The position numbers were made by a program, and so were the translations under genes. Below are positions 1 through 64,000 of a DNA stretch of 64,000 nt, piece by piece (position 1 is the first letter of the stretch; each line of letters opens with the position of its first letter). This DNA is from Paramacrobiotus metropolitanus. Its lineage: Eukaryota; Tardigrada; Eutardigrada; Parachela; Macrobiotidae. Below the pieces are notes generated by a model. It saw only the letters and a list, made by a program, of their open reading frames with translations, was not told the origin of the DNA and did no database searches. The DNA lies in contig NW_026570317.1 of NCBI RefSeq assembly GCF_019649055.1, positions 248,001-312,000 of the forward strand, given 5' to 3'.

Positions 1-1
1 T

Positions 2-469
2 GACGATCTATTCCGTGGAACAATTCCCAAACAAATTCTTGTCGGTATTGTTCATTCACAAGCTGTTGGTGGTGTGCTAACAAGAAACCCATATAATTTC
101 GTTCTTGCCGGAGTCGGTCAGATTGTAACTTACATCAACTCGGAACCGTTCCCCGGAAAACCTTTAGAATTAGGGGATCACAATTACCGTGATGGCTATT
201 TAAGCTTAATGGAAACGACCGGAATGCTGTTTAAGAATTCATGTCTGTCTTTTTTGCAAGGCGACTGGGGTCAAGGCTTCGCAATTTACGGGTTCAATTT
301 AGAACCGGATGTCGGAGACCATTCATGTATTAATGCACCACGCAAAGGAATTTTAGGATTGTCAATTACATTTTCCACACCAACAACAGAGACCTATTCA
401 ATTTTGATATACCACAACCGAAATGCGCCGATAGAGTTTGATTCTCTGGAATGTTTATTGCCCCTATAA
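2..469 (+). CDS. Polinton/adintovirus-type major capsid protein, C-terminal part
   Basis: The frame is open from base 2 of the window to the TAA at 467-469, so the gene begins outside the window and only about 155 C-terminal residues are present. The motif NPYNF near the start of the visible part and the closing stretch with Tyr-rich beta-strand character (YSILIYHN) resemble the C-terminal jelly roll of the double-jelly-roll capsid proteins of Polintons/adintoviruses, a family often annotated in animal genomes as an uncharacterised F54H12.2-like protein. The adenain-like protease starts 20 bp downstream on the same strand, which supports the call. No stop or frameshift is seen in the visible part. 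Family assignment is from recognition, not from a search. Confidence 0.75.
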   Translation, partial: DDLFRGTIPKQILVGIVHSQAVGGVLTRNPYNFVLAGVGQIVTYINSEPFPGKPLELGDHNYRDGYLSLMETTGMLFKNSCLSFLQGDWGQGFAIYGFNLEPDVGDHSCINAPRKGILGLSITFSTPTTETYSILIYHNRNAPIEFDSLECLLPL

Positions 470-488
470 ACGTGCCTAATAAAAAAAA

Positions 489-1049
489 ATGAATAATTAC
501 GAAATACTGGACATCATTCAACACGACGCCTGTTTGGCGAAGCATTTCTTAGGCGTGTATTCACGTGACACACTGCCATCCGACATTCAAACTAAGTTTC
601 CTTGTGCTCTTATTGTTAATTCGGATAAATATAACATGCCTGGAGAGCACTGGCTTGCCATATTCGCCAAAAACAGAAACAACGTAACATTTTTTGATTC
701 TTTTGGAAAAACATCGCTCTTCTACGGCGTGGAAATTGACAAATTTTTGTCCGACAGTTTTCCTGAATGTAATGGATATTACCGTGAGAATTACATACAG
801 CTTCAAGATATTAATTCTAAAACGTGTGGCTTATTTCGTATTTATTTTCTATATCATTCTTGTCGTGGTCTTATGTTGCGTGCTATTACTGATAAACTTA
901 AATATCCAAAAAATCTGAAGCGCAATGATGTTTTATTGGCTAAGTTTGCAGGTCGATTTTTACACATCTGTAAACATCCGGAACGTTGTTTGAAACGACA
1001 TCCAAAGAAACTGCAATATTCTTTGCCAATGTATAAAGTAATAAAATGA
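489..1049 (+). CDS. Adenain-like cysteine protease of Polinton/adintovirus type
   Basis: This intact 186-residue ORF is predicted to be a C5/Ulp1-fold maturation protease that cleaves capsid precursors. Visible catalytic features in the expected order are His54 in GEHWLAIF, Asp70 in FFDSFG, Gln106 in LQDIN and Cys113 in KTCGLF. The length is close to the adenovirus protease (about 200 residues). It starts at an ATG 20 bp after the capsid stop codon and shares its strand. All four catalytic positions are present, so the ORF may still be functional or have been lost only recently. Alternative: a cellular Ulp1-like protease, but the short length and neighbours argue for the viral type. Confidence 0.85.
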   Translation: MNNYEILDIIQHDACLAKHFLGVYSRDTLPSDIQTKFPCALIVNSDKYNMPGEHWLAIFAKNRNNVTFFDSFGKTSLFYGVEIDKFLSDSFPECNGYYRENYIQLQDINSKTCGLFRIYFLYHSCRGLMLRAITDKLKYPKNLKRNDVLLAKFAGRFLHICKHPERCLKRHPKKLQYSLPMYKVIK

Positions 1050-1229
1050 AAAACATTTACATGTGTTTTGCTATCTATAATAGCACAATTATTAAACAAA
1101 CACGAAACTAAGTACAACCAGCATAGTAAATTAGTATCGTCGCCAAGATGTAGTTGGTGTAGTATTCACGCTGCCGCGTCCACTACGGGTTCCACTTCCC
1201 GAACCCTGAAATTCGTCACCATCAGCCGT

Positions 1230-1835
1230 TTAATACAAACGGCGCCGCTGCGCGTTAGAAATCAAAGTTGCTGGAACATTTGAGTACTTCATTGCATTTA
1301 TTAACGTCATTAAGCCTGTTGGTGTGTAGGCGCTGGTTGGATTTGTAGGTGCTGTCACCCAGCGCAGAAGATCAACAATATTGGTACCCGGTTTTGCCAC
1401 GCCGTCGTTAATTACGTTCCAGTTATCAGCAATGCTCAAATTTGTATGTTCCAAAAGGTGATTCAAAATTTTCTGAGCGTTGCCTTGCTGCTTGGCTGGC
1501 AATAAATCTTTAATTTTGCTCGCAATGTGTTCGCTTGCGTCAGTAGTGTCGACAGGCGGCGGAATAGATATTTTTCCAGGTGGCATTGCAGTAGCTTGGT
1601 ATAACATATTTCCATACCGTGTAAAAGCATCATCATGGATAACTAGTTTTTCCTTTGCGGTTAAATTAGGATTATGTAGCGCATTATTTCCATCAGCGTA
1701 AGCATTATATAATGGTTTAGCGAACCGATCCGTATGCGCATGTGTTGAAGGAAAGTTGAAGAGGATTGCTGCTTGGGCATCTCTGTGCTGTGCCAACTGA
1801 TCAGCGTTAAGCAGAAACATTTTACGAGCAGCCAT
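1230..1835 (-). CDS. Conserved Polinton-associated protein, function unknown
   Basis: The ORF gives 201 residues from the ATG at 1835; the frame is open to a GTG at 1862, but the ATG is the more natural start. It is mostly helical, with a central segment NPNLTAKEKLVIHDDAFTRY, then a Pro-rich stretch and a C-terminal part with PGTNIVDLL and a basic end QRRRLY. I recognise this general layout as a protein that recurs beside the capsid and ATPase genes in animal Polintons, but I do not know its function and assign none. Its upstream neighbour on the same strand ends at 1843, seven bases before this ATG, suggesting a closely packed viral operon-like block. Confidence 0.6.
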   Translation of the reverse strand: MAARKMFLLNADQLAQHRDAQAAILFNFPSTHAHTDRFAKPLYNAYADGNNALHNPNLTAKEKLVIHDDAFTRYGNMLYQATAMPPGKISIPPPVDTTDASEHIASKIKDLLPAKQQGNAQKILNHLLEHTNLSIADNWNVINDGVAKPGTNIVDLLRWVTAPTNPTSAYTPTGLMTLINAMKYSNVPATLISNAQRRRLY

Positions 1836-1842
1836 CTTTGTT

Positions 1843-2172
1843 TTAAATTTTTCCCAGCACAAAACTTAGCACAGGAGGTAAAATTAGGGATAATAACGCG
1901 GCACCCTTTGCTAGAAGAAAATTTCTTTTCTTGCGGCGAGAGACGTTGCGTTTTGATAGTAATTTCACATACGGCAATACACGCTTAAGCCGTGCGGCTT
2001 TGCTTGTTTCAGTGACAGGAACAACTCCTTCAACAATTTGTAAAGCACACTCAGAAATAGCATCAATGAGAGTATCCTCAGAATTTTTTATGATTGCTTT
2101 GATCAACTTGGGTTTGCTTTTTGCAATAGATGATAGCAAGTCTAGATTAGAAACGGTATGACTGCGCTCCAT
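1843..2172 (-). CDS. Small basic Polinton protein with hydrophobic C-terminus
   Basis: The ORF encodes 109 residues from the ATG at 2172. The N-terminal half is helical with repeated Lys/Ile/Leu; residues about 60-90 are strongly basic (RLKRVL, KRNVSRRKKRN); the end is hydrophobic (LLSLILPPVLSFVLG). Small basic proteins of this shape recur in animal Polintons/adintoviruses and have been compared with adenovirus core or membrane-active proteins; that role is inference. Its ATG overlaps the stop codon of the upstream ATPase by one base (TAATG), typical of compact viral gene blocks. Confidence 0.6.
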   Translation of the reverse strand: MERSHTVSNLDLLSSIAKSKPKLIKAIIKNSEDTLIDAISECALQIVEGVVPVTETSKAARLKRVLPYVKLLSKRNVSRRKKRNFLLAKGAALLSLILPPVLSFVLGKI

Positions 2173-2831
2173 TATGACAGAATGTAAATTTCCGGTAGTT
2201 TTTCTTCGTTTTCCCCAAAAATGGCGGTACGCAACCGATATTTATCAGGCGTTGTGTGTTGTAAGTCGATTACAATGTAGCCGTACGGTCTGTCTAAACA
2301 TCCGGCAAGTGCTGCTTCAAAATACTGTTGCTTTTGAGGGAATAATTGTCTTCCCAATATTTGAAGTTGTTGTCTATCCTGCGGGTTTTTAAAGCAGATA
2401 ATGATTTTTGCGTTTAGTCTGATGTCACGAGCATAAGCATTCTTGAAGAAAAGATTTTGCGTCAGAAAAATGACAGTGGTATTAGAATGACGTCCACCAT
2501 TGCAAAATAATTGGGCAACGTGTTTACTTGTCTTCTCTTCAAGATGTAGGTCATCAATAATGCATACATTAACGAAATTTTTGTCAAAATATTTTGGCTC
2601 AGAAATCTCATCCGGTAATCCTTCAATGAAAATAATAGGTACGCCTTCTCTAATTAAGTCGTCGTATAATGTCTGGTATTGCTTGTAGAACCAATAAACC
2701 CGATCAACTTTTGCCGAGAATTTATTATAGCGTAACAAATTAGCAACGAACGTTGATTTACCGCAACCAGAATTACCAGAAATAAGCATCGAAGTCGGAT
2801 GTAGAAAATCGTTATGTAGAAGGATCTCCAT
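2172..2831 (-). CDS. FtsK/HerA-type DNA packaging ATPase of Polinton/adintovirus
   Basis: This ORF encodes 219 residues from the ATG at 2831; the frame extends seven codons upstream to a TTG, which I reject. A Walker A motif, GNSGCGKS, lies at residues 19-26, and a Walker B strand ending in Asp-Asp (VCIIDD) at about 89-94. A polar stretch GGRHSNTTVIFLTQNLF follows, as in the sensor region of A32-like ATPases. These enzymes pump the viral genome into the capsid. Length and motif spacing fit the Polinton ATPase and no lesion is seen. The start overlaps the end of the upstream membrane-protein ORF by 20 bp. Confidence 0.85.
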   Translation of the reverse strand: MEILLHNDFLHPTSMLISGNSGCGKSTFVANLLRYNKFSAKVDRVYWFYKQYQTLYDDLIREGVPIIFIEGLPDEISEPKYFDKNFVNVCIIDDLHLEEKTSKHVAQLFCNGGRHSNTTVIFLTQNLFFKNAYARDIRLNAKIIICFKNPQDRQQLQILGRQLFPQKQQYFEAALAGCLDRPYGYIVIDLQHTTPDKYRLRTAIFGENEEKLPEIYILS

Positions 2832-3081
2832 TGTTGAGACTGTTGCTGCCAAATCCTAGTAACTGACGTGTACCGTCAAATAAAAAAGTAACAAGCGGCA
2901 TAACAACTGATTTTAAAGGAATGCGGTTAGTAACTTTTAGTGCGATTACAGTAATAATGCGCACTGTTTGAGAAAACAGAAAAGGTACAACATAAAAGAG
3001 CATCCAGAACAGAATCCCATGTGGCTTTGGCTGCCCATTAGGATCGTCCGGCACGTAAACTGGTGGCAACGGTGTATCCAT
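2812..3081 (-). CDS. Small membrane protein in the viral block
   Basis: The ORF encodes 89 residues from an ATG at 3081. A Pro-rich N-terminus (PLPPVYVPDDP) is followed by a long hydrophobic segment ILFWMLFYVVPFLFS, a second hydrophobic stretch around RIITVIALKV, and a third near VVMPLVTFLF. It probably spans a membrane two or three times. I do not recognise the family. It overlaps the ATPase start by 20 bp and shares its strand, so it is most likely a virion or entry-membrane component of the integrated element, but that is inference from position. Confidence 0.5.
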   Translation of the reverse strand: MDTPLPPVYVPDDPNGQPKPHGILFWMLFYVVPFLFSQTVRIITVIALKVTNRIPLKSVVMPLVTFLFDGTRQLLGFGSNSLNNGDPST

Positions 3082-3151
3082 TGTGACAAAAGATTCTACG
3101 AAAAAATTAATTTTTCTGTACGATTCAAAATGACAAATGACTGAAAAATGT

Positions 3152-3592
3152 TTACCAGCAGTGGCAGCAGTCGTTGTTGTTGATATAGTGGCAGTGGTTG
3201 TTCAGAATGCCGTAATCGCCCCAAGCTGGATCCATTGGTGGCCACACCCGGTTCGAATTGGTTGGCTCTTCCTCTTCATAGTCCGGGTCCTGCGTTGGAA
3301 AGCCGTAGATAGGATTTAGACGAATCATTGCTTCATGTACCTGGCACACGTTATAATAGAAATCGATGTTCTGGTACGACTGCAGCTGTTCGTCGTCCGT
3401 GCCACATGATGCGTAGATCTTCAGTCCAGTCTTGTCTGGCATTTCGGCGGCGATGCTGATATACACACGGACATGCTGCAACTTGCGTTCTTCAACTTCA
3501 CCTTCCCACTTACGCAGCTTCCACTTCAGGTAATTACGCATCCGTCCATGGGCCAAGTCGCGGACAATGTGCTTCCAGGAAGCTAAAGCCAC
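3152..3592 (-). CDS. Unknown protein in viral block
   Basis: This open frame of 146 codons begins at a GTG; the first in-frame ATG lies about 17 codons further in (MRNYLKWKL). The N-terminal part is basic, the middle has alternating strands (HVRVYISIAAEM, GLKIYASCG), and the end is acidic then Asn/His/Cys-rich (DYEEEE, NNDCCHCW). I do not recognise it. It overlaps the 3' end of the next ORF (3583-3903) by 10 bp in another frame, so the two may be separate overlapping genes or one gene split by a frameshift near 3590. Confidence 0.4.
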   Translation of the reverse strand: MALASWKHIVRDLAHGRMRNYLKWKLRKWEGEVEERKLQHVRVYISIAAEMPDKTGLKIYASCGTDDEQLQSYQNIDFYYNVCQVHEAMIRLNPIYGFPTQDPDYEEEEPTNSNRVWPPMDPAWGDYGILNNHCHYINNNDCCHCW

Positions 3593-3903
3593 CTTGTTTT
3601 GAACGTACGGTCAGGAAATCGCTCCTGAATCTCGGCAAGTTGTTCCACTGGCTTGACAAATTTAAAAACCAACTCGGCGAGGCGTTGCATTTCCGAAACA
3701 CGCTCAAACTGCACTCTAACTGCCATGTTCAAAAACGGATAATCCTCAGCTGCAAGCGCAAAACGGTTCTTCAGTGCATTATAAATTTCACGGATGTAAA
3801 TGTCTTCCACCGCTGTTGCAGGCATAAAGTACGTAATTCCATCAGGAAAACCCATAACATGACCCGTTGGATAAAGTGCACCGACAACGCCACTGAACGC
3901 CAT
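3583..3903 (-). CDS. Unknown protein in viral block
   Basis: The ORF encodes 106 residues from an ATG at 3903. It begins with a Gly-rich hydrophobic stretch (MAFSGVVGALYPTG) and continues with a helical second half (EMQRLAELVFKF, PVEQLAEIQERF). I do not recognise a family. It is the outermost gene of the minus-strand block that contains the packaging ATPase, so it is probably part of the same integrated element. The ORF at 3152-3592 overlaps its end in another frame; a single frameshifted gene is possible. Confidence 0.4.
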   Translation of the reverse strand: MAFSGVVGALYPTGHVMGFPDGITYFMPATAVEDIYIREIYNALKNRFALAAEDYPFLNMAVRVQFERVSEMQRLAELVFKFVKPVEQLAEIQERFPDRTFKTRWL

Positions 3904-4891
3904 TTTGAAGGAAAATATTCTAAAACCGAAATGAAGAAAAAGTTCAAATGATTATCGAAAAAGAATGAAACGAAAAGCCGTTATGCTACGGAAGATAATG
4001 CAAAATTGTTTACATAGTGCAGCCAATGATTCGCAGTGCAGACAGACTACTGGTCATTCGTAAAAATAATGTAGACCGGTATACCCGCCTCTTGATCTGC
4101 TCGGATAAGAGCAGCGACAATAAGAGGGGTGGGATCACGCAAAAGCGTTCGCTTTGAACCTTTACGATAGAAAAGTTTTCGAAACAGCATTTCAGTTGCC
4201 AGCTCACCAGACGAGTAAATTTGGACAGAACAATTCACCATGCATTGATTGTGTGAACCACAATCTCCAGTTTACTTTTATTTTCTAGCCGTCAAGTTTA
4301 TAGCCGTGCGTTCTGTGACCTGTGCATTCGTATGTACAGCTCCCCGAATGCATGGTTATAGATGCGATGTGTTTTATGACAGGAATGGTCAGCATATTCT
4401 ACTTGTGGATGGCACCATTATTGTTATACTAATACTCTTTTATTCGTTTATAGAGGTGCATACCGCGGCAAATACAAATGTATATGCCGTGATAGGCACC
4501 TTTATAACGGAAAGAGATCATCATACAGCACGTTAATTATAGTCCTCATGGCATTAGCATACACAATTTTTGTAAGCGGCCACCACTGCAACTATGATAG
4601 CGCAGCTGTCAATTGACGATACATCTCGGTTGAACACATTTAAATTGTTTTTGATGGCACAGTAATATGCTATGACGCCACATTGTATAGCATGACGCCA
4701 GTAATATCAACATGCAACATCCTACCACAAGGCTGCAGTGCTTTGCATAAAATGCGTTTCCAGTTGTGTTGATACATAGCCGAGCACGTGCGTTCACTTT
4801 TGTCAGTCAAAGCTATGGATCTCCAGTTTGTGGTGACAGTGTGGTGATAATCAGCAAATTTCATGTTTCTATCTGAATACGTCCTTACAAA
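3904..4891. other. Spacer between viral block and LRR gene
   Basis: Only short frames are present. One minus-strand frame of 64 codons starts at an ATG (4241) and contains ALIRADQEAGIPVYIIFTND, which looks protein-like but cannot be assigned. A plus-strand frame at 4249-4536 is not convincing. I could not identify viral termini. Confidence 0.3.
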
Positions 4892-5593
4892 ATGGCGTTT
4901 GTTTCTTCCGTTTTCGTTTTGTTGTGCTTTTGCAGCGGTGTAGACTGTGGAAAGTGGATTTCATGCTACGGAAAGTGTCAATGCAAGTATGACACAGGCA
5001 CCGTGAACTGCGCTGGCAAAGACCTCCATGCGATCCCATACCCCACCGAACCCAAAACCTGGATCCGTCACATCGCCTTTAGTGGCAATTCTATCCGCAT
5101 CGTTCCTTACTACGGACTGTCAGTGTATTTTCCTAATCTGCTGTCGATCGATTTATCTGGAAATCCTATCAGTGAGTGTATCGCCGCACCACCATTTGTG
5201 AAGTTCCGTGTGCTCTCCGTTTGTGGCTCCTCCGACAGCTCTTCTACCCCTGGCACTCCGACTGCTTCCAAGATCGCGACTACAACATACTTCGGCACCG
5301 AGACTGCTGAATCCTCTGTGAGTGCCTTGCCATCGGAGACGAGCACCATTGTGGATAAGAATACGGAGGCGAGCACCGTTGTGGATGAAGACACGGAGAT
5401 GAGCGCTACAAACATCATGTACTTTTGCATTGGTGCTGTTGCTGGTGTAGGGACAATTATCGCCTTTCTCTGCTTTGTGATGAAAAAGTGTGCCAAGAAG
5501 AACGGACCAGCCCGTCTTCGACTGAAAGCTCCTGATGATGGCATCGAGATGGGCCTTCGCAACGATACGGTTTCAGAAATGTCTGAAGTTTAG
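4892..5593 (+). CDS. Single-pass LRR membrane protein
   Basis: This intact, intronless ORF encodes 233 residues. Residues 1-19 form a signal peptide (SVFVLLCFCSGVDC). A cysteine pattern at about 25-40 (SCYGKCQCKYDTGTVNC, followed by LHAIP) matches an LRR N-terminal cap, and two leucine-rich repeats follow (WIRHIAFSGNSIRIVP and FPNLLSIDLSGNPIS). Residues 112-172 are Ser/Thr-rich, a likely O-glycosylated stalk. A transmembrane helix spans about 175-197 (GAVAGVGTIIAFLCFV), followed by a basic stop-transfer segment (KKCAKK) and a short acidic cytoplasmic tail. It is therefore a type I surface protein, probably a binding receptor. It lies 1 kb from the integrated viral element; whether it is host gene or captured cargo cannot be decided here. 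Several AATAAA-like signals follow (about 5824, 5882, 5953). Confidence 0.8.
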   Translation: MAFVSSVFVLLCFCSGVDCGKWISCYGKCQCKYDTGTVNCAGKDLHAIPYPTEPKTWIRHIAFSGNSIRIVPYYGLSVYFPNLLSIDLSGNPISECIAAPPFVKFRVLSVCGSSDSSSTPGTPTASKIATTTYFGTETAESSVSALPSETSTIVDKNTEASTVVDEDTEMSATNIMYFCIGAVAGVGTIIAFLCFVMKKCAKKNGPARLRLKAPDDGIEMGLRNDTVSEMSEV

Positions 5594-6002
5594 TTACTTT
5601 TCATAGAGAGAGAAATATGTACAGATTTGTTTTTACATTTATTGAATCTCACAATGATGACCAAATGATAGTCAGTATTCTGTTTACAGCAGCTAGCGAT
5701 ACGGAAATGTGATTCGCTAGTTTTATTTACGACAGTTTACATTTTATTGATGTGAAAAAGATAGTTTTTGCTCTTCTGCGATTGTGTTCTGTCTGTGAAA
5801 GAGTCATAAAATTAGGAATGCGGTAATAAAACGCGGATACAGGTGTGTTTGTTCAGTTGTGTTGTGGTTCTCCCTGATCCCTAATAAAATGGTTTGTTTA
5901 CATAAGACACTTTACGACTTTGACTTCTCCCTGCTCCCTTTGACCACCGGTCAATAAATAGAAGTTAAAAGAACATGTGCTTCTACTACTTCATTGTAAG
6001 GA

Positions 6003-6955
6003 AGTTTCATCTGTCCCCTATAACGCTTAGGAAACTGTTGCGACAAAATGGGACAAGCTATCAGCAACGTTCGCAGAAAAGATACCAGCGGAAGCAAACA
6101 GCTGTTTTAAAGCTTCACGCTTAGGGATTGTATAGGACCGAAATAGTCAAGCAGCTTAAAATTGGTTTGAGGACGGTAAACCAGATTTTCGAAGATGCCG
6201 ACCGAGGTTCTGTTACGGATGAGCATTCACTGAGCACGGCTCCTTGCGAACAGGATTCGGAAAGGATCGCAGAGGAACGAGCCGTGAAAACACCGGAACT
6301 TGCTGAAAATTGCGGCAATAAAACAGTAGAGGGGCGTCGAAGATGGACTTGGCTGGAAACCATGCTGCGTTCTGATGAAACGGCTAGGCGCGCTAATTAT
6401 AGTGGCGCCATTCGTAATAATAGCGCGGCGAGTTACCACGACGGACTCACGACAGCGAATGCTGGTGTGTTTGCGGGTGGCATCGAAGAAGGAGCTGTTG
6501 TGCACGCTGAAGCGGATGCTGCGAAGCGCCAGGCAAAAGAATGCTCCGGCAGTGCAATCACTATGCAGCCAAAAGGAATCACAGCAGTTGTTAGCCTAGC
6601 ACCTACAGATATAGGTGAAGACGGCTCAGCTGATATGTCTCTGCTTGCACAAGACGCCGAAGACGAAGCCATTTCAGAAACAGACAACCACAACTTTTCC
6701 AGTGCCAGCAGTCATGGAATGCTACAACCCAATGCCTTTGACGATTTCTTTGACGGAAACAATATCTTAAGCGATATGGCCAATGCGATTGGACTCACGA
6801 CAGAGCGTCCAAACAGCATCCCCAAGTCTGACCCCCTGCAATGGGAAATTCAAATACCGTCTAAGGCTTCCACTTCCCAGCCAGTCAAGAATGTCGAACG
6901 TCAGCGCTGTCGAGCATCTAAACGCAGACAGGCCGCAACGGATGCACACCACTGA
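6003..6955 (+). pseudogene. Decayed copy 1 of a multi-HTH protein gene
   Basis: The last 276 codons (6128-6955) are open but begin at a TTG. They start inside the final helix-turn-helix unit (IVKQLKIGLRTVNQIFEDA) and continue into a long acidic, Ser/Ala-rich region and a basic C-terminus (CRASKRRQ). The sequence from about 6003 to 6127 aligns with the upstream HTH codons of copy 2 (39346 onward) but carries changes that break the frame. The two copies also share about 300 bp of 3' flank. This copy keeps an Arg codon (CGA, near 6342) where copy 2 has a TGA. A DNA-binding role for the ancestral protein is inferred from the HTH units. Confidence 0.55.
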
Positions 6956-7275
6956 GAATCTTCGGCTAAAAATTCTCAAAACGCCTCATCAAATGTACCT
7001 CCGATGGTATGTTGCAGTGAAACCGAACAAGCATCAAAACCCTAACAGGTTGCAAAACTGCAGTGCGGATAGTTAGAACAGTATAATTATACCTTCTTGG
7101 TCCATTTTGTGCGAATTACAGCAAAAATAATTGTGTAAAATAAACAGAATAAAATCTTTCAGCGGAAGCAGTTAGCTACAAACATACCGCTGCTACTCTC
7201 GACCATCCATCTATAATTACAGTCTGGTCAGCGGCCGCGGTCACCTGTTAACGGAACGTGTAACATTACTCAAGA
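6003..7275 (+). repeat. Dispersed repeat, copy 1 (pairs with 39346-40670)
   Basis: Bases 6003-7275 align by eye with about 39346-40670 through coding and 3' flanking DNA, including a shared stretch at 7078-7110 (TTAGAACAGTATAATTATAC) and polyadenylation-like AATAAACAGAATAA. Identity looks like 80-85%. It is either a mobile element or a duplicated gene. Confidence 0.6.
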
Positions 7276-7454
7276 AAATTTATAAAATGCACGTATGCGC
7301 GTTGGCCGTATATACTCAAGGCGCGTGCAAACTGTGGTTGCCTGTCGGTCACCGCCATCTAATACACATATGCGCGGCATTCCTTTTATTAAAATGCATA
7401 CATACACTGTCACCCACCGCCATTTAATGCGTATTTGTACGGTCTCCACATAGG

Positions 7455-7589
7455 CAGGGGGTAAAACGTGTCTGTGGCACTTGCCAGTGGCACTGCCAAC
7501 GGCATGGCAAGCGATAAAACCTGGAGACTCTGGCAACTGGCAAACGATAAAAGGTGGCAGATGCCGCATAAAATGTGGCACCACGTATA
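7455..7589 (+). repeat. 135-bp inverted repeat, left arm
   Basis: The reverse complement of this block matches 11195-11329 with only a few mismatches. It contains many short TTGCCA/TGGCAA motifs, so each arm can also fold on itself. The arms are 3.6 kb apart. Confidence 0.8.
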
Positions 7590-8221
7590 AGCGGGTGACG
7601 CTGCGGTCCCAGAGTGTGTCGACTGTATATTACTGATATTTTTGAAACTCTTGATATTAATATTTCTTTTAAATTGTTTGCAAGTATTGGCCATGCACGG
7701 AGTTCGTAAGTAAGCTCTGGCATATAAAATTTTAAAATGTCATATTGCATTTTGCCGTTTGCCCGAAGTACCACAAATACGGTAAAAAAAGATCAGAAAG
7801 CGCATTCAAATTGCAATCGCGGCACTGCGAGATCTAGGAGGCACACCGCTGGACTATCCCTTACGGTTGTGCATGGTGCTTTATTCGATTAATAAAGCGC
7901 AGCTGACCGACAAGTTTTACTGTCAGTGCCATTAGCATCGTAGCTAAGCGTGCCAGCACATCCCTTTGGTGGCTTAGTTTGTGAGGATCGTTACCATAAG
8001 TTAAGGCCACCCACGAATAATTAAAGCTTCTGCCCAACCCGTAGCAAAATTGACACGATTTTCTCAAAAAGTTCAAAACACTTTTACTAGTTTCTAAGTT
8101 GTTTTAGCAATTTTTTGAGTAGCCGTACTTCAACAGATAAATTACCACAATATGCAGCAAAATTATGCGCACTCACACACACTGGCTCACCGTCATTTCG
8201 TCGACTAACCCTACTGAGTCC

Positions 8222-8244
8222 TGACGGTCGACAGTCGACCGTCA
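8222..8244. repeat. Perfect 11-bp palindrome with 1-nt spacer
   Basis: The arms TGACGGTCGAC and GTCGACCGTCA flank a single A. No neighbouring gene suggests a function. Confidence 0.6.
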
Positions 8245-10767
8245 AGAGGCCGACTTACCAAGAAAATATGGGAAAAGATTAGAGAATATAAGAAAATTTA
8301 AGAAAGTGTAAGAAAACATAGGAATGCATAACAAACTTAAAAGAACTGGGACGGTTCATCAGCCTTTAGCTAAACACCAGCCCGACGTCGTGTCTGCTCG
8401 ACGAATTTTCTTCGACGAAATGGAGCGCACACATACGCAAATTCCATATTTAAATTTTTACCATTCCCACTCTCCTGTAAACTAATAATTCCGAAATAAA
8501 TAAGCTGTATGACGCTGTACTACTGGAAAGTATCAAAGCTTATTAAAACTGCAATAGTAGTTTTTTGCACTGTATACATAGAGCAATTACGTGTATATCA
8601 TGTATGTACATGGCGATATCAATTTTTGCACTGTAAGCATAACTTATACCTGCTTCGGCTAAATTGTGTGTTATTAGACCACTCCTTTCTGCTGTTGGGT
8701 AACTTTAATGGGTTATTCACGTTAACATAGATTAAAAGCAAAATTACGCAGTTCATCATTTCAACACGTAATACACTTCGTCCAGTCTCTTACCGATAGT
8801 CTCTCTTCTGCTGTTTGATAACAATACGAAAAGTCAGACATCTTTCTGTGTTGGCTGGTATACGGCCAGTGCAGCGCACCATGGTGCATAAGTTATGATT
8901 CATAGAGATAAGGACGGGTATGTTAGAAAACCGAGCTGTGCAGCGCGGTATCTTGAATACGTGCGGTATAGTTGTTTTGACCATTCGGAGCGCAGATAAG
9001 CTCCGGATCGATGATGACACACGTTACCCGTCGTTATCTACTGCGCATTATGCACAGAAAACCAACTGGCGTTGGAAAGATACAGGAATGCCTGAGTCTT
9101 CGCAATGATGTATTGCGATACCAATACTGCATGCTTTCAACTGTAGATAGAAACACGACATAATATTAAAACAACAATTAATGGTTTGGTACTGGTGGTC
9201 AAACTTTTATAGTCCTTTAATTCAAAACGATGTTCATAATGCTAAGCAGTATAAGTTGATTAACATACCCAGTAACACTCTACCGCAGGCCTGTGTTATG
9301 GACGACAAACATTTTGGACTGGGAAGGAAAATATAGTGCTGTAGTGAGTGTAATTGCTTGTAAACATTGCGAGAACATGTCTGCAGAGAAAAAGACAGAT
9401 AAGTGAAGACCTTGTTTTTGAAAGTGTCAACTACAGACTACGACCAAGAGCCAGCAAGGTGGTAAAACACTAAACAGTGTCACGTTTTAATTTTTAATCT
9501 AGCGTACTCAGTACCGGCTCGTCCCATCTGTTCGGTATACTGGCAAGTGGCACGTGAACTTTGCTGTTATTCCAAAAAAACCGGCGCCTTGTATATGCGC
9601 ACATTTTTATATTCACAGGGTAGCTCCACAAACAGCTAACCTTATCTTGTTGTTTTGCTTACTGATTATTTTGCCCGTTGTATATACTGAAGTAGTGGGG
9701 AAAATCATGTGAACCAGCAGCAGCAGACGAACCCAAGCGGTACGTGTGAATTATATTATCCTGCTTTGCGGTGTGCGACTGTGAAACACAGGTGCGATCA
9801 ACGTTGAAAAGTTTACATGACTGATTGTGATTCTTATTCTGATTTGTGGCGCTATTTTTAGAGTGTCTTACATTACCGGCACCTGCCGTTACTGTCACGT
9901 TGGTGAAATGTGGACTCTTTTAAATTGGCTAGAAATCATAGGATCATAGTGACGGGCGACGTAAAAATAAATTTGTATTAGTCTGTGTCTGTGTAAGTGG
10001 TATTAAGGTATTCGACTACGATGGCAATTTGGGTAAGTTGTTAGTAGTTAAATTGTTGTTCCACCTCTTGTCGCTTTAGTTACCTAGTATTATTGACATT
10101 CGGCAGATTTTTACCTTAAAGCTTCTAATAAGTCTGAACACACTACACTACACTGTGTACTTTTAGTATGCGTATTACACCGTAATTTTAAAATGGTTCA
10201 AAGGTTAATTTAAAAGGTACTGTTACCGATAAATTTGGTACAGATATGCTTGCAAAATCGGACCGCGAGCGTGATAGTACTTGTAGTCTTGTACATTGTA
10301 AGCCGCAAGTTGACTACAAAGACTACGCTAATTAGTTATCAGCGTCATTCGTGTACTGTATCTGTAATTTTGATTTAGTACTGCACAGTGTTAATTCAGA
10401 TTAACAGTAAGCAATTTTGAAGTCTAAACGTGGGAACACAGTTAAACACATAAATAAGTAACACGCACACCACAACAATATGGCGTTCTGACATGAGCAG
10501 CGAGAGTTGGGTGCTTATATCGCACGTATACCTGTACTTTCAGAGTTTGCAACCGAATACTACAAATAATTGCAAAGTACGCCGCGATAGGTTACTTGGC
10601 TTACTTCGAAGTTTGGAGCCACAAACAACTTAATTTTTGCAGCTATGGTCACAGCGGCGCCGGTAAAAATAATGGAATATACATAATACCCTGTAAGCAT
10701 GGTTTCTTAGGTTATGACATAGGGAAGAACCGGGTCACAGCATCATTAACTCAAGTGGCGCGTCTGA

Positions 10768-10851
10768 CACATAGCCTATCGTGCTAGCATTGCACCACAT
10801 AGCCTATCGTGCTAGCATTGCACCACATAGCCTATCGTGCTAGCATTGCAC
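10768..10851. repeat. Three perfect tandem copies of a 28-bp unit
   Basis: The unit begins CACATAGCCTATCG and ends GCATTGCAC; copies start at 10768, 10796 and 10824 without spacers. It is a minisatellite, not a CRISPR array. Confidence 0.9.
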
Positions 10852-11194
10852 TCAATACTCTACCGCACTTACGTAATTACCGGTTTAAACGCCACGTTAA
10901 AATGCCTTTGTTCCAGTTTTATTAAATCCGGCATTCTCTATTCCAGTTCTGTACCTTCACGATGTGTTGCGGATGTATTTTTTAATTTTAACGCGACTTT
11001 CATTCGTTTTATTGCGGTGATTCGCGCGAACAGCAGAATGCAAAGTTGACCTTTCTAAATTTCATTAAATACCGTCGCACTTATGCACTTCGTGCACGGC
11101 ACATGCTGTTAACACTTTTCAAGAAAAGCTGACTGTGTTCTGGCAAGAGTTTCAAGGATACCGTATACAATTCACCAAACACTCTCAGCCCTCG

Positions 11195-11329
11195 TATACG
11201 TGGTGCCACATTTTATGCGGCATCTGCCACCTTTTATCGTTTGCCAGTTGCCAGAGTCTCCAGGTTTTATCGCTTGCCATGCCGTTGGCAGTGCCACTGG
11301 CAAGTGCCACTGCCACGTTTTACCCCCTG
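11195..11329 (-). repeat. 135-bp inverted repeat, right arm
   Basis: This is the partner of 7455-7589. Nearby flanks on the outer sides share a second, weaker similarity in direct orientation (GTATATACTC and GGTCACC blocks at about 7306-7360 and 11399-11450), so the arms are not simple ends of one inverted unit. Confidence 0.8.
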
Positions 11330-13247
11330 ACCTCCACATACTATGAAAAGCGGACATGCACGGTCGCCGTACTGTCAAAAACAGAAATGCTGGCTGTTCG
11401 TATATACTCGGGCCGCGTGTAAAATGTGGTGTCCGCTGGTCACCATCTCTACTTATAAAGTGTCCAGAGGCGCGATAGCCGTATAAAAATCCCGTGCTGC
11501 CCACTGGCGTTTCAGAGAATTTATGTTTTATCTCTTTGATAATTCAAGGTAAGCATTTTGCATTCCCATCTTTGCACCATACTTAAACCGTTGTGTTTGT
11601 CCATCGGTCACCGCCACCCTATTAAAAGGGTAAAGGCGCAGTGTCCATTTGCACTCGAGGTTTGTGGCTACCGTAAGGTAGCCACAAGCCACTGTAAAAT
11701 TTTGTAGTGTCACTCACCGTGTGTCCTTCGCATATGGTGTCAGACTTCACCTTTGATCTGCAGTAGTTCTTGAATTACTTTGACCTTTTATACTATAAAC
11801 AAAATTGTTCATTTATGCCTTATGGTTTAGTTTGTAATTGTACCATGATACTTATTAAAGGTTAATAATAGCTCATTTGGCTGTACACTTTTCACAGTAT
11901 TCACAATGCAAAAACGTTATTCGTTTTTACGAACCGCAATGCACACGGCTGTCAACTTGCAAAATTGACTTGACAGCACAGTAGTCTGGCAATGCGAAAG
12001 TTTCGTTCCACTGGAAATCTCTGCCACTCGTTCATCTTACCATGCGGTACTCGGTAGTATACGCACTGTAAGAGAAATCTTACAATTGTTAGCGTCGCGT
12101 CGGTAGCACAGTCTTTGCCCAAATGAACTGAAACAACACCAACACACGTGGATGATGGCTGCCCTGATGAACAACTGTAATTGCCAACTGTGTAAGTTTT
12201 CAATGGGTTTTAGTGGTTAAAGGCAACACCCACGCTCCACGGTTAACGGTCACACGTGTTTCTCAGGGCAAGCATTCACCGCGGTTACACATGTTTGTTA
12301 GGGCAATAATCAACGAGAGTTGGTTAAAGCAACCACCAGTGGACTAGGTGTTGTGTTCAGGTACATGGCTATGTGTTCAGCTTCACGTTCGGTAAAGACT
12401 GCGCTAATAAACTCATGTTATGCGTATTAAATTGCATGTCAAGGCACCCTTGGCAACCGCATAATCACTAAGCACTCCCGCAACAGAATTCGACTTGGAG
12501 GAAAAACGCTGTAGCAATGTTCTGCAAATGAACCTAAAGCGTAATATTATCGATTCAGGAGGCGGACAGTTATCTAGGTACAAGCACTACTGATACGGTT
12601 TTACCGGCGACTCCGTTACGACTTCACCAGTTAGCGCTGTACAGCCTGTACTTATAATTCGTCGAAATATTGTATGATTCGTATCCCGTTACTAATTTAC
12701 TTCCGCCAAGCCATGATTAATAATTCACTCCCGTTATACATAAATCGACCGCGTCACGATCGATCAATCAAATCGTTCGCTTCGAAACGTTTTTCTGGTG
12801 GCATCTCAACGATCAATCTCCTGCATTTATTCTAAATTATGCTCCAAAGAAAACTGCACTGGAAGCTTTTAGAAAACCGGGAATAGGTGCACGACCCGAT
12901 CCGGCAGAAAATCGGAATGCCAGTTCGTCAACCGGGCGCGAACGGGATGCATTATACATATGTGTGCAGCTGAACTCGAAGGCTTCGGAAGGTGTGCACT
13001 TAGCATGCGACGGTCGCGCGTCCGATCAAGCAGATTACTCAAAGTTCGAAACAAGCCAACACCGCAAATGGTCACCCACCCGCCCGCAAACGGGCATTAC
13101 TACCGTTAAGATGGCACATAATAGTGAACATATGAAGACAGGTATTAACAATGCAGACTTTGCAGAGCGTATGTATCTATGTCTGCGGTATCGAAAAGAA
13201 AACCGGTCGCGCAAGCGTGTTTGCAAAATTCACTAATAACTCATGCA

Positions 13248-15717
13248 TTACGGGGTAAAAATAGAATCTTTGCTCATGGCAGCATAAATCTCTTCCAGTT
13301 TTTCCGTAATTTGCTGCGACGAAATGCGACTCTGGCTATTATCACAGAGCGCTTCCTCAATCAAACGAGTGACCCCGGGGTCGGTCGGACGCTTCAAAAG
13401 CGGCACGAAGCCATCAGCAATTTTGGTTAGAATTAGTAAGTCAGACGCCAATGTGATTTGCAGTTCTTCTGTGGTTCCTTTGCGCCATAACCATTTCTCA
13501 AGTATTCCCGCGCTGTAATCCACCAAGTCAATAATAATACAACCAAGACTCCAGACATCTGTCTTCCGGCCAATTTTCTCGCCGTCCTGCCCGGCAAGAA
13601 AGGTCTTGACCATTTCTGGTGACATGTAACGCGCCGTTCCGCGCATATGCGTGATATCTTTTGTGCATGTCCGATTACTCATCATTACAATGCCATCATC
13701 CAGGTCTCCAATGAGAAGTTTATGGCCATTAGGCTTTAAGCGCATCAGAATATTGGCTGGCTTAAGATCGCCATGTATAAATTTATTAGAATGGAGATAC
13801 GCTAAACCTGTTGAAATCTGACGTGCAAAATTAACGACGGTAACTAAGTAAACTTGTTTCGGCGCGGCATCCAAGTTTGCAATCAAATGGGCCAAATCCC
13901 CGTCTGTAATATCAATCAATAACTATTAGAGTCGCTAAAAAACACTTTACGATTAAAACAGCCGTGGTTCTAGACTGGGTCACAACAGCCATTTTTTTAA
14001 AATTGTCCACCTAGAATCGCACCGGCCGGGCGCCGCAATCCTCGGAACCCCATTCAAGGTGGCCCACACTGCGCTAAACTGTTTTTTGCCTAAAGCAGTA
14101 TATTCACCTTGAATATAATCCATCACCAATTCTACTGTTGTTCCTCTGTCCGTTTTGAAGAAGCTGATTTTATGGTATCGGATGACATTTGCATGTTTGA
14201 GCAGCAACAACTGTTTCCATTTTGCAGTGGATGTGTTCTTCTCCTGTAGCATAGCAAGCATTGATTGCCGCATAAAAATTTCCTTGATAGCCACAATATT
14301 CCCAGTTCCAGAAAAATTGCCGCGATCAGTTATCAAGGCTTTGTACACTGTCCCAAAAGCTCCTTTGCCGATTCCATCGGTTCGGGGTTGGTATTCACAA
14401 CTGCACGAACAGCCAAAGCTTTTATGTGGGTTGGACTCACTCTGATTATCGCAATTCGTTTCCGTATCATAATCGGATTCCGAAATTGGGACGTTATTAT
14501 TCTGAATTTCCGGTGTGAGTGATATCTGAACACAGAAAACAACTCTAAAATATAGCTATATATATATATGTTAATTTACCAGGGCACTACCAACGTGAAT
14601 TTAATATTAATTAGCGTTTGCTAACAAAAATAATGTCCCACAAAAACTTTTACCGGTGAACATATCCGCAACATGGGGTGCTTAATAAGCTCTTCGACGG
14701 CAGGCCGCTTGTTGGCAACCGCCTGAAAACATAAATCGAGGAAATTCTTCGCCGCATCTAAAAACTGCCGGTCATCTCCGCAGTCATCCCGGTCTAACTC
14801 AGGACGGTAGAACGGTTTTTCCCCCTTGGCCAGCGCCTGCTGGACTTCTGCAGGTCTAATCCGAAGAACGAGCTCCCCGTTGGTCTCTTTCCGGTAGAAG
14901 CGCGGTGAGTGTCCTTGCAGCATCTCCAGCAGCACACAACCCAACGCCCATATATCGCATGCCAGCCCCACCTGGCCGAAAGTTGCATTAAAGGCTTCGG
15001 GTGCCATGTAAGAGATTGTTCCCACTCCGCGGCGCACTTCATCGTCCCCGATTGCAGAAGGGTCTAACTGCACCAGCAGACCAAAACTGGCAATTTTTGG
15101 CGTGCCGTCCACCGTGAAAAGAATGCTACTGCCATTCAAATCGCGATGGGCAACGTGCCGTTGATGAAGATAGCGAACGCCGTTCAGGACGGCGGTAAAA
15201 TCGGCTTGGATGTGTAACTGGCTGTATCGTTGCTGCATTGAGACATGAGTTTGGATTTTCTCCCTCAGTGTTCCCCCTGCAATAATTCATTAACATTTTT
15301 AAAACGTTCTTGCAAGTGCAGGATTTTATTAGCAAAATATCTACCTGGGCAATATTCCATAAAAATGCGGATTTCCGGGATGTTCTCGAAATAAGCGATG
15401 TCCACAAAGAAATATTTAACAAGATTGTGCTGAGAATTTTTTGTCAGTTCCAGGATGCACTTGAAATCTTGAACATAGCGGTGTAGCTCGGTGTGATTGC
15501 TTGTTTTTTCTAGTTCAATACACTTAACGGCATAATGCTGGCCCGAATTGCTGTCTTCCGTGAGAAACACTCCACGGGATCCCCCACTCACGCCTAGCAG
15601 AGTGTCCAGCTTATGCTGAAATGGCGGGCGATATTCGGCAATACCAAAGCGGTTAATCATCTCCTCACAAGTCTCGTCATCGTTCTTTTCAGTCTTTTGC
15701 ACTGTTTTTACGGACAT
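13248..15717 (-). CDS. Tandem pseudokinase-kinase protein (4 exons, 689 aa)
   Basis: Exons by eye: 15717-15345, 15276-14654, 14525-14108 and 13903-13248. All introns are GT-AG (68, 128 and 204 bp), the phases agree, and the joined frame is open for 690 codons. Domain 1 has a poor glycine loop (LLGVSGGSRGVF), the beta-3 Lys (HYAVK), AHRDLNGSS where HRDLKxxN is expected, and SFG in place of DFG. It is therefore a likely pseudokinase, although APE and DIWALGC remain. Domain 2 has GIGKGAFGTVYKA, VAIKE, HGDLKPANIL and GDLDDG in place of DFG, then GTARYMSPEM and DVWSLGC. It keeps the catalytic Asp, Lys and Asn and could be active. The arrangement recalls JAK- or GCN2-like pseudokinase-kinase pairs, but the closest family cannot be named. 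There is no signal peptide or membrane span, so it is probably cytosolic. Confidence 0.75.
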
Positions 15718-16539
15718 GGTTAAATGAAAACTGCAAACTGCGTCCCACAACCGATACAACTTCTTTACAGATACAATGCCAACGGTAAAGGGATAGTTTT
15801 GCAAAGATATACAGTTTGTGACATCTGCAAATTCTGACAACTGCAAAATATGTTATTCAAGCGTAAAAAATTAACTCCTTTTACTCTACTGTGCTAACAG
15901 CTATGAAACACCGTTTACTCTTGACATGAATGTCACGTCAATAAAATGTTCTTTACTGCCTGCAGCAATGCTTGAACACGCTCGCACATGATATTATGGT
16001 GCAAAGAAAGATGAAACGATTAGCACAGTTGCAGCCGTACTTTTACCCCGGAATGTCCTTTGATGACTAACGGTATATTGTCAAGTTCTGATCAATGTTC
16101 TGCTTAATTTTCTGCCTAACCCCACATGCTATAACTGCTAGTACCGATGTATTAGAAAAACTTCATTGGGTATATTTCCATCCATCAATTCTATATATAT
16201 TCTATATCTATAGACCATGGGCGTTTGTTACTTGTATGGCCGACAAGTAAGGATCCATCTATACAAGTAACGTCATGACCGAACCCACAACGCGGCGATT
16301 CGCTGCCGCGCAAATTAGATGTATGCGTGTGTGAAGGCGGTGCCAAAATCCGTCCACGTAAGGCCATTACGTGTATGCCTGTGACTCCACCCCTTTGCAT
16401 GCGTACATACAAGTTGCCGATCCAGCTGCCAGTCAACCTCAAAATTTCAAACGCTCGTCTTTCGTTTGCTTCTCAACGGATCTTCCCAATCGACATATCA
16501 GAAGATGAAGAATTAAATTTCAAACTTTTTGGTATCTAA

Positions 16540-16662
16540 CAAGTAGATATTTATGGCGAATCAAGAAAGTTATGACTGTTTTGGTTTCTCGTAGACTTAA
16601 CATAAGATGCAAGCCAACACGGGCCCAAGCTATATATTACGAGTATACCTAATTCGAACATA
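16540..16662 (+). repeat. Partial copy of a palindromic MITE (see 47900-48050)
   Basis: Bases about 16552-16610 (TTATGGCGAATCAAGAAAG onward) match the left half of the palindromic element at about 47910-48050. The second arm is missing here. Confidence 0.5.
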
Positions 16663-16670
16663 TTGTTCAT

Positions 16671-16856
16671 CAGTGGCGAATCTAGGCGGGTTTCGGAGGG
16701 GGAGCCAGAGAACTCACACCAAAGGGGGGAGTATTCTCTCGATTTTTTGGCGACCTCTACCGTAAAAAAATTTGCAATGTACCCCCCTCTTGCGAATTTT
16801 TTTGACGGGTTACGGGGGGCCATGGCTGCTCAGGCACCCCCCTAGACGCGCCACTG
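16671..16856. mobile_element. hAT-like MITE with 8-bp target duplication
   Basis: This 186-bp element has ends CAGTGGCGAATCTAGG and CCTAGACGCGCCACTG, imperfect inverted repeats with G/C runs just inside. It is flanked on both sides by a perfect 8-bp duplication, TTGTTCAT (16663-16670 and 16857-16864). An 8-bp duplication with CAGTGG ends fits the hAT superfamily; P elements also make 8 bp. It sits just downstream of the kinase remnant's exon, in what would be its first intron. Confidence 0.8.
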
Positions 16857-16874
16857 TTGTTCATTACCGCTGCA

Positions 16875-17410
16875 TCGTTCCATGAAAAGGCACAGTTGAA
16901 AGTCCTGTTCGATACTGCAAGCGTTCAAGAAATAATACTTCACAATGTTGGAGTGTTCGAGCGCACGAATTGTTTTGAATCTGTTCGAAACCTGTCACGA
17001 CCTGGCGCATAGTTTATTAGCAGCCAGGGAGCTGCTCAAAGGCAGACTAAATATCGTAGCACATCCAACAGCCACAATCGCAACCACTGTTGCCATGCCA
17101 CTACGTCGCTACGCCGTTACAACGCTATAACCAGGTGAGCACTGAAGTATATGATTCACGAAATTGCGCCGAATTTTAATTTCACCGCAAATTCTTGACC
17201 GTTGGATGTGTCTTCGGCTTTACACACATCAAAACCACTGTTTCCACGACCCAGCAATTCGGTAGTACACTTTTGTAGTCCATGGTGGCCAAAGGTTGTG
17301 AATGTTTCTTGCGGGCCGGCAGCCACAAGGCCTGAAAACAGAAACAGTATTTTCCCAGCGATCATGCGGGCGATACTCAACCGCTCGGGTAAGCCGCAAA
17401 CAGCGACCAA
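16875..17410 (-). pseudogene. Remnant of kinase first exon
   Basis: Reading the minus strand, 17290-17160 encodes a glycine loop and beta-3 segment (LLGRGNSGFDVCKAED, then QEFAVKLKF) that ends at a TGA. After about 170 bp of frame-broken sequence, 16990-16875 encodes FKTIRALEHSNIVKYYF and CLFMERCSG. That matches the region after the beta-3 Lys in the other kinase copies, including the splice donor (G|GTAATG) at the same codon. It is thus the N-lobe-1 exon of a fourth family member, damaged in the middle. No later exons were found. A duplicated repeat begins at about 17312, right beside it. Confidence 0.6.
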
Positions 17411-18150
17411 GAGCAGCTTACCGCATTAGGACGCGCATGGCCATCGCGTGCACACATAACTTTCGTACCTTAAGATTGTATGCCAGATATGATGCACGAT
17501 TAAGGGCAAGTCTCGACTTTTGTGCGAATCTAGCTATAGTGCGGTTGCTGAACCGCACGAGATGGCTGTATGCTGAGGCCCACGCAAAAGATTTGGTACG
17601 CTAAGCGTCTCGTGAGGTGGATCTCCTAAATCGTAGCTAGATCCGCTTCGAATCCGAGACCCACCCTAAGGAGGAACGGGCAGCATGAAAAGTGTAATGA
17701 TAATAATCTGAACAAAACGCTAGCTAAGCCATTTAAAATTGTGTGCACTTGCAAGTGCCAGGAGGTCTCATTTGCGGTAGTCGTACTGGATTTCATATTA
17801 TTGCATAATTTACTTTTATTCACTGTCAGTATTTTATTATTCACCATTTACTTTCATTCACATTTATTTTAGTTTATTCACTGACGGGAATACTTATTTT
17901 GGGTTTTGACTCATCCAGCTCAAAAGGTTACAAAACTGGCGTCGAAATATGATGATTCCTGACGTAGCTGCATGTTAGGCCGGGCTGCCGGGGGATAGAT
18001 CTTAATATTATCATTGTATAGGCTGAGTTCGCATCGCGTAGGACCTCCGCAATGTTATTATCTTCTGTTGAGTTTCGTTGATTGTGCTTTGATTTCTAAT
18101 AAACTTTTCATAGCGAGGAAGCCGATACGATCAAACCGCCGGAACGGGTT
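17312..18150 (+). repeat. Dispersed repeat, copy A (pairs with 33087-33840)
   Basis: About 0.8 kb aligns with 33087-33840, starting at GCCACAAGGCCTGAAAACAG and ending near CATAGCGAGGAAGC. Divergence looks to be about 20% with indels. Both copies carry the same 163-bp MITE at the same place, so the MITE was there before duplication or belongs to the repeat. Confidence 0.65.
17504..17666. mobile_element. PIF/Harbinger-like MITE, copy 1
   Basis: This 163-bp element has ends GGGCAAGTCTCG and CGAGACCCACCC and is flanked by TAA on each side, the 3-bp TWA duplication typical of PIF/Harbinger. The interior is shared with 19025-19188 and 33265-33427. Confidence 0.7.
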
Positions 18151-21100
18151 TCCACGTAAAGCGGTATGCATCTATACAGATTACTTGCAATCTTTCCGTA
18201 CAATAATTCGCATTGTCTGAGTGAACAGGCAGCTAATTTGCCCCAGGGTTCGTAGACCCGTAAAATTTCTATGTTGTGACAATAGCACAGCAAAAATATC
18301 CTTTTATGTGGACCAACAATTCACATAAGGGAATGCTAACGTTAACATTCTCGCCCGGCACACATGCTATTGTGATAACCGTTAACATGTTAATAGTTTT
18401 CTCGGCTACACACGGTAAATTGGAATAGTCGGATCACCATGGCGTTTTTGAAAGTTTTGTCCAATATTTAACTTTATTTTTCTTAATTAAGCGCGCAAAA
18501 AGATGTGCAGTAGGACTTCCAAATTACCGGATTTATTTATGATTTCAAGTTTGAATTTTTTTATTCCGTTACCCGCACATGCACGTACAATGTACGAGAA
18601 AAATGTTTTTAACATCGGACGGTGAGCCGCTGTCGGCTTACGTTTATAAAACAAACGATGAACGAGTGCCTCCTATCCATTGCTATATCCGCTTACTGAC
18701 TGGTAAGCATTTAAAGCGCGGCAACCGTTTTCTCTCGGTTCTTGGCAAAACCGTAAAACCGGTTCCGATGTTATGAAATTTTGTCGTCCAAGGATTTGTG
18801 GTGGAGCAGCAGTAATCAATGACTGAAAGAACTAAAGTGCAAAAGTAACAGACCACGTTTTCCTCAAAGAGCACTTCTTATTGGCAAAACAAACGGAACA
18901 CTCTGTACATATTACGGTTCGTTTAGAAGTACAACAACAACGGTATTATTTAATTCGATTTAATTTTCAAAGAATTTGTTCGATCTGTATGTTCACCTGG
19001 ACGTACTTCTGCTTATGTATGTAAGGCCTTGTCCCGAATTCGAAGCGAATCTCGTTATGGTACGGCTGTTCAACCGCACGAGGTGGCTGTATGCAGTGGC
19101 CACGCCTACAGATACGGTACGCGAAGCCACCTCGCGAGGCGGAGTTGCTGTATCGCAACGAGATTCGCTTTGAATTCGGGACGACGCCTAAGAAAACAAC
19201 GTTAGTACATTACTGTACTCTGTACATCCTAGATATTACAGGCAAATAAAATGGGGATCTGTTTTTGGTAAATCAGAAGTTCATTCCTGGCTTAACCATT
19301 ATAATGGCTGTCGAGAAGATGCGCGGCCAAATTACTGAGCATAGTGACATCCAGTTCCCGCAAGTCAACGTCCCATCGCTGTGGACTGTCATCCGGATAG
19401 AAACTGCTGAACCTAAATCAGTAAGCAATGCACCATTATTCAAGCAGCAGGGCCTAAAAACTTGTGCCCACGTAGCACAAAGTGTGCTCACGTAAAGGTG
19501 TATGTGCTCACCTAGATGAGGACTTGTGCTTAAAAATTGCCAATACTCCCCCCTTTGTTGTGATTTTCAAACTTTTTGATGCTATTAATTTTATTTCTTT
19601 TTATTAGAGAAACGTAGTGCTCCCCCATGTCTGACCAACTGCAAAGCAATATAACTTGACATAAAGTGAATATTTTAACATAGCTTAGATCAGCATGTAA
19701 ACTGCTGCAACTGTAGCGGTGGCCAGTTAGCTGTTGTTTAAAGGGTTGGTTAATCCACCATTTCACGATCTGTCGGCTTTCAGATTGGGAAAGTTTGACA
19801 CAAATAGACCGGCAGCGATGCTGGCCTCAAGCTTTACAAATTACCATGCCCACAGACGGTACAATCTAATTTCTATCGTCAAGTTGATTTGACTTGCAAT
19901 GATTGCCCAGCTGCGAAGCTAACCTGCGGATTTTATCGAAGCGGACGCCTTAAAGCTGCAGCTAGCTGACTTCAAAATGGTAGCAGGCCGGAAAAGCATT
20001 ATTTTAAACCATGCGAAATAATTACCCCAAGGAAAACAAAAGATGACCACACCATACACGACCTTTTACTCGGTTCACAACCTTTGACAGGTGTGCACCT
20101 TTCATTCTGTTCACTACCTTTCATTCCCTTTCGCATTTCACGTTCTTCCATTAGCAAAAACTAACGGGAATTTTGCAATATTTGATTTCTTACGCCACAA
20201 TTTTGGAAAGTGTAAAGGAAAGTTCTGCCGCCCCTGCGTACTCGTTGCTCTCTGTCTGCTTATTTTGCTTGTACAACCAAAATAAAGGGGTTGCACATGC
20301 GGCTTGAGCGATCGGAGGTGGCCAACGCATTCGCGTTCACACCCCTTGCTTGCGCTTCCGGTCAGCAGCTTTCCATTATCCCCGCGCACTGCTACGTTTC
20401 ACACAGGAGACGTACAGCATTAACGAAGTACAGGCTGTATTAAGTACTGTATTAATGCAATTTGGATTGAAGTAGTTATGAACAGCTGGGTTGACGTGAA
20501 ATAATCAGTGGAAATAAGTCTGATTCGTCGTTGTCGTATAGACGGTTAAATGACTTAAATGATTTAAGCGCACCGCTTGAAGAGGTTGCAATGTGGACAA
20601 GGTAGTGCCAAATAGGAGTAGACGGAGTGAATGGTTGAGTAGGAAGTTGTGAAATGAGCGGTTGTAAAAGGTCGTGATCGGGGTCTTCACCAAAACAAAA
20701 GCAGGCAGCCAAAAAATGCATAGAAGATCTAAGCAAAAATGTTCAAGCTAGCATTCTGAGATGCACTTGCATTTCCTATTAGTAACTCGGACATGTTTAT
20801 TTTTTTCATTTGCGATAACAGTGTTCCTACTTAATTACCGGGTTGACAGTTAACCCGACCATTTATTAAAAACCATATAGCCAACCAGTTTCCTAAATTT
20901 CGAAAAATATGGTGACGGCAGTTAGAGAGCATGGTAAAACAGACATTGTACGGAGAAATTACAATACTTCAACGCCAAGCAAAGCTTAAAAAACAACCAC
21001 CAAGAAAAATAAAATTTAAATTAGCTATTTTTCTATGAATTTCTTGCAATTCTTGCAGGAACACAGTACGTTAACTTCGCGCTCCGCGCGAAAGTCCCCA

Positions 21101-21579
21101 CCTAAATGGATCCTAAATGTTTATTTCGTTTTAGCGCTTCTTTAGGAAATATTGTCCATCGGCTCGCGCTCCGCGCGATACATGTACCTTTGCTGAATTT
21201 TGCTACAATTTCTCTGAGCGCTTCAATTTACCTTTATGGTGCAAAAATAAAAGATAGTCCATACCCTCCCCTTGGAAAAATTAAATGTGCTCACGTAAAT
21301 TTTGAAGATTTTAGGCTCTGTCAAGCAGCAGGATAACCGAATATTCCTCTATGTGTAAATCGGTAAATCTTTGCTAGTCTGGACGGCCTTCTTCGATTAT
21401 TTCCCTTTCCAAACTATTGTAATACTACACTGGAATTTTGTACTCCTCCCGAGCATTGTAAGGTTTGGTATATCCTGAGACCAACATATCGGCTTTGCCA
21501 TTAAATTTTGATCATCGGGTTACTGGTAGTAGTCACTAGTACGGCAAGCGTGGAACGCATTAATTCAATTTGACTGTAC
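18151..21579. other. Intergenic stretch
   Basis: Apart from the MITE at 19025-19188 I see no gene. Two copies of a short G/C palindrome (GCGCTCCGCGCG) occur at about 21079 and 21168. Confidence 0.5.
19025..19188. mobile_element. PIF/Harbinger-like MITE, copy 2
   Basis: This 164-bp element has long inverted ends (GGCCTTGTCCCGAATTC against GAATTCGGGACGACGCC) and TAA duplications at 19022-19024 and 19189-19191. Its inner sequence includes CGCACGAGGTGGCTGTATGC, shared in diverged form with the other two copies. Confidence 0.8.
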
Positions 21580-21589
21580 TCACACATTA

Positions 21590-23945
21590 AGAAACACGCG
21601 AATATCGGCCCAATCGTCCGGATAGGCCAGCGTCCGCACCCAGCGCGCCAGCACGGCGGCAATTTTTTCCCGCACTCGTAAACTAACGGCCGGGCACTGG
21701 TCGTTGACTGCAGCTAGATAGCACCGGCCCTGCTCCGCAGCCGTGTCTGTTGATCGGATCCGTAGGCAAGGTAGAACCGCAAACCGACGGAATTTGTTGG
21801 ATCTCCGTCGGAACCTGTCTTCCTGTTGCGGCCAGGTCGAGCGGTTTGCATGACGCGAAAACCATCCCATCAGGATGTTTGTACCGTAATACTGAGACGT
21901 ATAATTTCGTAGGATGAGCTGTTCGCACACAAGTCCACTGTCGGACAGCATACTGTAATTGCTGGTATCATTCAAAGAGTTCAGGCAGGAATCCCGGAAG
22001 GTCCAGGCCTCGGGATGCGCGCTATAACGGCTGTTCTGTCCGATTATCGATGGGACGCGGATCCTCTTGAACTGCAAGATGCGCCGGATGGGCCACATGC
22101 TCACCATGGAAATATTCCGTTCACCGCTAACGAAGGCCAGGGTGCGTGTGAGTGGAGTAATAATGCGGTCAAGCATGGATATAAAATGGTACGTCAAATA
22201 AGCCCATTCGGTGGCACCTTTCCGATGTCCTGGCTTTGGTGCATCCTGGGAGCGCATGTCGAAAATGATATGCCGGTCGACGCCACAGTCCGCACAAAGA
22301 AGCTTCCAGAGTGCACACACCCTGGTATAAGGGAGAAACAAAGATTAGTTGTGGCTAAATGATCCATTTCCATTTCAAATGAGAACAGATTCTAAGTTGT
22401 CTCCTCTCATAGTCATGTATTTGTACTGAATTCTGAAATATCGGTGTAATGAGAACCTCGGCCTTGTAAGAATTGTACAATTAACTACGCAGACATGCTG
22501 AGTAGGGATGAATGTTATTTTACCACTGTATTCAACGCCTTCCAGCAAAAATTTTATTGGGAAAAAATAAGTATTGCATCGAATAGTTAATAAAACACTG
22601 TAAGTGTGTGTTATCCCACTATCAAGCTGAAATAGCTTAAATTCTGTTGTTGTTTTTGTGGAACTCAAAAAAAATAATACTATCGAAATTTACGAAAACT
22701 AAATCTCTACAATTCACTTTCCACCTGACAGTCGCAATCATTCCGCAAACCGTCATACAGCTAATTAATGAAACGCCGGCTCCGACGCCTAATCATCGAT
22801 GCGTTTCCATACACAAGCTAAACACATAAATGATTAATGTGATTACTGATTATTCGTTTCAAAAAAGGGTTGCAGAAATGGAATTTCGAAGCCGAGAAAA
22901 TAGAGTGCAATTTTGAATTTTCTTTGTAGCAGAGTGCTGACAGACTTACCCACTTATCCGCGGTTGAGTGATGATGTCCAAAAAACCCAAAATGCACGCC
23001 GTAATCGCATGAGGAAGGTCCCGGAAGATCGTTTCACTGAAATCTACGGAAACTATAAAATGTTCATTACCGGTCGTTACCTATCAAAATCGTGGTAACT
23101 GACGATGGATAAAAAAAACAAGAATGAGCTTGGTAAGATTTAAACCAACCGTGCTGGAAAGTGCCGTTAGTATGAGCCTCGGACATCATCCTGACGGTTG
23201 TGCGGGACTGGTGTTGGATGAGGTGGCTTTTACACGCTTCCCGCAGTCTTCTTTCCAGAACAAACTTCGCCCACCTGCGTCAGGGCGCCCTTCGGCGGTA
23301 ATAAAAGTCACTTTGTCAGTTCCCACTCGAACAAATACGCGGCAACCCGTTGCCGCCGTTCTATTAGGTAATGGCTCCCGACCGGCTACCGCTATTTGGC
23401 ACGAGTCAACCAAGCCGTCTGCTTGAAATCCCACATGGCGCAAAAGATGGGCATCCGTGAAAGGGATGACCTATTTGCGGTAGAAGAATGCGCGGAGGCC
23501 CTCGAAGAAACTGGGATTGGTGGGATGGGCGGGCAGTCGCTCGACACAGTGGTTCTGCTGCACGATGCAGACACCAGCCCGGGTACCATGCGGAACTTCA
23601 TGAAGCTGTACAGCCACCATAGCGCCCCACACTCCCCAGCAGCGTACCCACCCGAAACACTTGCGGTCCAGCGTGCTCGTCGCGCAGCGCCACCTGCACC
23701 TCCACGTCGGCTTTTGGCAGCCTCTCTGGACGGAGGAAATAGTCCGGCCACAAGCGGCTAGCATGGATCCAGTGGGCGTTGATCGTGCTGGCATCGAAAT
23801 CTACGAGGAAGCTGTCACCTTCAATATCTTGAACATATCCCAACCACCACTGGAGGTTGTCACTCTGCACCAGCACGGTGTTGCCGTAGTTCGTCTCGCG
23901 CATACCGGAATACAGCTCGCAAAAGTACCGTGAAGTAGCGTTCAT
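21590..23945 (-). pseudogene. F-box-like/Tudor-like family gene, damaged copy
   Basis: The minus strand from 23945 encodes VLVQSDNLQWWLGYVQDI and SFLVDFDASTINAHWIH, resembling a small beta-barrel (Tudor/Agenet-like) domain. Alignment with the plus-strand paralog at 24684-27080 shows a one-base frameshift near 23600. It also shows an in-frame TAG just before VIPFTDAHLLRHV (about 23470) and another frame break after FWKEDCGKRV (about 23230). The last recognisable exon (about 22328-21590) begins at CAG|G and reads VCALWKLL, the second half of an F-box-like motif. It runs about 250 codons to a donor-like GT. The exon with the first half of the F-box and the last small exon of the paralog were not found. 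Confidence 0.6.
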
Positions 23946-24683
23946 GGTACACTAATCCGAAGTGATAAAATCACATTAAAGAAGTGATAAATACCTGCCA
24001 CTCAAAGTGCTCGTAGTAAGTAGCGCGTCGGCTTTAGTAGTGATATCGTGATGCTAAATACGCTCGAAACTTAAATATTAAATGAGCACCGGCATGGAGC
24101 ATCGACCTTTTGCACGTCTTACCCGGATCAGTTTCGACTGATGGATGTACAGTACTTTACGGATTCCGAGAAAACGGCAGCAGCTTGAGCCGGTTGTGCT
24201 GGGTTATTTGTTCTATTTCTACCTGTGCTTTTATTCGCCGCATGACTCTTAGTAAAAAGATTAAAACAGATATGTTATGTTTTAGTTTTCATGCCTCGTT
24301 TTATGCTGTTACAGTAACTAACCTCATTGATTAGCCGCCTGCGTTCCACGTTGAACAGCTTAGCCCGACAGAGACAAAACGGTGTCCGGTTACTCTCAAA
24401 ATGTTAGAGCACTCGGTTGTTTTATTCCAGCTCGTGGTTTATGGGGTCTGCGTGCAGAGTTTTGGATTTACAGAAGCTCAAATGTACCATTGACTGCATA
24501 ATACGTTAAATCTTGTATCTGCTGTTTTGTCTGGCTGTTACGTTTGACCATCGGGCGAAAATGTTAGCTCCAGACCAAAATAATTGTTTGCCGTTTTTCG
24601 CGTTCGTATTAATTTCTTCTTGCCGGTAAATTTACAACAGTTACTCTGGAATATTTAGACCTTCCCCAGTTCTCATTATCAAG

Positions 24684-27080
24684 ATGTCCGCAACATTACG
24701 CTGCTTTCGTCGGATGCACACGGCTACGCGTAAACTAAACTATCGGAACTCAGTGCTGGTGCGGCGAGACACCGGGCATTGGTGGCTGGGATACGTTCAG
24801 GAACTTCTTCTACGTTGACTTTGATGTCCGCAAAATCAACGCTGAATGGATCCACTCTGACCATCTTTGGCCACACCATTTCGCCGGAGTTTGGCATTTA
24901 GGAGCGCAGCCGGGTTCTTCCGTCCAGGTGGCACTGCAGAAGGAAGCCGGTGGACCGTTTATTTTCCAGCCAGCCACTGTGATTGAAAATCTGTTCTGCG
25001 CGTTTTGCGTTGTTACCCTGGACCAGCCCAATCAAAACGCCACAGCGGAGCGCCGCGTCGTGCCTGAGTTCCACCTAACTGCAGAGCTGCCGAAATTAAA
25101 TTTGGAGCACAAGCTTTTCAGTAGAGCTAGCGGAATCGTCTACACAAAGCATGTCGTGCCGTTTGACAAGGCGCATCTGCTACGTCATGTGAATTTTATG
25201 CACAAGTTTCTGGTTCACACTTGCCATATTTTGCCGGGCCCTGGGGATCCTTGCAACCCCGAATGCGGGCTGCAAGGGCACGATTTCATTCATAAATTCA
25301 GTTTACACTGTCAAGGATTGCATGGTCGGACGGGCAACGATGGGAGGTATTTGTTTGATATCGGTTGTCGCGTATTTGTGCGAGCAGGCATCGACACGGT
25401 CACTTTCGTTTGTGCCGAAGTGCACGGTGATGCTGCAGGGCGCAGCATGTTTTGGAATGCAGATGCGCTACGGGAAGCGTGCCACCGCTACTTCACCGAA
25501 CAAATGTCGAAGCAGTTCGAAAATGTGTTCAAAATTGTGGCCGAGGACTTGCCGACGGTCCCTTTCCGACACGGTAAGTGCACCAGTGCAGCAATTTGGT
25601 AAAACAAAGAAAAACCGGATCTGGACAATCAATCTACGTAAAATTAACCAAAAATTACAGCGGTATAGAGAGATAAAAAATGTCTCTGGCCTCCCTCCCT
25701 TTACTGCTGCTATCACCCGGATGGAGGCGGACGAGGTGGTTGAAAACGGCGCTTATATACTGTACCGAATTTAAACAATGTTTATCCATAACGCCTCACT
25801 CCAGCCGAGTGACGGCAGCAGTACAGGGACGAAGTTCAAGACATGGATTACCCTTCTGTAAAGGTACAAGTGTTGACGAAGCTATCGTTAACTAGATATT
25901 CTGCAGAAACGGACGAACTGCGCATCTATGAAGTTTCGGCTGAGGTCCTAGCCATTGTCTTTCTTGATATGGATATCATTTCTCAGCTACGGATGAGCCA
26001 GTTAGTTAGTGCATTACGACTTTAAGTGTATTACAGATATCCATTCATACGCATAGCGCTGTCAGTTGTAGTTGTAGCTTCTTCATGAAGTCCACTGTAT
26101 GTATGTATGTTTTCGTTTCCAGGGTGTGCGCTTTGTGGAGGCTGATTTCGCGCAACTACGTCCACAATCGCCACATTACTTTTGTTATCCGTGCACTGCA
26201 CCTAACGGAACACTCCTGGAATGGTTCGCTTTATTTCACATCGGGCTCAGTTACTACCTATAAACTCACCACGATGCTGGAACGAGTCGTTTCCAAACAG
26301 ACACGCTCGTTGGTGTTGGTCGACGAGAGAACGCCGGTCGAGAGCAGGTCTGACACATGCGCGATGGATTTCAGGAGGAAAATGGGGACGATCCGCGGTG
26401 TCTTGGAGAGCAAGGGTATTCGCCTGCCGCTGTTGATTGTCAAGAATGGTTACGAAAGCCCGAGGCCGTGGTACAGCTCATTCTTCTGGCTGAGATTAAA
26501 CGAGGATAGTGAGCAGTTTGAATGCAGTTATTTGCCACGCTGGATGTCCGTGTGTGAGAAGCTCGTACTGCTCAACTATACCACCTGCGATGACACTGGC
26601 ACCAATTCAAAACTGCTGGTGCTATTCTACGAATGCGGTCTGACTTGGCCGGACGGTGAGAATGCGTTTATGAGGGATGACGACGAAGGACAGCTGGATA
26701 TAGTAATTCCGTTCGTGCGCTTCCGCGGAACCGAGACGGCCGCTGAACATTGCCGACGTTTTATTGCCGCGGTCAGCAGCAGTTGTCCGGCCGTTACGGA
26801 GGAGATAAAGGAAAAGATCACAGCGGTGCATGCGCGCTGGTTGCAGACGTTGGCTTATCCTGAGCAGTGGGCGGGGATCCGCGGCTTCTTCCAGATGTGA
26901 GTAAAGATACTATTTGATATGGTGCGGTTTGAATGCGGGTGTTCTTCGTTGATTAGGTACAACGGCTTTCGTCACGACGGCAGTCGGCAGCGCTGGGATC
27001 AAGTCGACTTGCGACAGCTGGATATGTCACTGCTGAACCACTTAACCTTTGCTGCGCTCGATTTTTATTACAAAGACTAA
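24684..27080 (+). pseudogene. F-box-like/Tudor-like family gene, paralog with frame lesions
   Basis: The start at 24684 leads to SVLVRRDTGHWWLGYVQE. The frame breaks at about 24805, where several codons present in the paralog are missing, and resumes as FFYVDFDVRKINAEWIH. It stays open to a donor at 25574 (CACG|GTAAGT). A second exon from about 25653 (ACAG|CGG) carries at least one or two frame changes before EVSAEVLAIVFLDMDIISQL. Splicing at 26003 (CA|GTTAGT) to 26124 (CCAG|GGTGTGC) would complete an F-box-like motif ending QVCALWRLI. Exon 26124-26895 is clean, and a last exon (about 26957-27080) ends at TAA. F-box proteins recruit substrates to SCF ubiquitin ligases; that role is inference. 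Sequencing error rather than decay could explain single-base breaks. Confidence 0.55.
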
Positions 27081-29452
27081 AGCATACATACCTGCTGCGC
27101 AATATATGTTAATAATTGTTGTGAAAATAATGCAGGTGGGCTTGACAGCGTTACTAAACGAGAAATACGTACTGGCTGTTGCCATCTGTGGATGTGCATA
27201 TGTAAACCGCCAAATTTTATTCCAAAACTTTTGAAGTTTTTTGTCGAAAAATCTGTCCTTGCTTTCGACAGCAAATCATGGCATCTTTTTTTTAGAAAAT
27301 CTATTACTATTTTTCTCCACAATAAATTGAAATACGGCTTACTCGGTTTAGATTGCATAGGAAAGAAGCGCAAGCGGCAACCATCAGCTTTTAAGGTCGC
27401 ACTCAATCAGTAACATCGCGGGGCCGGTCGAAAAATACTAGTATAGAAGGTCGTAATCGCCCTTAGTGCAAGCGAGCGAGCGTGTAAGTTTTTCTTGTTG
27501 TGAAAGACTTACCGTTGGGTTACTTGGGTAAGTCTGCAACAGAACTAAGTAGTTTAGAGTTTACCCAGCTTTTTATAGCTGTTGCATATGCTGCGGAAGG
27601 GTTATCAACAGAGCTGCTCCGATAGCAGTTTGTGGCACAATCGGATGGACCACGCAAGTAACTGCCGCGCGGGCACCGTTAATGCCATACCGCACACGGC
27701 CGCCCTTTCCGCTGGTTTTCCGCCACACCAGGTTCTTTATTTGGGGACACTGAACTTTGCCCTCAATTTTGCAGTCCTACTGCCGACAAGACTTTCACAT
27801 AGATCCCCGAAAGAGTCAATTTAGTAGCTACGTTCAGCTCCTACGTTTATAGTGGATCAAAAGTGTTAGAGGCTGTTAAACCCCGGCCATCGCAACCTCG
27901 GCCATCGTACGTCAGGTTCAGTCGTTCGCACAGAACGATCGAACCCATCACTTGCAAAGGAAAAAATGAAACATCGTTTACTGGAGAAATTTTCCAACGC
28001 AACCGCAATTTAGAGCGGAATATGAAAATTAAATAAATCCGTGCTAACAAAGGTTCAGTGCATCAATCAGACGGTTGTACTGACCACGTCACAGCAGTTC
28101 TGGCGCCTTTGATTCGCCATACACTCTGCACCTGAATCGTTTGCATACTGCAGATCAACGATTTTTTGAAAACTAATTCCCAGTGCGCTAGGGTTCATTA
28201 AACCGCTTTTAGTGGGCGATTATAAACATGAAATATTAGTTTTGATGCTGGTGGACCGGTGGTCCATAGCAAAGCAAAATATATGTTCCAAGGAGAATCT
28301 TTAAATTTTGCCAGGTGGCGGTGAGCCAAAACTCGAAGTCTATGCTTACCAGGGAATTACTGACCCGTTCATTTTCATCGACGGAAAAGCCGATTTCATC
28401 GGTTTGATAAGACTAAGTTCTTGATATTCCGGAAATTTCTCGCCATCTTGGTTCTATACCAAATAAACAATTCTCTGCCGGTAGTTAAGAACCCAAAAAT
28501 TATTTCGTTGTCTTAATTTCATTTAAATGTTAGAAACACGAAAGTTTTATTTATAGCTATTAAAATACCAGCTTTTTTTAAATTCACCATAGGTTTTTTT
28601 TCGCTGCGGATGAATTGGCACACTGATTTACACAGGATGCGTATGCCGATAGAACTACAATTGGTCTCAGATGCACCGGCGTAGATTTCCGGGTCCAGTA
28701 TTACTCGTGCTGTGTGATTAGGCTTAAGTTGTTGCGAAAACGGTTTATCGTTTCCATACCGCATTTGAAGCTTGATGATAGTGGGAACTGTGATAATGAT
28801 AATGGTGGTAACAGTTGTTAACCGAGAGACTTTTTTGAGTGAGAGGTACCATGTTTTGCAATAGTAATTCTTTGATGAATCGTTATTCGTGGTAAATCAG
28901 TTGTTAGCGTAGTTTTGAAACGAACACGGTAAACCAAAATGCATTGGGGAAATGTTTATGGATGGTTTAATTCAATTTTTTTATTCACAAAAAAAATGGT
29001 CATGTGGCTTAATTTTACCAGGTCACGTGACCGTTACCTGCATATACTATGGCTGGTAATCTACGGTCACCTTGGTTTTGGTGTATTAACTCAACTTTGC
29101 TGGGCAATGTGTTTTAGTGCATGGGTGTTGATTTGACTAAGCTCTTCAAAATCCTTACTGTAGAGTAAATTCCAAGAATCTCGTGATTTTCTTTAAAATA
29201 TGACAACAACACTTTCCTCAAAAGTCCAGAAATTTGAGAATTTTGTTGAAAGTAGTTTCAAAAGTGGGGGCTTTTACCACTTTGTGTGCCTACATTCGGG
29301 AAATATTGCCACTACATGCAAGGCTCGTGAGAGCAAAGCTCTGTTAATAACTTTATCTGGACACCATTGTCTTAAAGCAAACTGAAGGCACGGATTCTCA
29401 TTAGTTTTTCTTTACAAGCAAACAAAAGCTGTTTAGCCTGAGGTATAGTTTA
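27081..29452. other. Intergenic stretch
   Basis: No supported gene is seen. Several frames of 60-110 codons lack domain character and are probably chance. Confidence 0.45.
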
Positions 29453-29708
29453 TTATCATTTTTTTAATTAAATTTATACAAACCTTTATAAATGAGCTTA
29501 TTTGGAAATTTAATTGAAATTTTACTTGAAATTTCAAATTTGTTTGAAAATTATTGTTATCATTTTTATTGATTGTTATCATATTTTATTATTTATTGTA
29601 ATCAATTTTGTTATCATTTTTTTAATTAAATTTATACAAACCCTTATAAATGAGCTTATTTTGAAATTTAATTGAAATTTGACTTGAAATTTCAAATTTG
29701 TTTGAAAT
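29453..29708 (+). repeat. AT-rich direct duplication, 158-bp period
   Basis: A block of about 98 bp at 29453-29550 (TTTTTAATTAAATTTATAC onward) is repeated almost exactly at 29611-29708. The spacer is also AT-rich. Confidence 0.8.
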
Positions 29709-30119
29709 TTATGTTGCAGCACAAAAGGATAAATTTGAATCAAACACAATAAAATCGCTCTTTATTTACAAAGTTTTAATCTGTACTTTTCTGTACCTAA
29801 TCCCTGGATTTTGTCATATTATTGAAGTAAACGTTAAAAGTCAACAATAGAAGATAAAAGACGTTTTATTCAACTAGCCGCTGCGCTTGCTCACGCCGCA
29901 GCTCGGCGTCGCCTTCGGCTCCGCCTTCGGTTTCCGTAGAAATGATTATTCGCTCCTGCATCATCTTGGTAGCGTAAAATTTAAGGAGAACCGTAAAAAG
30001 AATATTTTCAGAGTCAGAATAAAAATACAATCGTATCCTTTTGTTTCGCTTGCTGCTCCGTTTGTTGCGCTCTTTCGAGTCGCATTTCGCCGTTGGCTTA
30101 TGCTGCTGCTATGCTGCGC

Positions 30120-31080
30120 TTTGAGTTCAACCGTAACAGTGACATGACACCGTAACGGCAACTTATTTTAAAGTAGCTCTTACCGAAGCCGTTACGGTAA
30201 CAAAGGCTAACACGGCATCGGTAACCTGTTACGGTCTTGGTAGCGTCACTCATTACTGGAAACGCGTGGTTAGAGTGATAAGGCTGGTAAGGGTAAGCGC
30301 AACCATGAGCTCTCATATTATAAATCATGCAGGCGGTAATACAAGTAACAGTGTAAGCGCCACAAACGGTCAAAAGCGATTTCCTGACTTTAGAACCCGC
30401 GTAGCATGTTTCGTTACGACAATGTTTGAAAACAAATTTGCAATTCGCTTTCAGCTACGTGAAAGCGAATTTTGTAAATTCACCTAAACTTTCTGTGAGT
30501 ACTGGAGCTTGTATTTCTGATTATTAGTTAATTTGATTTTGGAAATTGTACTTTAGTTTTACTAACAAAAATTAAAGAAAACGAATGTTCTATAAAAAAA
30601 GAACAGCAAAATGCTTCTGCTTTACTTGCTGCACGAAGCTGGTAATGCTGCAGCGCGACGTCACTTACAGCTCTTTCAGTAGAAACAACTGTTCATGATG
30701 GAAACTCGTAATACGAACGGTAACACTGACGCTCACCCGTCGCAGTAACGGATGCTCTGGCGGTGACATTATCAAGGACAGTAACCCGATACGGTAACGG
30801 TAACAGTATACCGTCATTATCACCAGTTACAAAATTGGATGCGGATGCGGTTACCCGTTACACTAACGACTTACCATTAGAGCTAATCGGTAATGGTAAC
30901 TCGTTGCGTAGAAAAGTTGCCTTAATGGTAACTGTAATCCACGGCAACGGTACCAGGTCGCGGGTACGGTAAGAGTGGTGACTGAGTCGTTACAGTAAAA
31001 GCGGTGAGAGATGTTTCAGGGTATCGCAACATGGTACAGTACTTTGATAGTCGTTACGACTTGTTACGGTATGCCTCGCA
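30120..31080. repeat. Degenerate GTTACGGTAACGG-type simple-sequence field
   Basis: Many variants of CGTAACGGTAAC and its complement occur over about 1 kb (for example 30142-30260 and 30775-31000) in both orientations. The field leads directly into the 123-bp array. Confidence 0.6.
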
Positions 31081-31114
31081 ACGGCAACAAAAAAACATTA
31101 AGTACACACCACCT

Positions 31115-32160
31115 GCACCAAGCAAAATTCCCGGACAGGATCCAAAAACAGACCCTTTATACTGTTTGAATGGCAAGTTCGTGAAAAATGTCCCGGTGGT
31201 CCCCCGCATGTCGGTTCCCCAAAAACGCACCAACCGGGGTGGCAAAATCTCCGGACCGGGTTCTTAAAAACGGGCCCTCCATACTATATGTATGGCGGGT
31301 TCGTGAAAAATGCCCCGGTGGTTCCCCGCATGTCAGTTCCCCAAAAACGCACCAACCGGGGCGGGCAAAATTTCCGGACCGGGTCTAAAAAAACGGGCCC
31401 TCCATACTATATGTATGGCGGGTTCGTAAAAATTGCCCCGGTGGTTCCCCGCATGTCGGTTCCTCAAAAACGATCCACCCGGGGCGGGCAAAAATCCCGG
31501 ACCGGGTCCAAAAAAACGGGCCCTCCATACTATATGTATGGCGGGTTCGTAAAAAATGCCCCGGTGGTTCCCCGCATGTCGTTTCCTCAAAAACGATCCA
31601 CCCGGGGCGGGCAAAACTCCCGGACCGGGTCCAAAAAAACGGGCCCTCCATACTATATGTAAGGCGGGTTCGTGAAAAATGCCTCGATGGTTTCCCGCAT
31701 GTCAGTTCCCCAAAAACTCACCAACCGGGGCGGTCAAAATTTCTGGACCGGGTCCAAAAAAACGGGCCCTCCATACTATATGTATGGCGGGTTCGTGAAA
31801 AATGCCCCGGTGGTTCCCCGCATGTCGGTTCCCCAAAAACGCACCAACCGGGGCGGGCAAAAATTCCGGACCGGGTCCAACAAAACAGGCCCTCCATACT
31901 ATATGTATGGCGGGTTCGTGAAAAATGCCCCGGTGGTTCCCCGCATGTCGGTTCCCCAAAAACGCACCAACCGGGGCGGGCAAAACTTCCGGACCGGGTC
32001 CAAAAAAACGGGCCCTCCATACTATATGTATGGCGGGTTCTTGAAAAACGCCCCGGTGGTTCCACGCATGTCGGTTCACCAAAATCGATCCAACAGGGCC
32101 GGTCTCTATGAGTGTACCGGGTCAAAATTTACGAGCTCCTATTCATTTACTGCAGCAGGT
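31115..32160 (+). repeat. 123-bp satellite array, about 8 units
   Basis: The landmark ATACTATATG recurs at 31281, 31404, 31527, 31650, 31773, 31896 and 32019, an exact 123-bp spacing, with worn copies at both edges. Because 123 is a multiple of three (41 codons), long open frames appear on both strands (31288-31662 and 31672-32166 on plus; several on minus). Coding is not supported by any start, splice or domain evidence. Units contain GGGCCC and runs of six or seven A. Confidence 0.9.
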
Positions 32161-32204
32161 CCGTGAAAAATAACCCGGTTGGTTTTTCGATTTTTTTACT
32201 ACCT

Positions 32205-32370
32205 TCTCAATTGCTTCAGCGGGGGGCTGCGCCGCCCGCACCCCCTGCTTATTGGGGCTCCGCCCCAAACCCCGGCCAGGGGCTTCGCCCCTGGACCCCG
32301 GGGACCCAGCTCTCCGCATGTCGCACCGCAGATTAAAAACGCTCGCTCGCTTCGCTCGCTCGCTTGATTA
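32205..32370. repeat. GC-rich short palindromes at the array edge
   Basis: This run includes GGGGCTCCGCCCC, GGGGCTTCGCCCC and CGCTCGCTTCGCTCGCTCGC. It is much more GC-rich than its surroundings and marks the right edge of the satellite array. Confidence 0.6.
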
Positions 32371-33086
32371 TCTTTGGAAAAATAGAAATATTGTAGAGGA
32401 GCGGCGAATAGTCAAGTCGTTTTCGATTGGTGTAGGGAAACGATTGATAAGTGGTGCATAAAAAACAGTTTGATAATTGAAATGCTTTAAACGTGTTTTA
32501 CTCCTTCAGTTTTTTCAGCTTCTACGATTTGTATCACTTTATAGGACTTAATTAATTTTAATACGTATTTAACAAAATCCCAAGCATTTTGATCAGTACC
32601 GGGATTCCTGATCGAGCGAAGGCCTGATAAATACACAGAAAATTTTTAGGAAAACCCAGAAGTATTGGTTGTGTATTTCTCTGTTTCGTGGTTGATAAAT
32701 TAAATTAACTCAATGGATCACTTGGCTTCTTGGCGTTACAGTGGACGTAAAAACTGACTAAACGCTGAACGGTATAGCAGCAGCCGATAAAGCCGTTGCG
32801 CAGTGTTACGTAAACTTGGACCGGGCAAGTTGCTTGTCACGTATTACAGGTATTCATTCTTTTTTAACCCTGAACTGCATACACTAGTGTCTAGCAACAA
32901 ATATTACAAGGTTCTTATGGCATGTTCGTAATTTATCACGTTGTGATATACGATGCAGACAATCTCGTGAAATAAGAGTCCTAGTTCGAATTTTGGCATG
33001 AGAAGTACTCATAAGACTCACAATTCTAGGCTCACGACTCAGAATGTTAGTAATCAGATTCGGCTTCCGCTTATCGCTTTTGTGCG
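32371..33086. other. Intergenic stretch
   Basis: I see nothing assignable here apart from a short chance likeness to 5.8S rRNA near 32712 that does not extend. Confidence 0.45.
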
Positions 33087-33840
33087 GGCAGACCGCCACA
33101 AGGCCTGAAAACAGGAACAACATTTTCCCAGCGATCATGCGGGCGAAGCTCAACCGCTCGTGTTAGCCACAAACACGCTTACCGCATTTGGATGTGCATG
33201 GCCAGCTCGTGCACACTTCAACTTCGCATCTTACGATTGTATGGAAGATAAGATGCAAGATTAAGGGTGCGTCTCGACTTCTTTGCCAATCTAGCTATGG
33301 TATGGTTGCTCAACCGCACAAGGTGACTGCACGCAGTGGGTCACGCAAAAAGATTTGTTCGCGAAGCATCTCGCGAGGTGGAGTAGTTGTCTAGTAGCTA
33401 GATTCGATTCAAACCTGAGACACATCCTAAGTAGCAACGGGCATCATGAGAAATATAACGATAATAATCTGAACGAGCGCTAGTGAAGGCGGTTTAAAAT
33501 TGTGTCCACTGGGAAGTGGCACGATCGAGGTCTTATTTTGCGGTCCCCATAATGGATTTCATAATATTGCATTTACTTTTATTAACTGTCTAGAATACTG
33601 CTTTGGGGTTTTGCCTTAACAAGCTTGCAAGGTTACACAGGTGCCGTCCAAATATTATAATTCCCGACGTAGCTGCACATGATGCCCAGGGATGATGATA
33701 GTATTTACTGACTGTAAGTTTGCAACGCGTTGGACTTCCGCGATGCTAATACCTTCTGTCGAGTTTTGCTGATTGTGGTTTGATTTTAAACAAACTTTTC
33801 ATAGCAAGGAAACTGATACGATTAACCCTTTTTCGTAATC
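33087..33840 (+). repeat. Dispersed repeat, copy B (pairs with 17312-18150)
   Basis: This aligns with copy A across CCACAAGGCCTGAAAACAGG, the nested MITE and the terminal CTTTTCATAGCAAGGAAAC. No kinase sequence is present beside this copy. Confidence 0.65.
33265..33427. mobile_element. PIF/Harbinger-like MITE, copy 3
   Basis: This 163-bp element has ends GGGTGCGTCTCG and CTGAGACACATCC, flanked by TAA at 33262-33264 and 33428-33430. It is more diverged than copy 1. Confidence 0.65.
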
Positions 33841-34009
33841 CAACCTTTTCTTGATGCGATCAACCCTGTACCTGACATTTTTTCACTAGCACATCGTTCG
33901 ATATTCAATTAACCTTTGGCAGCGTATGGTTTTATAAACACTAAGACGACTGTTATCGCCGGAAGGGCGCATAAATTTTCATTGAACTGAGAAGTACTTT
34001 TATTTTTTG

Positions 34010-37000
34010 ATGGCCGGCGCTCAAGCGCTGACCCAAGGTCAAAAAGAGGGAGGAATTTTGAGAGGGAGGAATTTCTGCGTGGTCAAAAAGAGGGAGGAAT
34101 TTTTGACGAGAGGAGGGAGGAATTTTGATATGGTCAAAAAGAGGGAGGAATTTTTGCGAAATTCAAATGAAGTACTCCGGGACCTCGAACCCGGGTCCCC
34201 GAAGTCGCCACCAAGATTTTCTCATCAAGCGGGCGAGCGAAGCGAGCCCGCGTTTGTAATTCAAGACATGTTGAGGGCTCGATGAAACGGAAGTACCAGT
34301 GACCTTTAGGTCGCGACGTGACCTTTGGGTCGCCACAGAATTTCATGGTGATTCCTCTCCAGTTTGACATGCTGAGTCGAATTAAAGTACTGGAAGACCA
34401 TCGAAACCGGGTCCCTGATGTCACCACCACGATATGCAACATATATGCACTGTTTGTTTTTCTGAGTCGAACTGAAGTGCTCCGAGACCTCCGAACCGCG
34501 TCTCTCGAATCTGCAATTATGTTTTAACACATTTCTGAATATATTTTGGATTATTCTAAAATTAAGTCTTCTTATATTTCTGCACATATCTCCAAATATT
34601 TCTAAATATTTCTGAATTTTTTAAAAAAACACATTAAATTTTTGGTCACCGGTTGTCCAGATTTTGAGTAACAGTATCTAAATACATCTAAAAACTGAAC
34701 TTCCACTCGTAAATATTTTGCATTTCATTATCTAAAAACCTCAATTTTTAAGCACCAAAATGCTTTAAACCTAAATACATAATCATGCAAAAATATTTAC
34801 TCCCTAGAAACTTCGCTTTTTTTTAAGTTATTCAAAATGTTAAGAAACCTAAACAACTATTAACTTAACAGTTACATTGATAACTGAATCTTCGAACACC
34901 AGAACATCAAGGTCGGTGCATATACAACTACCAAAATAGCTAAAATCGAAGACATCTGAATAGTTCAATATAGATGCCAAAATACCTTAGATGTGCAGAG
35001 TTATTAACGTCAAAAAGCTTAAGTTCGAAGTAAATAATACGCCAAATCCCGATTTACCAATACATACTACCATCTTCAAATCCATAAGTAGGCTCATTAT
35101 CTTCAGTTAAATCTAAGTAGCTACCAGAAATCCGCTTCAGCACTGGTCGGGTACTCGCACAGTAGCCAAAACTCAGAACGAATATTATCTGAGGCGTTAA
35201 TTTGGTTTTCAAAAACTGCGCAAAAACACCGATATATCAGTTCCAATGAATTTATTTTCCTATAGATTTCGCATACATCCATCCGCACAGAACGAGTTAT
35301 ATAACGATGAAAAGCGATTCGCAACAGAACTTAACTGCCAGTGTTAAGTGCAGAATGAGATGAAACTCAGTCGAATCCAAATAAATAAAAATTTTAAAAT
35401 TTTCTGGCTGCTTAATTATTTATTATTTTAAAAATCCGAAATTTTAAAGTGTTTCATGAATTTTGAAGCGGAAATTAAATTATTTTTCTTAACCTTTCGG
35501 CTACTGCCCAAACCAAAATCATTTTAACTAAAGTTGTGTTAAAAAAATTTTATTTTCACGTTCATTTCAAATTTAAATTTCAACTTTCGAGCGGATTCCT
35601 AAATTCTCCTGGTTAGTTTAATATCAGTTATTTTAAAATCAGTATTAAGTTTTTTTTAAAGCAGAAACTATAATTTATTGTATATTATTTCTTGGATAAT
35701 TCTGCATCTGAGTTATTCATGAGTAAACCACTATAGTCAAATTAAATTGGAAACACGCGATACTGGGAAGAAAGCACGATGTATGCAAAACTCCGAAACA
35801 AAACTTTGATGATGCTGTGTACTGAAGTTGTAGAATAAGATGTTAGTCGTTTTTCCATAGTGTTTCAAAATTATTTTTAAAAAAACCGTGGAAAATTACA
35901 GGCCGTCCGTACCGTACTTGAGCGCGACGAGTTTTTTGGGCGCAACAACCGGTCGGTGATATTTCACGCGGAAGTGATGGCACCTAAATTTTGGTAATTT
36001 TTCCAAGCTTAAATTTTGGTCATTTTTCCAGGCTTTTTCCAGGCAATTTTAGAATCCAAACAGTGATAAAATATATCAAAGTAAAAATAAATTTATGGTT
36101 CAAAGCTTGCGGTAACCATTAAGAAAATTTGATCTGAAAGTGGTTTTCGAATTTATCTCTACAGTAGCATTGCATAACTAATTTGATTTGAACATAATCA
36201 GCAAGGACAAAACGTATAAGGTTCTAGTTAAATATAATTCGGCACGCTATGTTTTTTGATACTTAAAAGTTTAAGTATTTTGAAGTGAATGCTAATTTCA
36301 GAAACCCTGTTTTTGTTAACCAGTTTATATTTACGGTATTTTATTTTTCAGATATACTCAAACACTGTGATCAGAATTTTTACGTTTTGCGTTTTATGCA
36401 ATACAGAACGATAGAGCTGCTGAGAAGTAAAATATTCAAAAATGTGATATATAATTAAAAACGTACTTAGAATATTTAAAATATATTCACAAATGTGTCA
36501 AAAAATAATTAAATACATCTGAACTTATCGCAAAATACGCATAAGTATATTCAGTAGTATATAGAAATATATTTCAAAATTTAAAACTATATTTAAAAAA
36601 ATGCAGAAATGGAATAAACGATATTTATAAAAATAATGAGAAATAGTGAAAACAATATTGAGAAATATAACAAATATTTTGAAGTGTTTTGAAATATTGA
36701 GAGATATTTAAAAATAATAAGAAATATTTAAAAGTGTTGAGAAAAATATTTTGAAATTCTATGGATATGTACAGAAATATCAGAAAACTTCATTTTAGAA
36801 TAATCAAAAATATATTCAGAAATGTTTTAAGACATATTTACAGATATATTTTCAACAATAAAAACAAGTAGAAATATAGTTATGAATATGTCGAAAAATA
36901 TCTAGAATATTAAGTAATATATGTTAAGTAATATATATTTAGAAATATGTAGGAATATAATTTGAAATATTAGTACAAATATTTTGGAACATTCTAAAAT

Positions 37001-37735
37001 TTCTAGAAACATTTAGGAATATGAAATTTTCCCGGTTTGTACGTCTTCCAGCAGTGGTTTGATAAAGCACATCAACAACAAACAACAACAACTAGCCGAA
37101 TAAAGCAATCGCAAAGTACGGCTGTCCTTTTATGCATATAAAATATATATCGTGGTGGTGACTTGGGGACGCGGGTCCGAGAACCCCCAGCACTTCAGTT
37201 CGACTCAGCACAGGAAACTGTGCATATGTGGTACATATCGAGGTGGCGACCTCGGGGACCCTGTTCGAGGACTCCGCGTACTTTAGTTCGACTCAGCATG
37301 TCAAACTGTGTAGGAATCACCATTTAATTCGGTGGCGATCCAAAGGTCACGTGGCGACCTAAAGGTCACTGGAACTTCCGTTTCATCGAACCCTCAACAT
37401 GTCTTGAATTAGAAACGCGGGCTTGCTTCATTCGCCCGCTTAATGAGAAAATCTCGGTGGCGACCTCGGTGACCCAAGTTCGAGGTCCCCGAGTACTTCA
37501 TTTCGACTCAGCCCTTGAAACTGTTTATATAATGAGAAAATCTCGGTGGCGACCTCAGAGACTTGGGTTTGAGGTCCCTAAGTACTTCATTTGAACTTCG
37601 AAAAAATTCCTCCCTCTTTTTGACCATATCAAAATTCCTCCCTCCCTCGCTTCAGAAATTCCTCCCTCTTTTTGACCACGCAGAAATTCCTCCCTCTCAA
37701 AATTCCTCCCTCTTTTTGACCCTGGCCAGCGCTGA
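34010..37735. mobile_element. 3.7-kb foldback element with long composite inverted arms
   Basis: The left arm (about 34010-34560) and the right arm (about 36790-37735) are inverted copies. Each contains four units of GGTCAAAAAGAGGGAGGAATTT (complement on the right), two or three units of a block with GAGTCGAA, GACCTCG and GGTCGCCACC, and a shared GCGGGCGAGCGAAGC-like palindrome. An inner match (ACATTTCTGAATATATTTT at about 34528 against its complement near 36810) extends the pairing. The middle (34560-36790) is very AT-rich and has no gene. Arms made of tandem motifs are the hallmark of Foldback-class elements. I could not define a target duplication. Confidence 0.75.
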
Positions 37736-37763
37736 CAGCTCAAACTCGAACTCTGGCCAACTG

Positions 37764-38493
37764 AACTCAGACTACTCAAAGTCTGCCTACTACTGTAATA
37801 TTATTTCTTTGGTTTTATTATGTCCTTTAATGTTCTTTGACATTATTCTATGTTGTTCCGTATTTACTTTTAAACCTTTTAAATATTGTTTTTTTTGCGT
37901 TGAATATAGCGGTAAAACCAGTTGTTCTCTTTGCTGAGTTTTATGTTATTTGTGATGTTTTCTTAAATTAGTATTATGGTATTCCTTATCTTTTATCCTA
38001 GATCTGACCTTCGTATTCTTATGTTATTTCTTATTCGGATGTTCTTTCTTCTTCTGATTTTTGCATTTTCTTTGTTATTTATTATGTTATCGCTGATTTT
38101 TTATCGTGCTGTTTCGGATGTCACTGTTATGATATTCTTTCCTTATTCTAACAATTTTTAGTTGTGTAGGAAAACACTCGAAATTTTCCAGTAACGTTTC
38201 AATCACAGAACGTTCGACCACAGAACGGTAAGCGACGTTGAATAAACATGAGAAAACAAAATAAAATAAAAAACATAAGAATAATTTTAGACTAACATGA
38301 TAAAACAAGAATAAAGATAAGAATAGCCTAAGAAAGCATAAGAATAATATAAGAATAAGAAAACAAACATCAGAGTAATAAAATAACCAAAAAATATTTT
38401 TGAAAATCAGAAGAATAACATAAGAAAACATTATAGGAAACATAAAATCATAAGAAATAGCAAATGTGTCAGAGTCAGACTTTGAGTAGTCAG
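37764..38493. repeat. 730-bp foldback-like region
   Basis: CAGACTACTCAAAGTCTG at 37764-37781 is matched in inverse by 38476-38493 (16 of 18). Between them, a T-rich half with TTCTTATGTTATT-like motifs faces an A-rich half with AAGAATAACATAAG-like motifs, so the whole region can fold on itself. It abuts the larger foldback element. Confidence 0.55.
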
Positions 38494-38874
38494 TTATACT
38501 GTTATAGCGGTCAGTGTCAGCTATACAACTAACAATCTCAGTGAAGGAAAAACCTGGGCGACCTCGGATTTCTAACCGGAAATAACTTGCGTTTTGTTAA
38601 CGAATGTTCAACCAGTGTTTTTATATTGCGCTCTATCATTGCACGTAGCTGCGTTTAGTCATTCTCTCTATTCTACAGTGCATGCGGCTGCGCCATTGTC
38701 CTCTGCGAAATTGACTTGTGTACTGTAAACAAACTCGAGTTCAACTAATAGATACTAATTTTGTACAAAACAAAAGAGATAAATAAATCAAAATGTACGT
38801 AAATTAGAAGACTTGTGTCCCATTTTTATACAGGACATTCGCACCGCTACAGAATGCAATCAGACAACAAAACA

Positions 38875-40299
38875 ATGGATGCTAAAAAAGACTTCTGATT
38901 TGCGAACTACATCGTGTTGGCTTCACATGGCGGCAAATTAAGGAACGTCTGGGCATCAGCATCAGTACACTCCAAAAAGTTATCCAAACAGTAAGATTAC
39001 CTGAAGACAAGCGAGGATGCTGACTAAAAAGCAGAAAACACAGATCCAGCAACTGGCGAGACAAAGAGAGTACAGTGTAGCACGAATTGCGCGCCAGCTC
39101 AACGTCAGTGTGTGGACTGTGAAACGATATCGACGATTAGCCGCCGTTACTGCTGATCAGAAGAAAAGGATTCTGCAGCTGTTCCGCCGTGGCTGTCCAA
39201 GAGCGGATATAGCGAGGGAGGCTAACGTCGTAGCTGACGCCGTATCGGCTGTATTAGGCCCGTGGAGAAGACCTCTTTTAGTCAGGGTCGTGAAGAAGAA
39301 ATACTTAACTGCTTCGACGCAGGCTATAGTAGGGACTACATTCTGAAAACGTTCCATCTGTCCCCTAAATCGCTTAAGAAATTGTTGCGACAGAATGGGA
39401 AAAGCGTTGAGCAACGTTCGCGGGAACGATACCGGCAGAAACGAGCTACCGTTCTTCAGCTTTGCTCTGAGGGATTGTGTAAGATCGGCATAGCCAAGCA
39501 GCTTAAAGTACGCTTGGAGGCGGTAAATAAGATTTTGAAAGATGCCGAACAGGAGTCGATCACAGCGAACGAGCGTTCACTTAGCACGGCACCTCCGGAA
39601 CTGGATTCGGAAAGGGTCGTGGAGGAACGAGCCGTGAAAACACCGGAAGTTGTTGAGAATTGCGGTAACAACACTGCAGAGAAACGTTGAAGATGGACTC
39701 GGCTAGAACCGATGCTGCGTATTGATGCAACCGCTAAGCGCGCTCATTTTAGTTGCGTCATTCGTGATAATAGTGCGACGAGTTACCACGACGCACTCAC
39801 GACAGCGAATGGGGATCTGTTTGTGGGTGGCATCGAAGAAGGGGCTGCTGTGCCCGCTGAAGCGGGTGCTGTGAAGCGCCACGCAAAAGAATACTCGGGC
39901 AGTGCAGTTGCAGAGCAGCCAAAAGGAAACACAGTCGTTGTTAGCCTTGCATCTATAGGTGAAGACGGCATAGCTCATATGCCTTTGCTTGCACAATACT
40001 CCGAAGACAAAGCCATTTCAGCAACAGACAACCACAACTCTTTCAATGCCAGCAGTCATGAAATGCTGCACCCCAATGCCTTTGACGATTTTTTTGACGG
40101 AAACTATAACTTAAGCAATATGGCCAAGGCGATTGGAATCACGACGGAGCGTCCAAGCAGCATCCCCATGTCTGACCCCGTACAATGGGAAATTCCAATA
40201 ACATCTAAGGCTTCCGCTGCCCAGCCAGTCAAGAATGTCATAAGTCGGCGCTGTCCAGCATCTAAACGCAGACAGGACGCAAAGGATGCACACCACTGA
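38875..40299 (+). pseudogene. Decayed copy 2 of a multi-HTH protein gene
   Basis: Across three shifting frames the plus strand encodes five successive helix-turn-helix-like units: HRVGFTWRQIKERLGIS, REYSVARIARQLNVSVWTV, RRGCPRADIAREANV, DAGYSRDYILKTFHLS and SEGLCKIGIAKQLKV. Each is about 45 residues and ends in a recognition-helix pattern. A Ser/Ala- and acid-rich tail (DAFDDFFDGN) and a basic C-terminus follow. Lesions: a probable one-base loss in the A-run near 38882, a shift near 39015, a shift near 39260, and a TGA near 39688 where copy 1 has CGA. The HTH type resembles those in recombinases and Tc-like transposases. No catalytic DDE domain follows, so a DNA-binding regulator or an accessory transposon protein are both possible. 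Confidence 0.6.
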
Positions 40300-40525
40300 G
40301 AAACTTCGGCAAAAAATACTCAATACGCCTCACTAGATGTACCTCCGATCGTATGTTGGAGTGCAACCGAAGAAGCAGCAAAACCTTAACAACTTGCATA
40401 ATTGCAGTGGGGTAGTTAGAACAGTATAATTATACCTCCTTGGCCCATTTTGTGCGAATCATAGCAAAATTAATTGTGTTAAATAAACAGAATAATATTT
40501 TTCAGTGGAAGCAGTGAGCGATAAA

Positions 40526-40582
40526 CAAACCGTTACTACTCTCAGCCATCCAGGCTGGATGGTTGAGAGTAGCAACGGTTTG
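40526..40582. repeat. 57-nt near-perfect palindrome
   Basis: Two 28-nt arms match at 26 positions around a single G. The right arm's GTTGAGAGTAGCAACG is then repeated directly at 40582-40597. Copy 1 of the dispersed repeat (about 7180) lacks the second arm, so the palindrome arose in this copy. Confidence 0.85.
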
Positions 40583-40679
40583 TTGAGAGTAGCAACGATA
40601 TAAATCAGTGGAAACTCAGCGGACGCGGTCACCTGGTAACGGAACGATTAAACATTACTCAAGAAAATCGACATAACGA

Positions 40680-43053
40680 AACATGCAGTGGGCCGTCTCT
40701 CGTACCGGACGTTAATGCAACCGCCGCTTTGCCTAACCCGATCATGCAAGCGGCTAGCTGTAGAGGCCGAAACAACAGCTAGCAGCGCGCATTTTGGCTG
40801 GTTGCTTTGGCTGCTAGAACAGGAATGTTCACAGGAAGCAAAACAAAATAGCATGTCGTTGCAGCATGCAAGGATATGCTGCATGCTGCCCTATGCCACA
40901 CTGTTGTCAGCTGCCAGTGGAGATGCGGGGCGGGAGTGTCCCGTTTTAAATACTTAGTGTAACCGTTCTAGTGGTGTTTCTTGGGTCCCTTTGGGAATTT
41001 CGAAATTTTAAATTCTAAAAACTTATTTGAAAATCGTTTTGTTTGTTCGCACTCCGTTGTTTGACCGCAGAATGTTCGACTCTATCTTTTCTGTATGGAA
41101 TCCAATAAATGTTGACCGGTGGCCATGGCAGTGCCGCATGGGGGATATTTGAACCCCACTTCGACTGCTTCAGTAGTAACTGCCAGTGTTTGCCAACCCG
41201 TGCAAATTTAAACGATAAAACGTTTTCGTGTACCACTGAAACGGCATCTATCAGCCAACCGATTTAAGAACTTTCACATGGTTGTACGTTGCAGTCCCGG
41301 TTGAGCCAGGAATATAAAGTGTCTTTTAACCGCTTTTTCGCTACTCATTTTGGCAGGTTCAGACTTCCTGTGTATCTTGAATCACATCATTTTATTTGGC
41401 GTCCGATCACTTCGACCGCGTTACATTTCGGGCACGCAGAATCACTTCGACCAACGATAACTTCGGCCGAAGCCTACTGCGGCCAGCAGCCAATGCGGCC
41501 ACGCTCTTTCCGACAACTGGAAATTTTGGCCATATTGGTGTGATATGAGTGACCGCATTTGTGACCGCAGCTTCGTTTGCCGACGGCATGCGAATCATCA
41601 CTTTGCGGAAAGTGGACCGTCTGGAAACTGTACCATTTGTGCCGAGATCCGTGTAATTATAACAGGCAATGCGTTTGCTTCGGCCAGTTTGTGGCAATCA
41701 GAATACCATTGACCGCCAATCTGCAATCTATTTCGGCTACCGATCACTGTGACCGCTTTCATTTAGGCCACGTGCATTTTGGCCAAAATTTTTCTAGCTG
41801 TTTTTCGGTTGTCGCCGTTCGCTTCGGCTTGCGTACATTTCGGCTGTCATTATGACCAACGAGCCATGGATTTTTAATCTATAGGATCCACATCAGCTTT
41901 CGAATACAGATATTTACGAGTACAATCCAAAACAATTAAAATCAAAATATCTAACGCATCGCCAGCCGCTTATACAAATTTCATCACGTGTACTCTGTAC
42001 CTCTACCACGAATTCATGATCGCGCTGTGATCGTGCAGATCGCACGTAGCCGAGGGTGAAAGCTAAAACTGCGCACGAAACTGGAAAAACAGAAGACAAT
42101 ATTAGAAAACAAGAAATAGGCGTAAGAAGATTTAAAAAACGAGAGAAGAAAAGATGAAAAAGCATACAAAAACTTAAAAAATCCAAGAAGACTGCTCACT
42201 TGTTCTGCACTACGATAATATGCCCGCTAGAAGTGCATGTAAATATAGTGTAGCCTACGCTGCATAATCACTTCCGCCGGGGGAGAAAATGCTCAAAAAC
42301 ACAGCGTGAAACCTTTCTTGTGCAGATTATAAAAATAATTTTCACTTTAGGACAGAGAAAAAACCGTTTGTCCTTTCCGAAAATGCTACGAAGTTTGGAG
42401 TAATTATTCGGTCAAGCGAGACCGATAAATGGCTTTAAGCGTTGGTGCCAACTGCAGTAATTGGTTAAATACTGTTGGGAAATAATGCACTACATTTGTT
42501 TCTCGAGAATATGATTGCTTTAATTAACAGTGTAATTCCCGATGGTCTCAGCATGGGTATGTAGACGAATGCGCAACGGTTGCACAGCCACAGTTCTTAT
42601 CAGTTTTCCCGCATACAGAGTATTTTATCATGCAACGTGTTCTCGTACATCTATAGTGAGTCATGATACATGAATCACATCCGCCGTACAGTTAACACTT
42701 CGATCTAGGAAGTACTCAGCATGAACGCCACTGGAGAAATGTTCATTAAGAGCTGTATAGCCGATGACGAACCCAGTTTAGCCATGAATACACTGTCAAA
42801 GGTTTAACTACAGTAGCTTGTTTTATCAGATCGCTAAACACAGCTTTACTGCAGTTAATTTTGTACGTTCTCACTTCTCATCACCCACGCCCATCTGTGC
42901 AGATGTGCAAGCAAAATTCTTTGGAATTCAAAGGCTGATTAAGTCCGTCTTTCTGTTAGTATTACACTGAAACTTCATAAGTATGCCGTTTTCACGCCAG
43001 CGTAAGTACTTAACAACAGCATATCATAATGTTGCGTTATTTTTAACGAATGA
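40680..43053. other. Intergenic stretch with a TTCGGCC-type motif field
   Basis: No gene is supported. Between about 41400 and 41850 short motifs such as CTTCGGCC, TTTTGGCC, CTTCGACC and GTGACCGC recur every 10-30 bp. An A-rich AAGAAAA tract lies at about 42060-42180. Confidence 0.45.
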
Positions 43054-43086
43054 CAGATCGTTTCGATACTACAGGGTGTGGTCGTT

Positions 43087-46000
43087 ATGGGAATTATGGC
43101 TGAAGAAGAATCAGTTAAATTCATTTCAAAGAGTCCATGGTTAGCGGAGAACAGAAGGCAGAGATTTCTCGGTATATGGCGCTACGTCACTATAGGTAGC
43201 AATTTTTTGTCGAGTGGCACATTGAGCGCGGGATTATTTATCGTGGTAAGTGTCGCTGAATCAAGTAAAGACTCGAAATCTTAGCAAATAGTAAGCGATG
43301 AATCTTTAAATTATTTAGCTGCAGTGCCGTGATTCTGAATTTTGGTAGCTTTGATAACGTGCCTTGCACTGCTGCAAAACATTAAGTACATATTTGAATT
43401 ATTGTCAGAAAAGGCTGCGCAAAGACCAATACTAATCGTTCTGTGCCAACCACCGGCAGAAAGTTCAAGAGACTAATGGCTGGTGATCAAAGGAGTTACA
43501 AGATAAACTTTTCTGTAAACATAAACCTTTCTGTATACATAAGCCTGTACACAATCCTTTCTGCCTGGTTCCGGCAGGAAGGATGGCGCAACGTTAACCT
43601 TTCTAGCCTGAGACATGCGCCAGATCGGCATTCGCAAGATAATGGCTCCTCTGTTGCAGCTGCAGGTGCGACAGTTCTACAACATCGCTCACTCGTTGGC
43701 GGCGCAAAGCGACAACACACAGGACATACACGTACATTTCTTGGATAAATGGAGCGCTATTGGGATTGGGCTGATTGTTGCAGCGCTCGTTAGCATCTTC
43801 TTCGGAATCGTCAGTCTGATGGCTCACAAAAACGCGTGGACGAAAAGACATCCAAAAACCTGCACGACGCTAGTGAGATACAGCGCTCTATATTTCTAAT
43901 TATACCGCTGGTAATACCGCTGGTGGGGTTTTAGGCTGTCATCATAACAGTCGGCGTACTAGTGGCCGAAGTAGCATCCGCAATTTTACTGCAGCAGAGG
44001 ATTGGTGATAAGCAGCCATCGGAAGAAATTGCCGCGTTGAAGGAGCAATACGCATACCTTCCCACACAACTGACAACAAACGGTGCGGTGGTTATTGCAC
44101 CTTCACAATTCAATGCCACAAGCGACCCCACGCCACCAGAAGCGCTGCAAAAAACCATCGTTTTAAATGCGCTCCAAATGATGGTATAAGTATATGAATG
44201 GCATAAGTATATGATGGTCATAAGACTCATAACGATGTGGACGTCTGGACCGGTTTGGCTAACGAATCTAAAACCTTAAGCTTATGTAAATGCGAACTTC
44301 ATAGGGAAGTGAATGCGAACTTCATAGGATACTCGGTAAACAAAACTTGTACTTGCACGAAAACTTTTGAATTCGTTCACTCAAAAATAAAACTTTCGCG
44401 CATTGTTTTATGACATTCTGCAACCAAATTATTTTTATGCTGACGTGAAAAACCGTTTGTGCGAGCAGCATTCGGTTTCACGAAAACTCCACAAAGCCTA
44501 AACACTTTCAGATGTACAAAATATCTCGTTTTCCAGTTTCAGATGTACACTGCATTTTCAACTAGTCCGTAGAACTTTTGGGTTAATGGAATCGAAAATT
44601 ACTGTGTGCGGCGAAAAGCAAAACTAACAATCAGCATAATATTATTTAAGTATTAATAAAAATTAATAATAGCTCAAATTTACCGGCATAATGATGCCCA
44701 TAACAAAATAAAATTTCTCCATCAAAAAGCATACAGCTTAGGACAAAATGGTCGCATACCCAATATCTCCACATTCAGTACGATTGCAGCGCAGTGCACT
44801 GTACGACTGAGTTCAAAATATCCGTTTCGTACAAGTGCACTGCACCGCTTGCGTACAGAATGCTGGGTACGGGGCTATGCGACCATTTAGTCCTACATTG
44901 TATTGGTGTTAATGCATATCTAGTTGCATTGCTGCGGTACTGAAGCCGACTACGAAGACTTCCATGATGGGTTGTACCATAATCAATCCTTCCCGTTGTT
45001 CTCGGCCCCGGTCTTTTGCTGTCATTTTAAGGATCCCATCAGCAGAACGCTGACGGACCGGAGCTGCTATTTTGATACATACCGCCAGTCGCAGACGTTT
45101 CAACGCGTACGTAAACCCCACAAAAAATATCCCGTGGCAAGTTCATTACAGCACAACCACGACATTGTGTAATAAGGCGCTGTTTTACTTAGGGTTGCGT
45201 GGATGCTGTCAAGGAGTACCGGCACAGCACCTTTCCCATTATGTTAACAGTGATATTTGGCTCAATAGTTCTCAAGGTAAGACCCTAGTATTGCGTTGCC
45301 GGTTTTGGTTTTTTTAACTCCATAATGGCATACCGACAAGACTTACGATAACTTATGCGGATAATTAAGTGTGCTGTAAAAAGATGCGGTTGCTGTAGGT
45401 CATTGTGCACATTGTTGATCGGGCTATGGTGTGGTCGTTACCCTGCAAGGTGAGACTATTATGGCCGAACGGTACACCCACAGTCCGGTGTAGGACAGTG
45501 AGTCCGCGTTGACCGTACCGAAACGGTGTCGTTAGTGAAATTTACTGGTGTCGTCGCACGGCGCCAGTTTGTTGGCTGCGAGCACTGCACGTATATGCCA
45601 ACTGTCATGCCATGTACAGATCTGTACAGTATAGTGAAAATGTATGATTGTGAGTTCATTCAGTTAGTACTGTAATTAACTCTTTCGCTAGCTCAGACAA
45701 AATTTGCTGACATTTTTATAACATAGCAAGATGATGAGCATTGCCATCGTAATATTCCCTTCAATTTATAACGCCTTTGCGGATGTTTTTGTTTTCAGAT
45801 AGTTCGGTCGCGCCGTAATCCATCAATCGTCAAAATAGGCGTAACTGACCGAACCGCAAACAGAGAATCAAATGAATTAGACGTTTTAAACTCGGAAAAC
45901 GAGGATTGTTTTCGAAGATGGCATCAAGTCATAAAGCATGATGGGGAACAGCACCTGGGAAGTTCTTGTAGTTATGAGAAGGATGCCATAATTGGTCAAG

Positions 46001-47122
46001 GTCGTTATGGCAGGGTATACAAAGCCCGTATTATGTCTCGTGGCGACTTTACCGGTCCCCCCGTTGTGGCTGTTAAAGAACTTATCGTGCAACGACAAGC
46101 CGATACGTTATCACTGACGAACGAAGCATATGCTCAAAAATGGGAGGAGCTGCTACGACTGCGCCATGAAAATGTAATGGCCTACCATAAGGTCAGCTTT
46201 TTTACATCGGGTACTGCCATGCGGATAGATTTGCTGATGGACCTCATGCAAGGTAATTCTGAAGAATCAGCTGATGCGAGCAGTGTATTTGTAATGTTGA
46301 AGGCCAGTTAACAATGTGCGCGATGCGGATGTTCTCCAACAAATCACCAAGTTCGGGAGACCGTTCGTCCAAATAAAGTCATAAAAAAAGCGAGAAAATT
46401 CGATTGATGCGTGTCGGGTCAAGCTAAAATCCTCATTCTTTTTCTAAAGTGCAGGTGGGGATTTGGCCCGTTATATATCCGACCGCAATGCAGCACCAGG
46501 AACAATGTTCTTAATCACCGCCGTCGAATTTGCACGGCAGATTTCCGGTGGCCTATCGTATCTGCACACCAACAACATTATCCACGGCGACCTGAAGCCA
46601 GCCAATGTGCTCCTGAGGGCGCAGTCGGACCGGTGCACGCTATTCATTGGGGATTTGGATGAGCGGATCGTAATGCAAAGCAATCTGACATGTTCGGTCG
46701 ATGTTACACACTCGTGCGGAACCGCCCGTTACATGTCGCCCGAAATGATAAAAAAGTTTGCTGTCGGGCAGACGGACCTGAAAATTGGTCGGAAGACGGA
46801 TGTTTGGAGCCTGGGTTGCATTATGATAGACCTCGTAGACTGCTGCTCGGGAATGGGAGAAAAATGGCTATGGAACAAAGAAACAGCAGACGAGTTCCAG
46901 ATCATGAACGCTGTGATGGACAACGTAATTTTTATGAAATTATTGGAAGGCTATGTGCCGTTATTGCGTTGCCCGATCATCCCGGACGATTACGGAATTA
47001 CCTGTCTCATTGACCGCGCACTCTCTAATGACAGTCAGAATCGCATATCGTCCCACGATCTTTTCGACAAACTGGACGCAATGTACTTACACATGTGCAG
47101 AAAGACGACACTAAAACAGTAA
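43087..47122 (+). CDS. Predicted tetraspanin-protein kinase fusion (8 exons, 686 aa)
   Basis: Exons by eye: 43087-43245, 43660-43872, 43935-44183, 44924-45106, 45193-45276, 45399-45449, 45799-46252 and 46455-47122. All introns are GT-AG; introns 1-6 are phase 0 and the last is phase 1. Exons 1-6 encode a full tetraspanin. TM1 (about 31-53) has the Asn of YVTIGSNF; TM2 lies at about 84-108, and TM3 (AVIITVGVLVAEVASAIL) at about 122-142. The large loop has CCG at 210-212, a second CC, a Cys and a GC at 269-270; TM4 spans about 281-302. The next exon enters a kinase domain in phase: IIGQGRYGRVYKA, VAVKE, HGDLKPANVL, GDLDER in place of DFG, GTARYMSPEM and DVWSLGC. The kinase exons match exons 3-4 of the gene at 13248-15717 in phase. 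The kinase would face the cytoplasm. Alternative: two adjacent genes. Confidence 0.6.
44330..44490 (+). repeat. Dispersed repeat in intron 3 (pairs with 57425-57555)
   Basis: AAACTTTCGCGCA, TTATGACATTCTG and CGTTTGTGCGAGCA occur in the same order at about 57440-57545, with scattered differences. Confidence 0.6.
44751..44893. mobile_element. Mariner-like MITE with TA duplication, in intron 3
   Basis: This 143-bp near-palindrome begins GGACAAAATGGTCGCATA and ends TATGCGACCATTTAGTCC. It is flanked by TA at 44749-44750 and 44894-44895. TA duplications fit the Tc1/mariner superfamily. It lies about 30 bp before the splice acceptor of the exon with the CCG motif. Confidence 0.75.
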
Positions 47123-49502
47123 TGTGTACGCCAGTGGTAACACTATAATAAATGTGAACAAGCGACCTGGTACTGTAGTGCACAATCGCACAGGTGCAAT
47201 ACCATTCCGGCAAATGTATTAGTAACCATCACATTTTGAAAGATCTTTACTGTAGCTTCTGCAGACACATACAGAGTATGGCATGATGTAAGTCCGTCTA
47301 CAGCATTGGCACGGTTTCGGTGTATTATGAGTGAAGACGGTATCCGTCATAAACGAACTCTCGTGACTCGTGAGACGTGTATTAATCATCGATATTTTCA
47401 TTTACTAATAATTCTTGCCATGTATTGGGTGCTCATGTGTGTGTAACTATGTTGAGGCACGTCTATAAACTCTATGTTAACCATTTTGCGAAGAAAATAG
47501 CGCTGCATATTTTCTGAAGTTATATTATATTATGTAATAATAATAATATAGCTTCAAGCTATGGATCCATGTCGTGTGATATTGTAACTTGTAAGGTTGT
47601 AACTGAAGAAAGACAGAAATTAACTGAGAGTAGAGAGAACTCTAACGTTTGTAAACTCTAGGAGAGACAGACATGTAACTTTTGTAGCTTAGGAGAGACA
47701 GAAATGCTGTAACTGAGGACAGACAGGGTGCAGATGCTGGGAGGAGCAGGTTATGTGAACAGTGAAAGAATGCACTGAATTCCAGTGCCAGTTGATCCAG
47801 AGTTTCAAGCATTAGTTTTTCGTTTACCCTTCCATAAAACTTGTCAACCTACATCTCAGAAGATAGGGAAAAAATTCAGAAGCTTTTTGATCTCTGACAA
47901 GTAATTATTTATGGCGAACCAAGAAAGTTATGCCTGTTTTTGTTTCTCGTAGACACAGCATAGGGTGCAAGCAACGCCTCCATCGCACGGACCCATGCTA
48001 TGTCTATGAAAAACCGAAACAAACTTAACTTTCTTGGTTCGCCATAAAAACTTACTCTCACGATATCAAAAAAATTCTGAAATTCTATTCTCTGTTCTGA
48101 AACATTGACTGGCAAGTTTCGTTAAGGAGACATAGAAAAACGGATGCTGCAAGTTTCGAAGATCAAGTGGCTGTCGCGACTTGGATTCGCTAGCCAGAGT
48201 AATACATGTATGCGCGTACGCCAGGTGGCTGCCGCAGACCAGCTCGCTCCAAACCGACCAACAGCCATGTACTCCAGCAAACTTCCCAAGTTCCCAGTAA
48301 ACAAATTTACAAAATTTTTTTGCAGTTTGAGTTATTATTATGTAATCAAACCGTCGATTTTCTTCGCAAGTGTCCCGACGTTTACGAGGGTCGCCAGGCT
48401 AGTGTTTTTATTTTAGGGACCACGTCCCCGTGGCCCTTTCACTCTCTATGCCACTGAGTGGTGGTAGTTAGCGTGCAATAGCGTAATTTTAGGTTTTAGT
48501 TTACAGTCAAACATCGCGAGTACACAACTCGCATCACGATTCACGCGCTACATTTGATAAAGCCAGTTATAGGCTAGCACAAAAAGCTCTACCAAAAGAA
48601 AGCTACTATGCTTTGTGAATTAAAACTGCTTTACCACGTCCTGGGATCCTTTGGACTGTGCCGTATGTATTGTTGCAGAAATAGATTTTATCACTGAATC
48701 TGTTCATGAAAAACATAGAATATTGCACGCGAGCTGTTTCCGGTCCAATGCCATTAGTTTTCGCCTATTTCGGATTTCTATGTGTCGCGTACTCAGTTTA
48801 CCGCACGACTTACGGGCAGCGGCTCGGTAATAGTTTTAAGTCAATGCTGTACTGTACATGTACTGTACGCGATCGTTGCACGCAGCCCGTGTTTACCCGT
48901 GCACCTAGTGGTAGTGTAGTTCTGATGAGCCGTTACAGTAATGCTGCGGACATTTAAGCGTCTTCTACTAATACCTTCTAAAACACCCGGTCGTCTAAAA
49001 CGCCTGCAAACGTTTTGGGCCCCCTTAAACTGTTAAAAACATCAGCCGATATTTTTTCAACCCAGTATTTATTCAAGGTGACTTAGGTGAGCAAGTTGCT
49101 GTGGTACCACAGACGGTTTCAAATGCTTTCAACACAAATCAACAGAAGTATCTATCTATATTACACCAACAAAAAAATAGCAAATATTTTAGATTTTTAA
49201 ATCCTGTTAAATGATTGCTTCTTTCGAATTTGCAAGATTGTGGTCTGAAATACGAGGTTTCAGTACGGTTTGTACGGAGATTGTCAGATGGAGTACGATG
49301 TTTGTACGGATCTGTGGTGCTACTGTAGTTCAGCAAGATAACAAACGTTCAATAAATCAGTATTTATGTGACTGTTTACTCTTGCGGTGAACATTCCGCG
49401 TGCAGCTGGTCCACATTTGAACAAGCAAACCTTGGACATCCTGCGCTAGTGAAAAAATTCATCAAGGTATTAGAATATTTTTGAATTTGAAACTCAATTT
49501 AG
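47123..49502. other. Intergenic stretch
   Basis: No supported gene is seen beyond the palindromic MITE at about 47908-48052. Confidence 0.45.
47908..48052. mobile_element. Palindromic MITE
   Basis: The ends TTATGGCGAACCAAGAAAG and CTTTCTTGGTTCGCCATAA are exact inverse copies over 19 bp, and pairing continues inward with mismatches (CATAG blocks). A half copy lies at 16552-16610, where the upstream flank (CTTTTTG...TCT...ACAAGTA) is also similar. The superfamily is unclear. Confidence 0.7.
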
Positions 49503-49737
49503 GAAGTCGCATTATGGCAGAGCGCGTTGTAAGAGAACTCAGTGCCGGTCCAAAGACTGTTCATGTTGACTTTTTTCGAGCAGTCAAAACTAAAAACATC
49601 CGTATCGTTTCCACTTGTGCGGACAGCCGCTGGCATATAGTTCTCAACAATAAACACTTCACCCTCGTTTTTCGCTTTGATAAGGTATGGCTTCTTTTGA
49701 AAGAAATTCCGCAACCATTCAAACGAGCAATCACAAT
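49503..49737 (+). CDS. Possible coding exon, family unknown
   Basis: An acceptor-like TTTAG at 49498-49502 is followed by an open frame to a strong donor (AAT|GTAAGT) at 49738. An ATG at 49514 could start the protein. The product mixes strands and helices (KTVHVDFFRAVKTKNIRIVS, RWHIVLNNKHFTLVF). There is a faint likeness to single-stranded-DNA-binding coactivator folds, too weak to name. No second exon was found, so the gene is incomplete or the call is wrong. Confidence 0.3.
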
Positions 49738-50031
49738 GTAAGTCGCGAATATACTTGAGCCGCGGCTCGTTCTGGTACTAGTCGAAAAATTCTTCCCTAC
49801 TCATTACCACCGACAGTCACAGACGAATCATCAAAGATCCGTTTATCGTGTAACCGATATCTTTAGTGGTATGTAGTTTTGCAGTTACCCTTTCCGAAAT
49901 AGGATTTATTCACAACACATAAACTGATATGCAACTGTTAATGTGATTCTAGTTATTGCAAAGGTCACCAGGAATTCATGATTCTCCTATAAAGATCTTC
50001 GTAGAAATTTACTGACCGGGCGCCACAGGCG

Positions 50032-51972
50032 TCATTCATATGGAAAGGAAGAGCAGCCGATGAAGAAGAGAAAATCAACGAAGATTGCCGTGAAAAAGTC
50101 GCAATAGCACTTGACCAAAATAAACATGGTACCCGCGAATACAACCAAGTCGACAAGAAGATCAGCAACACTTTTCAACCATTTTGGGGGAAATTTTCGG
50201 TTTCCAGGGAATGCGAACACGGTTTCCCAACAGTCGGGCGCATCTTGGGGCGGGTGTGGCTCAGTAGTATTTGGTGCTCCTCGCAAACATTCTGGTTTTG
50301 TAGCCATACAGCGATGGCGAAGCTCGCCCAGCTGATTGTGGATCTGCGCCAATTCTGCGATACGTTTTTCCAGTTTTTGGCCGCGCACAGTCCACGTAAG
50401 CTTCAGCCTGCAAAGTGGCAATGCCTTGACCGCATTTCGAAAATCACAAGACAAGCAGACTTATGTATGCTAGGATCATACGCTTCAACAAAGGAACTTT
50501 AAGGACTTCCGGTACTTCTACGCCTCACAAACGCTTGGTATGGCAGCGTAACAAGCCTAATTCAGTTTTTTTGTCGACCAAGCGTGCTTTGCAGAAATTA
50601 TTTTTGCAGCGATAGCTGCTTTGATTGACGTTTGCTATACGCCAATCGAAACTAATAGATTAGCATGCCGTTTGAAGTCACTTGCGTTCCGTTGCTTTCG
50701 GTTTTCGTCAGTAATATACCCTCTTATATTAAGTTTCTGTTTACGCTATCGAATTCTCTGAGCGTCATGAAATCATTGATCGTTTGGATTTTTCAACACT
50801 TTGTTCACAAAAAATAATAGGTATGGAACTCAATATGTTTTCTTGTAAATTGTGATCGACTGGGGCGCAGCGAAGAGTTTTTTATTCAACCAAAACGCAA
50901 GGATCGATGTCCGTCTCTAACCGAAAATGCACTGGTGACTTCATACGAGGCTATTTTGTATGACGTCACCTGGCTGATGCAAGTACTTGACAATTTTTTT
51001 AATTGATTCTAAAGTTTTAAAAATACAGACCTGGTGTACAAACAAACTTCATACTTCTGTGCGTTCACAATACAAAAGACTGAAGGCGATCGGTTCATGA
51101 TTAAACTTTTGCAATTTTCTGCTAGCCATAATTGCTCAAGAAGATATTGTGTGCACAAACAGTTTCCATGTTAATGTATACAATTTATCTAGATGTCACT
51201 AATTGTATGATGTCAACCGAATGTCAAAGAAAGATGCAAAAATGTGTTTGGGAGTGAAAGCGAACGTTTTCGTTTATGTCACAGGATATTCGTATTATGC
51301 ACTGATCAAGTATATCAATACGTAATAAGAATTGGACCCGCTCGCTTGAAACCTTGGCAGACCGCACCCAACGCTTAACTTTACAGTTTGCTGATTTATT
51401 TCGAAATATTCCGGGGTGCTGAATATATTTTAGGGGACTCTCAAATGTTAAGCTAATTAAACCTTGGTATGGTTTTTAATTGTAACCAGTACAAGCTGGA
51501 CGTACGCGGAGACCACGCCCACCGTCACGATACGCAAGCCAACTCATGAGAACAATTGCTGTATCTCAAATAGCTTTTTCCATCAAAATTGAGACGCAAC
51601 CCTTGCAAGCTAGGGTAAATTGGTAATTAATTTTCACAAGTTGCGCTCCAATCGCTAAGCGAGCGAACCGATGTATTTTACAATTATTTTGCTAGTTTTC
51701 AATATTATCGAAAACCTCAGAAGAAATTCATTTAAATATTCATGGTACCTTGAAAGCAAGTAGTAGCGAATCAGTGAATTTTCCGTTTCTTCGGCGGCCT
51801 GTTTGCTGGCTTCCAGAAGCTGGTCTCTGATATTTGCACACCTCAATTTCTCGTCGGTTGCATTGGGGGCCTTCTCAAAGCCTTCGGTTTCGTTCCGTTG
51901 GGGCGTTCCCGGTTGTTCCACAGCCAGTAATGTTGGGAAAAATGCCGCAATCAGAACTAGGCAGACCTGCAT
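50032..51972 (-). CDS. Probable two-exon secreted/membrane protein, 199 aa
   Basis: Exon 1 (51972-51749) starts at an ATG with a clear signal peptide (VCLVLIAAFFPTLLAV). It has two N-glycosylation sequons (NET, NAT) and a helix QLLEASKQAAEETEN, and ends at AG|GTACCA. Exon 2 (50407-50032) starts after TTGCAG. The junction makes an Arg codon and the joined frame is 200 codons. Exon 2 has a coiled-coil-like segment (KLEKRIAELAQIHNQLGEL), a Cys/Pro-rich linker and a long hydrophobic end (LVDLVVFAGTMFILVKCY, then IFVDFLFFIG) that should span the membrane once or twice. The donor is weak and the intron (1.34 kb) is long for this window, so the two exons could be unrelated. No family recognised. Confidence 0.5.
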
Positions 51973-54900
51973 TGCTTTAAGGTTCAGTCTAATTTGGTTA
52001 TCTAAGAGACAAATTTTGCAATAGTGAAAAGTGCTTTAACAGTTGAAACAGACGCGTAAGAGCTTAGCACTGAGATGCAAATCCAGGAGCGATTACTGGT
52101 GTATAGGAACAGGATCCATTCAAGCACATCTGAACCTTTCTGATCGCTGAGCCGTTTCCTAATACAGGCGTTTATTGACAAAATCATTTACAACGGATCA
52201 CCGCTTCAATCAAGTGTGAACCGCTCTTATTTTAGCGGATTAAAGCTATTGATTTCCAAGCATCATCATCGCTATTCTCAGCGCTGTCTGTCGGTAGACC
52301 ATGGATACAATACTCGGGTCGGGTTTTATTTCGATGATAGAATTATAGAGTTGCAGGTCAAATACAACGATGATTTCATAGCAAACGCAAACGCAAAGCA
52401 ATATCCCGGTATGCGAAAAAAATTTAATCTGCCTGTGTGACTGAACACGCTTCGGTTGTAACTAATCTGTTTGTTTGAAAGTTACCAGTTTACTTCACTA
52501 TCCCGACTTCAGAAAAACGACTTCACCGTACATGACGTATTCCCAAAAAACAAACTCCGGCGAAAGGCTCCTCCCACTATAATTTGTCTGAATTTCCGTT
52601 GCGTACATGTTATTCAAAACCGAAGATGGAACCCTGCTACCGCAGCCTAGAGGTTACGAGAGTTTCTTTTTTCTATTTATTGTCACCATAGCATGATTCT
52701 CTACGATTTATTAGTTTTGCTAACTGTTTCTACGTCAGTTTGTATAGCGCAAAAATCTAAAAGTTGCCGAAAAAGGTAGGACGAAATGTCTAATAAATGC
52801 AGTAATTTCAAACCTGGAGCGCGCGATTCCACTACTACCCGAGTATGTACCAGCATTTTGGTGTGTTCGATCATTTTCTAAGCTGCAATTGATTGTCCGC
52901 ACCGACTACACCCACTTACTATTATACGCCACCGTCGTCTAGCATAAATCTTTATATAGTAGGGCGGAAGCTTGATGAACCTGCGGGCACACAACACAAA
53001 GCCGCCGGCTTTGTGTATTTTATAACACCAAAAATGGCTCGGCAAAAGGTAAAGGTTTACGTATCAAAAGTGCCGCCGGCAGAACTGTTTATGCAATCCG
53101 GCGTAAAGGTTTATGGAGCATAAACCTTTCTGCATGATTTTAGCAGAAAGGTTTTTGCGGCGTTTTTGTTCGTAAATCGTTAACCTGTAAAGCTCTCTGC
53201 CGGTGGCGCATTCAGAATGCTGTGGCTGCTAGAACTGGGATGCATTCAAGCGTTTTACGGTCCTCAACAGGTAACACACCAAATGTGGATTCCCCTGTCG
53301 CCACATGTGAAACGCTGCGTTGGATGCTGTACGGTAGCAAACAAAAAGCCGGTCACTGTAGTGTATCAATGGTGCAGCTTCAACTTTTGGGATTACACCA
53401 ATCCGGACCAATAGTTCGCTCTTGCATGTCCGAACTGCTGTCAAAAATATCGCTCACCAACATCGTTTCTACCAATGCTCCGGCTCAAAAGATTTGGTCC
53501 ACCGAAATTATTCAAATTGAATTTCCAAGAAAAACCAGTTCATAAGCTGAACACTCCAGAGATGGCCTTCTTGTTTTGTTGGAATCCAGGTTGAAAGATT
53601 TATTAACTTCAGCTGGTCAACAGATCGGGAACGAATAACAAGTAAGTTAACTTGGTATGCTACGTTACTCAAACAGCTATCGGCGACACAATTTAGTTTC
53701 TTTGTGGATCCGCTAATAACCTATTAGGTATTCTGTATATGCCAATAATATGATGTTGAGTTGACTCAGTTCACCGCTGATCTAAGCGATATTGCTTATT
53801 ATTTATCATAATTTATTTTATTTTTATTTTCCGCTGCAGTTCGGTTGTGACAACCATAATGGCTAAATATTTTCTCGGCACTGGCTGTTTACAGTGTGAG
53901 ATTGCTATGTAATGAGTTAGCCTTGTTATTGTGGGTTCAATTCGCCTAGAGGTAAACCATGAACGGGTTCTGCACTAGTGAGTGGTACATAAGTCATACT
54001 GCAGCTCGATAATTACCAACCCGACACAACAATCAAGCACTCTCTTAAATACAGTGGTGCTACGCCAAGTTCGGGCAGCTGCGTAAAATAAATTATAAAT
54101 ATTCCCGTACGCCATTTTGTTTTCGTTTCTTCACTTTTCTAGTGTAACTTTTTCTTGCGAATCTAACAGTGTCAAATTTTCAATCATTCGACTCGATAGC
54201 AAGGGGCCAGGCGGAATATAAGAGGCGGGGGTGAAGGTAGTTTTTCGGGGGCTTATGACTGGACCGATTCAAAATGTCCCAACAAATATTCTTGCGCGAG
54301 CCATTTTGAAAACTGTTGAGTGACCAGAAGGTGTCGTTCAAGGGTTGGCAATGGGGACTTACGCCATCCGTGCTCGAGGTGACCTCGGAACAAGATGCAT
54401 TTCCCATAGACTTGTATGTTAAAAAGTACCTACAGGGGAATGCGGTTGCCTAGAGCACCGATCCCATTAGGGAAGATTTTATTGTTTAAACTGAAGGTAG
54501 GGAAGGACCCTTAGAAAATACAGCTCACACCTCACAGTTCTCAATGTCCACCAATTTTTAAATTTTTGTTGAAGGTACATGATTATTTCGTACTAAGCAG
54601 TGAGATTTTTGCACAAAAAATGAAATTAGAAATTCGGCTCGCATTCCTTGTACATCAGCTTTTTGCATAGAAACAAAATTACCTAAGGTGGTCCAGGACA
54701 AGAACTATCTTGCAAGAACAAATTCAAAATATTAGACTTAACTGGTAAAAGCAGAGGAATTTTCGTAACTGCCCGAACTTGGCGTAGCACCCCTGTATAT
54801 AGAAGTTTATTGGGCAAAATTCTCGTAAGGAGAAAAACGGAAAATTTCCGCGGGACGGCAGGAGTACTGTGTTGCAAACTGCCTTCATCCTGCTGATTAA

Positions 54901-55066
54901 TCTTGTGCTTGTTGGTTGATGTGGGAGATATGGTACCGGGGTTTTGCAAAAGATCAGCATGTATATGGGGTTAGCCCAGTTTGATTACTATTCAGGTTAT
55001 AGGATATTATGAGCTGGATGTGTCTGTGAACTATGAATGGATTTCAAACTTAAATTATGAGTGACC
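51973..55066. other. Intergenic stretch
   Basis: No convincing gene is seen. A frame at 52893-53123 overlaps a set of hairpins at about 52990-53160 and is probably chance. Confidence 0.45.
53100..53158. repeat. Alternative overlapping hairpins
   Basis: AAAGGTTTATG can pair with CATAAACCTTT three bases downstream. AACCTTTCTGC, which overlaps that second arm, can instead pair with GCAGAAAGGTT. The two stems exclude one another. A further perfect hairpin (ACACAAAGCCG/CGGCTTTGTGT) lies at about 52994-53016. Confidence 0.7.
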
Positions 55067-56958
55067 ATGGCGCTCAACTTGTTGAATAGAAACGATATGA
55101 CGGCGTACGAGGAGCTGATGCAGCGCTGGGGGATAACCGACATAAGTCCGCCTTTTCAGTATAGGCTGCACAGCAGACTGGGTAAACACGGACTGTGCCG
55201 CCACATATTTTGGACAGAAGACAAAATATCCGGCCGACATTATGCTGTTAAGCGCATGGAACTGTACGACTTGCAATACGGTCCGGATCTGAAGCGGAGG
55301 ACTGATGAGTTCCGAGACATTTTGAAATTCAACGAAGATCCTCACAAAAACGTGCTTCAATATTTTTACATCGAAAACTTGTACTCCACAATGAAAAACG
55401 ATGTTCGCATTTTCATGGAACACTGCAAAGGCAAGCAGTACTGCAAGGTAAGAAAGGCATTGCAGAAAGTCCTAATTACGGTATTATTCTTAGGTGGGAC
55501 AGTGCACGAAAAGATTCAGACTTTAAATGCAAAAAAAGCAACGCTATCAACAGGCCAACATTCGCCGAGATATACAATCATGATGTCCTCAGCGGTGTAA
55601 ATTATTTGCATCAGCGGGGCATTATCCACCGTGCTCTCAAAAACCAGACGATACTATTAGCTATTGACGGCACGCCGAAAATTGCTGATTTCGGCTCACT
55701 GGTGCACTTGTACCAGATTTCTGCCGGCAGGAACGGCGTTCACCAGGGCGACAAATCCACAGTGTACATGGCGCCAGAATATTTTGAGCGCGCTTTCGGT
55801 GTGTTGGGTCGTTCCCGTGATATCTGGGCGCTAGGATGTGTTCTTCTGGAGATGTTGCACGTGCACCAACCGCATTTTGTTAACAGAGCGAACACGGGCG
55901 GCTTGGACCGATTGACACAAATCGAGGACATAAAGGCGGCCTTGGCCAGGGGCGAGAGACCGTTTTATTATGAGAATGTCGGACGAGACGGCTGCGAAGA
56001 CTCGCAACCGTTTCTGGATTCTGCAAAGCATTTCTTGGACGAATGCTTCAACTGCAGAAAAGTTGTCGGAACATCCGTTTGTGAAAATAAGGTGAGTTTC
56101 CTATGAAGATCAACATTAGGTGCGGTGTTCGTTCGAACGAAGGGTAAAATATCATTTTGTAGGTAACGGCCGTGTCTGCTTCTTCACTCGGTAAACCGGG
56201 AAATTCGGTACTAAAGCTGCCTGAAGTACACAAAAGCCTTGGCTGCTCTGGCAGCTACGAGTACGACCCCAGGACCGCCAAAATCGGACAGGGAGGCTAT
56301 GGCACAGTATGCTCCGCCAAGATAACGGTCTTCGGTAATTTCCCTGGCCTGCAAACTGTAGCTGTCAAAGAATTCTTCCTGCGGCACAACGATCTACCAC
56401 CGAAGCGTAATTTTATGCAATAAAATGGAGCAGCTGTTGGGACGATACTACAAGGTTACTTTCCACGAGACCGATTTAGGCGCGACCGTGGAATGGCTAA
56501 TGGATTATATACCAGGTAATTTCGACGGGATTAGCCTTGTCAGCAGAACATAATTGTCATATTTACAAAGTAGCAGATATTGTTCGTAGTAAGTGCTAGC
56601 AAGTGACTGCTCAGCGGATGGATATTATCGTAACCTTGGTTCACCCCATAAACCCGTTTTCAAATCTGTTTTCAAATTTAGGGAGAAGTGGTTATGGCGC
56701 AGAGGAACAACAGACACCGTTCAAATCACGTATGCGCAAAGCTACGTCATTGTGAGCAAAATAGCTGATGGTTATGTGCCACTATTAACTTGCCCTACAT
56801 ATTGTCCGCTGATCAGTTTGATATAACGCTCACTCTGCGACGATAGCAATCAGAGAATATCGTCAAAGGACTTGTTCCCGGAGATTGATGCCATTTATGT
56901 TTCCATGTGCGAGATTTTCCGTAATCAACCAAGAGTCCACGATCAACGTCCTAGGTAG
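55067..56958 (+). pseudogene. Decayed tandem pseudokinase-kinase gene
   Basis: The exon order matches the gene at 13248-15717. Exon 1 (55067-55430) keeps a beta-3 Lys (HYAVK) and ends at AAAG|GCAAGC; a GC-AG intron of 63 bp restores the expected phase into GTVHEKIQT. Exon 2 changes frame twice before HDVLSGVNYLHQRG. HRD is HRA in this copy (IIHRALKNQ), while DFG, APE and DIWALGC remain. A further break precedes AEKLSEHPFVKI. The second domain starts with KIGQGGYGTVCSA and VAVKEFF, then stops (FMQ) with a codon deletion and frame change. The exon with HGDLKPAN, the DFG position and the activation loop is gone; sequence resumes at EKWLWRRGTTD and ends with a damaged C-terminus. Not functional as a kinase. 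Confidence 0.7.
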
Positions 56959-57424
56959 CCAACAGCCATAAGTGACAAAAAAGCGACTCTAGTTTCTTCG
57001 ATTAAATGGAGATTTACTAGATCCTGTGCTCATTTGGCATGTGCGAACTGCAAAGAAATAAATAATTGTAATCCAATACATACAGTATATGGAAAACAAA
57101 ATTAATACTTTAGTGTTTTCAGCTTTTTTCGGTCGCATGCTATCTATTTTGCATTATTTTCGTCGGTTAGGTCGTGTGAGTTGTGTATTCAGTTTGCCGT
57201 TTGACACACTGGAATCTTGTTTTTATTTCCTGTAGTTCACTCGTTTGTTCTCGAAAGCTATGAAGAGCACGGCGAGCATAAAAGCAAGGGGAGCAACAAA
57301 TTTCAGACTTCACACTCCACAGTCAATATCGAGCATAAACGTTGCGCGCTCCCGAATGAGTTTAATATGATTGACAACGAGTAAATTAAGAGAGTCGGCC
57401 GGTACATGGTACCAAATTCGTGTA

Positions 57425-57555
57425 CATGCGCGAAAACTTAAACTTTCGCGCACTCCCTAACACATTTTTGTTTCGGTTTATGACATTCTGTAGCCAGAAA
57501 ATTTGTATACACTGGTGTAAAACCGCTTGTGCGCGCAACATCCGGTTCGGGAGTT
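57425..57555 (+). repeat. Dispersed repeat, second copy (see 44330-44490)
   Basis: This shares AAACTTTCGCGCA, TTATGACATTCTG and the CGGTT end with the intron-3 copy. Confidence 0.6.
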
Positions 57556-57790
57556 ATGGCTGTTAGAAAATTCCAAAAATTTTCGAATTTAATGCATTTA
57601 GGTGCACCAAAACTCTGATTATGGACCGACCTTCTCCATCATTCTTATAAACCGATTTTCTCAAGCCTCGGCTCTGAAAGAACCATTCCCCAACTGCTAA
57701 CAGGATGCATCCTAAACTCGTGTTGTATAAAACTTGTATATACATGTTTGTATAAAACGCTGTACATACAGATATAGCATATATATTAAA

Positions 57791-57982
57791 GTGGCAAAAG
57801 GGGCGTCTTCCACCGTTCCAGTGTACTGCTGCCGTCCCCCGCCTGGAGTGTGACTTTACGGCAATATATATTGTTAACTCTAGCGCAGTACGTAAGCGAC
57901 ATGTTCAGCCACAGCGTCATACCCCAGTCGGGTGCGGCAGCAGAACAGGGGACCGGTGGAATATGCTTAGTTTTGCCCCCTA
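57791..57982. mobile_element. 190-bp foldback MITE
   Basis: The left end GGCAAAAGGGGCG...TTCCACCG and the right end, read in inverse (GGGGGCAAAACTAAG...TTCCACCGG), share blocks including CTGCTGCCG. Flanking DNA is TATATA-rich, so the target duplication is ambiguous. Confidence 0.6.
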
Positions 57983-58569
57983 TATATTATATACATTTAC
58001 AGATATAGTATATATACTGTATACAGATAGATACATCTGTACATATAGTCGATACCGCTCATCAACCTCGAAATCATTCCCTTTGACTGTACAGATAATT
58101 TTTATAATTTTGTTTTAACGTTTATGACTTGAAAATACCGAATAGCTATTTTACTCGATTGGATTGGTACATCGTGTTGATGGTTACAGTAAATTGGGAC
58201 GATTTTAGGATATTATCCAGTGCACTGCCTCTATTAGATAATCGAGAAATCCCAGGCGGTGAATTTAATTTAAACACAAAGAAGCTCGGAAGAGAAAGTG
58301 TTGTGACAGAGCAGAGCGAGAGACGGGTCTGTTGACCCGGTAATCTTGTAATTCTCTGCTGTTTGTGGAATTTTGTTACCACAACATGCCGGCTACAGAC
58401 GTATCTGCGCGTATACGTTACGCACTAGCGCGTCTGTCACAACGAGACAGATTCTGCGCAAACTAGCAGCGGGAGAGGCAGTGTGATGGAAAAAATGGGA
58501 AACAATTCGTATTTTGAGTATCTGCCAAGAAGGTACTTGAATGTACCGCCAGTCACCGTTCTAAATATT

Positions 58570-58680
58570 TATAATATAAGAATATTTTGCTGCCTAAATA
58601 ATAATATTATTTTGGCAGCAAAATATTCGTACGCTATAATAAAATATTCGTACGGCTCATATGACATATATATATGAGCC
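58570..58680. repeat. Two AT-rich hairpins
   Basis: AATATTTTGCTGCC pairs perfectly with GGCAGCAAAATATT across 19 bp. CGGCTCATAT pairs with ATATGAGCCG just downstream. Confidence 0.75.
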
Positions 58681-59113
58681 GGTTTAATAACACTGTACAT
58701 GGCGTGCAGCGTATAAAAAATATAAAAAGAAATATATGAAATATGTGCATGGCGAATAAAATATTATTTTAAATTTACAAAATACTGCCTAAATATTATT
58801 TTTTATTTACAAAATATCTTATATTTGAAACATAATTTATATTTTACTGGCTTTTTATTAATGTTACGATGAATCATGGATAAATCTGCTATTTCTAGCA
58901 TAAACTAAAACAAACATTGCCTTTTATCAGGTGGAAATTTTTCTACAACGGCGGCAAATACATGGCGCTTTACATCATGGCCAGGAGGTTGGCGCCCCAC
59001 GAGTGACCGACCGTAAAGTCATCAGAATTCCACACGCTGGTCTGATAACACTATATTATTTTTTCGCACTTTGAACGAAATTTTGCAAGGTGCAGTAAGG
59101 CGCTGCGCGCCAT

Positions 59114-59275
59114 GTACAAGCTCGTCCGGTAATTTCTGTCGTAAAGGTACAGATAGCACATATTTAGCGCGAAGTTTGCGCTATAGCGATTGCCACTACA
59201 CTACATTTGGCGTAACACGCAAATTTGTGTATTTCGCTGTTTTGAACCGGCAGAAATTACCGGACAAGCTTGTAC
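59114..59275. mobile_element. 162-bp inverted-repeat element
   Basis: The ends GTACAAGCTCGTCCGGTAAT and ATTACCGGACAAGCTTGTAC are inverse copies, with 24 of 25 bases matching when the next CTG is included. The interior has weaker symmetry. Probably a MITE; superfamily unknown. Confidence 0.65.
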
Positions 59276-61419
59276 GGTGTTAACCGGCTCATATAGCGTA
59301 CGTGAGAGTGCACTGTAAAATAATTAAAGAAAAATATTAACGGATTTGTACAGTACTAGCACTATACAGTGTTTGGTTTATAGCAGCTGCTAAGCCAAAG
59401 CTGTTTTGACTGACAATAATATGAGAGTACCACACGCTGATCGTTATCCGCGTGGAAGAAAACCGGCAGTCGAGTGCTCACTTTGAAAAATGTGCAACTC
59501 TGTATACTCGTACGTTTCTTACACAGTACACACGATTTTCAAATTTGATGAAAGATAGGCACACTCACGACCGTCATCGAACCGCGCAGAGCTGCATGTA
59601 TAAACGAGAAAACGTGTATGGTTGCGGAAGAGCTTTGCTTAGAGCGGTTAAAATTTTTGCAGTTCTTTAACTAAAGTTAGCTGCACTTCCATAACATTGG
59701 GCATAACGTTCTGGTAAAGCTTTTTCGCTCGCACCATGCAGCGCAACGTTTGTTTTTTCCCCTGTCTATCTAGTGTGTAGTCCATAATCCACATTATCTA
59801 CCTGATGTTTCTTAGTCGATAAGAAATAGCTCCCTGAATTTTCACCAACTGTAATTGCGTGATAGTGCTGGTTTCACGAAAAGTCGCATCTGACGCGTTA
59901 TAGACGCAAGCGCACTTCCAAAGCCATGGGCACACAGCAATCTGATATTCAGACCCTCGTGTTCCCGTGAATCCCGTGATACAGAGTTTTGCTCAGAACT
60001 CTGACTAATAATAAGCGGTGAGTAGCACAATCTTTTAAAAGCTAATTTGCACAGTTCTGTTTTGTCCCGTAATCTAAAAATTGGCAGGGGTTTCAAATGA
60101 CAAACTTCACACGATATTATGGGTTACTGGCATTTGCTGGGTAATTCATTTGCTAACTTACAGTATAACACGCCGAACACGGTGTTGCTTTTAGAGCTCC
60201 GAATCTGTAATTCCTCAAGCACATACAAATATACTCGAGAAACAAAACTAATATTTAAAAAATACGAGTTTAGAAGAAAGCCTCACAACTTTCTGGTGGA
60301 GCGGAAAACGAAAGCAACGTGCCGTTACATTCGAGATTGATGAAGTCGCGGTTAACTCACTATGAAATACCAACAGTGCTACCATTCCGCTTATGATTAT
60401 TCTATTCGCATGTGATTTGCACAACGGGTACGCTCTGACGTCATAGCTCAACGGTTACGCAGACGGTTAAGCTGGAAAAAAATCTGAAAATTCTGGCTTA
60501 CCAATCATAATGCAACACGCTTCCCTGGCCTGAGGTCACATTTTTTTACGCAACTGTCGCTTGCGCGCTACTCAAAATCTACGCAGAAATTCACCTACTT
60601 TATTTATTGTAGGTATCAATCGCTGTTTTCGGCAACGATTTACTGGATTTCACTAACAAATTGTGCTGTAAGGAGAGGTAAAAATGGAACTGAGCAAACA
60701 GAACTGCACTAAGGTCGCATTCCTTTTGGGCATCGACGAATTCAAACCACCGTCGTGCTTCGAAGTGTGCGATCTACTGGGACGTGGAAGAACGGGGTCC
60801 GGCGTCTTTAAAGCCCCGGATCAAACTTCTAAGCAGAAGTACGCGGCAAAAATCTTTCAGGTTCAACCAAAATTTGTTGCCCACGCGCTGAGTTCCCGCG
60901 CTGTTCAACCCAGCTCGGTGGCGTTATACCATGCCAGGAAATTCCGTGCTGTTCGGGAATTGCAGCACGCAAACATTGTTAAATACTTCTTCCAGGACGT
61001 TAGTTATGCCCCTGCGCTGAAGAGTTATCAAAAACGCATTTTCATGGAATGCTGCAATGGTAACGGTGACCGACATTTTTCCACCGAAACGATTAAGCTT
61101 TGACAGTAAACATAATATTATGGAAATGCGCTTTTTCTACAGGCGATACGCTGGAACGAGACATGGGGAACTTTTACGAAAACTACAAAACCGGCTACAA
61201 GGCTCCCGATGTTTATCACTATTTTCTTGGCTTGCTGTCGGGACTCGACTATCTCCAACACCACCACATTGTGCATCGCGACCTCCGCCCGGAGAAGCTC
61301 ATAGAGTACCTCTATTAGGACTTCCCAAATTCCCATACGATACAATAGCATTGTATCCAGTGCGTTGAAAACGATTAGGGCATCCTTGGATACTGCAGTG
61401 ATATCCATAAACTACTGTA

Positions 61420-61840
61420 CCCTATGCGTAGCCATTGTACCCAATCTGTATCCACTGTACCCTAAGTGTGCCCACTGTACCCAATCTGTATCTACCTTGT
61501 AACCGCTGTACCGACACTGTACCCAATCTGTATCCATTGTACCCTACGTGTACCCGCTGTACCGACACTGTACGGGTCTGTACCCAATCTGCATTGTATC
61601 TGCCTTGTACCTGCTGTACCGACACTGTACCCAATCTGTATCCATTGTATCTGCTTTGTACCCGCTGTACCGACACTGTACCCAATCTGTATCCACTGTA
61701 CCCAACGTGTGACCACTGTACCGACATTGTATCCACTGTAACCTACGTGTACCCGCTGTACCAACACTGTACCCAAACTGTATCTATTGTAGTATCCGCT
61801 GTACAGAAATTGTGCCCCACTGTATCAGTCTCGCTGCTGC
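61420..61840 (+). repeat. Left minisatellite arm of the foldback
   Basis: Variants of a 12-bp unit such as CCACTGTACCGA and CCAATCTGTATC are repeated about 35 times. The periodicity gives open frames on both strands that are not genes. Confidence 0.85.
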
Positions 61841-62163
61841 AGTGCTGATTTATTGAAAAACAAACATTTGCAAGGACATCGATTAAATCCATAACATGGC
61901 GAAGTTTCGTTTTTTTTCAATGGTTATTTGTCCTTTATTTGGTTCGACGTGAATATGATTTGGGATGGACGAATTAACATAAAATTCTTGCAAAGGATGC
62001 CTGAAAACATACAGAGGAAAGCGTAAGACGATATTGCACAGCTCAGGTTATAAAACAATAAACGCGGGAACGAGCCAGTTAGTGCTGAAGCGTCTTTTAT
62101 TACATATATACATAAAACGGTTGTTCACAGAAAAACTTCCCAACAACTTCAGAAACGATCACA

Positions 62164-62466
62164 TTAAGCATCAATCGACAGAGGCGGCCTAATCACAGAG
62201 AAAATTTGGTCTAAATTTGCCCCTATCGGCGCTGTCCCCAAGTTCGATGCCGCATTTCCTCGATGAATATCGATGCTAATCCCCTAGCGAAGATATTCTC
62301 TGACTCGTTTTTCGCCGGTTTCCTGTCTCATCATCTGTCCGAATTCCGTTATCGTGCGGGCAACTTCCGGTCCGGGCGATCCGAGCGTTTCAAAACCAAG
62401 AGCGCGAAACACGTAGTCCTGGCCGATATCACGTTTCGTTGGAATGCGACTATTTCAATCCAATAA
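62164..62466 (-). pseudogene. Transposon protein C-terminal remnant inside foldback
   Basis: The minus strand reads RDIGQDYVFRALGFETLGSP, GPEVARTITEFG and, after one in-frame TAG, ISIDIHRGNAASNLGT, ending at TAA (62164-62166). The pattern ETLG..GPE followed by a helix and an RGNAAS.LGT box resembles the conserved C-terminal tail of reverse-transcriptase proteins of some non-LTR elements in animals. That resemblance is from memory and should be tested. The upstream polymerase part is absent. Confidence 0.45.
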
Positions 62467-62607
62467 AACGAAATACTACTCGATTTCAAATATATATTTC
62501 TAGATACTGTATGTTGGCTGTTTAAAAGTCTCGTTTTAAATTAATGTGTTTACCGCTTTGCTTGCGAATATATTAAAACACTGCACAATAGCAACAGCGA
62601 CAACTGT

Positions 62608-62876
62608 TCACTTTTTACGTTGGCCTCCGGTGTTTTTTGCAGCCCGTTTGCGCGAATTTGTTGCGCAAAATGGACACTTCCAGTCGCCGTCCACAGGAAC
62701 TTGCTGCTTCTTTGCCGCGTGTTCATTGATGGAACGTTTACGCAAGCCTCGTGAAAGTTTAAACCGCACGTGGAACAGGACGAAAACTTTGACCGTGAAG
62801 AACCTGCGGCAGTAGATTTAGATGAACATTCCAACTGCGGAACTTTTTCGTAACATTTGGCGCAGGCATCTTGCAA
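62608..62876 (-). pseudogene. PHD-finger remnant inside foldback
   Basis: The minus strand encodes CAKC, then about 24 residues, CSTCGLNFHEAC, a one-base frame change near 62720, and GDWKCPFC with a basic end. Spacing C-x2-C, C-x2-C-x4-H-x2-C, W-x-C-x2-C fits a C4HC3 PHD finger. It precedes the transposon tail at 62164-62466 on the same strand and may be the N-terminus of the same ancestral protein. A host PHD gene fragment is the alternative. Confidence 0.5.
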
Positions 62877-62989
62877 AAGTTCTCCACTATGACGGTTAAT
62901 TCTTACATGCTAATAACATACTTACTTACAAGCACTTGGAAATTCGCGTTATTTATTAGCTTCCGCATGCAACTTCAATACCTTAGCAA

Positions 62990-63475
62990 CTCAGTACAGT
63001 GGATAGTACTGGATACAGTGTCTGTACAGTGGTTACCGTGTCGGTACAGTGCGTACTCATAGGATACAGTGTGGGTACAGTTTTCAGTGTCGGTACAGTG
63101 GGTTCGCATTGGATACAGTGTCGGTACAGTGGATACAGTGTCGGTACAGTGGATACATTGTCGGTACAGTGCGTACTCATAGGATACAGTGTGGGTACAG
63201 TTGTTACAGTGTCGGTACAGTGGGTTCGCATTGGATACAGTGTCGGTACAGTGGATACAGTGTCGGTACAGTGGGTGCAGTGTCGGTACAGTAGTTACAC
63301 TTAGGATACAGTGCCGGTACAGTGGGTACGCATAGGATACAGTGTCAATACAGTGGGTACAGTGTCGGTACAGTGGTTACACATAGGATACAGTGCCGGT
63401 ACAGTGGGTACGCATAGGATACAGTGTCGGTACAGTAGGTACGCATAAGATACAATGTCGGTACGGTTCAATTGA
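62990..63475 (+). repeat. Right minisatellite arm of the foldback
   Basis: Units of GGATACAGTGTC and GGTACAGTGGGT alternate about 40 times, the inverse of the left arm. Confidence 0.85.
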
Positions 63476-64000
63476 GAAGCCCTAACTCGTGCCATCTCTC
63501 GAGAAGCTTATCTTTTTTGAGCCAGAAAAGAAAACTTTGAAAATTGCCGACTACAGCAAGGACATGATGAGCTGCGCCGTGACCCTACCCGACGAGGAAT
63601 TCACACTCGCGAGATCGCCATGGCAGTACAAGGCCCCGGAAGTAGCCAGTCCTGCCAAATACGGTGGCAGCGGCCGCCACACAGACGTTTGGAGTTTGGC
63701 GTGCGTCATGGTTTTCATGCTACAAGGAAAAGCACCAGTCTTCCGGCACACATCCGGAAAGCGTACCGTGGAGGCGGAATCCGATGCGGATGTGCAGAGG
63801 GCGCTGGCGGTTGGGGTTGGGCCATACATCGCCGAGAACTTTCAGCGGAGTTACGAGGACGAAGAAGATTTTTTGAAGCTGACAAGAGAACTACTACAAC
63901 GCATTTTCGTCGCCCATAAAGACCGGCGATTGACCCTTGATACCGTGAACAGCTTGTATTTGCACTTTATTGATTGTAAGTCCTTTTTATTGGTTGCCTC

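Follow-up and report, generated by a model that had tools for sequence, protein, structure and literature searches.

A predicted tetraspanin carrying a protein kinase as its C-terminal tail in the tardigrade Paramacrobiotus metropolitanus

Introduction

Typical tetraspanins end in a short cytoplasmic C-terminal tail, and the kinases that they gather are as a rule separate partners. In a 64,000-nucleotide stretch of the Paramacrobiotus metropolitanus genome (hereafter the window), tetraspanin exons are followed on the same strand by those of a protein kinase, raising the question of whether the two encode one protein and, if so, how such a gene arose. An earlier note on this DNA proposed an in-frame, four-pass fusion in which exon shuffling had put a tetraspanin in place of a tandem kinase's pseudokinase half. 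We examined the exon structure of the locus, its paralogues and its kinase relatives, and conclude that it is very probably one gene with a single fused product: a tetraspanin with a Ser/Thr-type protein kinase as its C-terminal cytoplasmic tail.

Results

Exon structure and NCBI model

The tetraspanin half comprises six exons, all in phase 0 (43087-45449), and the kinase half two (45799-47122). Percentages give identity to a tetraspanin paralogue, L047, described below.

43087..43245, plus strand: tetraspanin exon 1 (start codon, first span), phase 0; 46.6% to L047 exon 1 over 58 amino acids; present in the NCBI protein P0001
43660..43872, plus strand: tetraspanin exon 2 (small loop, second span), phase 0; 58% to L047
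43935..44183, plus strand: tetraspanin exon 3 (third span, start of large loop), phase 0; 59% to L047
44924..45106, plus strand: tetraspanin exon 4 (large loop, CCG and PVFCC), phase 0; 64% to L047
45193..45276, plus strand: tetraspanin exon 5 (GC, fourth span), phase 0, donor AAG/GTAAGA; 75% to L047; spliced directly to the kinase exon in isoform X2
45399..45449, plus strand: optional exon 6 (17 codons past the fourth span), phase 0, donor CAAG/GTGAGA; same exon and matching donor in L047/P0002; absent from isoform X2
45450..45798, plus strand: junction intron, the putative meeting point of two parent genes; contains the TGA (45510-45512) reached on exon 6 read-through
45799..46252, plus strand: kinase exon 1, linker and N-lobe (glycine loop, VAVK); opens in phase 0 after TTTTCAG (CAG/ATA)
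46455..47122, plus strand: kinase exon 2, C-lobe (HGDLKPAN, IGDLD, SPE) and stop (TAA 47120-47122)
47147..47152, plus strand: AATAAA starting 25 nt past the kinase stop; evidence neither for nor against

The halves share a contig and are separated by 349 bp, and the sequence read contains no run of N. Read in frame, kinase exon 1 first offers an ATG at 46033, past the glycine loop. The start of exon 2 at 43660 (alternative 43666) is backed by both the paralogue and the NCBI model. The fused product would be 686 amino acids long with exon 6 and 669 without it.

The protein predicted by NCBI for this locus (P0001; LOC129596869 isoform X2, Paramacrobiotus metropolitanus, 669 amino acids) is the same tetraspanin-kinase fusion; the exon model that includes exon 6 differs from it by the 17 residues of that exon and is otherwise letter-for-letter identical. 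Isoform X2 passes directly from exon 5 (phase 0) to the kinase exon; exon 6 is optional. The six phase-0 exons of the earlier note, together with its phase-0 exon 6 donor and phase-0 kinase acceptor, were all recovered. Its fusion agrees with the NCBI model, but the join through exon 6 is not the one made in X2.

Poly(A) signals were considered as a means of discriminating between one gene and two and were discarded: neither AATAAA nor ATTAAA occurs in 45513-45798, but at 30 related kinase loci AATAAA was equally frequent 3' of the stop and on the reverse strand (7/30 each), and the signal was therefore given no weight.

The tetraspanin half and its paralogue

The tetraspanin profile PF00335 scores 42.2 bits on the first spliced exon model (exon 2 from 43666, exon 6 included) and 39.0 bits on P0001, which lacks exon 6, against a cut-off of 32.1. 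Four hydrophobic spans are present, with P0001 hydropathy peaks at residues 36-54, 86-104, 124-142 and 280-298, the first of which is weak (1.43), a peak of equal height (1.45) also lying inside the kinase domain. Exons 4 and 5 encode the conserved large-loop cysteines (CCG, PVFCC, a further cysteine in SC, and GC before the fourth span), completing the landmarks listed in the earlier note. The tail departs from the short one of other tetraspanins: it measures ∼370 amino acids and carries the kinase. Searching for proteins with just the tetraspanin as query retained nothing from 2880 candidates; the length limits of that search excluded both the fusion and the long paralogue.

That paralogue, in the same genome (L047; LOC129597654, P0002, 1038 amino acids), has six corresponding exons in matching phases with the same exon 6 donor, and is 58% identical over the tetraspanin (47-75% across exons 1-5); these shared features, together with the phase-0 second kinase exon of the sister gene described below, make the exon structure more than chance. 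The two genes differ after exon 6, where P0002 continues into ∼700 amino acids of a helical-looking, talin-like rod (Talin_IBS2B 24.9 bits, below the cut-off of 27; PDB talin-1, E 6e-4) and the fusion has its kinase. Seven paralogue-exon queries for rod exons in the window gave a best E of 0.07, and two rod exons searched against the genome matched in three places, none of them on contig C97. Conversely, no kinase exon was found at E 1e-3 in the examined stretches of four paralogue loci (L047-L050). Neither the rod-bearing paralogue nor the optional nature of exon 6 figured in the earlier note.

The kinase half

On P0001, the protein kinase profile PF00069 scores 119.5 bits, above its cut-off, and is matched from position 1 to 258 of 263, covering both lobes. 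The catalytic lysine (VAVK), the HGD aspartate, the loop asparagine (PAN) and the DLD aspartate are all kept, but the canonical HRD arginine and DFG Phe-Gly are not, HGD and DLD standing in their place. Both HGD and [G/A/S]DLD were found in 35 of 36 P. metropolitanus matches, the remaining one containing no kinase; these proteins were retrieved with the fusion's own kinase as query, so that the sample leans towards similar kinases. Since the variants are common to all 35 kinase proteins, they appear to be a family trait rather than decay.

Estimates of dN/dS are ∼0.30 for the tetraspanin half against L047 and ∼0.26 for the kinase half against the sister gene described below, low values that in both cases cover the period preceding the fusion as well as the one following it. 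When neutral decay was simulated (500 runs; 0.45 changes per site for the tetraspanin, 0.4 for the kinase), a mean of 10.7 stops arose in each half and at least 3 in every run, against none in the real frames. At 0.1 changes per site the means fell to ∼4 stops and some runs had none, so that intact frames are compatible with a recent loss of function. The simulation leaves the fusion undated.

The sister tandem kinase and kinase phylogeny

A gene related to the putative donor of the kinase domain lies within the window itself:

13248..15852, minus strand: sister tandem kinase K1-K2 (NCBI P0003, 689 amino acids), start codon within the window

As the earlier note had stated, the second kinase exon of this gene (read from 15852 to 13248) also opens in phase 0. 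Its opening sequence, CAG/ATA, is again the same. The intron between K1 and K2 is 128 nt long and contains no ATG. The N-terminal kinase has lost the DFG aspartate (IASFG), and this half looks like a pseudokinase, judging by its residues. Many of its closest relatives lie far from any listed C-terminal relative, an observation indicating that such N-terminal kinases are found without K2 as well.

In a 36-row tree, the fusion kinase and three C-terminal tandem-kinase domains (from P0003, P0006 and the C97 locus L051) form one clade of four rows (support 99/98). The three tandem proteins differ from the fusion in their N-terminal half, a second kinase domain where the fusion has its tetraspanin. 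An 11-row tree nests the fusion kinase among two C-terminal tandem-kinase domains (98/96), together with the sister gene at 87/86; this nesting comes from the 11-row tree only, with moderate support, as the 36-row tree fixes no order within the clade. The clade, the nesting and the degenerate N-terminal half of the sister gene support the proposal that exon shuffling exchanged a tandem kinase's pseudokinase half for a tetraspanin.

Discussion

One gene or two

The locus could be read as two neighbouring genes, the tetraspanin reading through the exon 6 donor to the TGA at 45510-45512, for a 20-residue tail, and the kinase starting from a tiny exon of its own, ATGATT at 45644-45649, with phase-0 splicing to 45799. 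Such an exon does exist: its donor, ATT/GTGAGT, matches at 7 of 9 positions and is the sole GTRAG donor among 14 listed phase-0 ATG-to-GT candidates in the junction intron. We nevertheless regard this arrangement as improbable, given that the NCBI model joins the halves, that both partners would have to lose their old neighbours independently at facing ends, that the exon 6 donor is conserved although a stand-alone tetraspanin does not need it, and that the homologous sister exon lacks a start, with the preceding intron leaving no space for one. It is even less probable that the fusion is an artefact, with the halves apart in the animal or merged in a model that lacks transcript support. The NCBI protein probably derives from the same single assembly seen here, and thus does not test the DNA join; the 349-bp gap without a run of N, the fit of phases on either side of the junction and the existence of a named exon-skipping isoform, X2, all speak against such an error. 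NCBI generally names isoforms of this kind on transcript evidence.

An unlikely, though less remote, alternative accepts the fusion but makes its kinase half a pseudokinase scaffold that signals by binding rather than catalysis. The substitution of HGD for HRD and DLD for DFG would fit such a role, and means that kinase activity is not certain; the sister N-terminal kinase demonstrates that broken kinases occur nearby. Against it stand the retained VAVK lysine, both aspartates and the catalytic-loop asparagine, as well as the recurrence of the same variants throughout the family sample, which was gathered with this kinase as query and leans towards similar ones.

Origin and possible mode of action

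If the locus is a single fused gene, both halves appear, from comparison with their relatives, to have lost an old partner at one junction. A single recombination between two phase-0 introns would account for this facing loss, one being intron 6 of a tetraspanin-rod gene and the other the intron that separates the kinase domains in a tandem-kinase gene; we infer that one such intron-to-intron event is the most likely origin. Compared with the introns of either parent, the junction intron gave short chance matches only; as it resembles neither, the joining event cannot be reconstructed. Exon shuffling seems clearly displayed at this locus, relatives of both parents being present in the same genome with the lost halves still attached.

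The predicted product is a four-pass protein with a cytosolic kinase, if it has the sidedness of the tetraspanin family. On that assumption, its domain order and spans would fit a single chain in which an outer domain is anchored in the membrane and joined to a cytosolic kinase; receptor-like kinases have a single membrane span, and here there are four. The spans and the large outer loop would place the protein in a membrane patch, next to partner proteins, where crowding or partner binding might bring kinase domains together for mutual activation; the activated domains could then signal from the cytoplasmic side of the membrane in the manner of a MAP3K-type kinase. We give this clustering mechanism roughly even chances.

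Comparison with known systems

No other tetraspanin-plus-kinase protein was present among the 120 relatives listed, and no inherited protein of this kind was found in the literature searched; the single mention of tetraspanin in PMC9145152 is in a domain list. The earlier note's statement that no described family has this architecture thus holds for the literature and protein matches covered. A comparison by eye of 38 PF00335 places in the genome with 150 kinase places scored out of 586 candidates revealed no second pair within 10 kb, which gives no proof of uniqueness, since the 38 do not include the window's own tetraspanin, whose exons are presumably too short to be picked up in that way.

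The fusion belongs to a large kinase family, several predicted members of which are receptor-like in architecture. P0024 (LRR), P0018 (amidase/PGRP-like) and P0016 (trypsin-like) share its kinase family motifs and likewise carry the kinase past a membrane span, but have one span and a folded outer domain, and fall in a separate clade of the kinase tree. We see roughly even chances that the fusion is one instance of a wider pattern, in which one large kinase family of this tardigrade was shuffled onto unlike membrane proteins (LRR, amidase/PGRP-like and trypsin-like with one span; tetraspanin with four), as an independent animal counterpart of the plant receptor-like kinases.

Among multi-pass proteins, the TRPM6/TRPM7 channel-kinases also have a cytosolic kinase tail; they differ in being six-span channels with an alpha-kinase unrelated in sequence. 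CD63 is a tetraspanin. The nearest known analogue is CD63-PRKCD of human fibrous histiocytoma (PMC8008189, PMC10165924), which combines a tetraspanin with a protein kinase catalytic domain, but is a somatic tumour rearrangement involving PKC and not an inherited gene. CD151 and other tetraspanins recruit PKC or PI4K and bring PKC beside integrins, according to PMC5382171; there, too, a kinase is brought to membrane partners, but as a separate protein that is not covalently joined. The P. metropolitanus fusion, if it is made as one protein, would tie its kinase covalently and for good to a membrane organiser, and would offer a natural test of whether tetraspanin clustering suffices to switch a kinase on.

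A predicted gene joining a tetraspanin to a protein kinase

Features of the fusion locus in the window
43087-45449, plus strand: tetraspanin, six exons, all phase 0, with a PF00335 profile match
45799-46252 and 46455-47122, plus strand: one kinase domain in two exons

The spliced tetraspanin exon model scores 42.2 bits against PF00335 (cut-off 32.1) and encodes four hydrophobic spans and the cysteine motifs CCG, PVFCC, SC and GC, bearing out the six phase-0 tetraspanin exons that the earlier note had read from the DNA; exon 2, when set against the paralogue and NCBI's protein, starts at 43660 rather than 43666. The kinase domain (PF00069, 119.5 bits, profile positions 1-258 of 263) retains the catalytic Lys, HxD Asp, loop Asn and metal-binding Asp, and its HGD and DLD variants are the norm for the family, occurring in 35 of 35 kinase proteins among 36 matches.

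Both profiles are present in a single NCBI protein, P0001 (LOC129596869 isoform X2, 669 aa). The exon model including exon 6 (686 aa) is identical, letter for letter, to P0001 plus the 17 exon-6 residues, a comparison resting on one of the three member sequences in the P0001 cluster; NCBI therefore joins exon 5 directly to the kinase exon, skipping exon 6. Forms with and without exon 6 are both in frame, since both donors are phase 0. The in-frame fusion proposed in the earlier note thus stands in the NCBI model, although in that model the junction lies at exon 5 and not, as had been thought, at exon 6. NCBI isoform naming rests on transcript evidence, and this external model is the strongest evidence that the two halves would form a single gene.

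The search for PF00335 and PF00069 in one protein, called for earlier, yielded P0001 as the sole case among the best 120 of 122 proteins (8000 candidates scored; P0065, a bacterial-type match, was judged on the Pfam domains listed); such a search reaches relatives sharing exact words only, and unrelated tetraspanin-kinase proteins may exist elsewhere. Residues 1-300 alone returned, among 4485 candidates, only P0001 and the tetraspanin paralogue P0002. A literature search for a tetraspanin-kinase fusion or the locus names, covering few subscription journals, found nothing relevant. The fusion protein is already in NCBI as uncharacterized; novelty may lie in how it is read and how it arose, but not in the sequence.

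The kinase half and its tandem relatives

Tandem kinases (N-terminal domain K1, C-terminal domain K2) in and beside the window
15852-13248, minus strand: K1-K2, the sister gene (P0003)
about 54998-56910, plus strand: K1-K2 copy, probably in decay, with the central catalytic segment of its K2 unmatched
from about 60672, past the window's right end to about 65236, plus strand: K1-K2 pair, continuing in locus L051

The second kinase exon of the pair starting at 60672, as read, shifts frame midway.

In a 36-row kinase tree (5 of 36 P. metropolitanus proteins left out, one without a kinase and four without an N-lobe; four N-terminal domains and L051 put in), the window kinase groups at 99/98 with the C-terminal domains of P0003, P0006 (another tandem kinase) and L051 (a row only 35% filled), the branching order within these four not being settled. 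In a tree of 11 selected rows, the tandem group (98/96) encloses the window kinase, whose sister is P0003 (87/86); of the two, the window kinase has the longer branch, by a factor of about two (0.78 vs. 0.40). Identity is 50% to P0003, 48% to P0006 and at most 43% to the remaining rows.

K1 donor and K2 acceptor phases match, by eye, at all three tandem loci (sister 0/0, L051 1/1, L052 1/1), and the 128-nt K1-K2 intron of the sister gene contains no ATG; K2 therefore began as a C-terminal half, with no start codon of its own. As the earliest in-frame ATG of the window kinase exon (46033) lies downstream of the glycine loop, K2 requires an upstream exon, and exons 5 and 6, both with phase-0 donors, provide one.

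Among kinases of solved structure, MAP3K2 and MAP3K5 come closest in sequence (∼60 bits); on this comparison the window kinase is distant from all of them, with MAP3K most similar. The kinase family is very large in this genome. A first look with one kinase exon gave 586 genome candidates with at least 150 matches (150 scored, all matched).

Tetraspanin paralogues and the origin of the fusion

The nearest tetraspanin paralogue, at locus L047 on contig C1 (P0002, LOC129597654, 1038 aa), shares all six exons with the window tetraspanin and has its exon-6 donor in the matching position, following ...WSLSGK; further coding exons come next, so exon 6 is internal there. These further exons look as if they encode a rod of helices, and their similarity to talin is weak (Talin_IBS2B, 24.9 bits, cut-off 27; I/LWEQ, 15.4 bits, cut-off 27.5; talin-1 in PDB, E 6e-4). 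Rod-exon matches lie downstream of the tetraspanin exons, in correct order, at L048 (best E 7e-12) and L049 (2e-8), with none at L050; within the stretches examined, rod-like sequence thus follows the tetraspanin at three of the four paralogue loci, and a kinase match at E 1e-3 lies near none of them. Two rod exons searched against the 169.8-Mb genome gave three matches, on C1 and C104 only, and seven queries found no rod exon in the window (best E 0.07).

In P0002 itself (about 3323-8880 of locus L047, on C1), the ∼700-aa talin-like rod follows the fourth span, an unusual architecture that would link a tetraspanin directly to an adhesion-type rod.

The window tetraspanin lacks its paralogues' rod, the window kinase lacks its nearest relatives' K1, and both gaps fall at one junction. 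This coincidence points to a single recombination, which would have joined two introns sharing the same phase; without it, the tetraspanin and the kinase would each need to have been truncated independently, at the ends that face each other. Counting against the argument from K1 loss, many of the closest relatives of the sister K1 have, among the matches listed, no K2 relative on their contig or nearby; the two domains therefore do not always occur as a pair. The single recombination remains our preferred reading: the tandem-kinase neighbourhood fits it, and exon shuffling that replaced the N-terminal half of a tandem kinase with a tetraspanin, as suggested earlier, agrees with the grouping of the kinase with K2 domains and the absence of K1.

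Selection

Divergence is dN 0.27 and dS 0.905 for the tetraspanin against L047, and dN 0.418 and dS 1.613 (near saturation) for the kinase against its sister, and neither frame contains a stop, where simulated random change of similar size leaves ∼10 in each; these values and counts span pre-fusion time as well.

Other elements in the window

A series of open frames at 483-3951, which we take to be protease-like and packaging-ATPase-like, resembles a Maverick/Polinton-type element. In the tandem repeat unit at 31102-32166 (KNGPSILYVWRV... repeats), each strand has several open frames.

Other predicted membrane forms of the kinase family

Three proteins from other contigs, P0024 (LRR), P0018 (amidase/PGRP-like) and P0016 (trypsin-like), are predicted to combine the same kinase family with an outer domain and one span, and are on these models receptor-like kinases; two of them presumably carry outer domain types used in immune recognition. 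Further predicted joins involve HSP70-like (P0009), ankyrin-like (P0011, below cut-off) and, in many proteins, kelch modules; all the joins named here come from predicted models, and some may be false. In the 36-row tree a single clade (100/97) holds P0016, P0018 and P0024; it adjoins P0023 (98/94) and is apart from the tetraspanin-kinase clade, so that, if the tree is right, membrane forms would have arisen at least twice.

Proposed working and comparison with known systems

The N- and C-termini of tetraspanins are cytosolic, and the kinase would therefore face the cytoplasm. RSRR, a sequence consistent with an inner-side stop, directly follows the fourth span when exon 6 is skipped. The tetraspanin part would gather its own copies and partners, and the gathered kinase domains would meet and activate; proximity is the likely mode of kinase activation.

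Separate tetraspanins gather PKC and PI4K, according to PMC5382171; there the kinase is likewise gathered, but as a separate protein, whereas in the P0001 model the link is covalent. In tumour fusions such as CD63-PRKCD, as described in PMC8008189, the PKC N terminus is replaced by a membrane-binding partner and the catalytic domain is kept; the title of that paper calls PKC fusions paradoxically loss-of-function, which counsels caution against presuming that the tetraspanin-kinase is active. CD63-PRKCD likewise unites a membrane partner with a kinase catalytic domain, in its case arising in tumours.
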